From assembly GCA_008638375.1 (NCBI GenBank), contig CM018041.1:11524846-11588845 (forward strand): a stretch of DNA of 64,000 nt, in the 5' to 3' direction. The position numbers were made by a program, and so were the translations under genes. This document shows positions 1 through 64,000 of the stretch, in pieces; the first letter of the stretch is position 1, and every line of letters begins with the position of its first letter. The notes under the pieces are model-generated. The model did no database searches. It was not told where the DNA came from and was given only the letters and a program-made list of their open reading frames with translations. This DNA comes from Nyssa sinensis (lineage: Eukaryota; Streptophyta; Magnoliopsida; Cornales; Nyssaceae).

Positions 1-751
1 TAGAAGTTAAGCCAATCATTTGAATTGGGATGAGAATATTACTAACTAGAACAAAACCAAAAAAAAAAATTGAAGCAAAATAACTTTTATATGTCAATAC
101 AAGTAGAGGAATAATCCCCTAAATAGGCAAACTCAAAATTAACAAAAACCAGACATTTTATACACCACATATGGTGACACGACAGGTTCCACACTTCTAA
201 TCAGTAAACATTTACAGCCCCGAGGCTACTGACCAAATAATTAATACATGGTTCCAAAAATCTGAAGGATCTGAAATTTTGTCTAATGATTTATGCCATA
301 TTTATATTATACATAGGACAGAAATATGCAAGCAACTAAAAGAGGAAGTTATAAGAGTTTTAAGAAAACAAGTCAATGTATATCACACAATTCACATGCC
401 ATTGTACAGAAAATCAAATAAACATTAACAACAATGAAGGAAGGCTCAAAAGCAACAAACTCATTTAATTAGCATGGAATGTGTGGAAATCCCGAATAAT
501 TTGAAATAATTTGAATGTGATTTGGAGAAGATTATGGTAGGAGATTTAGGCTGATTATTAGTTGACATATTTTTTGTTTCCATTTTTCCTTTGTTTCCTT
601 TTTCTTTGTTATTTCTATATTTTGATTCTCATTGTACATGATAAATAGGGTCCATGTATGTAAACATGTAATCAATTAAGAATGAAATTTTGATTCAATT
701 CAAGTCATATTGTCTTCAGAATGTCTAGCACATAACTAAAGAGTTGTATAC
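1..751. other. AT-rich intron sequence, nothing coding recognised
   Basis: No open frame resembling the next exons of the minus-strand amidase gene is visible here. The exon ending at 752 has a clear GT donor just to its left, so this stretch is most simply part of its fourth intron, with the remaining exons left of the window. Confidence 0.5.
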
Positions 752-3700
752 CTGGTTCTGTAAAGCTGCTCTCCTTGTATACCATACCTCCAGGAACATC
801 CACATCAAACCTTCAAATTAACCCCAAAAAAAAGGAAAAAGAAAAACGGTTTAGAGTATCATATGTCAAATGAATTCTATGTCATAAGCAAAAAGCAACC
901 TTTTTTTTTTTGATAAGTAAAGATGTATATATTAAAACTGAGCCCAAAAAGGGCAAAAGCCCCAAAAGCTTTACAAAGGTCTTAACGACTTCAAAAAATC
1001 TACAAAAGAAGAGACATTAACAGGGGAAACCTCTTTAGCCCAAAAAAATAATAAACGCAAAAACGCGTCTTTGAAGATGGGAATGGGAAGCTCCACTTCT
1101 TCGAAGACACACTTGTTACGTTCAAGCCAAATGCTCCATAACAAACAAATAGGAGCCAGACGTCAAGGTCTCTTAATCTTTACTGAAGGGTTGCACCCTG
1201 CCCAAGCCAACAAAAGATCCCTGACGGAGCCCGACATGACCCAGGAAACACCAAAAAGAGTAAGAATCATGTTCTAGCAACTCCAAGAGACTAGGTAGTG
1301 GATGAGGACGTGATCCACCGTTTCCTCTTCCTGCTTACAAAAATAGCATCTACTAGCCAAGTTGAAGCCTCGTTTCTTCAGATTATCCGCAGTTAATATG
1401 GCTTTCCATGAGGCTTCCCATGCGAAGAAAGAGGCCTTAGGGGGGGCTTTTGAGAGCCATATGGTCTTCCAAGGGAAGACTTAGCTCTGGAGAATGTTAT
1501 TTAATTGGCCAAGGCATGCGAGATCACTTTATTATTTATTTAGGATGAATGAAAAAATGAGATCCAATTGAAACCCAGGTTCAAACATCTTACAAATGCA
1601 TCTTTCGGGATGTGCTTCTGATATTCCCAGCATCATCAATCAAAACGTGAGTGTTACACAAGTGTGCATCATCAGATGCTTTTTCCTGGAACCCACCAAG
1701 TGATAACCAAATGTTCGATTCCCTGCATATCGAATAGCAAAACAATTATTGACTGAAGAAGCCTTGACGTGGATAGGAAGCTCGTAAGGTTACCCCATTG
1801 ACAACCATGAAGAAATAGTCACTCTCAGCAGATTCATACATCAGCAATAAATTTGAAATGTTGACATAAACAAGTGAAACCTATAAAGTTGACAGAGCTC
1901 CAATTTAACAATGTAAAATAGTATTGGTAGTAAAGTCATGTTGGATAAATAAAACAAGGTACCTTCCTTCTATGATCAGTAAATTGATAGAGAAAGATAA
2001 TGGAAGTTAGTTTACCAGTCTTACCTTGCAAGAGAACAGTACCCTTTAATAATTGGTCCATCTAGAGTCTCAGCGATCTTAAGACTGTCCCCATCCTTGG
2101 CAGCCACATAGGAGAAGTTTTCAGGAAAACAAAGCAATTTTGCCCCAGCAGAAGCAGCTTCCTTCGCATATATAAATTCTCAACATTAGATTAAAATATC
2201 TACATGAATGAGCGCCAAACACTCAAGTAAATTGAAATTATTTAACTGCTCAAGATACTTGGACCTCAATAATAGAAGTATTACAGAAAAGTGACATTGA
2301 AAGCTCCTATACTTTGCATCAGGGCCAACTCTTGTATAAAGCAAGTGAAGCAATCGCTTTAGGCCCCACTCATAAAGAAGGCCCCAAATTTTGTATATGT
2401 CTATAGAAAAATTCAACTAAAAGTAGAGTTGTAAGGCCTATAAAAGTCGAACCCTTACCAAAAAAAGGGCCCCGTAAATATTTTAACCAATATTAAAGAG
2501 TTTGTTGTATAGTAGATCTCAAATCAGTCCCAACAATCATAAATAATTTATTTATCATATATAATTTTGAATTAAAAAACTTAAAATAACGACTTGGAGA
2601 ATCGGAGTTTTGTTGTACTACTAATCTCTTTTCTTTTGGATAAATGTTGTATTACTAATCCTAACGTGTTGGAATATTGAATTTTATCATATTACTAATA
2701 CATTTTTTTTTTATCTGTAAAAGCAAAGTATATAAACAAGGCACCCGAGGGGGGCGCACCCGAATACAAAAGAAGGGGAGAGACTACAATAATTAACGCC
2801 TTAAATCCCCCCCAAAATCCATCAAGCTATGTAGATACATTGGCCTATCTTCTTTTAGCCAAAAGAAAAATACATACAAAAAATTTTCTTTAAACTTCCA
2901 CATGGAAGATTCCTCCCCCTAAAAAATTCTCGTGTTTCTCTCTCTCCATAGGCACCAAAGAAGATAAAGAGGAGCAATCCTCCAAGCTTGCCGAATGTCT
3001 TTCCTAACTCGGGTACCCCTCCAACTAAACAAAATGCCTGGATTGAGGACGGCAAAACCCAACTAAACCCAAAGAGAGACAACACCATACCCCAAATATC
3101 CCGAGCCACCTTACAATGCAAAAGAAGATGATCAGTCGATTCTTCGTCAATCTTGCACATACAACATTTACTAGGCATTTGAAAACCCCTTCTTCCGCAG
3201 ATTGTCCGTCGTGAGAATCACACCCCAAGCCGCAGACCAGCAGAAGAAAGCCACTTTCTTTGGAATCTTGGAATTCCAAATAAGCTGTCACGGGAAAACC
3301 ACAATCTTCTTTCCCATCACTAACTTGTAGAAGGAACACACCGAAAACTCCTACGAACTACCTCCTTTCCATATAATCACATCGTCTTCCTCCCTACACA
3401 AGCAGCAATGATCCAACAACATCATCAATTCCTGCACGGCCTCCAACTCTCAGTCATGAAAGTTCCGCCTAAAACAAGGACACCCACTCTGTTATCCCCT
3501 AAGAAATCCACATAATTTCCCACCCAAGCCTCCTTATTAGAGGCAATAGAATAAAGCATTGGGAACTTAGTCTTCAAAAAATCCTCACAACACCAAGGAT
3601 CTTCCCAAAACATCACCTTCGAACCCCTCCCCACCTTATAGCAAACCATCTTGCCAAAACTCTCCCTCCCCTTCTGGATTGCTTTCCATAAACTGCACCC

Positions 3701-6700
3701 CTAAGGCTCCCTAATCTCTTTCACAAACCACCCTCCCTCTTCGCAACCATACTTGGTGGAAATAACTCTCTTCCACAAGGGATTCTCTGTCCTAGCAAAT
3801 TTCTACAAGCACTTTCCTAAAAGAGAACCATTGAAACATTTCAAGTCTCTAAACCCCAACACACCCTCCTTCTTTGGTCTCTTCAATTTCTCCCATTTGA
3901 CTAGATGAATTTTCCTCTCTCCCTTTTTCCCTCCCTACAAGAAATCACGTTGAGTCTTCCCAAGTTTTTTTTTTTTTCACCGGGACTGGCATCAGGAACA
4001 AGGACATGTAATACGTTGGAAGATTTTTCAAGGTGCTCTTTGTCAAAGTAATCCCGCCTCCTTTGGAAATGTAGCGTCTCTTCCATCCCGCAAGTTTGCA
4101 TTGAAAACGCTCTATAACTGCATCCCAGATAGAAATAAAAGATGGAGAGGCTCCCAAAGAAAGACCCAAATATTGAGATGGCAAAGACCCACCCTTCCAC
4201 CCAAAACCCTGCACTAGCAGATCTAAACTGTCGACCACCCCTACTGGAATAATCTCACTCTTGCACAAGTTGACCCTTAATCCTCAAACGGCCTCAAAGT
4301 AAAGCAAAATACATCTCAAATAATGAATTTGACTTTCCTCTGCACCGCACAAAATAAGGGTGTCATCGGCAAACAACAAATGGGACACCTCCACCCTTCT
4401 GCCTCTCTCACCCTCCATCGCAAAGCCCCTAAGCATTCCTGCATTCACCGCTTTCTCAAGCATCCTGCTCAAAGCCTCCATGGCAATCACAAAAAGAAAA
4501 AGGGATAAAGGATCCCCTTGTCTCAATCCACGAGACGCCTGATAGAAACCCACAGGGGACCCATTAACCAGGACCGAGAAGATATGCATGAGCGAATCCA
4601 GCCAATCCATTTTTCCCTAAAACCCATCTTAGCCAAGAGATACAAGAGAAAATCCCAATTGACATGATCATACGCCTTTTCAATATCCAGTTTGCAAATG
4701 ATAACAGATACCAGATTCCCCCTTCTTTCTTCTCCAATCAACACATTCATTGGCCAACAAGACTACATCCAAAATCTGCCTCCCCTACACAAAAGCATTC
4801 TGGCTATTGAAAATGACCATCCCCCATAACCAGCCAGATCCGCAAAGAAAGAGTTTTGGCCATTAGTTTGTATAGACTTCCCACCAAGCTAATTGGTTTA
4901 AAATCCTGCAACTCCTTTGCACCTTCTTTCTTAGGAATCAAAGTAATAAATGTAGCGTTCAGGCTTTTCTCAAAGACCCCTTCCTTATGAAAATGACTAA
5001 ACACAACCATGATATCCCTCGTCAAAGTCGCCCCACAATGCTTGTAAAAAGCTATTGTGAACCCGTCTAGCCCTAGAGCTTTATCTCCTTCACAAGAGCG
5101 CAAGGCCGCCACTACTTAATCCTCCTCAAAAGCCCTTTCCAATTGTAAAGAGTCCTCTTCCGAGATGAATTTGAAGTCCATTCCGTCCAAATCCGGCCTC
5201 CAATCCCTCTCCTCTTTATATAAATTCTGGAAGAAGTCCACTTTTCTGTCCCTAACAACCTGCACTTCCTGGAGCACCATGCCACCACTATTAATCAACC
5301 CTATGTAGTTCCTCCTCCTATGAGCATTGGTCATCCTGTGACAAAAAACGTGTGTTGCTGTCACCCTCTTTAAGCCACTGAACCCTAGATTTCTAACGCC
5401 ATGAAATGTCTTCCATCTTGAATAAGCCTCTTATTTCCCCCTTCAACCCTTCCTTCCAGGCCTGTTCCAGATCACTTAGCATAAAGAGTTGCTGCTTACT
5501 ATCCAAGGACTGAATCTCCTACAAAATCTCCTCCTTCCTCCTTTGAATGTTGCCAAATTCATCCTCGTTCCATTTCTTTAATCCTCATATTACTAATACT
5601 AGGTAAGTAAGGTCATGTCAATTGCATGTAATCTCTCTTTGTGTGTGTGTGTAAATATATATATATATATATATATTATAATTCTATTTCAATTACAATT
5701 CAATTAATATATATATATATATATATTTGTGTGTATGTATTACAAAAAAAATCCTAAATAGTAGGAAAAAAAATAAAGAAAAAATTTCAAACATATGAAA
5801 ATATTTAGATTTTTATTTAATGTTTAAAAATTAAAATGATTAGACGACGATAGTTTAAGAAAACGTTGTCTTGACCCATTTCCTAAAACATGATAGTTTT
5901 TTTTTTTATTTGATTACAGTGGCGGGGGAGGAGGGAACTATTCTAAGTATGTGTGAAGCATAGGGCTCGAACTTTAGCCTATCACGTGAAGAGAGGAGTT
6001 TTAATCACCTTATCTTGATGTGTTTCCACCCTAAAACATGATAGTTATTCTAATATTGATGGTTGAGATTTGTTTTCAAAATTATTTTTTTAAAAAAAAT
6101 TATAAAATAGAAGAAAACTCTCTAATTGAGGTATTGAATTATATTTTTTTAAAAAAGGATTCCTTCTCAAATATATACATTGCTTATAGAATATTATTTA
6201 CAATTTCTATAATAGTTGCTTCTCCAAAAATAAGTTTTTCAAAATTAAAATTGATAAAATTCTACCTAAGATCAACTTTTTCATGAGAAAGATTGAACGA
6301 ATTAACCATACAATCAATGATATATTAGCAACACTTAAATACAAAAACTTAATTAATAATTATGCATCTCAAAAAATGAGAAGAACAAATTTTAAATAAA
6401 AAAATTAATTTAATATTAAAAAATAAAAGGTCATATTTAGTGGTCGCTTTAGGCCCTAAATTATCTCAAGTCGGCCCTGCTTTGCATTTGATGGTATTTA
6501 TAACTAACTATGATTGACAGCTGCATAAGAAGTTCACAAATATGGATCTCTATGCAACAAGCTAATTATACAAACTCTCTCTCTCACGCACTCACACGAA
6601 ACCACAAACACATGCAAAGTGGCACAACTCTTGCTTCCTTCACACATAAATTCTTAAAATCAGAGTAAGAAATCTACATATTTATCACTCAAAATACTTA

Positions 6701-7047
6701 ACCTCAATCAATAAAAGTGTTTGTTGATAAGCAGCATTGAAAATCAATCCTTCCAGAATGATTGGGCGTAAAGCGTTTGTAGGTGGCTTTTTAAGTCCGC
6801 TGTCAAATCCCAAGGCTCAACCCTGGACGGGCGGTGGAAACTACTAAGCTGGAGTACAGTAGGGGCAGAGGTAATTTCCGATGGAGTGGTGAACAAATAG
6901 TCAATTTTGAAAGAACTTCTTGTAAACCTCTTTTCAGAAGGGAAGAACTTGCAAGACTTTGGCATTTGATGGTATTTACACTGGCCATGATAACAACTAT
7001 AACTCTGTAACATTCACAAATATGGATTTCTATAAACAAGCCAATTG

Positions 7048-7082
<35 letters not shown>

Positions 7083-8325
7083 ACACACACACACACAAAC
7101 ACACACACAACACAACACAACCACAAACAGGTAGGGTGACAACTCTTAGTTCACTTAATTCCCAGTTTGGTCCCTCAGAAACCAGATGAAACGAAAATTT
7201 AAATAAATTTGAAACCATTATAATATTGTGGAATAATTACACTTACCTCCTCCAAGTTCCCCAAGTTACTTGACAATTACAGGTCCTCCCTGTGTTTTCT
7301 AAAATAATACTAATCTCTCTTCTGTTATATTGAAAATATACATATTCACCCTCCATACAAAATCCGGCATTGACAATGTTAGGATTTCAACCAAATTATT
7401 AATATTGACTAAAATACCCTTGTATATTGCACTAACGTCCCTTATTTTTTGAGAGATCACGGGGATGCTCCGTGTAATTTTCAGATATCACTAAAAAGGT
7501 CAATGTAATTATTCATAAGGGTAAAACAGTGAATCAATAAATCAATGCTTTTCGTTAACGTCCTTCTCGCGACAATTCTGACATAATATCATAAATTTTT
7601 GGAGAGGTCCTTGTAATTGTCATATATCACAAGAGAAGTCAATGTAATTATCCCTAATATTATCTAGTTTAAATTCCTCATAAACAATATACATATATAT
7701 ATATATATATCAATTCAACTCGTACAATTATATGGATAGGAGAATGTCAAGCTTCTTATCTTCTTATGAACTGTCTATATGGTAGGAGAATGACAAGCTT
7801 CTTATCTTCTTATGAACTGAATAACTGGGAATGTAAGACATCCTCTCAATTTCTCGTATTTCCTCGGTTTTCACAGCAATCAAACCAAGCATAAGATCAG
7901 AAATGAACTGCCAGTCTCAGATTATTAACAAATTCAGATTAATATCAAAAATACATATCAATCATTTGACCTACAGCCACATGCATAAGCGATTTAGAGA
8001 TCAAATGTAGCTCTTACGTTTGATTACAATATATCTCTCTATGCATATGAGTGTATATGTGTACTAATACATAAATAAATATATAAGAGGGAGAACCGAG
8101 AAGTACCTTGACAAGGCGAGAACAGGTGGCGAAATTGGCGGCGAGGTCGTTGATTGAGGTCATCTGAGCGGCGGCGACTCGGATTGAGTTGGCCATGGTT
8201 GACTCGCTGGCGACGGCATGTACAGGTAGGAACTTAAAACGAGATTTTATTGGGCTGATGTCTTTTGGGTTCAGCCTTATTACCGGTAAAGGGCTGTTTG
8301 GCGGTGAAAGAAGACAAAATTCCAT
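752..8325 (-). CDS. NLP2: Deaminated glutathione amidase (nitrilase-like, C-N hydrolase family), 5' part
   Basis: Four minus-strand exons splice in frame with GT-AG borders: 8107-8325, 2025-2161, 1594-1722 and 752-810. They encode [14 protein letters not shown], then [13 protein letters not shown] (the family's catalytic Glu region), then [27 protein letters not shown], then [19 protein letters not shown]. This matches the Nit1/NLP2 branch, which hydrolyses deaminated glutathione as metabolite repair in plastid and cytosol. Two starts are possible: 8325 gives a Ser/Pro-rich N-terminal extension like a transit peptide, and 8196 gives the short cytosolic form. Introns are 811-1593, 1723-2024 and 2162-8106; the last is swollen by transposons. 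The C-terminal half, with the Lys and Cys of the triad, lies beyond the left edge. No lesion is seen in the four exons. The symbol follows the Arabidopsis homolog At4g08790. Confidence 0.88.
901..1500 (-). mobile_element. 5'-truncated LINE fragment (zf-RVT end) in intron 3 of the amidase gene
   Basis: A T-run at about 901-911 is the poly(A) tail of a minus-strand element. Reading leftwards from about 1400 gives a zf-RVT-like sequence ([17 protein letters not shown]), the zinc-binding C-terminal domain of plant LINE reverse transcriptases. Only the extreme 3' end is present. The 5' border near 1500 is approximate and I found no target duplication. Confidence 0.7.
2702..5584 (-). mobile_element. 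5'-truncated L1-type LINE, reverse transcriptase pseudogene
   Basis: The element is bounded by a perfect 15-bp target duplication (2687-2701 and 5585-5599) with its A-tail at the 2702 side. Broken minus-strand frames give, in order, an FFHRMANA-like linker (5364-5116, [14 protein letters not shown]), the RT start ([13 protein letters not shown], about 5060), RT core motifs GLRQGDPLS and LLFADDTLI (4610-4284), and a C-terminal zf-RVT domain ([18 protein letters not shown], about 3170-3120). The endonuclease is missing, so insertion was 5'-truncated. Several frameshifts and stops make it dead. It lies inside the hAT element and so is younger than it. Confidence 0.9.
5899..6031 (-). mobile_element. 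tRNA-derived SINE nested in the hAT element
   Basis: A 133-bp body with an A-tail (T-run starting near 5895) lies between two 17-bp direct repeats (cctaaaacatgatagtt, 5882-5898 and 6032-6048). On the minus strand it contains a B-box-like AGTTCGAGCCC. Size, tail and long target duplication fit a pol III SINE; the family is not recognised. Confidence 0.75.
6480..7150. repeat. Diverged direct duplication of an intron segment, copies about 6480-6640 and 6955-7150
   Basis: Both copies begin with ctttg(g)catttgatggtatt, share 'cacaaatatggat', a CT/CA microsatellite and 'accacaaaca', and end with 'acaactctt'. The hAT element inserted at the first base of the left copy. A plastid rRNA fragment lies between the copies. 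Confidence 0.7.
6752..6893 (+). pseudogene. Nuclear insert of plastid 16S rRNA (NUPT fragment)
   Basis: About 140 bp reads as the conserved central region of plastid/bacterial 16S rRNA: gaatgattgggcgtaaagcg, then gtaggtggctttttaagtcc, ggctcaaccctgga, gcggtggaaacta, ctggagtac and ggtggtgaa-like sequence. Differences from the canonical sequence are mostly C-to-T or G-to-A changes, as expected for methylated nuclear copies. It is far too short to make rRNA. It lies in intron 1 of the amidase gene. Confidence 0.9.
7230..7653. mobile_element. Small non-autonomous TIR element, possibly MULE-derived
   Basis: The left end, GGAATAATTACACTTACCTCC, matches the inward-read right end, GGGATAATTACATTGACTTC, and similarity continues (GACAATTACAGGTCC versus GACAATTACAAGGACC). 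Flanking 9-mers taatattgt (7221-7229) and taatattat (7655-7663) differ at one base, compatible with a 9-bp MULE target duplication. The right-end sequence occurs a second time inside, around 7440-7520. There are no coding frames. Confidence 0.55.
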
Positions 8326-9016
8326 CAGCTTTCAGACAACTGGTATTCATTTTGGTTCAATGTCGCTTTATTTTTCTAATCTTAGGTCGTCTGCTTCTTC
8401 CATCTTTTGTTTTTATTTTTGTTTTTGTTTTTTTTTTCAACTCAGCAAACTCTTAAATAGGTTAATTTTATTTTTGATAAATTATATTAATCTTTTTCTT
8501 AATTTTTAATAATTATAAATTTTTAAAATTATATTGATATATAACTCCAATCAAATTTTCAAAATGACCAGATGACGCTTTTTTTTCTTTACTTTCTTTT
8601 CCTTTTTTCTTTTTTTTTTGTATTTTTTCAATTTTGACATTTTTTAAAAGAATTTTTTTATTTTATATGAAAATGATTTTAAGGTAAATAACTTATTTTT
8701 ATTTTATATAAAATATAAAATTAATATTTTAATCAATATTTATTTAAAAAGTTTAAAATTTGATCAAAGTTTAAAATATATAAATAAATAAATGAAATGG
8801 TGAAAAAAAAATGACTAAATAAGAATATTTATAATTTGTCAAGTAAAGTAGAAAAAATAAGTCTAATGTCAAAAATCTAATGTGAGATCAATGTCATTTA
8901 CCTTTTCTTTAAGCCCTCTTTGGATTACCAAATAAAAATATAAGATTAGATAAGATAATCATATATCACCACGATTTTCTTAGTATAGATTAACCCTATA
9001 GGCCATGCTTCATTTT

Positions 9017-9446
9017 AGGGTTAATTATATTTTACTATCCTAAAATTTGGTCTGGATTGTAAAGAAGGTATTCGATTATCAATTGTAACAATTCAATCCC
9101 TTAATTTATAATTTCAATTCAATTGAGACCAATTACAAACAATCGTCCCAAATTTTTAACGGCAACCGTTTACACATTAAAATTACAAGGCCTCATTTGA
9201 AATTCGTAAAATCATAGGGCCTTATTTGAAACATGTATAGAACTATAGGGTACTATTTTAAAACTAATGTGAACTTATAAGGTACTAAAATGTAATTAAT
9301 TTAAAACGGCTGTTAACAGTCATTTGCAATTGATTTCAATTGAAATGAAATTAAAAATTAAAAGACTGAATTGTTATAATTGATAATCAACAACCTCAAA
9401 TGAAATCGTGACAAAACTTCATGATACTAAAGTATAATTAATCTTA
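9017..9446. mobile_element. MITE-like element with about 80-bp inverted ends
   Basis: The left end (GGTTAATTATATTTTACTAT ... ATTATCAATTGTAACAATTC) and the inward-read right end (GATTAATTATACTTTAGTAT ... ATTATCAATTATAACAATTC) are inverted copies. The middle carries repeated 'tgaaa..gtaaaatcatagggcc'-type sequence. No target duplication was found and borders are approximate. Confidence 0.55.
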
Positions 9447-9780
9447 TATTATATCTTATATGGTAGAAATACATCGAGATAAAGTTGTAAAAATCTCTAT
9501 CTTCACACGATATGTTAAAATTTGAGCCAGATGTGCGTGCACACACACTTTTAATAGTCCCCCCATCGTTCCTTTTAAATAACCAATTCTCTATCTGCCA
9601 GTCTGAATGGATTTCTTTGTTTATTTCCTCTCTGTATTCTTTCTTCATGAAACAAAATTCCAATACATTGAAAATAACCCTTTTGTCACTACACCACCAC
9701 CATTGGAATAACAGCTGAAACCCAACTCACACCACATCCCTTTCACATACTCGTACGATGTATACACATATGTATATATA

Positions 9781-9966
9781 TTTTTTTATAAATCAGTTAG
9801 GAGGTATCTTAGGCCAACTTACACGCATCAGATTAAGTTTCTATTTTCGTGATAATCAGACTTACATTTTAATCCCATCTACTAATGATTGACAAAGAGG
9901 AGACTCGAATTCGAAACGCTTAAATTTTATCGTCAACATTTTTACCGCTCATCCATCCCCTAAATA
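9781..9966 (-). mobile_element. Possible SINE
   Basis: The minus strand has a B-box-like TTCGAATTCGAGTCTCC and a short A-tail (T-run near 9781). Both flanks carry atatgtatatatat, but this is low-complexity sequence, so the target duplication is weak evidence. Confidence 0.4.
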
Positions 9967-10366
9967 ATATATGTATATATATATATATGTATTTATAAGC
10001 TAAATGAAATGAAAATTATATGTTAGAATAATTATAAGCAAATTATATGTTAGAAGAAGAGCAGAAAATGTTGTATTCAATTCAGTGAATAAAGCTGATT
10101 ACAGTAATGCCTATTTATAGACTTGTACCCGTGATTAAAATGGAAGTAATCTTAATTAATGGAGCTGATCAAGGGATTGTGTAATATATTATCAATCTCT
10201 ATATCTAATGTATATGTCCAGATTCAATGTATGTTAACATTATATATGAAAGTAAATTGCAAATTTACTACTGATGTGAGAAATCAAGTGCAAGGGCAAA
10301 TGCAATTAAAATGGCAAAATATGATATTTTTATCTCACTCAATAAAGGCATTATCGTCTTCATAAT

Positions 10367-10503
10367 ATTTTCCAAAGACATTAATGTCAATTAAAAAAAA
10401 CTAATGTTTATATTTTCTAAAGACATTATTGTCAATTAAAAGAAAACTAATGTTTATATTTTCTAAAGACATTATTGGCAATTAAAAGAAAACTAATGTT
10501 TAC
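10367..10503. repeat. Three tandem copies of a 46-bp unit
   Basis: The unit contains 'ctaaagacattattgtcaa' followed by 'ttaaaagaaaactaatgtt', repeated three times with few changes. It lies in AT-rich intergenic DNA. Confidence 0.8.
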
Positions 10504-10763
10504 AAAAGTTCTTACTATCGTCACTATGAATAGGGTATTTATAATGTGTCAATAAACAGAAAGAATGTATTATAATTTTACAAAATAAAAGAATATTTTT
10601 TGTATTTTTTAATAAATACAAAAGAAATCAGAATAATTTATTATTTTAAATATATATATATATATATATAATGTAAATTTTTATAATTTAGACATAAAAA
10701 ATGATTTTCAGTCTCAATCCATCAGTTAAAGTGATAAGACAATGAGACACACGAAAAAAATTA

Positions 10764-11290
10764 GGAAACAATACTAAAAAGTTTCTAAAATAAATCTTTC
10801 AATATAAAAAATTTATGGTATATTTTTTCTATCTAAAAGACCCAAAAACAAAATTAATACAAAAAATTTTAATTGTTAACTTCTATCTTAACACCGTCAA
10901 AAAATATTATTGATTAGACTAAAATAACATTGAAGATACATTTTAAAAAATACTAAATAATTAATAAAATAAATTATTCAATCAAAAAAAATATAACATT
11001 TTTATTTAACTACATGGCCTAAAAATTAAATTTTCGCTTCATAAAATGTTATATTTTTTTTGAATTTGAGAAGTTATTTTATAAATTTTTTAGTAATATT
11101 TTTTCTAAAATATATTTTAAAGGTTATTTTAGTATAATTAGTAATATTTTTTTAACGGTGTTAAGATAGAAGTTAAAAATTAGATTTTTTGTATTAAAAA
11201 TTTATTTTTTGGATCTTCTAAATAGAAAAAATATATCATGAATTTTTTGAATTGAAATTTTTATTTTAGACACTTTTTAATATTTTTTCC
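10764..11290. mobile_element. Foldback (long-hairpin) MITE, about 530 bp
   Basis: The two halves are inverted copies over nearly their whole length: 10764-11015 reads ggaaacaatac ... aacttctatcttaacaccgt, and the reverse of 11036-11290 reads ggaaaaaatat ... aacttctatcttaacaccgt. About 20 bp of spacer separates them. A transcript would form one long imperfect hairpin. No target duplication was identified. Confidence 0.75.
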
Positions 11291-12261
11291 AAAAAATTAT
11301 TCAATAACTTACATTAAATAACAATAATGTGCTATTCTGTCTAATAGAGTTATCAATTTGACTTGCCATTTTAAATTGATAGGATTTCGTTATAGATTAT
11401 AGAGATGCTATTATATTACATGTATTACAAAATTTTAACACAAAAGAATAAAAGAAAAAAGTTACATATCAATATCATAGAGGTCACTTTAATATAAGTT
11501 CTAAGACAGACATTTCAATCTAGGGGTGTAATACGGTCGAGCCGGGTACCCTAATAACAATTTTAATACCCTTAACCTCTCTTCGTCTTTCTCTCTACCA
11601 CCTCTTTAAGACTTAAAAATTACTCTAATATCAAATGTAAGATTTAAAATAACTCCGATACTAATTATTGAATCTAAATCATTCACCAATTATTGAATAT
11701 AGAACAAAAGAAGCAAACAAATAAAAAAAGAGAAATTTAATAACAAAAATTTCATTAAATCTATTATTGCCTTGAACAATGAAAACTATTATTTATTAAA
11801 TAATATGTCATCAAAAGAATTTCTCATGGCCATCACACGGCCTTCTAATTCTCTTGGCCATCACTCTATTATTTTTGTGGTACACAACTCAATGTGATAG
11901 AGACCATATATATATATATATATATAACATTGACTTTAAGTTCTATATTAATTAGGACATTTAATTCTATACAAACTAGTATATCTTATTTAATTATAAT
12001 TAAAAAACTAACTCTAAGTAGAATATTAGTTCAATTACAATTAGGACATCTAATTTCTCTAGTCCCAAATTGATTATATGATTGTAATGTAGTGATGATT
12101 GAGCCCTAGATAGTTAATACCCTCATGGGGACCATGACTTTTGTTTGGAAAGAAGCCATCATCCAATTGGCCAAAATATAAGGACAAAGTTAAGAGAGGG
12201 AAAAACAAATGGGAAAGCATTTTTCTAAGGTCAGTTTCCATCACGCTGGATAAGTTTAACA
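11291..12261. other. AT-rich intergenic DNA, no gene seen
   Basis: No coding frame, RNA gene or clear transposon end was recognised. There is a TA microsatellite near 11910-11927. Confidence 0.5.
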
Positions 12262-13300
12262 GGTAACCTAACATTATAGCGACTATATGCATAACGGAAT
12301 AGTTTCAAAAGCAAGGCACAGAATAATTAAAGAAAATTGAGGTAGAATTAATTATAGCAGCTATATGCATAATAGAATAGTTCAAAATTCTGTAGCACAG
12401 CACGAAATAATCAAAGAAAAGTGAGGTAAAATTAATTATAGCAAGACTATATGTATAATGGAATAGTTCAAAACTCTGTAGCACGGCACCGAATAATCGA
12501 AGAAAAGCAAGGCACAGAATAATTAAAGAAAAATGAGGTAGAATTAATTATAGCGGCTATATGCATAATGGAATAGTTCAAAATTCTGTAGCACGGCACG
12601 AAATAATCAAAGAAAAGTGAGATAAAATTAATTATAGCGAGACTATATGTATAATGGAATAGTTCAAAACTCTGTAGCACGGCATTGAATAATCGAAGAA
12701 AAGTGGGCACGAAACAATCAAAAAAAAGTGAGGTAAAATTAATTATAGCGGCTATATGCATAATAGAATAGTTCAAAACCCTGTAACACGGCACCAAATA
12801 ATCAAAGAAAGTGGGTAGAATTAATTATATAAAAAATTAAAAATAAGAAAAAGAATATTTTCAAAATCCCATAGTACGCCACGAGATAATCATAAAAAAG
12901 TGAGATAGAATTAATTATATTGAAAAATAAAAAAAATTAAGAAAAGGAAACACTTAATAGGTAGAAAAGTGAGGTATAAATAATCATATGAAAAAAATAA
13001 AAAATAAGAAAACTTGGTATCACGACACCAAATAATTGTAGAAAAGTGAGGTAGAATTAATTATATGAAAAAATAAAAATAAGAAAGTATAAAAGTAAGG
13101 TGGAATTAATTTAATGAAAAAATAAAAAATAAGAGAACTCTATAGCATGATACAAGATAATCGTAAAAAAGTGAGGTACAAATAGTTATATGAAAGAAAG
13201 AAAGAAAGAAAGAAAGAAAATGAACACTTTCAAAACTCTGTAGCACGTCGTAAAAAAATGAGGTATAATTAATTATATGAAAAATAAAAAGAATTTTTTA
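12262..13300. repeat. Degenerate tandem array, units about 90-110 bp
   Basis: Units are built from 'gctatatgcataat.gaatag', 'ttcaaaa.tctgtagcacgg', 'cacgaaataatcaaagaaaa' and 'gtgaggtaaaattaattata'. About six are well preserved up to 12830, and shorter decayed units continue to about 13300, including an (AAAG)n run near 13193-13218. Two adjacent units appear to have been copied together, since the blocks at about 12350 and 12550 are nearly identical. Minus-strand frames through it are repeat artefacts. Confidence 0.8.
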
Positions 13301-14390
13301 TGTCACCTTATTGATCAAGACCTCATTTTAAAAAGATTGTGAATTGTTAATCTTCTAATAATTAATGATCTTGAGAGACTCAACAATTATTAATTAATAA
13401 AAATACTAATTTTTAACTTTTACTATAATTTTCATTACAATTTTTTTTTCTTTTACAAATATAAGGATTTTCACTATATAAAAAACAAAATGCATAAAGA
13501 ACATTTTTATTTTATATATATATATATATATTATACCTAATTTAAATTATAATAAAACTTCTAGTCTACTAAGCATAAATAATTCTGATACTTAATATTA
13601 TTAAGTTTTTTCCTTCAAAAAAGTTATTAATTATTAATTATTTCTATAAAACAAAATTAGTTCTTCAAAAAATTATTAATTAAGAGAGATCATTAACTTC
13701 TTTAATTTAATTATTAGAATGTCATCAGTCATTCTACGAGGGATGAGGAAGAAGTGAAAATATTATAGAATAAATTACATTGATTTCTCATAAAATTATT
13801 GACAATTATAAAACTTTTCCTAAGATTTTTGCAATGATATTGATATCTCATATTTTTATTGTCAAACTATAAAAACATTTCCTAATTTTATTTTATTTTT
13901 CAAAATAACAAAAATGCTTTTTTTTTTTACATTTTTTCAATTTTGACTTTTGTTTAACTTTTTAAAAATGATTAAAAAAAAATGAGTAATGCGTGATGTA
14001 AAACCACAGTCTATAAAATATTTTCAATAAATTTTGATGGTAAGAATAGTTTTATCCCAAAAAAAAAAAAAAAAAAAAAAGTTGAAGAAAGGGTGATGAT
14101 GAAAAAGGGTTTCGCAATTTTCTGTGTGTGTGGGATCCACAATTTTGAAAAAAAGAGGAAAAAGCTCTCTATCCAATATTCTATCAAGGTAAATGACACT
14201 AGATTTTTTTTTTTATAAATTTGAATAGAAGCAGTGGCACTTTATTTGTCTTTGCATACAAATTTCTTCAACAATACCCAATAGCCAACTATAAAGGATT
14301 GCCTGGGGGATTCCATTTCCACATTGCTCTTCAATTTCATTCCCTCTCTTCTTATACTTTTTTTTTTTTTGGGTTGAATTGTCAGTTCTC
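13301..14390. other. AT-rich intergenic DNA, no gene seen
   Basis: It contains a TA run near 13516-13532, a 22-A run near 14059-14080, and at 13775-13880 sequence resembling the TIR of the element at 7230-7653 ('attacattgatttctcata', 'gacaattataaaacttttcc'). No supported gene. Confidence 0.45.
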
Positions 14391-15796
14391 TATGCATACA
14401 AAATAATCAAGCGTGTCTTTGTTAAGTATCATTATAGAGCTCGTTCTGACAAATAACCAAGTAGTTGCTCACATTGTTCCTTAGTAAAAGGAAATTGAGG
14501 TGTGGCAGTGGGAATATCAGTGCTGGAAACCTGATTGGCCGAGGAGGGTTGGTGAAGTCGATGGCCAGGAGGATAGGCATGAAGCTTGTAGCAATGATCA
14601 GTTGTGTGGCCATGTATATGACAGTGATCGCAGAAGGGACGCTCACGTTTTGATTGGGGAGGAACTCGTTTGGCATCATTCGAGGAGGATGTTGAGTGTT
14701 GTGGCTGAGTAGGGCAGCTGGTTCCGTAGCAGGGTGGTTGATTGAAGCCACTTCACATTGGCGTTCTTCTTGCAGTATAAGTGAAAAAACTTCGGTGATG
14801 GGTGGGAGAGGTCCATCAAAAGGACCTGGCCATGAACTGAGGAATATGACTCATTGAGTCCCATTAGAAAATACATTACTTGCTCCTGTTGTTGATATTT
14901 GAGAAGAGTTTTGGAGGCACCATAGGTACAAGTGGGTAGAGGCCAAAAGTTGTTAAGTTCATTCCAAAACCCTTTGAGTTGTGTAAAGTAATGGCTGATA
15001 GATTATTGGTTTTGGGAGAGGGAAGAAATGGCCTGTTGGAGTTGAAATATGCGAGGTGCATTGCTTTGAGAGAAGCGTTCCTTAAGATCTTTCCACACAG
15101 CGGCAGCTGTGTCAATGAAAATAATGCTGGCAGCAAGATCTTTGGATACAGAGTTTAATATCCATGAGAGGACCATGCTGTTGTAACGAGACCATGCATC
15201 AAATAATTTATCGGTCTGCTGAGAGGGACAGGAAATAGAGCCATCAATGAAGCCCAATTTGTTCTTAGCACTGAGAGCCATGGACATAGATCGGCTCTAG
15301 GTTGAACAATTGTTGCCAGTTAAGGGTTGGGAAACCAAGGATAGCACCAGGACTATCACCATGGTGCAAGAAGTATGGGCTGGAGGCATTGTCAATGGGG
15401 TTACTGGAAGGAGAGGCCATCTATGTTACGGATCGACGCTCTGATACCATGACAAATATTGAAAGAGGAAGAAGAAGTTCTTATTCATTTGGTGTAAATT
15501 ACATGCCAATATATAGACGTGTAGCCAATGAGAAATTTGAAATTCAAAAAAAAAATGCAGGTACAAGATAAGCTGATAATAGAAAATATGAAGAGAAGAT
15601 CTTATCTAATCCTAATCTGAGTTTGTTACAAATTTGTTACAAAGAGAATGGGATCCGTATAACTCTGATATGTATGAAACAAATGCAACAACCAGATGAT
15701 TGTTGGCTTTATGCATACAAAATAATCAAGCTTGTCTTTGTTAAGTATCATTATAGAGCTCGTTCAAAACAAATGCAACAACCAGATGATTGTTGG
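14391..15796. repeat. 90-bp tandem duplication split by the copia remnant
   Basis: Segment A (14391-14446, 'gcatacaaaataatcaagc ... gagctcgttc') recurs at 15711-15766. Segment B ('acaaatgcaacaaccagatg...ttggc') occurs at about 15679-15707 and 15769-15796. The order is A, retroelement, B, A', B', lipase. The simplest reading is an A-B tandem duplication of 90 bp, with the copia element inserted between A and B of the first copy. Confidence 0.75.
14447..15675 (-). mobile_element. Deleted Ty1/copia element: one LTR, PBS and gag only
   Basis: On the minus strand there is an LTR of about 190-227 bp (15450 to 15641 or 15675) ending in TTTGTCA. The classic copia primer site TGGTATCAGAGC follows directly (15438-15449), then a broken gag. 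Gag pieces include KNKLGFIDGSI, WSRYNSMVLSWILNSVSKDL, AAAVWKDLKERF (UBN2 family) and a zinc knuckle CDHCHIHGHTTDHCYKLHAYPPGH at about 14640-14570. Protease, integrase and RT are absent. The left end (tgacaaat at 14447) repeats the first 8 bp of the LTR edge and then enters gag directly, suggesting an internal deletion between short homologies. Confidence 0.8.
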
Positions 15797-16792
15797 CGAC
15801 ATATATATGGCGAAGATGATTGGAAGGGGATGCTTGACCCATTGGATCCACGCTTACGTCGTGAGCTTATCCGATATGGTGAGATGGCAAAATCTTGCTA
15901 TGATGCTTTTGAATCCTCCCGCTTCTCCGACAACTTTGGAAATTGTAAATTCACCCATTCTAATTTATTTGAGAGTCTAGAAATGGGAAATCCTGGCTAC
16001 GAAGTGTCAGCTTACCTATACGCAGCATCTAAGAACTCTTCTTGGCGGAGATTCTGGAAAAATAATGCAAAATGGATTGGATATGTAGCAGTGTCAAACG
16101 ATGAGACATCAAAACGTCTAGGCTATCGTGACATTACCATTGCTTGGAAGGGCACGAAGACCATGTCTAAATGGATAATCGATTTCAAGAACATCCTTAA
16201 GCCAATCTTGGTTGAACATGATCCAACAATCAAGGCTGAATCCGGGTTCCTCCATCTCTATACTGACAAGGACGAAAGTTGCGAGGATAGAAAGTACTCA
16301 ACAAGAGAGCAAATCTTGAATGCAGTGAAGAGGTTGATCCAATTATACCAAAATGAAGAATTGAGCATATCCATAACAGGTCATAGTTTGGGCAGTGCAC
16401 TGGCAATATTGAGTGCGTATGATATTGCACTTGAAAGGGCTCATAACATGATGAATGATAGTCGGGTTATACCCATTTTTGTTTTTTCATATTCCGGTCC
16501 ACGGGTTGGGAATAATAAGCTTAAGGAAAGACTCGAGAGTTTGGGGGTGAAGGTGTTGAGGATTGTAAATGTTAATGATATAGTGCCCAAGTTGCCGAGA
16601 GTTGTTTTCAATGAAAATCAGCCAAAGATGTTAATGAAGTTGACTGAAAGTCTGTCGTGGAATTATTGGCACGTTGGAGTCAAGCTCACCATAGGTCAGA
16701 AGATCAAATCTTGCGACTTGATGATCAAATCTCGCGACTTGATTAGTGCCCATAAGTTAGAAAATCTTCTGGATTTGCTTAAGGAGGTGTGA
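15773..16792 (+). CDS. Class 3 lipase, phospholipase A1-I / DAD1-like, altered at both ends
   Basis: The protein reads QMQQPDDCWRHIYGEDDWKGMLDPLDPRLRRELIRYGEMAKSCYDAF, typical of plant PLA1-I acylhydrolases that release fatty acids from glycerolipids, often in plastids. The nucleophile elbow is GHSLG. A candidate acid is the Asp in NVNDIVPKLP and a candidate histidine is in SAHKLENLL. The frame is open from 15623, but its first residues come from the copia LTR and a 90-bp duplication, so 15773 is the first plausible native Met. Expected upstream sequence (transit peptide) is absent, replaced by the retroelement. The stop comes right after the AHxLE motif, so about 60-70 C-terminal residues usual for the family are missing. 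It may be a damaged gene. There are no introns, as usual for this family. Confidence 0.8.
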   Translation: MQQPDDCWRHIYGEDDWKGMLDPLDPRLRRELIRYGEMAKSCYDAFESSRFSDNFGNCKFTHSNLFESLEMGNPGYEVSAYLYAASKNSSWRRFWKNNAKWIGYVAVSNDETSKRLGYRDITIAWKGTKTMSKWIIDFKNILKPILVEHDPTIKAESGFLHLYTDKDESCEDRKYSTREQILNAVKRLIQLYQNEELSISITGHSLGSALAILSAYDIALERAHNMMNDSRVIPIFVFSYSGPRVGNNKLKERLESLGVKVLRIVNVNDIVPKLPRVVFNENQPKMLMKLTESLSWNYWHVGVKLTIGQKIKSCDLMIKSRDLISAHKLENLLDLLKEV

Positions 16793-18051
16793 TTCTTTTC
16801 CCAATTCGTTTAAACTCAAGCATGAACGACAAGAACTCGAAGATCAAGAATGTACTCCAGAATTTTAGCTCTTAGTTGAGACAAGGCGTGAAAAAGAGAT
16901 TAGGATTCTCAAAATTCATAATTGAGAGACACTCGTAATCTTGCAAATTGACGATAATGGTTGTACAAGTCTTTCTATAAAGCAAATTTCAAATGACTGC
17001 TAATTTTTATTTTTTTTGGGTACACAAACGTTGCTAATGTAATGCTTAACAAAGGTCAAATTCCTTTGGGGGACATTTACCAAATGTGCTGAAAACAAAA
17101 ATTGCTCACCCACAAGTCACAACTCGCAACAAATCTATATAATCTACCACGAGTTTAAAGCATAGGCAAATTAATGTGTCTTTAATGCCCTCAAGATAAT
17201 TTGAAATTTAAATCGATAAATCTAAATGGAAGTTTTATTAAAAAAATAATTAATACAAGAATAATAAATTTTAAATAAAATGTATATTTATTTAAACCAA
17301 TTTAAAAACCGTGTGTACTATAAGATTTCTTATTAATACAATTATAAATAGAATTTTAATAAATATATAAAACTTTTTTCAATGCCTTCATTTTCAATAT
17401 ATATTTTTGTAATATAAAATAATAAAATTTTAGTAAGAAAGATATAGACACTAAATATTAGTAGAATTTCATATGTAATTGAATAAAATTGAGCAATAGA
17501 AAATTTGAAATAAAATTCAAGAAATTTACAAAATTATAAATTAGGCAATAAAATATTTACGTTTTCTTTTATGTAAGAGTAAAAAGATAATAATTTGACA
17601 TAGGAATCAAGTAATATAATTAAACTGTTTTTGGGAGTGCTTTTGGGCCTTCTTTGTAAGATTAGACTTTAATAGATTTTAGATAAAAATCATTATCTTT
17701 TTTTTTTTTTTAATTTTTTTTGCTTAATAATAGAGCACGTTAGGTATCTTCCAAAACTTACATTGTAATTATTAAAGGCATCTTACTACGCAAAACTAAG
17801 TGATAGGAGCTTCATATATTTAGTGTGTGTTTGGTTCAATTTAATGAATCTTAAAATATTTTTTTTATTATTTATAAATTAGATATTTAGTTCAGCTTAT
17901 GAATCGTACTTTTTAAAACTATAATAAGTTTAAGACGAATGTTTTCATTAAGTTGCTGAAAAGAATTTTTCGAAACTCTATTTTTTTACTGCTCATCCAA
18001 ACAAAACTTTAAAATTTTAAACCCAAACAAAATCACTGAAACCTCCCGAAT

Positions 18052-18099
<48 letters not shown>

Positions 18100-18760
18100 A
18101 ATTTTTTTTTTCCTGAGTACAAGGATGAGATAGAAAAAAATTCTACCTAAGCGCACTTGCCTTGAATTTTGAAAATATTTGATTAATATTCCCAAGCAAT
18201 TTTTTTCTTTTTTAGATCTAAATATAAAATTTTTGGGTTTAAATATAGTTAAAGAAGACCGTTATTCCCATACTGTCCAATACAATTGGGTGAGTAGTGA
18301 CGCAAAACCAAAATGTAAAAAAGATAGAATATCCATAAATAAAAATAATTAACCTAACAAGATAATAAATTTTCTAAAATTAAAAATTAATATTTTATTG
18401 ATAAAAAAACTTAATAATAAAGGTTTATTATATTATATTTATAGAGTTAAAATATTTCTATTTTAACTAAAAAAATGTATAACTCCTATCATTTTCTTAA
18501 TCCTAATAAAAATAAAAATCATATTTTAAATAAAATAATAATAAATATTTTATGTACAATATTCAATTTGAGATAAACTCAAATTTAAAAGTTAAAGAAT
18601 CTTACAATAACTTTGAACCAAAAAAAAAAATTATTTTTAGTAACTACCATATTTGTCTTATAACAAATAGTCACTATTTTAACTAGGAATGTATAAATGG
18701 TATGTTATTCTAATCCTAATAAAAATAAGAATCCTATGTTTGAATAAAATAACAATAAAG

Positions 18761-18799
<39 letters not shown>

Positions 18800-19454
18800 A
18801 CAAGTTTGAGATAAGCTCAAATTTGAAAAAAAAAATTATAATAATTTTGAAAAAAAAAAAATCTTAACAGTTACCATATTTGTACTATAAAAAAATAGTC
18901 AGTAGATAAATAGCCATCTTTGAAAGAAAAAGATAACATCAATAACCATGATCTACAATTAAGGGAAAGTCAAGACCCAAAGAAAGTATTGATAGAAAGA
19001 AAAATAGTAAGTCACCGTCCGTCACAGTTCCCATCGATCATCTAGCCTTGGTTGGCTTTGACGTTGTCACCATGCAACTTACCGTCGCCATCGCCATCCC
19101 TCGTTTTCTCCGGTAAATTTTGTTGCTTTCTTCTCCCTTTTACACACACACACACATACACACATGTATATAATAAATCATTATGTTTCATTCTATATAT
19201 AAAGCATCAGTAACAACTTTTTTCATTGTTAAATATAAATAATTAAATCTACATACCCAGTGCAATATATTTTCTGCAAATGGAATTTGTGATTGCTTTA
19301 AATGTACATTTCCAGTGATTGTTTTTAAATATACTTTTCCAGTTGTGATTGAACATAAATGGAGTTGGGGTAAGCATCTAGGCAGAGGGGAATGTAGGAG
19401 ATGGGAAGGGCCCCTGAATAATCTGCCTGTTGCTATTCCTAGTCCACCATCTTA
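16793..19454. other. AT-rich intergenic DNA with repeats
   Basis: No supported gene. There is a long TA microsatellite at 18056-18092 and another at 18768-18794. At 19020-19115 a GC-richer patch encodes a short open run (MQLTVAIAIPRFLR) followed by a stop; I do not recognise it. Confidence 0.5.
18465..18905. repeat. Tandem duplication, about 220-bp units
   Basis: Copies start with actaaaaaaatgtataactc (about 18465) and actaggaatgtataaatgg (about 18681). They share 'taatcctaataaaaataa', 'gagataa.ctcaaattt' and 'accatatttgt' in the same order. They are diverged, and the second has gained a TA microsatellite. Confidence 0.7.
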
Positions 19455-19464
19455 CACTACAACA

Positions 19465-19858
19465 AAATGCACTATTAGCGACGCGCGCGAGCGTCGCTAA
19501 TAATGCAACTGTGCGTCGCTAAAGCTCTTTAGCGACGCACAAACGTGCGTCGCTAAGGCGTCACAAAAAGCGCCGTCACAAATACTATTAGCGACGCACA
19601 AACCGTTGGCGTCGCTAAAAGTGACTATTAGCGACGCACAAATAGCGTCGCTAATAATTGGACTGTCCGTCACTAATAATTCCCAAGGGCGCTAAAATTG
19701 AGTATTAGCGACGCACACTGTGCGTCGCTAAAAGTGGGTATTAGCGACGCCCATGTGTGCGTCGCCAATAAAGACTTTTAGCGACGCACACTGTGCGTCG
19801 CTAATACTGAATGTTTAAATCACTTTTAGCGACGCTATGGTGTGCGTCGCTAAAAGTG
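19465..19858. repeat. Left subterminal repeats of the CACTA element
   Basis: About sixteen copies of TTAGCGACGC, in both orientations, many paired into hairpins such as ttagcgacgcac..gtgcgtcgctaa. In En/Spm elements such subterminal motifs bind the TNPA protein; that role here is inferred. Confidence 0.85.
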
Positions 19859-20311
19859 TTTTTTTTTTTTTTTCTTTTCTAGCCAGATCTAGTTTGTTTT
19901 AATATTGTTTTGTTCCTGTTTAAACCTGTATCAATCATCCATCCTGATATACAATAAAATCCAAGCATTCTGAAATGAATATTTTAAAACAGAAAAATAC
20001 ATTCATATATATATATATATATATATATATTAAACTAATTATGTACAATTGTAACAGTACCATTCATCACTAAATAGAAAAATTAAAAATTGTCTCCAAA
20101 ATGTTACTACAGATGTCCATGAAAATAAAAAATAAAAATAACAAGTTCCGATGCAAAACATAAAGATGGCGGTGAGACAATAATCCCCGATCAATCTGAA
20201 ATAAATATCAAACGACATATATTAGAACAATTATTAAATATATATGAACATAGAATGTGAATAGTTTTTTTTTTTTGCATGCATAAATAGTAAGAACGAC
20301 ATAAAGCATCA

Positions 20312-23300
20312 TAAGTCTATTTTATCATTTTTGAGGTGTGTGAGGTGGTTTCGGTGCAGTTAGGCCGATATCCGGCATTTTGGTCTGGCAAAACCCCAGA
20401 ATGGGCCTTTTTAAGGCTGAAACTTGCATAAGTTTCAAACCGGACATCGGAACCAAGTGTCGTAAGTTCGTGCAAGTCTATTTTATCATTTGTGAGGTGT
20501 GTGAGGTGGTTTCGGTGCAGTTAGGCCGATATCCGGCATTTTGGTCTGTCAAAACCCCAAAATGGGCCTTTTTGGAGCTGAAACTTGCATAAGTTTCAAA
20601 CCGGGCATCGGAACCGAGTGTCGTAAGTTCGTGCAAGTCTATTTTATCATTTGTGAGGTGTGTGAGGTGGTTTCGGTGCAGTTAGGCAGATATCCGGCAT
20701 TTTGGTCTGTCAAAACCCTAAAATGGGCCTTTTTGGAGCTGAAACTTGCATAAGTTTCAAACCGGGCATCGGAACCGAGTGTCGTAAGTTCGTGCAAGTC
20801 TATTTTATCATTTTTGAGGTGTGTGAGGTGGTTTTAGTGTAGTTAGGCCGATATCCGGCATTTTGGTCTGTCAAAACCCCAAAATGGGCCTTTTTTGAGC
20901 TGAAACTTGCATAAGTTTCAAACCGGGCATCGGAACCGAGTGTCGTAAGTTCGTGCAAGTCTATTTTATCATTTGTGAGGTGTGTGATGTGGTTTCAGTG
21001 CAGTTAGGCTGATATCCGGCATTTTGGTCTGTCAAAACCCCAAAATGGGCCTTTTTGGAGCTGAAACTTGCATAAGTTTCAAACCGGGCATCGGAACCGA
21101 GTGTCGTAAGTTCGTGCAAGTCTATTTTATCATTTGTGAGGTGTGTGATGTGGTTTCGGTGCAGTTAGGACCATATCCGGCATTTTGGTCTGTCAAAACC
21201 CCAAAATGGGCCTTTTTTGAGCTGAAACTTGCATAAGTTTCAAACCGGGCATCGGAACCGAGTGTCGTAAGTTCGTGCAAGTCCATTTTATCATTTGTGA
21301 GGTGTGTGATGTGGTTTCGGTGCAGTTAGGCCGATATCCGGCATTTTGGTCTGTCAAAACCCCAAAATGGGCCTTTTTTGAGCTGAAACTTGCATAAGTT
21401 TCAAACCGGGCATCGGAACCGAGTGTCGTAAGTTCGTGCAAGTATACTTGATCATTTGTGAGGTGTGTGAGGTGGTTTCGGTGCAGTTAGGCAGATATCC
21501 GGCATTTTGGTCTGTCAAAACCCCAAAATGGGCCTTTTTGGAGCTGAAACTTGCATAAGTTTCAAACCGGGCATCGGAACCGAGTGTCGTAAGTTCGTGC
21601 AAGTCTATTTTATCATTTGTGAGGTGTGTGAGGTGGTTTCGGTGCAGTTAGGCCGATATCTGGCATTTTGGTCTGTCAAAACCCCAAAATGGGCCTTTTT
21701 GGAGCTGAAACTTGCATAAGTTTCAAACCGGGCATCGGAACCGAGTGTCGTAAGTTCGTGCAAGTCTATTTTATCATTTGTGAGGTGTGTGAGGTGGTTT
21801 CGGTGTGGTTAGGTCAATATCTGGCATTTTGGTTTGTCAAAACCCCAAAATGGGCCTTTTGGAGCTGAAACTTGCATAAGTTTCAAACCGGGCATCGGAA
21901 CCGAGTGTCGTAAGTTCGTGCAAGTCTATTTTATCATTTTTGAGGTGTGTGATGTGGTTTCGGTACAGTTAGGCCGATATCCGGCATTTTGGTCTGTCAA
22001 AACCCTAAAATGGGCCTTTTTGGAGCTGAAACTTGCATAAGTTTCAAACCGGGCATCGGAACCGAGTGTCGTAAGTTCGTGCAAGTCTATTTTATCATTT
22101 TTGAGGTGTGTGAGGTGGTTTCAGTGTAGTTAGGCCGATATCCGGCATTTTGGTCTGTCAAAACCCCAAAATGGGCCTTTTTTGAGCTGAAACTTGCATA
22201 AGTTTCAAACCGGGCATCGGAACCGAGTGTCGTAAGTTCGTGCAAGTCTATTTTATCATTTGTGAGGTGTGTGATGTGGTTTCAGTGCAGTTAGGCTGAT
22301 ATCCGACATTTTGGTCTGTCAAAACCCCAAAATGGGCCTTTTTGGAGCTGAAACTTGCATAAGTTTCAAACCGGGCATCGGAACCGAGTGTCGTAAGTTC
22401 GTGCAAGTCTATTTTATCATTTGTGAGGTGTGTGATGTGGTTTCGGTGCAGTTAGGCCGATATCCGGCATTTTGGTCTGTCAAAACCCCAAAATGGGCCT
22501 TTTTGGAGCTGAAACTTGCATAAGTTTCAAACCGGGCATCGGAACCGAGTGTCGTAAGTTCGTGCAAGTCTATTTTATCATTTGTGAGGTGTGTGATGTG
22601 GTTTCGGTGCAGTTAGGCCGATATCCGACATTTTGGTCTGTCAAAACCCCAAAATGGGCCTTTTTTGAGCTGAAACTTGCATAAGTTTCAAACCGGGCAT
22701 CGGAACCGAGTGTCGTAAGTTCGTGCAAGTCTACTTGATCATTTGTGAGGTGTGTGAGGTGGTTTCGGTGCAGTTAGGCAGATATCCGGCATTTTGGTCT
22801 ATCAAAACCCCAAAATGGGCCTTTTTTGAGCTGAAACTTGCATAAGTTTCAAACCGGGCATCGGAACCGAGTTTCGTAAGTTCGTGCAAGTCTATTTTAT
22901 CATTTGTGAGGTGTGTGAGGTGGTTTCGGTGCAGTTAGGCCGATATCTGGCATTTTGGTCTGTCAAAACCCCAAAATGGGCCTTTTTGGAGCTGAAACTT
23001 GCATAAGTTTCAAACCGGGCATCGGAACCGAGTGTCGTAAGTTCGTGCAAGTCTATTTTATCATTTGTGAGGTGTGTGAGGTGGTTTCGGTGCGGTTAGG
23101 TCGATATCTGGCATTTTGGTCTGTCAAAACCCCAAAATGGGCCTTTTTGGAGCTGAAACTTGCATAAGTTTCAAACCGGGCATCGGAACCGAGTGTCGTA
23201 AGTTCGTGCAAGTCTATTTTATCATTTGTGAGGTGTGTGATGTGGTTTCGGTGCAGTTAGGCCGATATCCGGCATTTTGGTCTGTCAAAACCCCAAAATG

Positions 23301-23416
23301 GGCCTTTTTGGAGCTGAAACTTGCATAAGTTTCAAACCGGGCATCGAAACCGAGTGTCGTAAGTTCGTGCAAGTCTATTTTATCATTTTTGAGGTGTGTG
23401 ATGTGGTTTCGGTGCA
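20312..23416. repeat. 161-bp tandem array, about 19.3 copies, inside the CACTA element
   Basis: Each unit contains 'gaggtgtgtga.gtggtttc', 'gatatccggcattttggtct', 'ccccaaaatgggcctttttg', the palindrome tgaaacttgcataagtttca (8-bp arms, 4-bp loop) and 'gaaccgagtgtcgtaagttc'. Period 161 is not a multiple of three, so the 66-82-residue frames it produces on both strands do not join up and are not genes. It lies between the 3' end of the TNPA-like gene and the left terminus. Confidence 0.95.
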
Positions 23417-23461
23417 TTTTCTATAAATAATAAATCTACGAAAGTATATAATTTTAAAAAC

Positions 23462-24935
23462 TTACCAAGGTTGTGAAGAGTCACGCTGTTGGCTGATCAT
23501 CGTCTGCAAAAGAGTCTGTATCTCGGCATATCGCTCCTCGAGGCTATCTAGTCTCTGGCGCAGCACTACATTCTCTTGTTGAACTGCCTCCGTAGCTGAG
23601 TGTGCCCTAGCATCACTCTCAAAGGACGATGTCGTCGGCGCCTTCCCATTCCCTAAGCCACGCACATAGCCACGCCTCTTGCCCAAAACAGTCTCCCGTA
23701 TCTGGTCATCGGTCGGCGGATCCTGACCCTCAGGTGTCGGCTGATCACGCAGCCGGACCATCTCCTCCTATAAAAACATAAATACATGTTACTACTTTTA
23801 TAACTTTAGATTAATATTAAATTAGTAATACTGTAGCAAGTTACATAAAAACTTACATAAAGCCGCTGTGCTTCAGGCCCAGCCCAACCCTTATTGGGGT
23901 TGTAGTGCGTCCTGTGCCGCAAATCAATGGGGCTGGGTGGTGCACCGGTGTCCTGGTCTCGCTGGAGCAAATAAATAGTAGCTTATGAAGAGTGATTTCA
24001 TGAATAGATTATACAATAAGAACTTTATACATTTATTAACCTACCATATCATGCCTATACTGTACAAAAGAACGTGATCCACCACAGTGGGTCACCTTCT
24101 GCTTGCTTCTACTCTCGCTATTCTTCCTACTTAGTTCCTACACTTGGCCAAAACAAAGAAGGTTAGTATAAATGATACTGATTTAAACCAGACAACAAAA
24201 GTAATTTGAACAATTTTTACCTGGAATGTATCACTTGCGAACCGGTCGCACAGTAACATCCAATCCTCCACCATCACCCCCCTGTAGGGTCTGTCACGGG
24301 GCTCTCTACCGGCTGCCACTTCCGCCTCGTAGTGCATGTGCAGACGGTGTCGATAGTCCCTGAAACGGACTCCCAGGTAACGATCCACAGCCCTCGCTAC
24401 GTGAGGTAGGTGGAGATCGACGTCAAACTTCTCCTGTAAAGCATGTCATTGTCAAAACATTACGGCATTATAAATGTTAAAATTTAGTTCAACACAATAA
24501 TAAAAGACATACCAGGATCTGCGCATGAATAGCGTGTAGATCCTCCTGAGTGACCTGACTCCAGTCAGTAATATGGAGTGGGGCGCGTAGTCGGGAAATG
24601 ATGCCGACCTCTGTAATGAACTGCTGTGCCCACCCACCAACGGGCTTCAGCAAGCCCTCAGGTATCTCAATCCGGAGTCGCGCACCCCCTGCTGTCTCCA
24701 TCTGTGTTTGTAAACTCTGATTCTTCGACCTACCACGCCCTCGTCTAGCACTAGTGGTGGCCGAAGCTTTAGAAACAATAAAATAGAAACAATTAGTACC
24801 ATATTTATATAACCATTAATACAAAATGGAACTATCCATACCATCAATGTCAGGATCAGTCGATCCTCCAGTGGAAGGGGAAGGGGTCAATGGGTCCACC
24901 GGGGCTGCGCGTCTACGTGATCCTGGTCCAACCAT
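23462..24935 (-). CDS. TNPA-like second CACTA protein (Transposase_24-type), probable frameshift
   Basis: Six exons with GT-AG borders: 24842-24935, 24513-24766, 24221-24433, 24045-24137, 23858-23961, 23462-23767. The start is MVGPGSRRRAAPVDP. The body includes EIPEGLLKPVGGWAQQF, EKFDVDLHLPHVARAVDRYLGVRFRDYRHRLHMHY and SRSKQKVTHCGGSRSFVQYRHDM, the usual 'SGSRSF' region of plant CACTA Transposase_24 proteins. It ends in a likely coiled coil (VLRQRLDSLEERYAEIQTLLQTM). In such elements this partner binds the subterminal repeats. Exon 5 appears to lack one base near 23880: before it the frame gives THYNPNKGWA, and after it the exon 6 frame only follows if one base is restored. The final TAA overlaps a GTAAG, so a further exon cannot be excluded. 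Confidence 0.72.
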
Positions 24936-25051
24936 ATCTAAAACAAAAGTTTAAAAGTAAATTCCATTACATCATAAAAATTAAAATCCATTACAGCATA
25001 AAATTGAATATCCATTACACTTGATCTTACCACATGTAACACCTATTACAA

Positions 25052-28000
25052 TTACTCATCTGAGTTTGTATCATCATCTGAACTTGAATTTTCTTCAGTC
25101 TCGGTACAATACTCTAACAATGTATCATCATCAAAATCACTTTCCTCGTCATCATCATCATTAATGAACGTTGCATCCCTCGGATCTAATTGTGTGGTAT
25201 TGGTGACGTCGGAAGCTACAACATGAATTGGTTCTACATCAGTTCTATTCAACCGATACGAACTAACATCTTCCTGATCATGCCGCACAACACCATCGTG
25301 TGCAGTTTGAGACTCTTCTTGTAGTGCCTCCTCAATCCTCTCCAACTCTTCATCTCCCTCGCCAACTTCTAGGACATCATAAACATTTCTAGTTTTTATT
25401 TTTTGGACAACATGCCAATCACCTCTTATTTTTGTGTCCTTCAAATAGAAAACTTGTTTTGCAACTGATGCCAAAACATACGGATCATCTTTAAATGCCG
25501 TACGTGACGTATTAACACTTATGAAGTGCTTATCAATCTGCATTCCAGTCTTCTTATTAGTTACATCCCACCAATCACATTTAAAAATATATACAGAATG
25601 ACCGTAACAATAATGCAACTGTATGATGTCTTTTAAAACACCATAGTACTCTACAGTTTGTCCTCCGTCACCATCTCCTTCAACAAGGACCCCGCTATTC
25701 TGTGTTCGTCGGATGACCTCACGTTCCCTCGTGTGAAATCGAACACCATCAACAATTAAACCGGTGTAGCGGGATATTCTTTGATCAGGACCACATGCCA
25801 AGGAATATAATTGATTGTACGCCTCAGGAGATTGTTGGTGGCGTAATAGTTTCATCTATTAATTCAGTACAAGTACAAAATTATCACTATACAAATGCAT
25901 TAACTAATACAATTACAATTAATTGAAACATATTCTTACGTGATCTCCGAACCACTTTGGAAACAAATTTTTCTGTCTTTGCTCCAGATCAGAACTTGAT
26001 ACATGTTCTCTCTGAAGCTCGAGCGTATGCTCACTGCATAAGATGAAATATGTTATATGTAACTTCCATTTGTATATTAACGTAGTATTGCAATGATTTC
26101 GATAAACTTACTTAAAATATGGCAATGTCTCCTCGCAGTTGTTGAGCACGGTGTAGTGGGCTCTTTCCAAGTCTTGAGGATGACACCATTCATATATACG
26201 GGCACCTATTGGCCGCACAGTCTGATTAAACACCGCAAGGCCAGTTCGTTGTTGCCCTGGACATCTATCAGCATTTCGCTCTTGACGATTAAACCTTGTC
26301 TCAATATCTTCAAGATGCATAGAGCAGAAGGTCAGACATTCAGCATCAATGTAAGCCTCAGCAATTGACCCTTCCGGTCGTGCTCTGTTACGCACATATT
26401 GCTTCAATGTGTGCAAATATCTGTTTTGATAATTAATCAGTTATAGATTAAAATAGTTAGGATGGATAGATAACACAATTGACAAAATTAAATGTACCTT
26501 TCTATTGGATACATCCAACGGTATTGGACAGGTCCGCTAATTTTTGCCTCATGAGGCAAATGCACCGCTAAGTGGACCATGATATCGAAGAAAGCTGGAG
26601 GGAAAATCTGTTCCAACTTGCAGAGGATCACGACAACATCCCTTTCGAGCTTTTCAAGTACTTGCACATTCAACGTCTTCGCACATAATTCTCAAAAGAA
26701 GCAACCCAACTCAGTTATTGTAGTCGATATGTGTTCGGTGAGATACCCACGTAGTGAAACCGGAAGAAGTCGTTGTAAAAGGACATGGCAGTCATGACTC
26801 TTCAATCCGGATATTTTCCCATCTATAACATTTACACACCGAGATATATTCGATGCGTATCCATCTGGGAACTTCACCGATTTAAACCACTCGCAAATCC
26901 TCATTCTCTCCTGGGATGATAACGTATACTGTGCAAGAGGCACGATATATTTATCACCGCTACGTATTAAGTGCAGCTCTTTCCTTATTCCCAGCTCCTG
27001 CAAGTCCAACCGGGCTTCAACACTATCTTTTGTCTTCCCTTCAATGTTCATTACAGTTCCCAGCACATTATCACATATGTTTTTCTCAATGTGCATCACA
27101 TCCAAATTGTGCTTCAACTTAAGAGTCTCCCAGTACGGCAAATCAAAAAATATGCTTTTCTTCGTCCAATTTAAGTCCACATCAGTACGCTTCCTCTTCT
27201 TACTACCCGGTATCTTCCCAAACCTCACTGGTTGGATGACTGCCAATTGCGCTAACACGTCTTTGCCAGACAACAATGGAGGTGGCAATCTGCGCTCAAT
27301 TTGTCCATCAAATAGATGCTTCTGCCGATTTCTCCAGCCATGCGATGGTGGTAGAAAACGACGATGGCCCATGTAACATATTTTCCTCCCATTTGACAAA
27401 TGTACGGAACATGCATCCTTATTGCAAACTGGACATGCCAGATACCCCTTAGTGCTCCACCCAGACAAGTTCCCGTATGCTGGAAAGTCATTTATGGTCC
27501 AAAGTAACGCGGCATGCAATTGAAATGTCTCATTCTTAGAGACGTCGTATGCCTCCACTCCCACCTCCCACAATTCCTTCAACTCGTCCACTAAAGGACG
27601 CAAGTACACATCAATTTCATTACCAGGAGACTTCGGCCCTGGAATAAGCAACGACATGTAGATAAATGGTTCTTTCATGCATTTCCACGGTGGCAAGTTA
27701 TACGGCACAAGCAACACCGGCCACATGCTGTAGGCATTACTCATGTCACCGAACGGGTTGAAACCGTCGCTAGCCAAACCAAGTCGTACATTACGCGGCT
27801 CATTTGCAAACCATTCGTGATTTGTATCAAACTCAGCCCAAGCTTGTGAATCTGCCGGATGCCTACATACATTTTCCTCAGCAACACGCTTCTCCTTATG
27901 CCACCGCATATCTTCTGCCGTCTTCTGAGACATGTACAACCTTTGTAGCCTCGATTTTAAGGGAAAATATCTAAGCACCTTGTGCGGAATTGTCTTCTTC

Positions 28001-28737
28001 TTTCCTTCATTCAGCTTGTACCTGGGTTCGTGGCACACCGTACACTCCTTCAAATGTTCAGTCTCCTTCCAAAATAACATGCAATCGTTTTTGCAAGCAT
28101 GTATGGGAAAATACCCGAGGCCCAAATCTCTTAATATTCTTTTCGCCTCGTAATATGAGTTCGGAAGGGTCTCCCCAGTAGGAAGCACTGCTTTAATCAA
28201 TTCAATGGCCATAGTAACTAATTTGTTACTCCAACGGTTGATGGTCTTAAGATGAAGGAGTTTCACGAGAAAGTCCAGTTTGGAAAACTTATCACAACCC
28301 GGGTATAACGGCCGCCTTGCTTCCCTCAACAACGACTCAAACGTGGTCGATGGTCCCGTGTCACTCCTGTGACTACTCGCCCCAGTTGTAGCCCCCTGCA
28401 AGTCTGCCAGCATTTGTGGCAAGCCTTCGTAACCAACCCCAACATTATCACCAAAGTCAACATCGTCGTCTTCTTCTTCATCATCAAATACCACTCGTAC
28501 GTCACGGCGTTCCCCGTGAAATTCCCAACACGTATACCGCTTGTCCATCCCGTGTTCCAGTAGGTGCTCTTTGACCTCATCTATGTGCATATAATCCCTA
28601 TTATTGCACCTCCTACATGGACATCTTATCCTATTTATCCCATCTGCAGATGCACGAGCAAACTCAATAAAATCTTTGATCCCCTTCACATACCCTGGCA
28701 AATGCCTACCCCTCAAGTCCATCCAACTCTTATCCAT
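25052..28737 (-). CDS. TNP2/TNPD-type CACTA transposase with an in-frame stop
   Basis: Exons: 26498-28737, 26112-26420, 25940-26033, 25052-25855. The N-terminus (MDKSWMDLRGRHLPGYVKGIKDFIEFA ... CPCRRCNN ... HLLEHGM) is the transposase-associated domain. The middle (FNPFGDMSNAYSMWPV, PGPKSPGNEIDVYLRPLVDELKELW) is the TNP2 catalytic region. Then follow a DUF4218-like part (FPPAFFDIMVHLAVHLPHEAKISGPVQYRWMYPIERY) and a DUF4216-like part (GVRFHTRERE ... VYIFKCDWWD), with an acidic C-terminus. A TGA at 26692-26694 interrupts exon 1 between GCFF and ELCAKTLNV, with the frame open on both sides. CGA-to-TGA by deamination is a likely origin. Without readthrough the product stops at 681 residues. Confidence 0.88.
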
Positions 28738-31496
28738 TTTCGTCTACCTAATACAAGTCAAAAATGATACTCGTTATAAATATGAAACATGAATCCTATC
28801 ACCTCCAACTTCTCTCTAAAGGGTAAGGTGGTCCTATCCCATTCGTGAATGCACAATCTACATTGCAATCAGCAGAAATCAAATGCTTGATTCCACTCGG
28901 ACAAAATTTCGGCAGCATCTCCCCAGGGTTCTCCAAGTATACGAGATAGACGTTAACACGCCTAAATATATACCCAGAGAACAATAGGAGACCGTGCTGA
29001 AATTTTATCATAGTGAAATATTCAAGCATATGCGCTATTGATTGCAATGCAGATTTATGCATTCTCGAACTGTCCTCTCTGGACAATTCAAGAATCGATT
29101 TTCATACACACGAGCCCAATCGCGAATAAATTTTGCGACGAGATTCACATGTGATGAAAATGACTCCCGAACGGGGCTAGGCTTACATGAATGCAATAAA
29201 AAAATTCATTAGTGTAAGGGCAAACTCTGATTGTCAGACAGAGTTTTGCTTTAAAAAACCATTAACAATAGCATTGAAAATGCCAATACAAAACATATTG
29301 ATCTTGTTTGATAACAAGTAAAAGCACGTAGCATTAAATTTTTATCTATTAATTAAGGTCATTCATCAAGAATTATTTGCTTGACACCTGACAACAACAA
29401 CTTAACCAACAAAAGCAAATCAATTGCTACATAAAACCACTAACTGACTTAATAGGTCAGGTGTATCTAGTTGATCTCTCAATCTATAGGTCTCAAGAAC
29501 TCTTTTTAATTCTTGAATGGATAAAATCCTTGATGCTAGTTCATGACTTAGTTCATGAAGTGATCAAAGCAGAACTGAAACAAACACCATACATGTGCAT
29601 TTAGCATTTTTAATAGTTATTCACATACTAGTGTTCGTACTAAATTAAATGTTCCTTTTTGTCTCTTGATACACATGAAATGTAGCATCAAGTTTAATTA
29701 TCTTATTTCAACATTTTTTTTAACAAATGTTTTAAATTTTTTCTTTTTTTTTGGGTAGTCGATGGAGATTAAATACTAAACTCATAAAAATGGAAATGAT
29801 TATTTCTTCTTTCCAAACAAAAAAAAAATAAAAATTTCTTTAACCTCACAAGCACACATTTTTTCAGGGGAAATAACATTTTGTCATGGTCACGACTTTA
29901 CAATCTTTAATATTTGTTTTTGTTTTTGGTTTTGTATTATGTTCGGTTTGACAGATGGATCATGTTAAGGCTAATGTTTGGCATTAACCAATTAATCCAA
30001 TTAAATATGTGTGCAAGTATTTTGGATAATACTTAAAAACTTTCCAAAAGTAAATTTATAAAATATACTTATTCTCTTATATGCATGAAAAACACATAAT
30101 TATTATGTGAGATTTTTCTTAAATTTTTTTAACTAAAAATAAAAATAAATAAATGTGCCTTTATGTGATAAATTTAGCACATCACTAGGTATAAAGATGT
30201 TTCTCTTGCTTGTTTTAGAGTCGAGCATTGTTTAATTTTAAAACAATTTTAGTTGAATAATATTTAGTTCCAACTCATGTTGTTAAACAAATCAAAATAT
30301 TCTAGCTCATCTTATGATTGACTCAGTTAAAAACTTATTTAAAATTTATGGATAAATATATCAAACTTAAATATATTTTAAAACTCAATTAATTTCAACT
30401 ACATACAAAATGAACTATTCGAAGTTGGCTCACCACCAATTTGATTAGAAGCTTAGTTCAAGACTTAAACAAGCAATTTGACTTGATAAATTAATAAATA
30501 ATTTTATAATATATATATATATATATAAATTAATTACTCGAACTTGACTCGCAACAGATTTAATTAGAAGCTAAATTCAAGACATATACAAGCAAATTTT
30601 GATTGTAAATGAAAACTCGTCAATTTTAATAAACTAAGTTTAAATAATTTGCTACTTAACTCGAGAATCTTAAACTAAAATGCATAAGATTATCATGTGA
30701 CCTATTATTTTCAACTACAAATAAAAATTAAATAAATATAAAAATACATATGCATTATATATATGATAAGTTGTTCTACATACACTCACTAGGTAAAAAG
30801 AGATTATTTTGACTTAATTTGGAGCCAAGTATTATTTTTATATTCTATTTTTTTTAGATTATTTTTAAAACAATTTACTCATGTTGTTTGCCTAATCTAG
30901 GAGTGAATTATCAATGATTCATTCAAATGAACTTTAATTTTTGTCCCATATTAAGACATGTTTTTTTTTTTTTCAATTCATCCAAATGATTACTAAGTTA
31001 TTAACATATTTTTCTGTATTTTGGGCTACCATAAAAGTAAAAAAAAATATTTTCAAAGAACTACTTTTTTTTTTTAAAGAAAAAAGTTGTGAAGAAAAAA
31101 AATTAAAATTTGAAAATTAACTTTTTATATTATACAAATGAACAAGATCTTAAGGAATAATCTAAATATTTTCAATTTTATATTCACTCTTTTAGGAAAC
31201 CAAGATGCCACTGAAAATCTTACAATCTAAATTACAATTCATAGGTTTTACATAACAACCAAAGTTCAAAGACATGGAACAGTATATAATCAGTAAATAA
31301 TATAATCAGTCAAAGGAAACGGATGTGTTTACCTGATGGGCTTCGTGAACTCAGTGATGTGTTTTCCCCTTCACTTTCAAGCTTCAATCCCTTTGGAAAC
31401 AATGGAAATGGATGGAAACGGCGCTGTGAGAGAGAAAGAGGGTTTGTGAGAGAAAGAGGGTTTGGAAACGGCGCAGATCGAGAATATATATATGGG
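28738..31496. other. Upstream noncoding region of the CACTA element
   Basis: This is the promoter side of the minus-strand transposase gene. It is AT-rich, with no recognised domain. A 95-codon minus-strand frame at 28799-29086 is unassigned and may be chance or leader sequence. Confidence 0.5.
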
Positions 31497-31806
31497 GTTA
31501 TTAGCGACGCACACCGTGCGTCGCTAATAACCCTAATACGCGTCGCTAATACTCCGTCCGTCAAATTTGCGACGCGAGGTCCTCGAAATTGACTATTTGC
31601 GACGCACAGGTGCGTCGCTAAATGCCACCAGGGCGTCGCCAATACTTAGGCGCCAATTTTTGGCGGCAAACCTTTTTTTTTATTAAATTTTTTCAGCTTT
31701 ATTAGCGACGCACAGTGTGCGTCGCTAAAAGTGACACTGTGCGTCGCCAAATGTCACTTTTAGCGACGCACAGTGTGCGTCGCTAATAATGTGCGTCGCT
31801 AAAACT
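31497..31806. repeat. Right subterminal repeats of the CACTA element
   Basis: About nine TTAGCGACGC / GCGTCGCTAA motifs in mixed orientation next to the right terminus, mirroring the left end. Short frames across it on both strands are artefacts of the repeats. Confidence 0.85.
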
Positions 31807-32112
31807 GTTATTTTTTGTAGTGTTAGTTTCTATTCATAGTGGGAGAGATGTCCAACCCATGATCTTTATCTTGGATTTGTGTATCTTGACGGGTTGTTTA
31901 ATTTTCTATTTTCTCCATTGTGGGTTAATGTCTGGTTGGAAAGTTTTAGTTTTGATCCTTGAATTTTTAGTTGTTTGCACATGTTTTCTGCCTGAGATAG
32001 GAGCTGTTGAGGACTGTGCTTATATTAAATATGATCTAGTGTTATTGTAATTCGGAAGCACAGGGATATCTGTATCCTAAGATGCACTATGCTCTAATTT
32101 GGGTGGACGACG

Positions 32113-32144
32113 TGTCAGTGTCTGACACGTCTGAGACACTGACA
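32113..32144. repeat. 11-bp perfect inverted repeat
   Basis: tgtcagtgtct (32113-32123) and agacactgaca (32134-32144) can form a stem with a 10-base loop, within a patch rich in gtgtctgacac-type sequence, upstream of UTP18. Confidence 0.7.
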
Positions 32145-32339
32145 TGCTCAGACACGCACCAAACTCGTGTCTGAAATTGTCTGATTTTTTTTTTTTTTAA
32201 TTAACGAGCTGGACACGCCTAGACATGCGCGGGTCAAGTTGTAATTTGGAGGAAAGAAAATGGAGTCCCGTTTAATATTCTTAAAAATTAGCGGGGTCAG
32301 TTTGTAATTTAACAAACTTATTTTTATATGCTTTACACT

Positions 32340-33486
32340 AAACTAACGTTGGGCATTTCTCAAAATCTGAGAGAAGAAGAGAGAAGAGAAAAGAAGAGAG
32401 AAAAGCCCTAGCCTCCGTCGCTCGCAGCCGTCGCAATCGGCTGTCGTCGAAGTCTCCGGTACGTACATCTTTATTCTCTAACTTCTGCCTCTTCTTACGA
32501 TCGAAGTCTCCGGTCTGTGTAATTTCTTCTCCTCTTCTTACGATCGGCAGTCCATCGTTGTCATTGTAGTCCATCGGCAGTCCGTCGTTGTCATGTAGTC
32601 CATCGGCAGTCCATCGTTGTCATTGTAGTCCATCGACAGTCCGTCGAAGTCTCCGGTCTGATTATACAGAAGTGGCAGTCCATCGTTGTCGAAGTCACCA
32701 ACCCAGGTACGTACAACTCTATTCTCTAACTTCCGCCCCTTTTTTCTGTATAATTTCTTCCTCTCTCTCTCTCTCTCTCTATATATATATCTATATATAT
32801 AATTTTTGTCGATTTCTGTATAATTTTCCCCCTTGGCAGTCCATCGTTGTCGATTTCTGTATAATTTTTTCTGTTTCATTTTTCAATTTTTTTCTCTTTT
32901 GCTTTACTATATAATTTTTCCTGTATAATTTCTTCTCCTCTGTCTCTCTCTATATATAATTTTTGTCGATTTTTGTATAATTTTTTCCCCCTTGGCAGTC
33001 CATCGTTGTCGATTTCTGTATGATTTTTTCTGTTTCATTTTTCAAATTTTTTCTCTTTTGCTTTATTATATAATCTTTTCTGTTTCTTCTTTCTTCCATC
33101 TATTTTGAAGTTTGTTGATTCACTGCAAGTCTGCAATTGATTCAACAAGCTTCAATTTGCGGCATTTGCAATGTATGTGGTTACTTGCCGTTCCCCCTGG
33201 AAAGTTTCATTTTACAATTTTTTGAAGCTTGTTGATTCTCTGCAAGTCAAATTTTCATATCTAATGAGTTTATCTCTCTTCTTTCTTCCATCTATTTGAA
33301 GCTTGTTGATTCACTGCAAGTCTTGTAATTCACTGACTGAAATTCTTGGCATTCTTGGCCAACTGGAACTCGAAGCTTATTGATTCCCTGAATTCATGTG
33401 AGCGTCGGCATCGTGTCCGTGTCCGTGGTTATCAGTCTGTATCATATTTATATGCCTACAGTAATTTTTTTTGTTTCATTTTGCAG
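32340..33486 (+). other. UTP18 5' leader and leader intron built from tandem repeats
   Basis: A probable 5' UTR exon runs from about 32340 (purine-rich, with aaaagccctag) to donors at 32459 or 32707 (cag/gtacgtac). The acceptor tttcattttgcag ends at 33486, 16 bp before the UTP18 ATG. Between them are a 'cagtccatcgttgtcattgt' minisatellite (about 32545-32700), a tandem duplication of about 175 bp (about 32745-32920 and 32921-33095), and repeats of 'gaagcttgttgattcactgc' (33108-33375). Confidence 0.6.
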
Positions 33487-33502
33487 TAGTGTCTTCTTAA
33501 GA

Positions 33503-35209
33503 ATGATGGGATTAATTTCTCAAAATGTTCTTCCTAAAGACCAAGTCAAGGAGTTCAAAAGGAACGCTGATGAGCCTTTATTATTGGGTGGAAATGAAGA
33601 GATTGAAGGTAGAAAACAACCTGATTCTTATACTTTAAAAGAAAAGAAGAGAAAGAAAGAGAGAAAGGAAGAGCAAAAACAGTTGGAAATTGAGCAGGAA
33701 AGGGAAATGAAGAAGTTGGAGAACTTTTTGTTTGGCTCTTTATACTCGCCGGCTAAATTTGGGAAGGATGATGAGGAAGAGTTAATTGATGGGGTTGAAA
33801 AAGGTTCTGCTTTATTCTTTACAGACCGCTCTGCAAATAGCGTCCTATCTGTTTATGAAGAGGATGCTGAACCCCCTGAGCAAAACAATAATGAACAGGA
33901 AACTAAGCAAAGGAAACCTGTATGGGCTTATGAGGAGGAGGAGAAAACCAATATAAACATAGCTAAAGTTAACAGGTTGAGGAAGCTGAGGAAGGAAGAG
34001 GAGGAGACTTTGATATCCGGTTCGGTGTATGTGTCAAGATTGAGGGCTCAGCACATTAAACTGAACCCAGGCACAGAATGGGCCCAACTTGATTCACGGG
34101 TGAAGAATTACAACTCTGACAATGAAGATTCTGATGAAGAAAATGGAGCAGAACTGGCACGTGGTTACAGAGATGTTGACGGGGTTGATGACATCCTTCG
34201 AACAAACGAAAACCTTGTCTGGAAGAACAGTACAAAGCTGTTGCCTGGACTCCTTGAGTACTCAAGATTGGTTGATGCAAATGCAGAAGATCCTTCCACT
34301 GGTCCAATAAATTCAGTCCAGTTCCATAGAAATGCTCAGTTGCTTCTTGCTGGTGGATTAGATAAAAAGCTGAGATTCTTTCAGATTGATGGCAAAAGGA
34401 ACACCAAAATACAAAGTATCTTTCTTGATGATTGTCCCATTCGAAAGGCTTCTTTCTTACCTGATGGTTCTCAGGTTATTATATCTGGAAGAAGAAAGTT
34501 TTTCTATAGCTTTGATTTAGTGAAAGCGAAGGTAGATAAAATAGGGCCCCTTACTGGTAGGGAGGAGAAGAGCTTAGAAGTTTTTGAGGTTTCTCCTGAT
34601 TCTAGTACAATTGCTTTTGTGGGTAATGAAGGATATATCTTGTTAGTTTCATCCAAAACAAAGGAACTGATTGGAACACTCAAGATGAATGGGACTGCTC
34701 GCACTTTAGCTTTTGCTAATGATGGGCAGAAATTGCTGAGCTCTGGTGGTGATGGTCATATTTACCACTGGGATTTGAGAACTAGGGCTTGCTTCCACAA
34801 AGCTGTTGATGAAGGTTGCATAAATGGAACTGCTCTTTGTACTTCCCCGATTGGAACTTTATTCGCCGCTGGTTCAGACAGTGGGATTGTGAATATTTAC
34901 AACAGAGAAGAGTTTTTAGGGGGCAAGAGAAAACCAATCAAGACCATCGAGAATCTAACCACTAAAGTTGATTTTATGAAATTTAACAACGATGCTCAAA
35001 TATTGGCAATCAGTTCGAGCATGAAGAAGAGCAGTCTAAAGCTTGTTCACATTCCATCGTTTACTGTTTTCTCTAACTGGCCGCCTCCAAATCAGAACCT
35101 ACATTATCCTTGCTGTATGGATTTTAGTCCTGGTGGAGGCTTCGTGGCTATGGCGAATGCTGCCGGAAAAGTGTTACTGTACAAGCTGCATCATTACCAT
35201 CACGCATAG
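33503..35209 (+). CDS. UTP18: U3 small nucleolar RNA-associated protein 18 homolog (UTP18), WD40 protein
   Basis: A single open frame of 568 codons from the ATG at 33503 (MMGLISQNVLPKDQ). An upstream in-frame start at 33398 lies before a good splice acceptor (33486) and would add a hydrophobic stretch unlike the family, so 33503 is preferred. The N-terminal third is charged and coiled (EKKRKKERKEEQKQLEIEQEREMKKLENFLFG). The rest is WD40 repeats (SVQFHRNAQLLLAGGLDKKLRFF, LSSGGDGHIYHWDLRT, AAGSDSGIVNIYNRE, MDFSPGGGFVAMANAAGKVLLYKL). UTP18 is part of the nucleolar SSU processome that cleaves pre-18S rRNA. Length and domain order match plant homologs, and no lesion is visible. The CDS is intronless; a leader intron is likely. 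Confidence 0.95.
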   Translation: MMGLISQNVLPKDQVKEFKRNADEPLLLGGNEEIEGRKQPDSYTLKEKKRKKERKEEQKQLEIEQEREMKKLENFLFGSLYSPAKFGKDDEEELIDGVEKGSALFFTDRSANSVLSVYEEDAEPPEQNNNEQETKQRKPVWAYEEEEKTNINIAKVNRLRKLRKEEEETLISGSVYVSRLRAQHIKLNPGTEWAQLDSRVKNYNSDNEDSDEENGAELARGYRDVDGVDDILRTNENLVWKNSTKLLPGLLEYSRLVDANAEDPSTGPINSVQFHRNAQLLLAGGLDKKLRFFQIDGKRNTKIQSIFLDDCPIRKASFLPDGSQVIISGRRKFFYSFDLVKAKVDKIGPLTGREEKSLEVFEVSPDSSTIAFVGNEGYILLVSSKTKELIGTLKMNGTARTLAFANDGQKLLSSGGDGHIYHWDLRTRACFHKAVDEGCINGTALCTSPIGTLFAAGSDSGIVNIYNREEFLGGKRKPIKTIENLTTKVDFMKFNNDAQILAISSSMKKSSLKLVHIPSFTVFSNWPPPNQNLHYPCCMDFSPGGGFVAMANAAGKVLLYKLHHYHHA

Positions 35210-36012
35210 TGGGAACGTGACTAATACCACCGTGGTATAATCACATTGCCTGTTATTTGATTTTGCCCACTTTTGTGTAGCACTATTTACATCCGTCTCA
35301 ATAGGGATTACAGCTTCTTTTTGCCCCGGTATGATGAGGATCCATGGCATCTGGTTTTTAGATGATCAAGATTTAGTATGTCTTTTGTGTTTTTTTGTCA
35401 GCATTAGAATTATTAAAATTGTATTTTATAAATTTTGAGTTGATATCTGGGAGGAGCTCTAACTTGTAAGCTACTCTATCCGATATTTGTTTTCCTAGGA
35501 CCTTCAGCATTTCCGTCTGTTTTCTTCTTGAAGAAAAATTTTGTTCATGAAAAAAAAATCTGCCAAAAAATCCATGCTACGAAGTTTGTCTCTGTGGTTA
35601 ATGTAATATTTTTGTCTCTGTGGACCAAATTGTTTTATTTGGTCCTAAAGAGAAAATGAAAGAAATATGGTTTAGCAGCTTGATTATTGTACTTTTATCT
35701 GTACTTCCCATTCTCTTTTTTTTTTGTTTATGGCAATTTGACTCAAGTGAATGAAGGAATGAAAGTTAATTGCAATGTTACAAATCACAATTGGAGCATG
35801 AAAGCATAACTACAGGGGAAAAAAAGAGACTTATCACTGCTCAAATTTAAATTGGAGCAAGAAAGCATAACAAAAGTAAAACCCCTTCGTTTAGTAGAAA
35901 ATATAAAAAAAAATTCATTTCTCCCTGTCCGCAACCCCAAAAAGAGGGGGCAAAAGCTCAACTACGAGTAACGTTTACTCTGGTACAAAATCTAGTGTAC
36001 AATTTAGGACAT
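35210..36012. other. UTP18 3' UTR and short intergenic region
   Basis: AT-rich sequence with no coding frame of interest. It ends at the 9-bp target site of the Pack-MULE-like element. Confidence 0.5.
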
Positions 36013-36360
36013 CATCAGTGGGAATTTTTTACCATTTTAGGGTTTATTTTGAAGTTTTTTACCATAATAAGGCTGTTTTAAACTTAATTACCAAAATGGG
36101 TCTTTTTAGAAAACGTCTTTCTAAAAGACGTTTTCAGTTCTTCAGTTTTAACAAAACAGCCGGCTCGTCGCATCTATTTCGAGTTCACTTCTTCAAACCC
36201 TATGAAAAAACCCTAAAAAAAGCCCAAGTTTCACAATTTCTTCACGATTTTCACATTTTCACATCGCATTTTCATGTACACCAGTCATATAACATCATTC
36301 ATATCAGCGAATCACCTTTACAGAGAGACTGACTGGTTATCACCGCTGAAGCAGAGACTT

Positions 36361-36709
36361 TTCTCCGCCCTCTGGTTCGTGTGACCTTGGACAAGTTGGT
36401 CTTACTGAAGAGCAGGTGACAGAAGTTTTGAACTACATCTGCAACATCTCTGTTTGGCTTGTTGCGCTTAATGTTTTAATGATTTGTGCAGGCTCTAAAA
36501 GAATATGGTGATGTTGATATCTTCACAGCAAACTTCAGGCCCTTGAAGGCAACTCTTTCAAGACTTCCTGACTGAGTTTTCATGAAACTTGTTGTATGTG
36601 CAAAGAATATGGCTTGTTATGCTTGAAGTCTGTTGATTGACTACAGTTCTTGTTCAAATTTTTTTAGGGGAAGATGGATTCTGAGGCTAAGGCTGCAGCA
36701 GGGGTTTAG
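36361..36709 (+). pseudogene. Captured glutathione reductase exons in the Pack-MULE
   Basis: Three pieces match plastid-type glutathione reductase: the end of one exon (GQVGLTEEQ, about 36392-36415, followed by GTGAC), the next exon after its intron ([27 protein letters not shown], stop, VFMKLVVCAKN, from 36492), and the last exon (GKMDSEAKAAAGV, stop 36707-36709). The intron before 36492 is also kept and resembles that of the full gene at 53103-53174. The exon encoding the FAD/dimer-interface part is missing and a TGA replaces an Arg codon, so it makes no enzyme. Confidence 0.85.
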
Positions 36710-37072
36710 CATGAATCATGTCAATCCATCTGCCGCACAGCTGGCGTGTCTTGTTTTGGTGAGAATTTTACATAACTTATCCTCGTGCCCTTTATACCGA
36801 TTTTTCTTAATTCTGATATTTCTTAAGCCGTCGAAGTTTCTACCCTCTAATGAACTGTGAGATGCGTTTGATAATACTTGCTGTTCATGATAAGGATGGT
36901 CCATACTTATCATTATTGGACCTACTAGGGGACTTTCCTGCACTTGCACTTACCATGAGTTGATTGCCATCTATTTCTGCTGCAAATTATCCCATCAATT
37001 GGATTATGTCGAACTGATGCTCCACTGCTTCTTGCCATAGATTATTTTAATTTAAGGTGGCCTTGGGTGCAG

Positions 37073-37211
37073 GTATGCTCAATATGGTGATGTTTCTTCC
37101 AAGACAGATATATATGCTTTTGGAGTAGTCCTTTATGAACTTATATCCGCTAAGGAGGCCATTGTCAAGACAAATGAAGTCGTTACTGAGTCAAAGGGAC
37201 TTGTTTCTTTG
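37073..37211 (+). pseudogene. Captured LysM receptor-like kinase exon (CERK1/LYK type)
   Basis: One exon with its acceptor (ttgggtgcag) and donor (gttatt) reads [46 protein letters not shown]. This is the kinase subdomain VIII-IX region of LysM-type chitin and symbiosis receptors ([25 protein letters not shown]). The rest of the kinase, the membrane span and the LysM repeats are absent. Confidence 0.85.
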
Positions 37212-37948
37212 GTTATTTCTCTTTTCTCCCTCAGCTCGCTAATTGATTTGTAACTACTAAAAGTACTTCAGACAAGAACTAACTTCAATTTTACTTTTAC
37301 TGAGTCAAAGGCTTAATGCTTATCAACCTGACAGAACCTAATAACCTGCCTAACCTAACCTGAATTCATGATCTGCTTTACTTTTACACTTTACATTTGA
37401 AGAAGGTTTTGTATTATATTGGTATTCTCTCTTATATTTTCAAATTCATTCTCCATTCTCCATTCTGCAAACACACATTTTCTTTCCTAAAGCTGCAGAT
37501 TAATTTCCTGTGCATTGTAATAATAGATTTTTACTTTTCATTTTTCATTGAGCTGCAGATTGTTTCATTTTTCATTAATAAAATTCTGTTGGAACACCCA
37601 TTCTGAATTGGAAATGTCATTTTGCTCAAAAGTCGAATCTGAAATGACAGGCTTCGCCGTGAGATAGGCAGTTTTTCGGGCGAATTCCATCCCACATTCC
37701 CTGCTTGAGACTCTTTTTATTAGGCCTTCCTTCTGCAACTTTATGAATCTATCAGTATCAATTTTTTAGCTGTGCTCATTTTACAATGTATTTAAAGATT
37801 TGAGTTAATCAAACAAACTTTCAGATGTTTGTTGTTTGATAATGCACCCTTTGTTGAATCTTAATGTCCATCCTTTTCTGAGAAATTCTTTTTTTATGTA
37901 GTAAATGTGCTGAAAAATGGGTGAGTGATGGCAGCAGCTGCAACCTAA

Positions 37949-38554
37949 CTATGGTGGCTCCAGCTGCAACCTGACTCGAGATGGTGGCTCCAGCCGCAAC
38001 CTAACTTTGGGTTCCAAAGAGGTTTAACAAATGAACAGTTAAGTACATTGGAGGCGGAGATGGAAACTTTCAGAGCTGGTGTTGTGAGCTCAACCTCTAA
38101 ATTTAGTGGAAACAACCCACAGAACGAAGTTGACGGTATACATGTTGATGACAACATGAATGCTGAGCCCTCCTTCGACACTCATAGTAAAACCACTCCA
38201 ACTTGTACAAAAAAAGATCCTAAAGTTAGAAGGCAGGAGCTGAGGACCATATATAGTAAGAATGCCCTGGAACCTCTTGAAGTCTGTGATATGGGGAAAT
38301 CCTTTGAATTAATGGAGTCAGACCCTGTTGGTTCCTCAGTTTCCAAGCAACTGAATGAGCTCTGTTTTGATCTGGAATCTCCTTGGATTGGGGCCGAGAA
38401 AACTGAGCCATGGTGGCGCACAACAGATAGAGATGAATTGGCTTCCTTGGTTGCACAAAGATCACTAGACCTTGTTGAGAATTGTGATCTTCCCCTGCCT
38501 CAGAATACTGGTAGGGGCTGCCGAAGGAAAACGAGGCAAGCGAGGCTCTTCTAA
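37949..38554 (+). pseudogene. Captured 3' part of an unrecognised plant gene
   Basis: The frame is open from just after a TAA at 37946-37948 and reads WWLQLQPDSRWWLQPQPNFGFQRGLTNEQLSTLEAEMETFRAG ... EPWWRTTDRDELASLVAQRSLDLVENCDLPLPQ, ending in a basic tail (GRGCRRKTRQARLF). A 30-bp tandem duplication (37951-38010) repeats the WWLQPQP segment. About 200 bp of UTR-like sequence follows. I do not recognise the family. No ATG precedes the open part, so it is probably a captured 3' exon. Confidence 0.6.
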
Positions 38555-39100
38555 GCTGTATAGTTGTTGTTTCTTGCTCTTTGTGAAGATTGGTTTACCT
38601 GGAAGAAAGTTGCACCATATTTCTTCAGTTCTTGTATGCATGTAAATATTTAGATTTGTTAGCTTTTGTACTCAAACTTTGATGAATTTGTACTTGTACA
38701 AATGATGTAATGGAATGTTTGAAACTATCAAAGGGAAATCTCATCTGATTATCCCTTTGATGACTTTAACAGTGTCATGATCTTGAAAAACTTTTTGTGC
38801 TGCAAATGTGATGACAGGTGTGTTTGTTTGGTGGGGCATATATAGTTAAGAGGAAGGTTTTAGTGAATTTGCATTGCAATTGAAAATGCTGAATTACTTT
38901 TGTAGCTTCATGTTTCTCTGAATGGCAAAGCTTTGCAGTTCCGCAGGCACCAATTCGATTGACCACTACTTTGATGCTTGCTTCATTTCTTTTAGATTGC
39001 TGTCATATTTAACCATGACTCATGACTCATGATCATAATTATAAATAGTTAATTAATTTTTTATCCAACACTCAATTAATAAGTCTTTATTTATTTATAT

Positions 39101-39970
39101 TTATTTTTTATTTTTATGTGTCAGAATGTCACCCAAAATAATCAAATTTTTTGAAAAATTCAAAAAAAAAACAAAAGCAAAAAATTTTGAAAGTGTCTTT
39201 TCGGGCGGCGGCAACTCCATATTGGAGGCCTGCACATTAAGGCCTTCTTCTGGGGCCTGTTGAACCTGCTTCGAGGGTCGGCTTGAAATCAATTTTTCAT
39301 GGGGATTAGGAAGAGACGGTGAAGACGAACTATGTGCTGTTGATGCTGTTCCGTCTTTATTGAGGAAGAGCTCGGGGAAATTGAGCCTAGCATTCTCTCC
39401 TCTCAACTTGAAGGCCTCGCGATCATACGCCATTGCAGCGTCTTCGGCAGTATCAAACGTGCCGAGCCAGAGGCGAGTCCTATTTCGAGGGAGACGAATT
39501 TCAGCAACCCATTTGCCCCAATGTCTCTGCCTCACTCCTCCGTACAGCTTTGTAGGAGAAACAGAGGGCATCAGAGGCCTAAGCAAGTTCCTGCCGTCCT
39601 GTGCCAACCTGTTCATCATCATCATCCTTCCTCTTGGACTAAGGTTCAATGCATCACTCCAATACTGCAATATCTGTTGCTGTTGTAGCTGCAACGACGC
39701 CAAGTCCCCTGCAAAGAATGGTGGGTACCCAAAACCATGGTGGTGGTGGGGAGCGAAAGAGATCATCTGCTGCTCATTTTTCTGCTGTGGATGGAGCATA
39801 GGCAAAGGATTTGTTCTGAATTGTTGTGAGCTGTCTATGGACTGCTGAGACCCATCTAATGCAAAAGGAAATAAAAGCCTTGAGGATGGCTTACAGTTAG
39901 AAACAGAGGAAGGAAGAGAGAATGTGTTTGATGAGTTATAGAAGCGTCTTTTGAAAAAACCGTCTTTCAA
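39101..39970 (-). CDS. AP2/ERF transcription factor fragment (DREB A-6 / RAP2.4-like) carried by the Pack-MULE
   Basis: A 289-codon frame contains [22 protein letters not shown] and one AP2 domain (about residues 141-199: [58 protein letters not shown]), as in group I (DREB A-6) ERFs. The usual YRG at the start of the domain is YGG here (codon GGA), replacing an Arg that contacts DNA in AP2 structures. The N-terminal Met lies in element sequence (aaaagacggttttttc). After ELPPPEKT the C-terminus runs into AT-rich DNA, so both ends look cut. It is opposite in orientation to the other captured pieces. Likely a fragment, though an open one. Confidence 0.7.
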
Positions 39971-40167
39971 AATACGTTTTCAAAAGCGTCTTTTCAAAAG
40001 ACGTTTTCAAAAGCGTCTTTCCAAAATACGTTTTCAAAAAAATAAAAAAAAATATTTTTTTAAAAAACTTCTTTTTAAAAAACGCTTTTAAAACAACTTT
40101 ATTTTCGTAAATAAGTTAAAAATAACTGTAAATTAGAAAATAAATTTTTTTTTTTTACCTTAATTGA

Positions 40168-40795
40168 TGATATACCATAAAAAGACAGGCCAATCAACAC
40201 TTGACACGTATGACCACAGTCCGATTTATGTTCAGCTAGCATGACTCTCGCTCAGCCAATGACATCCAGATCATCACATAAGATCGGAAGTGACCAAACA
40301 AATATACCCAGAACTGATCACAGGATCCAGACCAGAGCTTCAGATCTCGTCACCGCCTTAGCGGATTCCGAGCAGAGAATAGGGAAACAGTCTCCAATAC
40401 GGAAACTACCATTTGTGATTATCTCCGCCTTAGCGGATTCCGGGCAGAGGATAAGGAAGCAGTCTCCAATACGGAAACTACCATTTATGATTATCTCCAT
40501 CTACGACTCAATGCCCACAAGGTAACTGCAATCTCCGATGAACATATCCCTATATTCATGGCGTCGAATCCTAATCAACTTAGGAAAGCTTCGGCCTATA
40601 TATTAAACCCTAGAGGTACGCTATTAAACTCATGCTCATTCTTTGACTTTCAATACAGTCTTTCAAATTCCCTTACTTACTTAAGCATCGGAGCGGCTAC
40701 CGCCGGAGCCAACCCGGTGGTCCTCTGATCATCTTTCTGAGTGTTCTACAGGTCACGGAGCCCTCACGTGTTGCGAGTCAAAAAGTGCAGCATCA
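40168..40795 (+). repeat. 5' LTR of gypsy copy 1
   Basis: 628 bp, tgatatacc...gcagcatca. It contains a tandem duplication of about 74 bp, each copy starting 'ccgccttagcggattccg' and holding 'cagtctccaatacggaaact' (about 40351-40498), and a TATA-like ctatatatta near 40598. Confidence 0.95.
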
Positions 40796-40814
40796 GTTTG
40801 GCGCCGTCTGTGGG
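40796..40814 (+). promoter_or_regulatory. Primer-binding-site region of gypsy copy 1
   Basis: gtttggcgccgtctgtggg directly follows the LTR, where the tRNA primer site of an LTR element must lie. The tRNA is not assigned. Confidence 0.65.
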
Positions 40815-40873
40815 AAACGACTAATCTCTACGTGCTTTATTCGTAAACTCATCTTTTTCCCCACCGGAAAACC

Positions 40874-42565
40874 ATGGCACCAAATCTCCGACCCCGACAG
40901 AATGCTCAGAGTTCGCAAAACGCTCAGCGTCAGCCGCCTGCTCCACGCACAAGAGGACCAGCGGCCAACCCTATGCGAGAAGAGATCGAAGCAATAAAAC
41001 GACACAATGACCTGGTGCAGGAGCAGTTGCTAGCCATTACTAGAACGCTGGCCACGCTCACGCAGAACCAAGCGGCGGCTTCTCCTAGCCCGCCGGCCAA
41101 CTTCGTTGCAGGAACGCAACCCCCGGTTGCCACGGGGAATGAAGAACTTCGTGGGCAGGCCCCTACTAACCAGCCTGAGCACCCTTCAGGCGTTGCTCAC
41201 GATGGCCGAGATCCACAGCCATCAACAGTTCCTGGCTGGGGAACATCCGCTTTTGTCCCCGACGTGCATTACCGGAGCACTACTCGAGCCCCAACTCCGA
41301 GGGTTTCGGGAGCACCCCCGGCACCACAGGAACCTTATCATGCAGCGCCAGTCCCACCAGTTCGGATTCCTCCTCCATCCGAAGGGCGCACTCCACCCTA
41401 TTACCCTGAAGCCGAGGCTGTCAGGCAGGGTTCACAAGATGTCAGACTCAGAGACCCGCGAAGGGTAGAGGAGATTGCCGAGTCTATGGACCGGACAATT
41501 GGCTTAAGAGGACCTCAGAACCCTCCAGAGCAAGACGAACTAGCCAGGCTGCTCGGAAGACTAGCCACACCGTTCACCTTCGCCATCATGTCCGAAGAGA
41601 GGCCTAGAAAGTTCGTGGTGCCCAAATTCACTCTCTATGACGGATCTGGAGATCCAGGGGATCACCTATCTCATTATCAGCATACGATGGCCCTTCACGG
41701 AGCTTCGGATGCTTTCATGTGCCGAACGTTCATCACCAGCTTGAAGGGAACAGCTCTGAAGTGGTTCCACAACCTCCCCCCGAACTCAGTTGCCAGCTTT
41801 TACGAGCTCGGTAGACAGTTCTTGGATAGATTTATGACCAGTAGAAGGCTCAGAAGGGGGCCAGAATTCCTGCTAAATGTTAAGCAGACCAGGGAAGAAT
41901 CCCTCCGGGCCTACATTGCCCGTTTCAACACCGAGCTTACTGAGATCACGGATTGCAGCCCGAAGTTCCTTGTTGCGGCCCTTACTGCCGGGCTTGCCCA
42001 AGGTGGCTTCAGAGATTCCCTGACAAAGAGCCCCTCGGCCGATATGGCAGCATTGATGGATCGGGCCAAAAAATACATCAACCTGGAAGAAGCCCACCGC
42101 TCAGCCCAGAAGGGCAAGGATCAGACCCAGAGGGATAATCCGAAGCGGGAGGACCATAAGAAGGAGGATCACAGAAGAGACTCCAACAAAAAGAGGGTCA
42201 GGAGCCCAGAGAAGAAAACAGCTCCCAGAGCGGTGTACAACTCCGCACCAAGGGAGTTCACCAACTTCACGCCTTTGAACACTACTCCGAATCAGGTACT
42301 CCGGCAGATCCGAGATCGGGAGAACCTGAGGTGGCCAGAGCCGATCAAAGGAGATCCCAGCCTGCGGGACCAAAGTAAGTACTGCAATTTCCATAAAGAT
42401 CATGGGCATACTACTAACACTTGCAGGACCCTCCGACATGAGATAGAACAGCTCATAAAGAAGGGACGTCTTCGGGAGTTCGTCAAACAAGATGGAAGGC
42501 AGAACCCCCAAGAAGACAAGCCTCAGCAGCGGCCAGATCAGAGGCCCGAACAGAGGCAAGAGTAG
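40874..42565 (+). CDS. gag: Gag of gypsy copy 1
   Basis: 563 codons from MAPNLRPRQNAQSSQNA. A Pro-rich N-terminal part is followed by the retrotransposon gag domain (TFITSLKGTALKWFHNLPPNSVASFYELGRQFLDRF ... RAYIARFNTELTEI, about residues 285-370). A basic region and a zinc-finger-like CNFHKDHGHTTNTC (about residue 505) then follow. It builds the virus-like particle. It ends at TAG 42563-42565, and the next frame (protease) continues in the same phase, so the stop may separate Gag from Pol or may be a mutation of CAG. Confidence 0.9.
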   Translation: MAPNLRPRQNAQSSQNAQRQPPAPRTRGPAANPMREEIEAIKRHNDLVQEQLLAITRTLATLTQNQAAASPSPPANFVAGTQPPVATGNEELRGQAPTNQPEHPSGVAHDGRDPQPSTVPGWGTSAFVPDVHYRSTTRAPTPRVSGAPPAPQEPYHAAPVPPVRIPPPSEGRTPPYYPEAEAVRQGSQDVRLRDPRRVEEIAESMDRTIGLRGPQNPPEQDELARLLGRLATPFTFAIMSEERPRKFVVPKFTLYDGSGDPGDHLSHYQHTMALHGASDAFMCRTFITSLKGTALKWFHNLPPNSVASFYELGRQFLDRFMTSRRLRRGPEFLLNVKQTREESLRAYIARFNTELTEITDCSPKFLVAALTAGLAQGGFRDSLTKSPSADMAALMDRAKKYINLEEAHRSAQKGKDQTQRDNPKREDHKKEDHRRDSNKKRVRSPEKKTAPRAVYNSAPREFTNFTPLNTTPNQVLRQIRDRENLRWPEPIKGDPSLRDQSKYCNFHKDHGHTTNTCRTLRHEIEQLIKKGRLREFVKQDGRQNPQEDKPQQRPDQRPEQRQE

Positions 42566-42643
42566 CGGGAAGGACGAAACGAGCCTCAGAGGCAGAACAA
42601 CCATGTTATCTACGTCCTCCATGCTGACTCCCCTGTTATAGGA

Positions 42644-43237
42644 ATGTCCAACAGGGCGAGAAAAAGATATGCTCGGGAGGCCAGAACCGCCCCAAACATC
42701 TTGCAGGTCTCCAACGTCGAAAAGAGGCTCAAGCCAGGGCCAGAGATCCAGTTCACCGAGCAAGATCTAGCAGGGGTACACTGCCCTCACAGTGATGCCC
42801 TTGTTATCACCCTCAGAATCGCCAACTTCGAAACTAGAAGAGTCCTAGTCGACACTGGCAGCTCAGTCAACATTCTATTCTATGAACCGCTTAAGCGGAT
42901 GGGCATAGACCAGGACAGCGTCAAGCCCACCACTGCCGTAATGGCAGCTTTTGATGGCAGCCTCAGCACCCCCCTGGGGAGAGTTGACCTTCCTACCACT
43001 ATTGGGGAAGGTGAAGGGCAGAAGACCACCATCTCTGAGTACATGGTGTTGAACATGAAGTCTCCATATAACGTCATCATCGGGAGACCCTGGTTACACC
43101 AGATAGGGGCGGTCACTTCGACCCTTCATCAGTGTCTGAAGTACGTCCACAATCAGAGCGTGCACTCGGTCCGGGGATGTCAGCCAACCTCACGAGAATG
43201 TCACGCTATTGCCCTCAAGGAGACAGCTCCAAAATAG
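42644..43237 (+). CDS. Aspartic protease region of pol, gypsy copy 1
   Basis: The active-site motif VLVDTGSSVNILFY lies near residue 70, and a second-lobe motif NVIIGRPWLH follows near residue 145, as in gypsy retropepsins. It is in the same frame as gag and RT. The frame ends at TAG 43235-43237, followed by CAATTA. Confidence 0.88.
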   Translation: MSNRARKRYAREARTAPNILQVSNVEKRLKPGPEIQFTEQDLAGVHCPHSDALVITLRIANFETRRVLVDTGSSVNILFYEPLKRMGIDQDSVKPTTAVMAAFDGSLSTPLGRVDLPTTIGEGEGQKTTISEYMVLNMKSPYNVIIGRPWLHQIGAVTSTLHQCLKYVHNQSVHSVRGCQPTSRECHAIALKETAPK

Positions 43238-43291
43238 CAATTACAGTACACTCGGGACTGTGCAGATCCAGTTTTCACTCACACTCCCGAG

Positions 43292-44647
43292 GTGGAAGAT
43301 TTCCCATCCGGCGTTGAAGAGCCCCTAAGCCCAAGGGGACGAGATAGCCGAGCCAAGCCTGTTGGCGAGCCCATCAAGATACTGGTCAGTTCAGAAACAG
43401 AGGGGCGTTATTTGTACATCGGCCCAGACCTTACGCCCACCGAGCAGGAAAAGATAGTCAAGTTTCTAAAGAACAACCTCTCTATCTTTGCTTGGGAAAC
43501 TAGGGACATGGAGGGAATAGATCCTAATCTGATAACTCACAAACTAATGGTAGATCCAGATCACCCCCCGGTCAGACAGAAGAGAAGACCGATCGCTCCC
43601 GAACGGCATCGGGTTATAAACGAAGAAGTCCAGAGGCTGCTGGACGCCAGGATGATACGGGAAGTTTTCTATCCCGAGTGGTTAGCCAACACTGTGCTCG
43701 TCAAGAAGAAGAACGGCAAGTGGAGAGTCTGTGTTGACTATACAGACCTCAACAAAGCATGCCCCAAGGACAGCTTTCCACTACCGAGAATAGATCAACT
43801 GGTTGACGCCACTGCAGGGCATGAGCTTATGAGTTTCATGGACGCCTACTCTGGATACAACCAGATCCAGATGTACCCTCCAGATCAGGAAAAGACCGCC
43901 TTCATAACCGAAAGAGGACTCTACTGCTACAGAGTGATGCCTTTCGGTTTAAAGAATGCTGGAGCCACTTACCAACGGTTGGTGAACAAGATGTTCAGCC
44001 CACTGCTTGGCAGCACCATGGAGGTATACATCGACGACATGCTGGTAAAAAGCCTCCAAAAAGGCAGCCACCTCCAGCACTTAGCCCAGACCTTCGATAT
44101 CCTCAGACAGCACAAGATGAAGCTCAACCCCTCGAAATGTACCTTCGGAGTTACGAAGGGAAAATTCTTGGGGTACATCGTCTCTCAAAGAGGTATCGAA
44201 GCAGATCCCACTCAGATCCAAGCCCTGATTAGACTGAAGTCGCCAAGGACCAGAAAGGAGATTCAGGCACTAAACGGCAGAGTCGCCGCATTGAGCAGAT
44301 TCATATCCAAGTCCACCGATCGCTGCCTACCTTTCTTTAAAGCTCTGAAGGGCAGCAAGGCCTTGCAATGGACAGAAGAATGCGAGCTTTCCTTCCAAGA
44401 ACTAAAGGAGTACCTAGCCTCTCCAGAGCTCCTGTCAAAACCTGTACAAGGGGAAAAGTTGCTCCTATACCTAGCAGTCTCTGAGAACGCGGTCAGTTCC
44501 GCACTAATCAGACAGGACAAAGGAGTACAGAGGCCTATATTCTACGTCAGTAGGGCACTACTTGACACGGAGAAAAGGTACCCAGAAGTAGAGAAGCTGG
44601 CCTATGCCTTGGTCATATCAGCCCGGAAGCTTCGACCTTACTTCTAG
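43292..44647 (+). CDS. Reverse transcriptase region of pol, gypsy copy 1
   Basis: 451 codons. RT motifs in order are ANTVLVKKKNGKWRVCVDYTDLNKACPKDSFPLPRID, SFMDAYSGYNQI, FGLKNAGATYQRLV and the catalytic YIDDMLVKS (about residue 246), then the tether (FYVSRALLDTEKRYPEVEKLAYALV). It stops at TAG 44645-44647 inside the conserved 'RPYF-AHPI' stretch, where the frame continues open on the other side, so this stop is an interruption rather than a domain end. Confidence 0.92.
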   Translation: MEDFPSGVEEPLSPRGRDSRAKPVGEPIKILVSSETEGRYLYIGPDLTPTEQEKIVKFLKNNLSIFAWETRDMEGIDPNLITHKLMVDPDHPPVRQKRRPIAPERHRVINEEVQRLLDARMIREVFYPEWLANTVLVKKKNGKWRVCVDYTDLNKACPKDSFPLPRIDQLVDATAGHELMSFMDAYSGYNQIQMYPPDQEKTAFITERGLYCYRVMPFGLKNAGATYQRLVNKMFSPLLGSTMEVYIDDMLVKSLQKGSHLQHLAQTFDILRQHKMKLNPSKCTFGVTKGKFLGYIVSQRGIEADPTQIQALIRLKSPRTRKEIQALNGRVAALSRFISKSTDRCLPFFKALKGSKALQWTEECELSFQELKEYLASPELLSKPVQGEKLLLYLAVSENAVSSALIRQDKGVQRPIFYVSRALLDTEKRYPEVEKLAYALVISARKLRPYF

Positions 44648-44719
44648 GCCCATCCAATTGAGATTCCAACTGCCTATCCTTTAAAGTCAATACTGAGGAA
44701 ACCCGAGGTATCGGGAAGA

Positions 44720-45574
44720 TTGGTCAAGTGGTCTGTGGAGCTAGGGGAGTTTGACATAGCATATGTACCCCGAAACTCCATTAAAGGGCAGGCCTTAGCT
44801 GACTTTGTAGCCGAGTTCACCCCGGCACTGCAGAACGAAGCACAAATCGCCGAAACTACAAGAACCTGGCTGCTGTATATTGATGGATCGTCAACCGATC
44901 AAGGATCAGGGGTAGGACTGGTACTACAGTCCCCTGATGGACTTACATCGGAAAAAGCAGTCAGCCTGGGATTTAAAGCTTCTAATAATGAAGCTGAATA
45001 TGAGGCCCTAATCTTAGGGATGAAGCTTGCCCTGGAATGCGAGGCTCAGAACCTCGATGTCTTCTCTGACTCCCAACTGGTAGTAAGCCAAGTTTTGGGA
45101 GAATTTGCCATTAAGGATGACAGGATGCTTCGGTACTCCGAACTGGTGAACCATTTAAAGCATTCTTTCCAGACTTTCACTATCCAGAAGATTGAGAAAA
45201 GTCAGAACTGCAGAGCAGATGCTCTGGCTAACATGGCCTCCCGCCTCAAGTCTGAAACAGACTCCACCGTTAAAATTTCTTTTCAGCCAGGATCCAGCAT
45301 TGAGGGAGCATCAGTTGCTCAAGTTGATGAACAGTCCCAGAGCTGGATGACCCCAATCCTCCAGTATCTAAGATCCGGGCTCCTCCCAGAGGATAAAAAC
45401 AAAGCCAGGAGAATCCGAATCAGAGCGGCTCGGTACCTGATCTTGAACAACAAACTTTACAGGAGGTCATATTCTCAACCTCTGTTAAAATGTTTGGCTC
45501 CAGACGAGTCACAATATGTTTTGGCTGAAATTCACGAGGGAATTTGCGGGAATCACAATGGGGGCAGAACTTAG
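44720..45574 (+). CDS. RNase H and integrase N-terminal linker of pol, gypsy copy 1
   Basis: The RNase H motifs LLYIDGSSTDQGSGVGLVL, NNEAEYEALILGMKLA and VFSDSQLVVSQ carry the catalytic acidic residues. The C-terminal part starts the integrase zinc region (EIHEGICGNH). The frame is the same as RT but closes at 45572-45574 because one base is missing just before, in a short A-run near 45568-45570. Confidence 0.9.
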   Translation: MVKWSVELGEFDIAYVPRNSIKGQALADFVAEFTPALQNEAQIAETTRTWLLYIDGSSTDQGSGVGLVLQSPDGLTSEKAVSLGFKASNNEAEYEALILGMKLALECEAQNLDVFSDSQLVVSQVLGEFAIKDDRMLRYSELVNHLKHSFQTFTIQKIEKSQNCRADALANMASRLKSETDSTVKISFQPGSSIEGASVAQVDEQSQSWMTPILQYLRSGLLPEDKNKARRIRIRAARYLILNNKLYRRSYSQPLLKCLAPDESQYVLAEIHEGICGNHNGGRT

Positions 45575-46578
45575 CCCACCGAGCTCTATCACAGGGCTAC
45601 TACTGGCCCGGCATGCTGAAACAGGCTAAAGAATATGTTCGGAAGTGTGACAAATGTCAGAGATTCACCTCGTACCAACACCAGCCTCAGCACGAGCTCA
45701 TCCCGATTCCTAGCCCCTGGCCCTTTGCTCAATGGGGAATGGACATTGTGGGCCCGTTACCACGAGCACCTCCAAACAGGAAGTATCTCCTGGTGGCTAT
45801 CGACTACTTCTCTAAATGGGCTGAAGCCGAACCTTTAACGCATATTACAGAGAAGGAAGTCGAAAACTTCACCTGGAAGAACATTGTCTGCAGATTTGGC
45901 ATACCACGTGTAATTATCTCGGATAATGGGACACAATTTACTGGTAAAGGCTTCAAGGCATTCTGCGAAAATCTCAACATCAGGCAGCACTTTGCCTCTC
46001 CAGGCCATCCACAAGCAAATGGGCAGGCAGAGGTCACCAACCGAACAATCCTTGATGGGTTAAAGAAAAGGTTGGAACAAGCCAAAGGGAAGTGGGCAGA
46101 AGAGCTCCCAGGAGTCCTTTGGGCCTACCGTACAACCAGAAGAACTCCCACCTCTGAAACACCCTTCTCATTAGCCTATGGGACAGAAGCAGTAATTCCG
46201 GTTGAAATCGGTATGCCAACTCTGAGGACTGAGGCCTTTGAGCAAGAATCCAATGATCAGCAGCTGATGGAGAACTTGGATTTGCTCGAAGAGAGAAGGG
46301 ATCAAGCCAGCATCAGGATGGAAGCCTACCAACAAAGAATGGTCAATAAATCCAGGATAGGACTCAAGACAGTCAGCTTTCAAGTTGGAAACTTCGTCTT
46401 AAGAAGAGTCTTTCAGAACACCAAGGATCCCACCATGGGAAAGTTGTCACCAAATTGGGAAGGCCCCTACAAAGTGACGAAGGTCGTTCGACCTACCACT
46501 TACTGGCTTGAAGACACGACTGGGAAACCTGTTCCTAGGCCATGGAACGTAGAACACTTGCGGAAGTATTATCAATAA
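45544..46578 (+). CDS. Integrase region of pol, gypsy copy 1
   Basis: Continues pol in another frame after the one-base loss. HRALSQGYYWPGM and CDKCQR complete the zinc-binding N-terminal domain. The catalytic core has WGMDIVGPLP, ISDNGTQFTG and GQAEVTNRTI (the D,D,E residues). The C-terminus has the GPY-type module (NWEGPYKVTKVVRPTTYWLED). There is no chromodomain. It stops at 46578, just before the minisatellite. Confidence 0.92.
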   Translation: MRESQWGQNLAHRALSQGYYWPGMLKQAKEYVRKCDKCQRFTSYQHQPQHELIPIPSPWPFAQWGMDIVGPLPRAPPNRKYLLVAIDYFSKWAEAEPLTHITEKEVENFTWKNIVCRFGIPRVIISDNGTQFTGKGFKAFCENLNIRQHFASPGHPQANGQAEVTNRTILDGLKKRLEQAKGKWAEELPGVLWAYRTTRRTPTSETPFSLAYGTEAVIPVEIGMPTLRTEAFEQESNDQQLMENLDLLEERRDQASIRMEAYQQRMVNKSRIGLKTVSFQVGNFVLRRVFQNTKDPTMGKLSPNWEGPYKVTKVVRPTTYWLEDTTGKPVPRPWNVEHLRKYYQ

Positions 46579-46605
46579 AAAAAATTTTCTTTTACTTCCT
46601 TAAAA

Positions 46606-47113
46606 CTGTTCATCTATTAATGCACAAGTCTTATGACTTGGTCCATCTATTAATGCACAGGCCTCCAGAGCCTGGTCCATCTATTAATGCACAGGCCTCC
46701 AGAGCCTGGTCCATCTATTAATGCACAGGCCTCCAGAGCCTGGTCCATCTATTAATGCACAGGCCTCCAGAGCCTGGTCCGTCTATTAATGCACAGGCCT
46801 CCAGAGCCTGGTCCATCTATTAATGCACAGGCCTCCAGAGCCTGGTCCGTCTATTAATGCACAAGTCTTATGACTTGGTCCATCTATTAATGCACAGGCC
46901 TCCAGAGCCTGGTCCATCTATTAATGCACAGGCCTCCAGAGCCTGGTCCATCTATTAATGCACAAGTCTTATGACTTGGTCCATCTATTAATGCACAGGC
47001 CTCCAGAGCCTGGTCCATCTATTAATGCACAGGCCTCCAGAGCCTGGTCCATTTATTAATGCACAAGTCTTATGACTTGGTCCATCTATTAATGCACAGG
47101 CCTTCAGAGCCTG
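46606..47113. repeat. Array of 15 hairpin-forming units (34/33 bp), gypsy copy 1
   Basis: Units read gtccatctattaatgca followed by one of two palindromes: caggcctccagagcctg (11 units) or caagtcttatgacttg (4 units). Units follow without spacers in the order B, six A, B, AA, B, AA, B, A. Both variants keep a perfect stem with different bases (CAGGC/GCCTG versus CAAGTC/GACTTG). It lies right after the integrase stop. Confidence 0.92.
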
Positions 47114-47725
47114 GACCATCTTCAACTAGCGGGTTCTGTAATCCAGTCTATCCAAAGGCAGAAGTTCCGAGCACCTGTCAACTAAAGTTTACTAGAACAG
47201 AATACCTCGGATCTGACACTTACATTATTTGACTTATCTGTCAAACAATCCAGCACCATGGTTTCAACCAAAGGTGAAGTACTTCGATTCTGGCATTTTT
47301 CTAAGTTTTTGATTTATTTTCAGAACAATCGGCAACGCATTAGAAGATGCTTAAGTTTCAAAAGAGCACATTCACAGAAAGTATCAGATCAGAGAAGAAG
47401 AAATTCAACTTTATTAATAACTCAAAAAGATTTACATCAGTACCAAGACGCTATTACAGAAGCTATTACAGAAGCTATTACAGAAGCTACGCTTGGCAAC
47501 ATAATGGCTCTTCTCCTGGGATGATAAAGGGGCACAAGATCCAAAACCTTCAAAACCGCCTTCATCGGCTCCATTTGAAAGGAAGGAACCCTGAACCCCA
47601 GTCTGCATCACGTAGTGCCCAGGCCATTTCATCATCACTATCACTGGTCCCATGACCAACGGATGATGAGGGCTCTGAGCCTCAGGAGACTTTTCATTCT
47701 CCACCTTTGTAATCGGCATGACTCC
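47114..47725. other. Spacer of gypsy copy 1
   Basis: Noncoding on reading. It holds a short direct repeat of gctattacagaa (three copies, about 47449-47490). Confidence 0.5.
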
Positions 47726-48253
47726 TCAGAAGAATAGAGCAAGGGTCTCTGCCAAGACACATGGGGGGGAAGGTAGCCCACCTTCAATCTTCTTCTTCAC
47801 ACCGTCTGTTTCACCCCAGCCACTTAGAGCAAGGGTCTCTGACAGAGCGTGAGGAAGGGGAGGCAACTCACCTTCGTCTTCATCACCAACACTCCAGGCC
47901 TCGGTTGAATCAGGGAGGGGCCACCACCAATCGGAGAAATCTCGACCGGATGCCAGAGGAAACAAGAAGACTTGGGCCTCCTTCAATCCTTCCTTGGAGA
48001 CTGAAAAAAGGGGGAGGTTAACTCTCGGCCACAGGCTCATTATTCCTAACTCAGGCAAGGAATCTTCCATCATCTCTGGACGAATGGGAGAAACTCCGGC
48101 AGCATATGAGGTTTCTCTCACAAACAAATCAGGGAGCAAAAGGGTTGAGCGCAACCGTATGCCCCGTTTCCATATATATAGACCCTTGAAGTCCAAAAGC
48201 CACCCAACCGAACCGTCGCAACGGTGAAAAAGAGAGTGGCCTCGAAAACCCAA
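47726..48253 (-). CDS. Second antisense frame of gypsy copy 1, function unknown
   Basis: 175 codons. The C-terminal half has two related Pro/Leu-rich segments (GELPPLPHALSETLALS and GGLPSPPCVLAETLALFF) and a DFSDWWWPLPDS motif. No family is recognised. It is on the same strand as the three-exon antisense gene and downstream of it. The matching part of copy 2 lies beyond the right edge, so conservation cannot be checked here. Confidence 0.35.
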   Translation of the reverse strand: MGFRGHSLFHRCDGSVGWLLDFKGLYIWKRGIRLRSTLLLPDLFVRETSYAAGVSPIRPEMMEDSLPELGIMSLWPRVNLPLFSVSKEGLKEAQVFLFPLASGRDFSDWWWPLPDSTEAWSVGDEDEGELPPLPHALSETLALSGWGETDGVKKKIEGGLPSPPCVLAETLALFF

Positions 48254-48875
48254 ACGACGGTCGAATGACTAAGCGGTGCATTAAATAAGCCTCTTCAATA
48301 TACCAAGAGACAGAGTACAGAATTCTCAAGACAGAGACCGCAGTCCAGTACTTAAGCTCCCAAATCGATAAAGAGGGGAACAAAGTCTAAAGTAAATAGA
48401 CCCCCAATTCAAAGATTCAGACCTACTGGTCTTAACTATTTCATAACGGGTCAAGACATATAACAAAGACCAAACAGATCGGATATATCCCAGTCCCGAG
48501 TACTCAGCATACCGAGCATCATAATAACGAGCACAAGCTGCTCAGTTAACCTCACAGACTCTTAATTCAGAGCAGTCTATCTCAGGGCTCTACAGAGATC
48601 CACTCCCGCTCTGTCAGGCTCTATCTATCTGGCTATATCTACTTTCTCGTCTTATTTTAATAAGGCAGATCGATTCAATGACAAGTATTGAAGATTAGAA
48701 AGCAACTGTTTGATCTAACATGCAAAGGGTTCAGAGCAGCCACACTTGCAACAAAATTCACAAGAGGGAAAAATACAAGCAGAATCTGAAGAAAAGTCAA
48801 TCTTATTGATCAAAAGGGAAAATATATTCACTACATCAAAAAAAAAAAAAAAAAGAACCAAAAGCCTATAAAGCC

Positions 48876-50781
48876 TCAAGATTTCCCAGAGGGGCCTGCG
48901 TCCTCTTCCAAATTAAGGGCATGAGCCCCAGCAGTCTTATCCGGATCAGGACGAGATGAGATAGGTTCAGGAGGAACGATTGATGACACATGAAAGTCCG
49001 GGAACTGAAGTTGGAATCTAGTTCGAAAATTCTCAAAGCCGAGCAGGATCAGGTCATCACCCATCTGATCAACTTCCTCTTTTAATTCCATCTCAGCCTC
49101 AGCTTTGGCTTGACCAACTGCCTCCTGAACCCTCTGATCAATGGAACTACGGAGACCAACCAACTCCGCCTCAAGCCTCTCAACCGTCTGAGCAAATATA
49201 TCCCTCTCAGACTCTGCTACCTTAAGGCTGGTGGTAGCTTTCTCCAGACCCTCTTCAGCAGACTGAATTTTGGAACGGGCTGTTCCGAGCTCCAGTCTCA
49301 TCTCGTTCACCTCCGTCCTCAGCTTCTCGGCCTCCTCAAGGCCCATGGGGGTCACCATCAGAACAGCTAAACTATGCATGCTCTGTATAAAGCAAGACAG
49401 ATAAATTAGAGTGAAACAAATGAGCAAACAAAAGGCCAGGGAAAGGCTTCAGAAGTTACCTTCATCTGGAGAGTCATCATCTCAGTCATCAATATGGAGG
49501 GATCATCCCCTCTGTACCGATGTGGGCCCTGAACCCATATTTTATCAAATGCCTTCTTGGCAATTTGATAATCCGGCTCAACAAATGGCTCAGAAGGTGC
49601 GGCAGGAGCTTTCCCCTTCCTAGACCTCTTGCTCGGACCAGGAGGAACAGCCGATACGGGAATGGCAGGCTCGGCTTCCTCAGCCTCGGCAGGGGAGGGC
49701 TCAGGGGAACCAGAGATCAATCTCCTCTTCTTCACTTCTAAAGGAGCATCAGGCTCAGCTGGGGAGGAAGACTCCCCCACCACTTGAGGCTTCGGCACTT
49801 CCCACCTCGAGGCTAGCCTCCTCTTAAACTCTGCGCTACGGGTGGCCATCACTTGGTCCGGAGTGACGATAACAGTATGAGCCCGGTTAGAAGTTGAAAG
49901 CAAAGCCCGGTACTGATCCTGCAGAGCCTTAGTAAACTTGGGCCTCTTCCGAGCACTCTTGACTGCACAAAGGAAATGAAAAATACCAAGTTTATCAGTT
50001 CTGAGGATATAAGCAAAGCTAAAGCAAACCCAAGAGAATAAGTCTCACCCCTATGGCCCGTAACACAAGGAAACGACGAGGTCTCTCCGGCCTGGAAGTC
50101 CTTATGCTCCCATCCTCCTCCAACGAAGAAGTACCACTTCTTCCACGTCTTGTTGGAAGTAGGAACGGAAGACAGGGGTCGGAACCCCTTCTCGAAGGAC
50201 ATATAATAGAGGCCCTCTGCCTGCTTGAACTTCAGATCCATATTGCTACGGATCAAGTCCAGAGACACGTCCACTTTGTTCAGGTGTCCCAGCACCATAA
50301 AACCTAGAAGATGCCGCCAGCTATTGAGATTCAGGTCGGCGGGGCAGAGCTTGAACCAACAGAAGAATTGCCTGACTAAATCCAGCAATGGAAGCCTTAA
50401 GCCCATTTCAAACCAGGCAAGGAAAACACAAATCTCCCCGGCTTTAACATCTTGAGGACGGTCCATGGGTTCTGGAACTCTGCAAGTCACATTTGGGGGA
50501 AATTTGAATTTCACCCTCCATTCATCTAAGAGGCTTTGAGTGACGGCACTCTCACCCTCTTCTCTATGAGAAGACCTACCAGAGGTCTCCCCGGCCCTGT
50601 CTCGGGGCTCTTCGAAAGCATCAACTATTCTAACCCCTGGACTAGGGGGAGGATCAACAGGCCTCTCCTCAATAATTTCAAGAGCAGGGTTACCTACATC
50701 TCCTACAACAGACGGACCAGCCATCTCAGAATGGTCTCCTACTCCCTCATTCACAATTCGAGATTCCGAAAGAACAGACAT
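48876..50781 (-). CDS. Intact three-exon antisense gene of the gypsy element, coiled-coil protein
   Basis: Exons 50049-50781, 49460-49962 and 48876-49382 (733, 503 and 507 nt) splice at GT-AG into 580 codons without a stop. The start MSVLSESRIVNEGVG corresponds to MSASSESPIVNEGVG in copy 2. Exon 1 ends with a conserved region (DEWRVKFKFPPNVTCRVPEPMD, LRLPLLDLVRQFF, FEKGFRPLSSVPTSNKTWKKWYFFVGGGWEH) like plant proteins labelled 'putative gypsy type transposon', a name I recall but could not verify. Exon 2 is Pro/Ala/Glu-rich with basic patches (KKRRLISGS, SKRSRKGKAPA). Exon 3 is a long coiled coil (EEAEKLRTEVNEMRLELGTARSKIQ). It has its own TATA box. Function unknown; retention while pol decays suggests a role for the element. 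Confidence 0.82.
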
Positions 50782-50950
50782 TATTCTCAAACTCAAGAAG
50801 AAAGAAGCAAGAGAGGGGAAAAAATCAGTCGAACCTGTTTTCACTTAGGGGATCTGTATTCTTCAAGGTCGCACGAACCAACAATGGAGGATGAAATCTT
50901 CTAGCACAGTAAAAATGTCGAGGGAAAGGTCATTTCAAAAATCTCATCCC

Positions 50951-50960
50951 GTATTTATAA
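50951..50960 (-). promoter_or_regulatory. TATA box of the antisense gene, copy 1
   Basis: TTATAAATAC on the minus strand, 179 nt upstream of the antisense ATG. The same decamer occurs 178 nt upstream of the ATG in copy 2. Confidence 0.7.
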
Positions 50961-51176
50961 ACACGATATCAGAAGGGACCCACCAAGCCCAAACGCCATG
51001 ACGGTTCAGAACAATGATGCCCTCAAGAAAACCAACTGTCCGCCCAGTGTAATTGTGACCTTGAAAAGACTTAATCGCCGACTACGCAATAAATGGCGCC
51101 CCAACAATTGTCTTGGAAGGCGAAAAAGCGAGACACATAACTCTCTTAGCCCTAGTTACTTACATCAAACTAGGAC

Positions 51177-51190
51177 TTGGGGGGGGAGTA
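51177..51190 (+). promoter_or_regulatory. Polypurine tract of gypsy copy 1
   Basis: A G-rich run (ttgggggggga) just before the 3' LTR, where plus-strand synthesis is primed. Copy 2 has the matching C-run at about 57951-57962. Confidence 0.75.
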
Positions 51191-51192
51191 AC

Positions 51193-51820
51193 TGATATAC
51201 CATAAAAAGACAGGCCAATCAACACTTGACACGTATGACCACAGTCCGATTTATGTTCAGCTAGCATGACTCTCGCTCAGCCAATGACATCCAGATCATC
51301 ACATAAGATCGGAAGTGACCAAACAAATATACCCAGAACTGATCACAGGATCCAGACCAGAGCTTCAGATCTCGTCACCGCCTTAGCGGATTCCGAGCAG
51401 AGAATAGGGAAACAGTCTCCAATACGGAAACTACCATTTGTGATTATCTCCGCCTTAGCGGATTCCGGGCAGAAGATAAGGAAGCAGTCTCCAATACGGA
51501 AACTACCATTTATGATTATCTCCATCTACGACTCAATGCCCACAAGGTAACTGCAATCTCCGATGAACATATCCCTATATTCATGGCGTCGAATCCTAAT
51601 CAACTTAGGAAAGCTTCGGCCTATATATTAAACCCTAGAGGTACGCTATTAAACTCATGCTCATTCTTTGACTTTCAATACAGTCTTTCAAATTCCCTTA
51701 CTTACTTAAGCATCGGAGCGGCTACCGCCGGAGCCAACCCGGTGGTCCTCTGATCATCTTTCTGAGTGTTCTACAGGTCACGGAGCCCTCACGTGTTGCG
51801 AGTCAAAAAGTGCAGCATCA
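51193..51820 (+). repeat. 3' LTR of gypsy copy 1
   Basis: 628 bp, one difference from the 5' LTR found by reading (51474). It ends in gcagcatca followed by the attga target copy. Confidence 0.95.
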
Positions 51821-53287
51821 ATTGAGTATTTAACTCTCATCAGTGGACTACAACGGGGAACTTATATATCATTGAAAGTGCAAAATTACTCAACATTTAC
51901 TTTTCAATATTTATTCTTTAACTGAAGCTTATCTATCACCCCAGCAAGCTGTGCATTTACACTCCTTTGAGAAACCTCCATCATTGTTTTGCAACGACAG
52001 CCGCGTTTCCTCGAGGTATTCGAGTAACAAGGTTCCACCAATTTCCGAGACCTGTCAAACATTAAGGAGGAAGTCAAAATGCAGAGAGAAAGAGTGAATT
52101 ATATTGGAAGTTAACAACCAAGAACTTGCAGCAAAATATTTTACTGCATCATGTTAAGTAAAAAATTTCTTATTCATAGGTAAGAAATTCAAGAAACAAA
52201 CCAAATTTATAATTTATGTCCACAGGATCACAAGGTTGAAACAACAGCCAAGTAAATGTGAAGTTTCTATTGCTCCTTTAAGCATAAGTTATACAACTGT
52301 TCTCACCGAAAAACAATCTATGCTGTGCAGCAGGTTGATTCACATAATTCATGCTAAACCCCTGCTGCATTTTTAACCTCAGAATCCATCTTTCCCTGAA
52401 ACAATATGAACAAGAATTATAGTCAAATCAATGCAACTCATGAACATGAAAGAATAAGATATAAATGTAGCTGCATGTCATATAAATTGGAAGTAGTCAT
52501 GAAAATTTAGTCATGGTTATATTAATTAGCTAATAGTGAATTTCAGGTTTAAAAATAAATCCATATTACTTCAGTGCCATAGGGGAGAAATTGGGTGGTG
52601 GTAAGCAGTAAGAAAATAAGATAACAATTACTGGGTCAGAGATTGCAGGACTATAGTTTTTAACAATTTCACAATTGACAAGGTTCTGAGTCATAGACAA
52701 ACCTCGGCTGGAGAACTGTTCCGAACCTTCTGCATAGGAGTCCTCATTGTGACAAGCTCCTCTGCTGTTATAGGATGAATTCCCACTGTGGCATCAAAAT
52801 CTGCCTTCGCCAAGCCAGCTTTCACAGCAACTGCAAATCCCTGGTGTTTTAACAAAATGTAATCACATTAACTGCAGAATTTATAACAACAATTTAATAA
52901 AATCACGCAGCTGAGAAAAGGCAGAAAAAACCTGCACAATTTCTGGTGAATCTTCTCCCCACATGTGCAACCCAAGAACCTTGTTCGTCTTTGCACATAC
53001 TATAAGTTTCATGAAAATGGGGTCTGGAAGTCCAGAAAGAGTCGCCTTTAAGGGCCTGAAGTTTGCAGTGAAGATATCAACATCACCGTATTCTTTTATA
53101 GCCTGCAAAAATCCTTAAAATATTAAGCGCAACGAGCCAATCAGATCTGTTGCATATGATGTTCATAATGTCACCTGTTCTTCAGTAACACCAACTTGTC
53201 CAATAGGGGGCCGAGAAAACACAGCAGACGCTACAGCCCTAGTTGAAAGCAGATAAATCTGGTCAGGAAGCTATTAATCATCAACTT

Positions 53288-53390
53288 TTTTTTTTTTTTT
53301 GATTGGTGCCCCTTGAGGAGACTTGAACCCTCAACGTCCCATATGTGGAGGTGGAGGAAGTACCAATCAAACTAGAGCTTGTTGGTATTT
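53288..53390 (-). mobile_element. SINE in a glutathione reductase intron
   Basis: A short body with an A-tail (T-run 53286-53300) and a tRNA-like B box GGGTTCAAGTCTCC on the minus strand, flanked by atcaactt at 53280-53287 and 53391-53398. Confidence 0.65.
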
Positions 53391-53498
53391 ATCAACTTAA
53401 ATCATTCACCGAATAAGAAACCCACTAAATATTCTTGTTAGAAAGGGAAAGTAATTTTTTCAAAAACAAAAAGGTCCAAAGATTATTAAATGGTCTCA

Positions 53499-53891
<393 letters not shown>

Positions 53892-53964
53892 TCAAACAAA
53901 ACAGAACATTAAAATCAAGGATTCCAAGCAGGCCTGTAAACAAAACAGATTCGAACTGGATAAG

Positions 53965-55032
53965 TGTTAGCCCCTCGAAGAGTTGACACGGCCAAGGCAT
54001 TGGTGAGCCTCAGCTAATGCCAAGGCCAAGGTGGGGGGTGGCTTGTCATGGGCACCCTTACTTGAAGATTGAGATGCGTTGGAATTATATTCCGGACTTG
54101 GAATTACATTTATGAGTGGAATGGCATTCGGGAGTGGGAATAACATTCCAAGGTTGGATTTGCCTTAAGGGATTTTTTTGACTTGGCACAGTTGGACGCA
54201 CGACTTGGGCAACGATGGGTTAAGGCAATGCCTTCGGTGAACAGTTTGGCGCATGGGTGGCCTTGTGGCAAGGCAAGTGCGCACGGGGGAAGAACTGGTT
54301 TTGCAAGGGGTTGTGTCTACTCCGGTCAGGTTGACAAATCTTCATAAGACATATATAGGGGGCAGTACCCCCTTGAGGCACCCACGGGCAAGTTGCCCAT
54401 GCAGCTTGAGGCCTTGGCACCTTCGGGGCAAGGCGTGTTGCTATTGAAAGCTGGTGGTCCGACCACCATCACCAAGGGTGGCGGCACATGGTGGCAATGT
54501 TCGACAAACAAGTCCGAACCATGAGTAGGCATGGTTCGGCAATGAGGGCTGACACAGAGGCATCGGTGGGACCAAGTGAGGAGCTGATGCAAGGCAGCAG
54601 CACATGCGGCGGCAGTGCTGGACTGGCGGAATCCAAGTCCGTCTAGGGAAAGGAAACCGTGCGATGTGCTAGCGCAATCCAAGTCCGTCTAGGAAAAGGA
54701 AACCGTGTGACATGTTGGCGCAATCCTAGGAAAAGGAAACCGTATGAGGGTTTGCTTATAAATACAATGTAATAGGGAGGGGCGGAGACAGAATAGAAGA
54801 GAGGGTGTTCTCTTGTCTCGCAACCCTTAGGCTTTGTATTCCTTTGTATTCGTTTGAGAGTATTGTGAATAAAAGGTTGGGAAAGTGATTCTTGTAAATT
54901 TGTGTGTTTGTGTGTGTTGCTGTGTTCTCTCTTATAAGCCTCTTGGCGTGAGTGTGTGGGGTTGGCTAGTCAAGGCAGGGGTCTTGACGCCGCATAGGAG
55001 AAAGAAATTTGGTGTCAGATTTTGACCCTGTG
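53965..55032. mobile_element. LTR-like insertion in a glutathione reductase intron
   Basis: About 1.07 kb of GC-richer DNA between tgttagcccc and ctgtgaca. It has a TATA box (cttataaatac, about 54760-54770), a later aataaa near 54868, and three tandem units around 'ccaagtccgtctagg.aaagg' (54605-54745). This looks like a solo LTR or TRIM. Flanking 5-mers (ataag, attag) differ by one base. Frames across it are not recognised. Confidence 0.45.
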
Positions 55033-56529
55033 ACAATTAGGGTATAGCAGAAACCAGTCTATCAAATATTTGAATATAATCTTATTCAACGACCAAATGG
55101 AGTTACAAAATAGAGTTCAAATTGTTATCACATTTGGCCTTGTGGAAGATATATCAATTAGCTATCAGATAGAATAGAGTTCACCTCTATTGCTCCATTC
55201 TTGGTCATTTTTACTCCTACCATCTCCAATCCTAAATTCTGCAATGGAATAGGAATCAATGTATCAAACAATGCAAAATCAGTAATCTTCAATAGGAAAA
55301 TTAACAAACTTGAAGAGGCATGTACAGAAAGGAGACAACCACAAAAATGAGAAATTAAACCTTTGTATTGGGCTTGCGTCCTGTTGCAAACATGACATGT
55401 GAGAAACCTTCAACTGTTCCTCTGTTAGTCTTCAAAGACAGTGAACCATCAGTTGATTTGAGAATTGCCTGAGGCGACTCCTCTGTATGGAACTCGATTC
55501 CTCTTAAAAACATCTGTTCTCCAACAAAATCTCTGATCTGCAGGAATCAAAGAAAGGAAGTTTCGGCGCATGAAGAATTTTTTTGGTCCAATGTATTGAC
55601 CAAAGAATACAAGTGTTCTTTGTTCCTCACCTCTTCATCAAATCCTCTTAAAACCTTTTTCTGTCGTATGAATACATGGACCTCACTTTTCAAACCATTG
55701 AAGATTCCAGCAAACTCAACCGCAATGTAGGCAACCCCAACTATTGCAATTTTCTTGGGTTTTGAAGGTAAATCAAGGGTGGCATCTGAATCTATTGCAT
55801 ATTCAATTCCAGGAATGAAGGGGCACCCCCCAACTGAGATCAGTATGTGCCTTGCTGAGTAGAGTTTCCCATCCACATCCACTGTATGTGGGTCCACAAT
55901 CTGTGTATATAGTCAAAAATATATAAATGCAGAAGTTACAAAAGCTTTGAAATATAGCCACAAAGCACATTCCAACCTTTCCACGCCCTTCAATTAATGT
56001 GACACCTGCATTCTTCAGAATGTTCTTGTAGATACCAGTGAGACGCTGTAACCCAGCATTCTTATTGGCCATCAGAATGCTCCAGTCATGCTCGGGTTCG
56101 ACTTCATATTTCCATTCAAAACCACGACTCTCTTCAAATTCATGAGAATATTTGGACGAGTACACAAGTAGTTTCTTTGGGTGTATCCACGAAGCACACA
56201 CCTTTATAAAGAACATTTATTTACAAACTCACAGAAATTCTCAGAATGCTAAAGTTTTAAAATATAATTTTGAATGAATTATAAGAAAATGATCATGCTG
56301 TCCAAAACACTAAGAACGTGCAGGTGCTGTATTTGAACATATCTAGTAACCACTGGGCTAAATTCATTTTTTTTTAATAAAAGTGACAAATTAAATTAAG
56401 ATATATTCATATGAAAACAATCTGGCCATTTTATTCCACAAAAAAAATTCCCCCCTTTTCCCTCCAATCCAACCCAAAAAATACAAAATCTCCCAAGTAA
56501 TTGGGGAAAAGCTAAAAACTTTTGGCTGC

Positions 56530-56790
56530 TTTAAGCAACTCTAGATATGGCAAAGAGGAGGGGGGGGAGGGGCCAATTGCGTAGTTGCTACTTCTTATGG
56601 CCATTTGGCCCTCCTTTGTATCAAAAGAGAGGGGTAGGAATTTCTCAGTGATGGCTTTGTAGGCAACTCCAGATGTGGCAAAAAGGAGGGGGGAAGGGGC
56701 CATTGTGTAGTTCCTACATCTTACGGCCATTTGGCCCTCCTTGTATCAAAAGGGTGAGGGAAGAATTTCTCCGATAGTTTTGCCATTGTG
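56530..56790. repeat. Tandem duplication of about 125 bp
   Basis: Two copies each contain 'gcaactc.agat.tggcaaa', a G-rich run, 'cggccatttggccctcctt' and 'gtatcaaaag'. They lie in the intron upstream of the first visible glutathione reductase exon. Confidence 0.8.
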
Positions 56791-57393
56791 GGCTCCCTGC
56801 GGTGGACTAAGTACCTACCTAACCAGCAAGATTTATAAAGTGGCTGCCCTAAGACCCAAACCCAAGTTCTAACACCAACTTCAGATTTTGCTTTAAAAAA
56901 AAGAGAAAATTAATACCCACAAACTCACAATCAAAACTATTAATAAGGCACACGAAGTAAATAGGCCAATCTGGCTTTCATCTTTGAACCATCTTTACTT
57001 CCTTTGGCTAATGCTACTCCCCACAAGTGACATCCCGCTAATTAACTTGATGCAACCCCAACTCCTCCAGAAGATTTTCCAAGAGTAAAATTTCTTGTAT
57101 CAGTTGATCAAGAAAAGTTTGTGCCGATTATTTGGACGTTGAAATATTCGTGCTAAATTTAACTGCGCTTCTACCAGAAATTAGCAAACAATCTGAAGCA
57201 ACTGTCCCTTATTCCAGAAGCTTGGCATAGTTATCTAAAAATGATGTTATCAACATACAGTCAGGTTTTACTTTATTAAATTCACTTGACCCCATAACCA
57301 TCTTTGTCTAGGTATCCTCATAGGGAATCAAATTTTAAGTTCTCATGTCCAAGCCCAATCAAGCTAAAAAATAGTCAAATTGACAACCCAACC

Positions 57394-57945
57394 TGATGCT
57401 GCACTTTTCGGCTCGCAATAAGCATGGACTTCGTGACATGTAGAACACTCAGAAAGATGATCAGAGGACCACCGGATTAGCTCCGACGGTAGCCGCTCCG
57501 ATGCTTAAGTAAGTAAAAGAATTGAAAGACTGTATTGAAAGCCAAAGAATGAGCATAAGAAATAAGGCGTACCTCTAGGGTTTAATTTATAAGCCGTGGC
57601 TTTCCTAAGTTGATTAGGATTCGACGCCATGAATATTGGGATTTGATAATCGGAGATTGCAGTTACCTTGTGGAGTATTGCATAGAGATAACCATAGAAG
57701 GTAGTTCCCTTGTTGAAGACTGTTTCCTTCTTTGAAGACTGTCTCCTTGTCAAAGACTATTTCTTTATTCCCTGCTCGACATTCGCTAAGGCGGTGACGA
57801 GGTCTGGAGTGTCGATCTGGACCCTGTGATAAGTTCTGAGACCCTTGTCCGGATATATATGCTCTGAAGGTATAAGTTCGGTCACTTCCGACCTTTTGTG
57901 CTGATGTGTCAAATGCTGATTGGCCTACTCTTTTATGGTATATCA
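57394..57945 (-). repeat. 3' LTR of gypsy copy 2
   Basis: 552 bp. On the minus strand it starts tgatataccataaaagagta and ends gtgcagcatca, matching the copy 1 LTR termini. Confidence 0.9.
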
Positions 57946-58195
57946 GTTACTCCCCCCCCCCCCAAGTCCTAGTTTGATGCTAGCAAGCAACTAGGGCTAA
58001 GCCTTTTTCGGAGAGCCATGTGTCCTGCCTGTTCGCCTTTCAAGGCAACTGTTGGGGCGCCATTTATTGCGCAACCGAAGATTAGGTCTTTTCAAGGTCA
58101 TTATTTGTACTGGCCGATAGTTGGGTTTCCCGACGTCATCATTGTTCCGAACCGTCATGGCGTTTGGGCTTGGTGGGTCCCTTCTGATACTGTGC

Positions 58196-58205
58196 TTATA
58201 AATAC
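58196..58205 (+). promoter_or_regulatory. TATA box of the antisense gene, copy 2
   Basis: TTATAAATAC, 178 nt before the ATG, conserved in base and spacing with copy 1. Confidence 0.7.
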
Positions 58206-58373
58206 GGGATAAGATTTTGAAATAACCTTTCCCCTGTCATTTTCACTGTGCTAGAAGATTTCATCCGCCATTGTTGGTCTGTGCGATCTTGAAGAATACT
58301 GACTTCCTGAGTTAGAACAGGTTCGACTGATTTTCCCTTTTCTCTTGCTTCTTTCTTCCTGAATCTGAGAATA

Positions 58374-61300
58374 ATGTCTGCTTCTTCTGAATCCCCGATT
58401 GTGAATGAGGGAGTGGGAAGTCCTTCTGAGATGGTTGTTCCGTCTCTTGTGGAAAATGCAGGTAACCCTGCTCCCGAAGTTATTGGGGAGAGGCCTGTTG
58501 ATCCTCCCACTAGTCCTGGAGTTAGGATAGTTGATGCTTTTGAGGAGCCCCGAGACAGGGCTGGGGAGACCTCTGGTAGGTCTTCTCATAGAGAAGAGGG
58601 TGAGAGTGCTGTCACTCAGAGCCTTCTTGACGAGTGGAGGGTGAAATACAACTTTCCCCCGAACGTGACCTGCAGAGTGCCAGGCCCCATGGATCGTCCC
58701 CAAAATGTTGAAGCCGGGGAGATTTGTGTTTACCCTGCCTAGTTCGAAATGGGCCTGAGACTCCCTTTTCTGGATTTAGTCAGGCAATTCTTTTGTTGGT
58801 ATAAGCTCTGCCCTGCCGACCTGAACCTCAATAGCTGGTGACAGCTTCTAGGGTTCATAGTATTGGGACACCAAAATAAGGTGGATGTGTCCCTAGACTT
58901 GATCCGTAGCAGTATGGATTTGAAGTTTAAACAGGCAGAAGGCCTTTTCTATATGTCCTTCGAGAAGGGGTTCCGACCCCTGTCCTCCGTTCCCACTTCC
59001 AATAAAACGTGGAAAAAGTGGTATTTCTTCATCGGAGGAGGATGAGAGCATGAAGGCTTTCAGGAAGGAGAGGCCTCGCCATTCCCTCGTGTTACGGGTC
59101 ATAAGTGTAATACCCCGACCCAAAATGGCACAAATATCGAGGCAGTCGGGTCAGGCAACACTATATCAATTGTACTTGGAGCTGTTTAATCCTATATTTT
59201 ATGAATATCAAAATACATATATACATGTGTATTAAATGGGTATATATTATGTATTTATACATTATTATAAAATAGGATATATATATGTATATAAAATAAA
59301 AATATAAAAACCTACTCCACCTAACCTATACCTATAGGTATGGAGAGGGGTATGGGAGAAATCAGAAAATCATGGAGGAGGGTATGGCCAGCCATGCTTG
59401 GTTGAGTGTGGTTGGGGCAAGAGATATAAATATATATATATATATATTATATAAAAGTGTATATACATCTCTTTGTGTGGGAGTGAGGAAAACAGAGATA
59501 GAAAAGTGAAGCAGAGTTCTGGGGCAGTGAGCACGGGGAGAAAAAAAGCATAGAACCAGAAGCAGATCTTAGAGAGAGAGAGAGAGCAGTAGAGAGAGAA
59601 AGAAAGATCAATTTGAAGCAATTGGAGGAAACATACAAACAGGTAACCAATTATGCTCGTTGCTTCAATTTTTACTCTATGCTGTTATAGATCTAATTTT
59701 GAATTTATGGGAATCAAAATATGAAAGAAAAACATGAAAACCAAGAACTTTAGCTACGGTCAACAATGGTAGATTTTGGTAGGTCCATTTGAACGCGATT
59801 TTAGGACTTAAAATGGGTAGCCAAGTTCATTAGGAACTCAACGGAATTTGAACCATCTAAAACGGTTGAGAAATGGCCATTCTATGGCCGATTATTCTCT
59901 CGCCGGTGCAACGCCGGAAAACCGGCTATGGGTGTCGGAAAACCGTGGCCAATCCAACTAAAAACAGTCTAAAAATGATGCTTGAGATTCTAGAAATGAT
60001 TCGATATGAAAATCGTAAATTTTGGACTTCAAAATGGTGTAAAACAGTGGGTTGGCCGAGATTCCGGTGACCGGAATTGACAGGGGTGACCGGAGAAGAC
60101 CACCGAAAAAATGGGGGGGCCATGTCGGGTCAAATGGGACCGGGTTCGGGTCTGGATCGGGTCGGGACCGACCGGATTTAAACGGGTCGTGACACGTGTC
60201 GTGTGGAGGTTGAATTTTAAAGTTTTAAACTGAACCGGTCGGTTCAGTTGAGGTTCAAACCGGTTTAGGGTTTTTAACCCTGAACCAGTGGGTTCAGACC
60301 GGATTTAATGGAAATTTCGAACCGGCCCCAGAATTTTGAGTAAATGCCACTGTTGCCCAAAACAGAAAACTAATAAAATATTAATTTTTTTCAAAAATGC
60401 CCCTAATCCAAAAATAAGTCAAATGAAGTCCGAACGGGGCGAATGAATAGTCAAACTTTATTATCTCGGGCATTCCGGATCTAATGGTGGGACCCGTTTT
60501 ACGAGACGGGACTCCAAACATTAAAATACAATGAGAACAAGTCTTAAAATGACCAAAATACCCCTGTGTCCTGACAAGGCAAGTTATATGGGTATTCTTA
60601 CTATCTCGGACCCACTGAATCCAACGGTGAGGTCAGAATTATAAAAAGAGGTTTCGGGAATAAAAGTACCTACAAGTACAAAAGACAATTTTGCCCTTTT
60701 TAATCCGGACGTCCGATTTAAGATCTGTAAAAGCCTAAACTTATTTTATTCGACGTTCCGAATACAATGACGACATCTAAATCAGTAATAGAGATACCGA
60801 TAGCCAAGATTAGCAAATTTGAATATCGAGTATGGTTCGATTACAGTTATAGACTGAGTTATTTTCAATTGACAGGCACGTCAAAAGAGAAGGGGAAGGA
60901 GACTTTAATTAGTTGAACTACTGAGAGTCATTTTGAGGTAAGTAATTCTGACGCTTTAATATGGGTTATTCCCAGCCAGTCACGTTATTGTTCTTATACT
61001 GCCAATTTGTACTCCATTACTACCTGATGCACTTGATTTGAGCCAACCGACTTGTGGATATCAGTTTACCTGATTTTGGATTTGATTTGCTTGCTCACAT
61101 CACTTTGAGATTGATCATTGATATTTGAATATTATTGCACTATCGTACCATGACCTAGTCTTGAGATACCTTCTACTGATTCCACACACTTTGTGTTTCA
61201 TTGTTTGTGATATCAAATGTTTGGTATGTTGTACATCTTGTGTGGGATATTGTTGGTCATGATATTTGGTATGTACTCGGGGTTGTGCTCAGTCACAATG

Positions 61301-63410
61301 ACCCATCCATTCACGGATTGCGTGGGGGAAAAGACCCATTAGGGTCTGTTGCGTCCTACGGGACCTGTATTGAAAAGAGCTCTAACGCTTTTCAGAGAGC
61401 CCGAGGAACCGTGGCGGATCTGAGCATTGCGTTTTAGTGGGGTATGCCGGGCCCCGGGTAATTCACGTATATCTGGGTTACTTGAACTCGATATTGACTT
61501 ATTATTGTTTCCATTGTATGATCATATTTTTTTATACTTGGTGAAATGATCATTCTGTTGCAAGCATGGTATATCTTTGATTGGCTAACGTATCGTTGTG
61601 GCAGCAAACCATCATGATAGGCTAGATCCCAATTTCATTTGACTTGGTTATTGACTCTTGTGTTATATTGTGGGATATGCCTTTTGGACCCTCGGGTCAA
61701 TGTTTTACACATTTTGGTGACTGGCTACGTCTTCATTATTGTTCACTGGGCTATCTGTTATTCCTTATTCTATCATTTCATTGGACAAACCCGAACCCAC
61801 ATTAAAGCCAGGAATTTACTTATTGGGCTATTAGCTCACCCCCCTCCCTTAAATTTTTCAGGACAACAAGAAATCGGGGAACCCTCAGGCGCTCCAGGGA
61901 TTTAGACGCTGCTAGTTACTGGTAGCTGTTTTGGCGAGTTTTATATTAAGTTAAATATTGTCAGGTCTTAATACTCCCATGTCACCACGGTCCTGTTTGT
62001 TAGTTTTGTTTTTGAAGGATCTGTATTTAACACTTATAATTTTTGGACATGCATCAAATGGTGAACTAACTGTGCTACCAGATATTTTAATGATTAAGAA
62101 ATGCTTTTGTTAAAACTTTACCCAGCATTTTAGATCCTTTTGGACGGGGAACGGCCCACGGGCCGCAGACCCGGGTCACGGATCCCTAATCCGCATAGGG
62201 TGGGTTTTGGGTCGTGACAATAAGGGTGAGGCTTATTCCTTTAGATTTATTTTAGCCTTGTTATGCCTTCCGAACTGATAAACTGATATATCTTTTCTTA
62301 CTTGTGTGCAGTCAAGAGTGCTTGGAAGAGGCCCGATTTTACTAAAGCACTGCGAGATCAGTACCGAGTGCTGCTTTCAACTTTCAACCAAGCTCATTCT
62401 GTTATTGTGACTCCGGAGAACTTGATGGCTGCCCGTTCTGCCGAGCTTAAAAAGAGGCTGACGACGAAGTGGGCTATGCCGGAGGCCCCAATGGTGGGGG
62501 AGTCTTCCTCCCGAGCAGAGCCGGATGCCCCCCTTGAGGTGAAAAGGAGGAGGTTGATTTCTGGCTCTCCCGAGCCGGCCCCTGCCGAGGCTGAGAAGGA
62601 GGCCGAACCTGCCGTCCCTGTTTCGGCTGCCCCTCCTGCCCCTTCTGGTTCAAGCAGGAGGACTAGGAAGGGGAAAGCACCTGCTGCACCGTCCGAGCCA
62701 TTTAATGAGCCGGACTATCAGATTGCCAAGAGGGCATTTGATCAAATATGGGCTCATGGCCCACACCGATACAGAGGGGATGACCCCTCCAAGCTGATGA
62801 CTGAGATGATGAATCTCCAGATGAAGGTAACTTCTGAAGCTTTTTCTTGACTTTTCTGTTTGTCTATTCGTTCAATCTAAACTATCTGTCTTGCTTTGCG
62901 CAGAGCATGCATAGTTTGGCTGCTCTGATGGTGACCCCCATAGGCCTTGAGGAGGCCGAGAAGCTGAGGGCCGAGGTGGATGAGATGAGGCTGGAGCTCG
63001 GGACAGCCCGATCCAAGATTCAGAGCACTGAGGAGGATCTGAAGGAAGCTACCACCAACCTTTCTGTGGCAGAGTCTGAGAGGGACATGTATGCTAAGAA
63101 GGTTGAGGGGCTTCGGGCGGAGTTGGTTGAGCTCCGGGGTTCCTTTAATCAAAAGGTTCAGGAGGCAGCTGATCAAGCCAAGGTTGAGGCTGAGATGGAA
63201 TTGAAAGATGAAGTTGAACAGATGGGTGATGACCTGATCCGGTTCGGTTTCGAAAGCTTCAGAACTAGGTTTCAGATTTAGTTCCCAGGTTTTGACGTTT
63301 CATCAATCGTTCCCCCTGAACCTACCTCATCTCTTCCTGATCCGGACAAGACGGCTGGGGCTCCCGCCCTTAACTTGGAAGAGGACGCAGGCCCTTCTGG
63401 GAAGTCTTGA
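58374..63410 (+). pseudogene. Decayed copy of the antisense gene in gypsy copy 2
   Basis: Exon 1 is 58374-59105 plus base 62225 after the nested solo LTR, exon 2 is 62312-62826 and exon 3 is 62904-63410 (733, 515 and 507 nt). Exons 1 and 3 equal copy 1 in length and exon 2 differs by 12 nt, in frame. Introns are 86 and 77 nt, as in copy 1. Four nonsense codons interrupt it: TAG 58740, TGA 58839, TGA 59043 and TAG 63279. In copy 1 these positions encode Trp, Arg, Trp and Gln. Three need only one C-to-T or G-to-A change; the Arg site (CGG in copy 1) needs two from that codon. A poly(A) signal follows at 63472. Confidence 0.85.
59106..62219. mobile_element. Solo LTR, 3.1 kb, inside gypsy copy 2
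   Basis: It starts TGTAATACCCCGACCC and ends GGGTCGTGACA (TG...CA with inverted ends), flanked by the 5-bp duplication ataag (59101-59105, 62220-62224). There are no coding frames. Length and termini suit a large plant gypsy LTR, possibly Del/Tekay-like, which I cannot confirm. Recombination between two LTRs would explain the missing body. Confidence 0.8.
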
Positions 63411-63471
63411 GGCTTTATGGGTTTTTATTTTTGCTACCTCTTTTTGATGTAATGAATGTATTCTTCCGATC

Positions 63472-63477
63472 AATAAA
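63472..63477 (+). promoter_or_regulatory. Poly(A) signal of the antisense gene, copy 2
   Basis: AATAAA about 60 nt after the stop, preceded by a T-rich, TGTA-containing stretch typical of plant 3' ends. Confidence 0.5.
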
Positions 63478-64000
63478 ATTGACTTTCCTTCAGATCCTGC
63501 TTGTGTTCTTTCCTCCTGTGCAATTTTTTCGTAAGTGTGGCTGTTCTGAGCCTTTTGCGTGTTAGGCCAACTGTCCAGCAATCGGTAATCGCTTTCCGAA
63601 CTTCGATACTTGTCACTGAATAGTGAATGCAGATTAACTTCAACTGCCTTATTATAATAAGACAGGAAAGTAAATATAACCAGATAGACAGAGCCTGATA
63701 GAGTGAGAGTAGACTTCTGTAGGGCTCTGAGATAAACTGCTCTGAATCAAGAGCTTGTGACGATAACCAGGCAGCTCGTGCTTGTCGTTATGTTGCTCGG
63801 CATGCTGTTTCCGAATATTCAGGATCGGGATATATCCGAGCTGTCTGGCCTTTGTCATATGACCGTCTTATCATAAAATAGTTAAGACTGGAAGATCTGA
63901 ATCTTTGAATAGGGGGTCTGTACATTTAGATTTTATTCCCTTATCTCTGCCAGTTCAGGAGCTTCAGTGCTGGACCGTGTTTTTGTTCAAAGAGTTCTGT
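63478..64000. other. Internal noncoding region of gypsy copy 2
   Basis: Inverted homolog of copy 1 at about 48300-48840 (shared 'agttaagac', 'gagctgtct', 'cagagcctga' type segments). No gene. Confidence 0.55.

What the first reader, a model, noticed from the sequence alone, without database searches (positions are those of the whole stretch)
48876..50960. Intact antisense three-exon gene inside a retrotransposon whose own pol is broken
Seen: three exons (733, 503, 507 nt) with GT-AG introns of 86 and 77 nt give 580 open codons on the strand opposite gag-pol, with a TATA box 179 nt upstream. Copy 2 of the family has the same layout: same TATA decamer at 178 nt, same intron sizes, exon 1 and exon 3 of identical length, exon 2 longer by 12 nt. 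Known: Tat/Retand-type gypsy elements can carry extra or antisense frames after integrase. Inference: a complete, independently promoted gene, perhaps regulating the element or its host, has been kept while sense pol lost function. The protein is basic in the middle with a long C-terminal coiled coil.
Basis: partly seen in the sequence, partly recalled or inferred. Interest (0 to 1): 0.82.

Follow-up and report, generated by a model that had tools for sequence, protein, structure and literature searches.

The report
Spliced antisense gene in Retand retrotransposon
A recently inserted plant retrotransposon carries, on the strand opposite its own genes, an intact three-exon gene that evolution has kept as a protein; this kind of antisense gene was already catalogued in this group of elements, but I found no description of its introns.

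Summary
The element (40168-51820) is a young Retand-type Ty3/gypsy element; the protein carries Transposase_28 (TRP28, PF04195). Vicient 2025 (PMC11963269) reports antisense TRP28 ORFs in 97% of young Retand clusters, and its cluster "Nyssa sinensis 1" very probably is this family. What I did not find in print is the gene structure: intron 1 keeps position and phase in relatives 50-56% identical over exon 1 (intron 2 found in one of those three), and exons, not introns, show coding constraint (dN/dS 0.195). In the 40 most similar copies all keep both introns and 30 are open. "Kept while pol lost function" fails at family level: the TAG at 43235 is in 19 of 19 copies, in a type I readthrough context (UAG CAA UUA), and 9 of 19 have an open pol frame as far as read. 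This copy's own lesions are two rare TAGs and a 1-nt frame change. Most likely this is the element's own nuclear accessory gene. No RNA could be examined; a spliced-retrocopy search found none.

The parts
40168..40795 (+). 5' LTR (628 bp, TG...CA), preceded by target-site duplication ATTGA (40163-40167)
   Evidence: 1 mismatch of 628 to the 3' LTR; ATTGA on both sides
40799..40814 (+). primer-binding-site-like sequence TGGCGCCGTCTGTGGG
   Evidence: read from sequence; tRNA type not tested
40874..42565 (+). gag (Retrotrans_gag PF03732); ends at TAG 42563, present in 2 of 19 copies including this one
42644..43237 (+). aspartic protease region
   Evidence: PF13650 23.8 bits, just under its cut-off of 24.3
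43235..43243 (+). TAG CAA TTA: gag-protease/pol boundary, type I readthrough context
   Evidence: 19 of 19 copies; same place in L079, L080 (TAG) and L081 (TAA); motif definition from PMC3542737
43292..44647 (+). reverse transcriptase and RNase H; cut by TAG 44645, present in 2 of 19 copies including this one
44720..45574 (+). second RNase H (aRH, RVT_3), between RH and INT
45544..46578 (+). integrase, in another frame in this copy (1-nt length difference within 45480-45610, seen in the window copy only of 19)
46611..47121 (.). 34/101-bp tandem repeat array after integrase
48876..49382 (-). antisense gene exon 3 (507 nt, stop at 48878-48876), coiled-coil-like C-terminus
49383..49459 (-). intron 2 (77 nt, GT-AG, phase 0)
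49460..49962 (-). antisense gene exon 2 (503 nt), basic clusters
49963..50048 (-). intron 1 (86 nt, GT-AG, phase 1)
50049..50781 (-). antisense gene exon 1 (733 nt, ATG begins at 50781); Transposase_28 match at residues 117-176
50951..50960 (-). TATA decamer TTATAAATAC, 179 nt before the ATG
   Evidence: at 179 nt in 38 of 40 copies, 178 nt in one, exact decamer not found in one
50967..51007 (-). 41-nt block identical between copies 1 and 2, just upstream of the TATA box
   Evidence: permutation p 0.061, only suggestive
51193..51820 (+). 3' LTR, preceded by a G-rich tract (51179-51188), followed by ATTGA (51821-51825)
58374..59105 (+). copy 2 exon 1 except its last base (62225); in-frame stops at codons 123, 156, 224
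62226..63410 (+). copy 2 intron 1 to exon 3 (exon 2 515 nt; stop at codon 538 in copy 1 numbering); boundaries by arithmetic from the alignment

Best explanation
The locus is the accessory TRP28 gene of a young Retand-type (Tat clade) Ty3/gypsy element, almost certainly in Nyssa sinensis. Shown: a three-exon gene whose protein has been under purifying selection, and whose introns are present in every relative in which exon 2 could be recognised. Inferred: it is transcribed by RNA polymerase II from an internal promoter (TATA at 50960-50951) between the gene and the 3' LTR, spliced, and translated to a 580-residue protein. On the genomic (sense) RNA the introns are reverse complements lacking their splice sites, so the RNA cycle does not remove them; antisense orientation is what lets a retroelement keep introns. 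Inferred, about 50% likely: the protein works in the nucleus (basic clusters in exon 2, TRP28 domain, coiled-coil-like C-terminus for dimerisation), binding nucleic acid or chromatin to serve the element's own expression or integration. It is kept by selection on active elements, not on single inserted copies and not for the host. The broken pol is a property of this one copy.
For: Domain order gag-AP-RT-RH-aRH-INT and PF04195 (8 of 8 exon 1 sequences of the alignment). dN/dS 0.195 between copies 1 and 2, 0.06-0.12 over codons 61-240. The 40 best-scoring copies all keep exon and intron lengths and GT..AG; 30 of 40 open. Variants shared by several copies are synonymous-rich (24/22/1 synonymous/missense/nonsense, expected 14/30.9/2.1, p 0.002), single-copy variants near neutral (72/117/8, expected 58.6/129.6/8.8, p 0.042): selection before insertion, decay after. 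Intron 1 has the same position and phase in 6 of 9 chosen TRP28 loci (L067, L069, L070, L072, L073, L075), intron 2 in 4 of those 6. KKRRLIS-like basic cluster in L067, L069, L070, L072. Maize Grande's antisense protein is nuclear and has its own promoter according to PMC7264820.
Against: No RNA evidence was examined. The spliced exon 1-exon 2 junction was not found in the genome (0 hits, up to 3 mismatches); the exon 2-3 junction and the positive control did not complete (only locally: the unspliced pattern fits 40 of 40 fetched copies, the spliced ones 0 of 40). So splicing has no direct witness. The 40 copies were ranked by a query that includes the introns, which favours intron-bearing, intact copies. 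5 of the 10 broken copies share one stop at codon 532, so an element with a protein truncated near its end has multiplied. PF04195 is met only at its cut-off (26.2 bits whole protein; 28.0 on exon 1). One reverse-strand frame also gives low dN/dS (0.26); its third positions coincide with those of the gene, so direction rests on open frames, ATG, splice sites and TATA. Donor altered in L068; intron 1 not found in L071 and L074; intron 2 not found in L073 and L075 with the motifs used. Promoter block only suggestive (p 0.061). No usable fold (mean pLDDT 39.6).
Confidence: 0.8

Rival explanations
1. The antisense transcript itself, not the protein, acts: it pairs with genomic RNA, feeds small RNAs or hinders reverse transcription, as reviewed for antisense transcripts of other LTR elements.
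For: Any such transcript would overlap the element's own RNA; PMC7264820 (part 2) and PMC12786077 (passages) discuss the mechanism.
Against: It does not explain third-position variation, in-frame exon indels and relaxed introns, nor the conserved protein domain in relatives 43-56% identical over exon 1. It could act in addition.
Confidence: 0.12
2. One reading: in this element the antisense gene is specially preserved while sense pol is dispensable, a gene under selection of its own.
For: Window copy: gene intact, pol with two rare stops and a frame change although the LTRs differ at 1 of 628 positions. Gene intact more often than length predicts from pol, p 0.02 with and 0.054 without the window copy.
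Against: 9 of 19 copies have an open pol frame as far as read and all 9 an intact gene; the sample was chosen on the gene; single-copy variants in the gene are near neutral; the frame change could be an assembly error (PacBio assembly polished with Quiver and Pilon, PMC6877568, passages).
Confidence: 0.06
3. Chance: unrelated antisense ORFs that happen to be joinable by GT-AG sites.
For: The exon 1 frame of copy 1 stays open past intron 1 to a stop at 49851-49849, so part of the openness is accidental.
Against: Codon-position pattern p 3e-16 in the spliced frame; the first part of exon 2 follows the spliced frame (6/4/12), not the read-through frame (4/12/6); same intron positions in distant relatives.
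Confidence: 0.02

Closest known systems
Antisense TRP28 (Transposase_28, PF04195) ORFs of Retand elements, incl. cluster 'Nyssa sinensis 1' (Vicient 2025, PMC11963269; parts 1-3 of 5 of the text read)
   Same: Antisense between pol and 3' LTR, TRP28 domain. Cluster values: LTR 627, internal 10,468, pol-3'LTR 4,582, two tandem arrays; here 628, 10,397, 4,614 and two arrays of three or more units (46611-47121, 47446-47489).
   Different: That survey used ORF Finder (ORFs of 600 nt or more); the word 'introns' does not occur in its held text. The gene here needs two introns. Its other antisense ORFs with Smc, Mis12 or mitotic-checkpoint matches may be coiled-coil exons of the same gene (my inference, untested).
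Maize Grande gene23 (via the review PMC7264820, parts 1-2 of 3; original paper not seen)
   Same: Antisense accessory gene between pol and 3' LTR; reported own upstream promoter and nuclear protein.
   Different: Transcription and localisation are reported there; here only sequence features were seen. Sequence similarity was not tested.
Silene Retand ORF4 (via PMC7264820)
   Same: Antisense, TRP28 domain; Retand is described as carrying a tandem repeat (title of the cited paper only).
   Different: Weak ubiquitous expression is reported there; introns are not mentioned in the parts read.
HTLV-1 HBZ (as cited in PMC11963269)
   Same: Analogy only: antisense accessory protein of a retroelement, nuclear.
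   Different: No homology claimed or tested; the HTLV antisense promoter lies inside the 3' LTR (PMC7264820), here the TATA lies in the internal region.

Membership tests
Retand lineage (Ty3/gypsy, Tat) | aRH domain between RH and INT (shared with Ogre; PMC6317226) | tested here: met
   RVT_3 at 44720-45574 between RT_RNaseH and integrase; definition from passages
Retand lineage (Ty3/gypsy, Tat) | antisense TRP28 ORF between pol and 3' LTR (97% of young clusters) | tested here: met
   PF04195 26.2 bits, exactly the cut-off; 28.0 bits on exon 1 alone
Retand lineage (Ty3/gypsy, Tat) | long pol-3'LTR region (2,933-6,566 bp) | tested here: met
   about 4,614 bp (46579-51192); range
Retand lineage (Ty3/gypsy, Tat) | RT/RH/INT phylogenetic placement | not tested
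   no tree was built; Ogre is set aside only because TRP28 is reported for Retand (23%) and the plant mobile domain for Ogre (57%)
Transposase_28 (PF04195) | score at or over the curated cut-off | tested here: met
   150 of 150 scored places in the same genome pass, 0 of 14 control genomes
Antisense accessory genes like Grande gene23 | own promoter | tested here: inconclusive
   TATA decamer in 39 of 40 copies; no transcript data; upstream block p 0.061
Antisense accessory genes like Grande gene23 | nuclear protein | not testable with these tools
   only basic clusters seen
Type I (tobamovirus-like) readthrough stop at the gag-protease/pol boundary | UAG CAR YYA in frame between the two ORFs | tested here: met
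   definition PMC3542737 (passages); L081 has UAA
Type I (tobamovirus-like) readthrough stop at the gag-protease/pol boundary | measured readthrough | not testable with these tools
   needs a reporter assay

The most novel reading that the evidence does not exclude
Retand elements carry an ancient intron-bearing gene that a retroelement can keep only because it is antisense to the genomic RNA. An intron at a fixed position and phase in families 50-56% identical over exon 1 means the gene entered as DNA (from a host gene, a DNA virus or another transposon), not as a processed transcript, and that ORF-based surveys have been counting its exons as separate antisense ORFs.
Probability: 0.55. Interest if true: 0.6.

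Novelty: new variant of a known kind. Interest (0 to 1): 0.42.

Why it matters
Vicient 2025 leaves the origin and function of TRP28 open. Conserved introns are a handle on origin: they argue for acquisition at DNA level and give positions to compare with any candidate donor gene. They suggest that surveys should be splice-aware, and they give two exact junctions that the deposited RNA-seq of Nyssa sinensis leaf and flower (PMC6877568) could confirm or refute at once. The shared UAG CAA UUA at the protease/RT boundary would, if it works, explain how these two-ORF elements make pol, and removes a false 'lesion' from annotation.

Tried and rejected
Protein searches with exon 1 alone and with copies 1+2 found nothing; with an 8-sequence alignment 3 hits, one a Nyssa sinensis protein that gave away the host. 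Viral contigs and genome-contig scans: no relative. PDB: nothing significant (best E 0.09; none). Single-sequence fold useless. The idea that all three sense-frame stops are lesions was dropped. The solo-LTR reading of 59106-62219 rests on TG..CA ends, a 5-bp duplication and the absence of a long repeat within, and was not tested further. A host function was dropped for want of evidence.

Dropped before counting: L042 (no gag-pol in the stretch) from the 20 pol stretches including the window; L049 and L065 from the 40 copies in the variant count (38 used), because their stretches looked 6.9% and 8.6% diverged, although within the exons they differ by only 1.5-1.7%, so the divergence is in the flanks and they need not have been dropped; L070 and copy 2 (stops in exon 1) and L074 from the 8-sequence alignment. 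One search also counted stops in the gag-protease part, but several stretches begin inside gag and out of frame, so those counts are not used. L078 gave no protease or RT and contains a chance TAG CAG TCA.

Full report
What is there. The antisense gene lies in a complete LTR element, 40168-51820. The LTRs are 628 bp with one mismatch, the flanks carry the duplication ATTGA, and a TGGCGCC primer-site-like sequence follows the 5' LTR. With recalled rates of 6.5e-9 to 1.3e-8 per site per year, one mismatch is roughly 60,000-120,000 years, with the wide error of a single event. The sense strand encodes gag, protease, RT-RH, a second RNase H (RVT_3) and integrase in that order. RVT_3 between RH and INT marks Ogre and Retand (PMC6317226, passages); TRP28 on the antisense strand points to Retand. 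No tree was built.

The gene. Without splicing, the exon 1 frame of copy 1 runs through intron 1 and ends at 49849. Three facts say the introns are real. Substitutions between copies 1 and 2 are third-position biased in all three exons and unbiased in both introns, and the first part of exon 2 follows the spliced and not the read-through frame. Introns are more diverged (25-26%) than exons (15-18%) and AT-rich. The only exon indels are 3 and 9 nt. dN/dS is 0.195 (bootstrap 0.148-0.258): 0.139, 0.215 and 0.275 in exons 1-3, lowest (0.06-0.12) over codons 61-240, which contain the TRP28 match. Of the other five frames four give 1.12-1.55 and one reverse frame 0.26; in that one the third positions coincide with those of the gene.

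Copies. The window lies in a 1.0-Gb genome. The host is therefore inferred to be Nyssa sinensis (Cornales). The DNA search scored 40 of 4048 first-look candidates. These 40, window included, all keep exon and intron lengths and GT..AG; 30 of 40 are open throughout. They are the 40 best matches to a query that includes the introns, so intactness and intron retention are upper estimates. Of the 10 broken copies 5 share one stop at codon 532, near the end of the protein, so an element with that truncation has multiplied. Among 38 of the 40, variants shared by several copies are depleted in amino-acid changes (p 0.002, adjusted ratio 0.41) and private ones are close to neutral (0.74, p 0.042), with 8 nonsense against 8.8 expected. 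That is what I would expect of a transposon protein: selected while the lineage is active, decaying after insertion.

Sense genes. Of 20 pol stretches (19 fetched plus the window) one, L042, had no gag-pol and was dropped. TAG at 43235 is in 19 of 19, always as CCAAAA TAG CAATTACAG. TAG at 42563 and at 44645 are each in 2 of 19, this copy included. The 1-nt length difference within 45480-45610 is only in the window copy. The pol frame after 43235 is open in 9 of 19: 7 with a 1113-codon frame and 2 open to the end of the fetched stretch. All 9 have an intact antisense gene, against 7 of the 10 with a broken pol (Fisher p 0.21). So the family is not pol-less, and the claim that the antisense gene was specially kept is at most marginal (p 0.02, or 0.054 without the window copy, biased sample). 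The frame change may be an assembly error: the assembly is PacBio, polished with Quiver and Pilon.

A side result on the boundary. UAG CAA UUA is the type I readthrough motif (UAG CAR YYA; PMC3542737, passages). It is the only stop followed by CARYYA on the sense strand of 40796-46600. The same stop-CAA-TTA-CAG stands at the same place in three other elements: L079 (protease 86-88% identical, RT pieces 66-95%) and L080 (protease 61%, RT 76%) with UAG, and L081 (protease 54%, RT 67%, decayed) with UAA. A fourth, L078, gave no protease or RT, and holds a chance UAG CAG UCA. Whether the stop reads through was not tested. The listings of searches (titles and starts of abstracts) showed no paper on such a stop in Retand; only open-licence papers are held.

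Age of the introns. 150 of 150 scored places in the genome pass the PF04195 cut-off (6369 first-look candidates; 0 of 14 control genomes). I chose 9 of the 150 for diversity and mostly for open frames and fetched them. Identity to the window over exon 1 in the seven aligned is 95, 84, 79, 56, 53, 50 and 43% (L067, L068, L069, L072, L073, L075, L071). Intron 1 has the same position and phase in 6 of 9 (L067, L069, L070, L072, L073, L075; for L067 read from the tblastn exon ends), with lengths about 86-109; in L068 the intron is there but its donor is altered; in L071 and L074 exon 2 was not recognised. None of the loci with a recognisable exon 2 lacks intron 1. Intron 2 was looked for in the six and found at the same place, phase 0, in L067, L069, L070 and L072. 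A genome search for the spliced exon 1-exon 2 junction found no retrocopy. Its genome-wide positive control and the exon 2-3 junction did not complete; locally the unspliced pattern fits 40 of 40 fetched copies and the spliced ones 0 of 40. Intron retention fits the orientation: the splice sites of the antisense gene do not exist on the genomic RNA.

Compared with print. Vicient 2025 (PMC11963269; parts 1-3 of 5 read) surveyed 617 genomes; 97% of clusters of young Retand elements carry antisense TRP28 ORFs. Table 1 lists 'Nyssa sinensis 1' with LTR 627, internal region 10,468, pol-3'LTR 4,582, all domains, TRP28 and two tandem arrays. The element here has 628, 10,397, 4,614 and two arrays of three or more units. 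It is very probably that cluster. The survey used unspliced ORFs, and the review PMC7264820 (parts 1-2 of 3) asks for spliced antisense transcripts to be looked for; 'introns' occurs in neither text. The listings of searches showed no paper describing introns in TRP28 genes. The original Grande, Silene Retand and extra-ORF papers were not seen.

Mechanism. Best reading: an element-encoded nuclear accessory protein from an internal antisense promoter. Shown: coding constraint, intron conservation, TRP28, basic clusters (KKRRLIS-like in four relatives), the TATA decamer in 39 of 40 copies. Inferred: transcription, splicing, nuclear site, nucleic-acid binding and benefit to the element. The prediction that TRP28 binds DNA is Vicient's. 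Rivals: an antisense-RNA function (possible in addition), special preservation (weak) and chance (contradicted).

Noticed in passing
43235-43243 (+); L079, L080, L081: Stop with type I readthrough context (TAG CAA TTA CAG) between protease and RT in 19 of 19 copies, and at the same place in three elements of other subfamilies or families (L081 has TAA).
   Followed up: partly
59106-62219: 3114-bp TG..CA insertion with 5-bp duplication ATAAG, one base before the end of exon 1 of copy 2; no long repeat inside, so perhaps a solo LTR.
   Followed up: partly
39101-39970 (-): AP2-domain ORF (first ATG at 39799) whose ATG is 369 bp from the 5' end of the young element: a recent insertion just upstream of a transcription-factor-like ORF.
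   Followed up: no
40353-40498 and 51378-51523: 72-bp tandem duplication within both LTRs.
   Followed up: no
20313-23416: 161-bp unit tandem array, 19.3 copies, 96% matches: satellite-like.
   Followed up: no
25052-28737 (-): ORFs with Transposase_21 (tnp2), Transpos_assoc and DUF4216: CACTA-type transposon (type recalled).
   Followed up: no
antisense gene, codon 532 (L010, L023, L025, L051, L066): Five of the 40 copies share one stop near the C-terminus, so a truncated version has been multiplied; the last 49 residues may be dispensable, or the protein was supplied in trans.
   Followed up: partly
P0002; contig C2 of G000: Published Nyssa sinensis protein F0562_003748 (301 aa) matches the exon 1 profile; its contig length identified the host. 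Its exon structure was not checked.
   Followed up: partly
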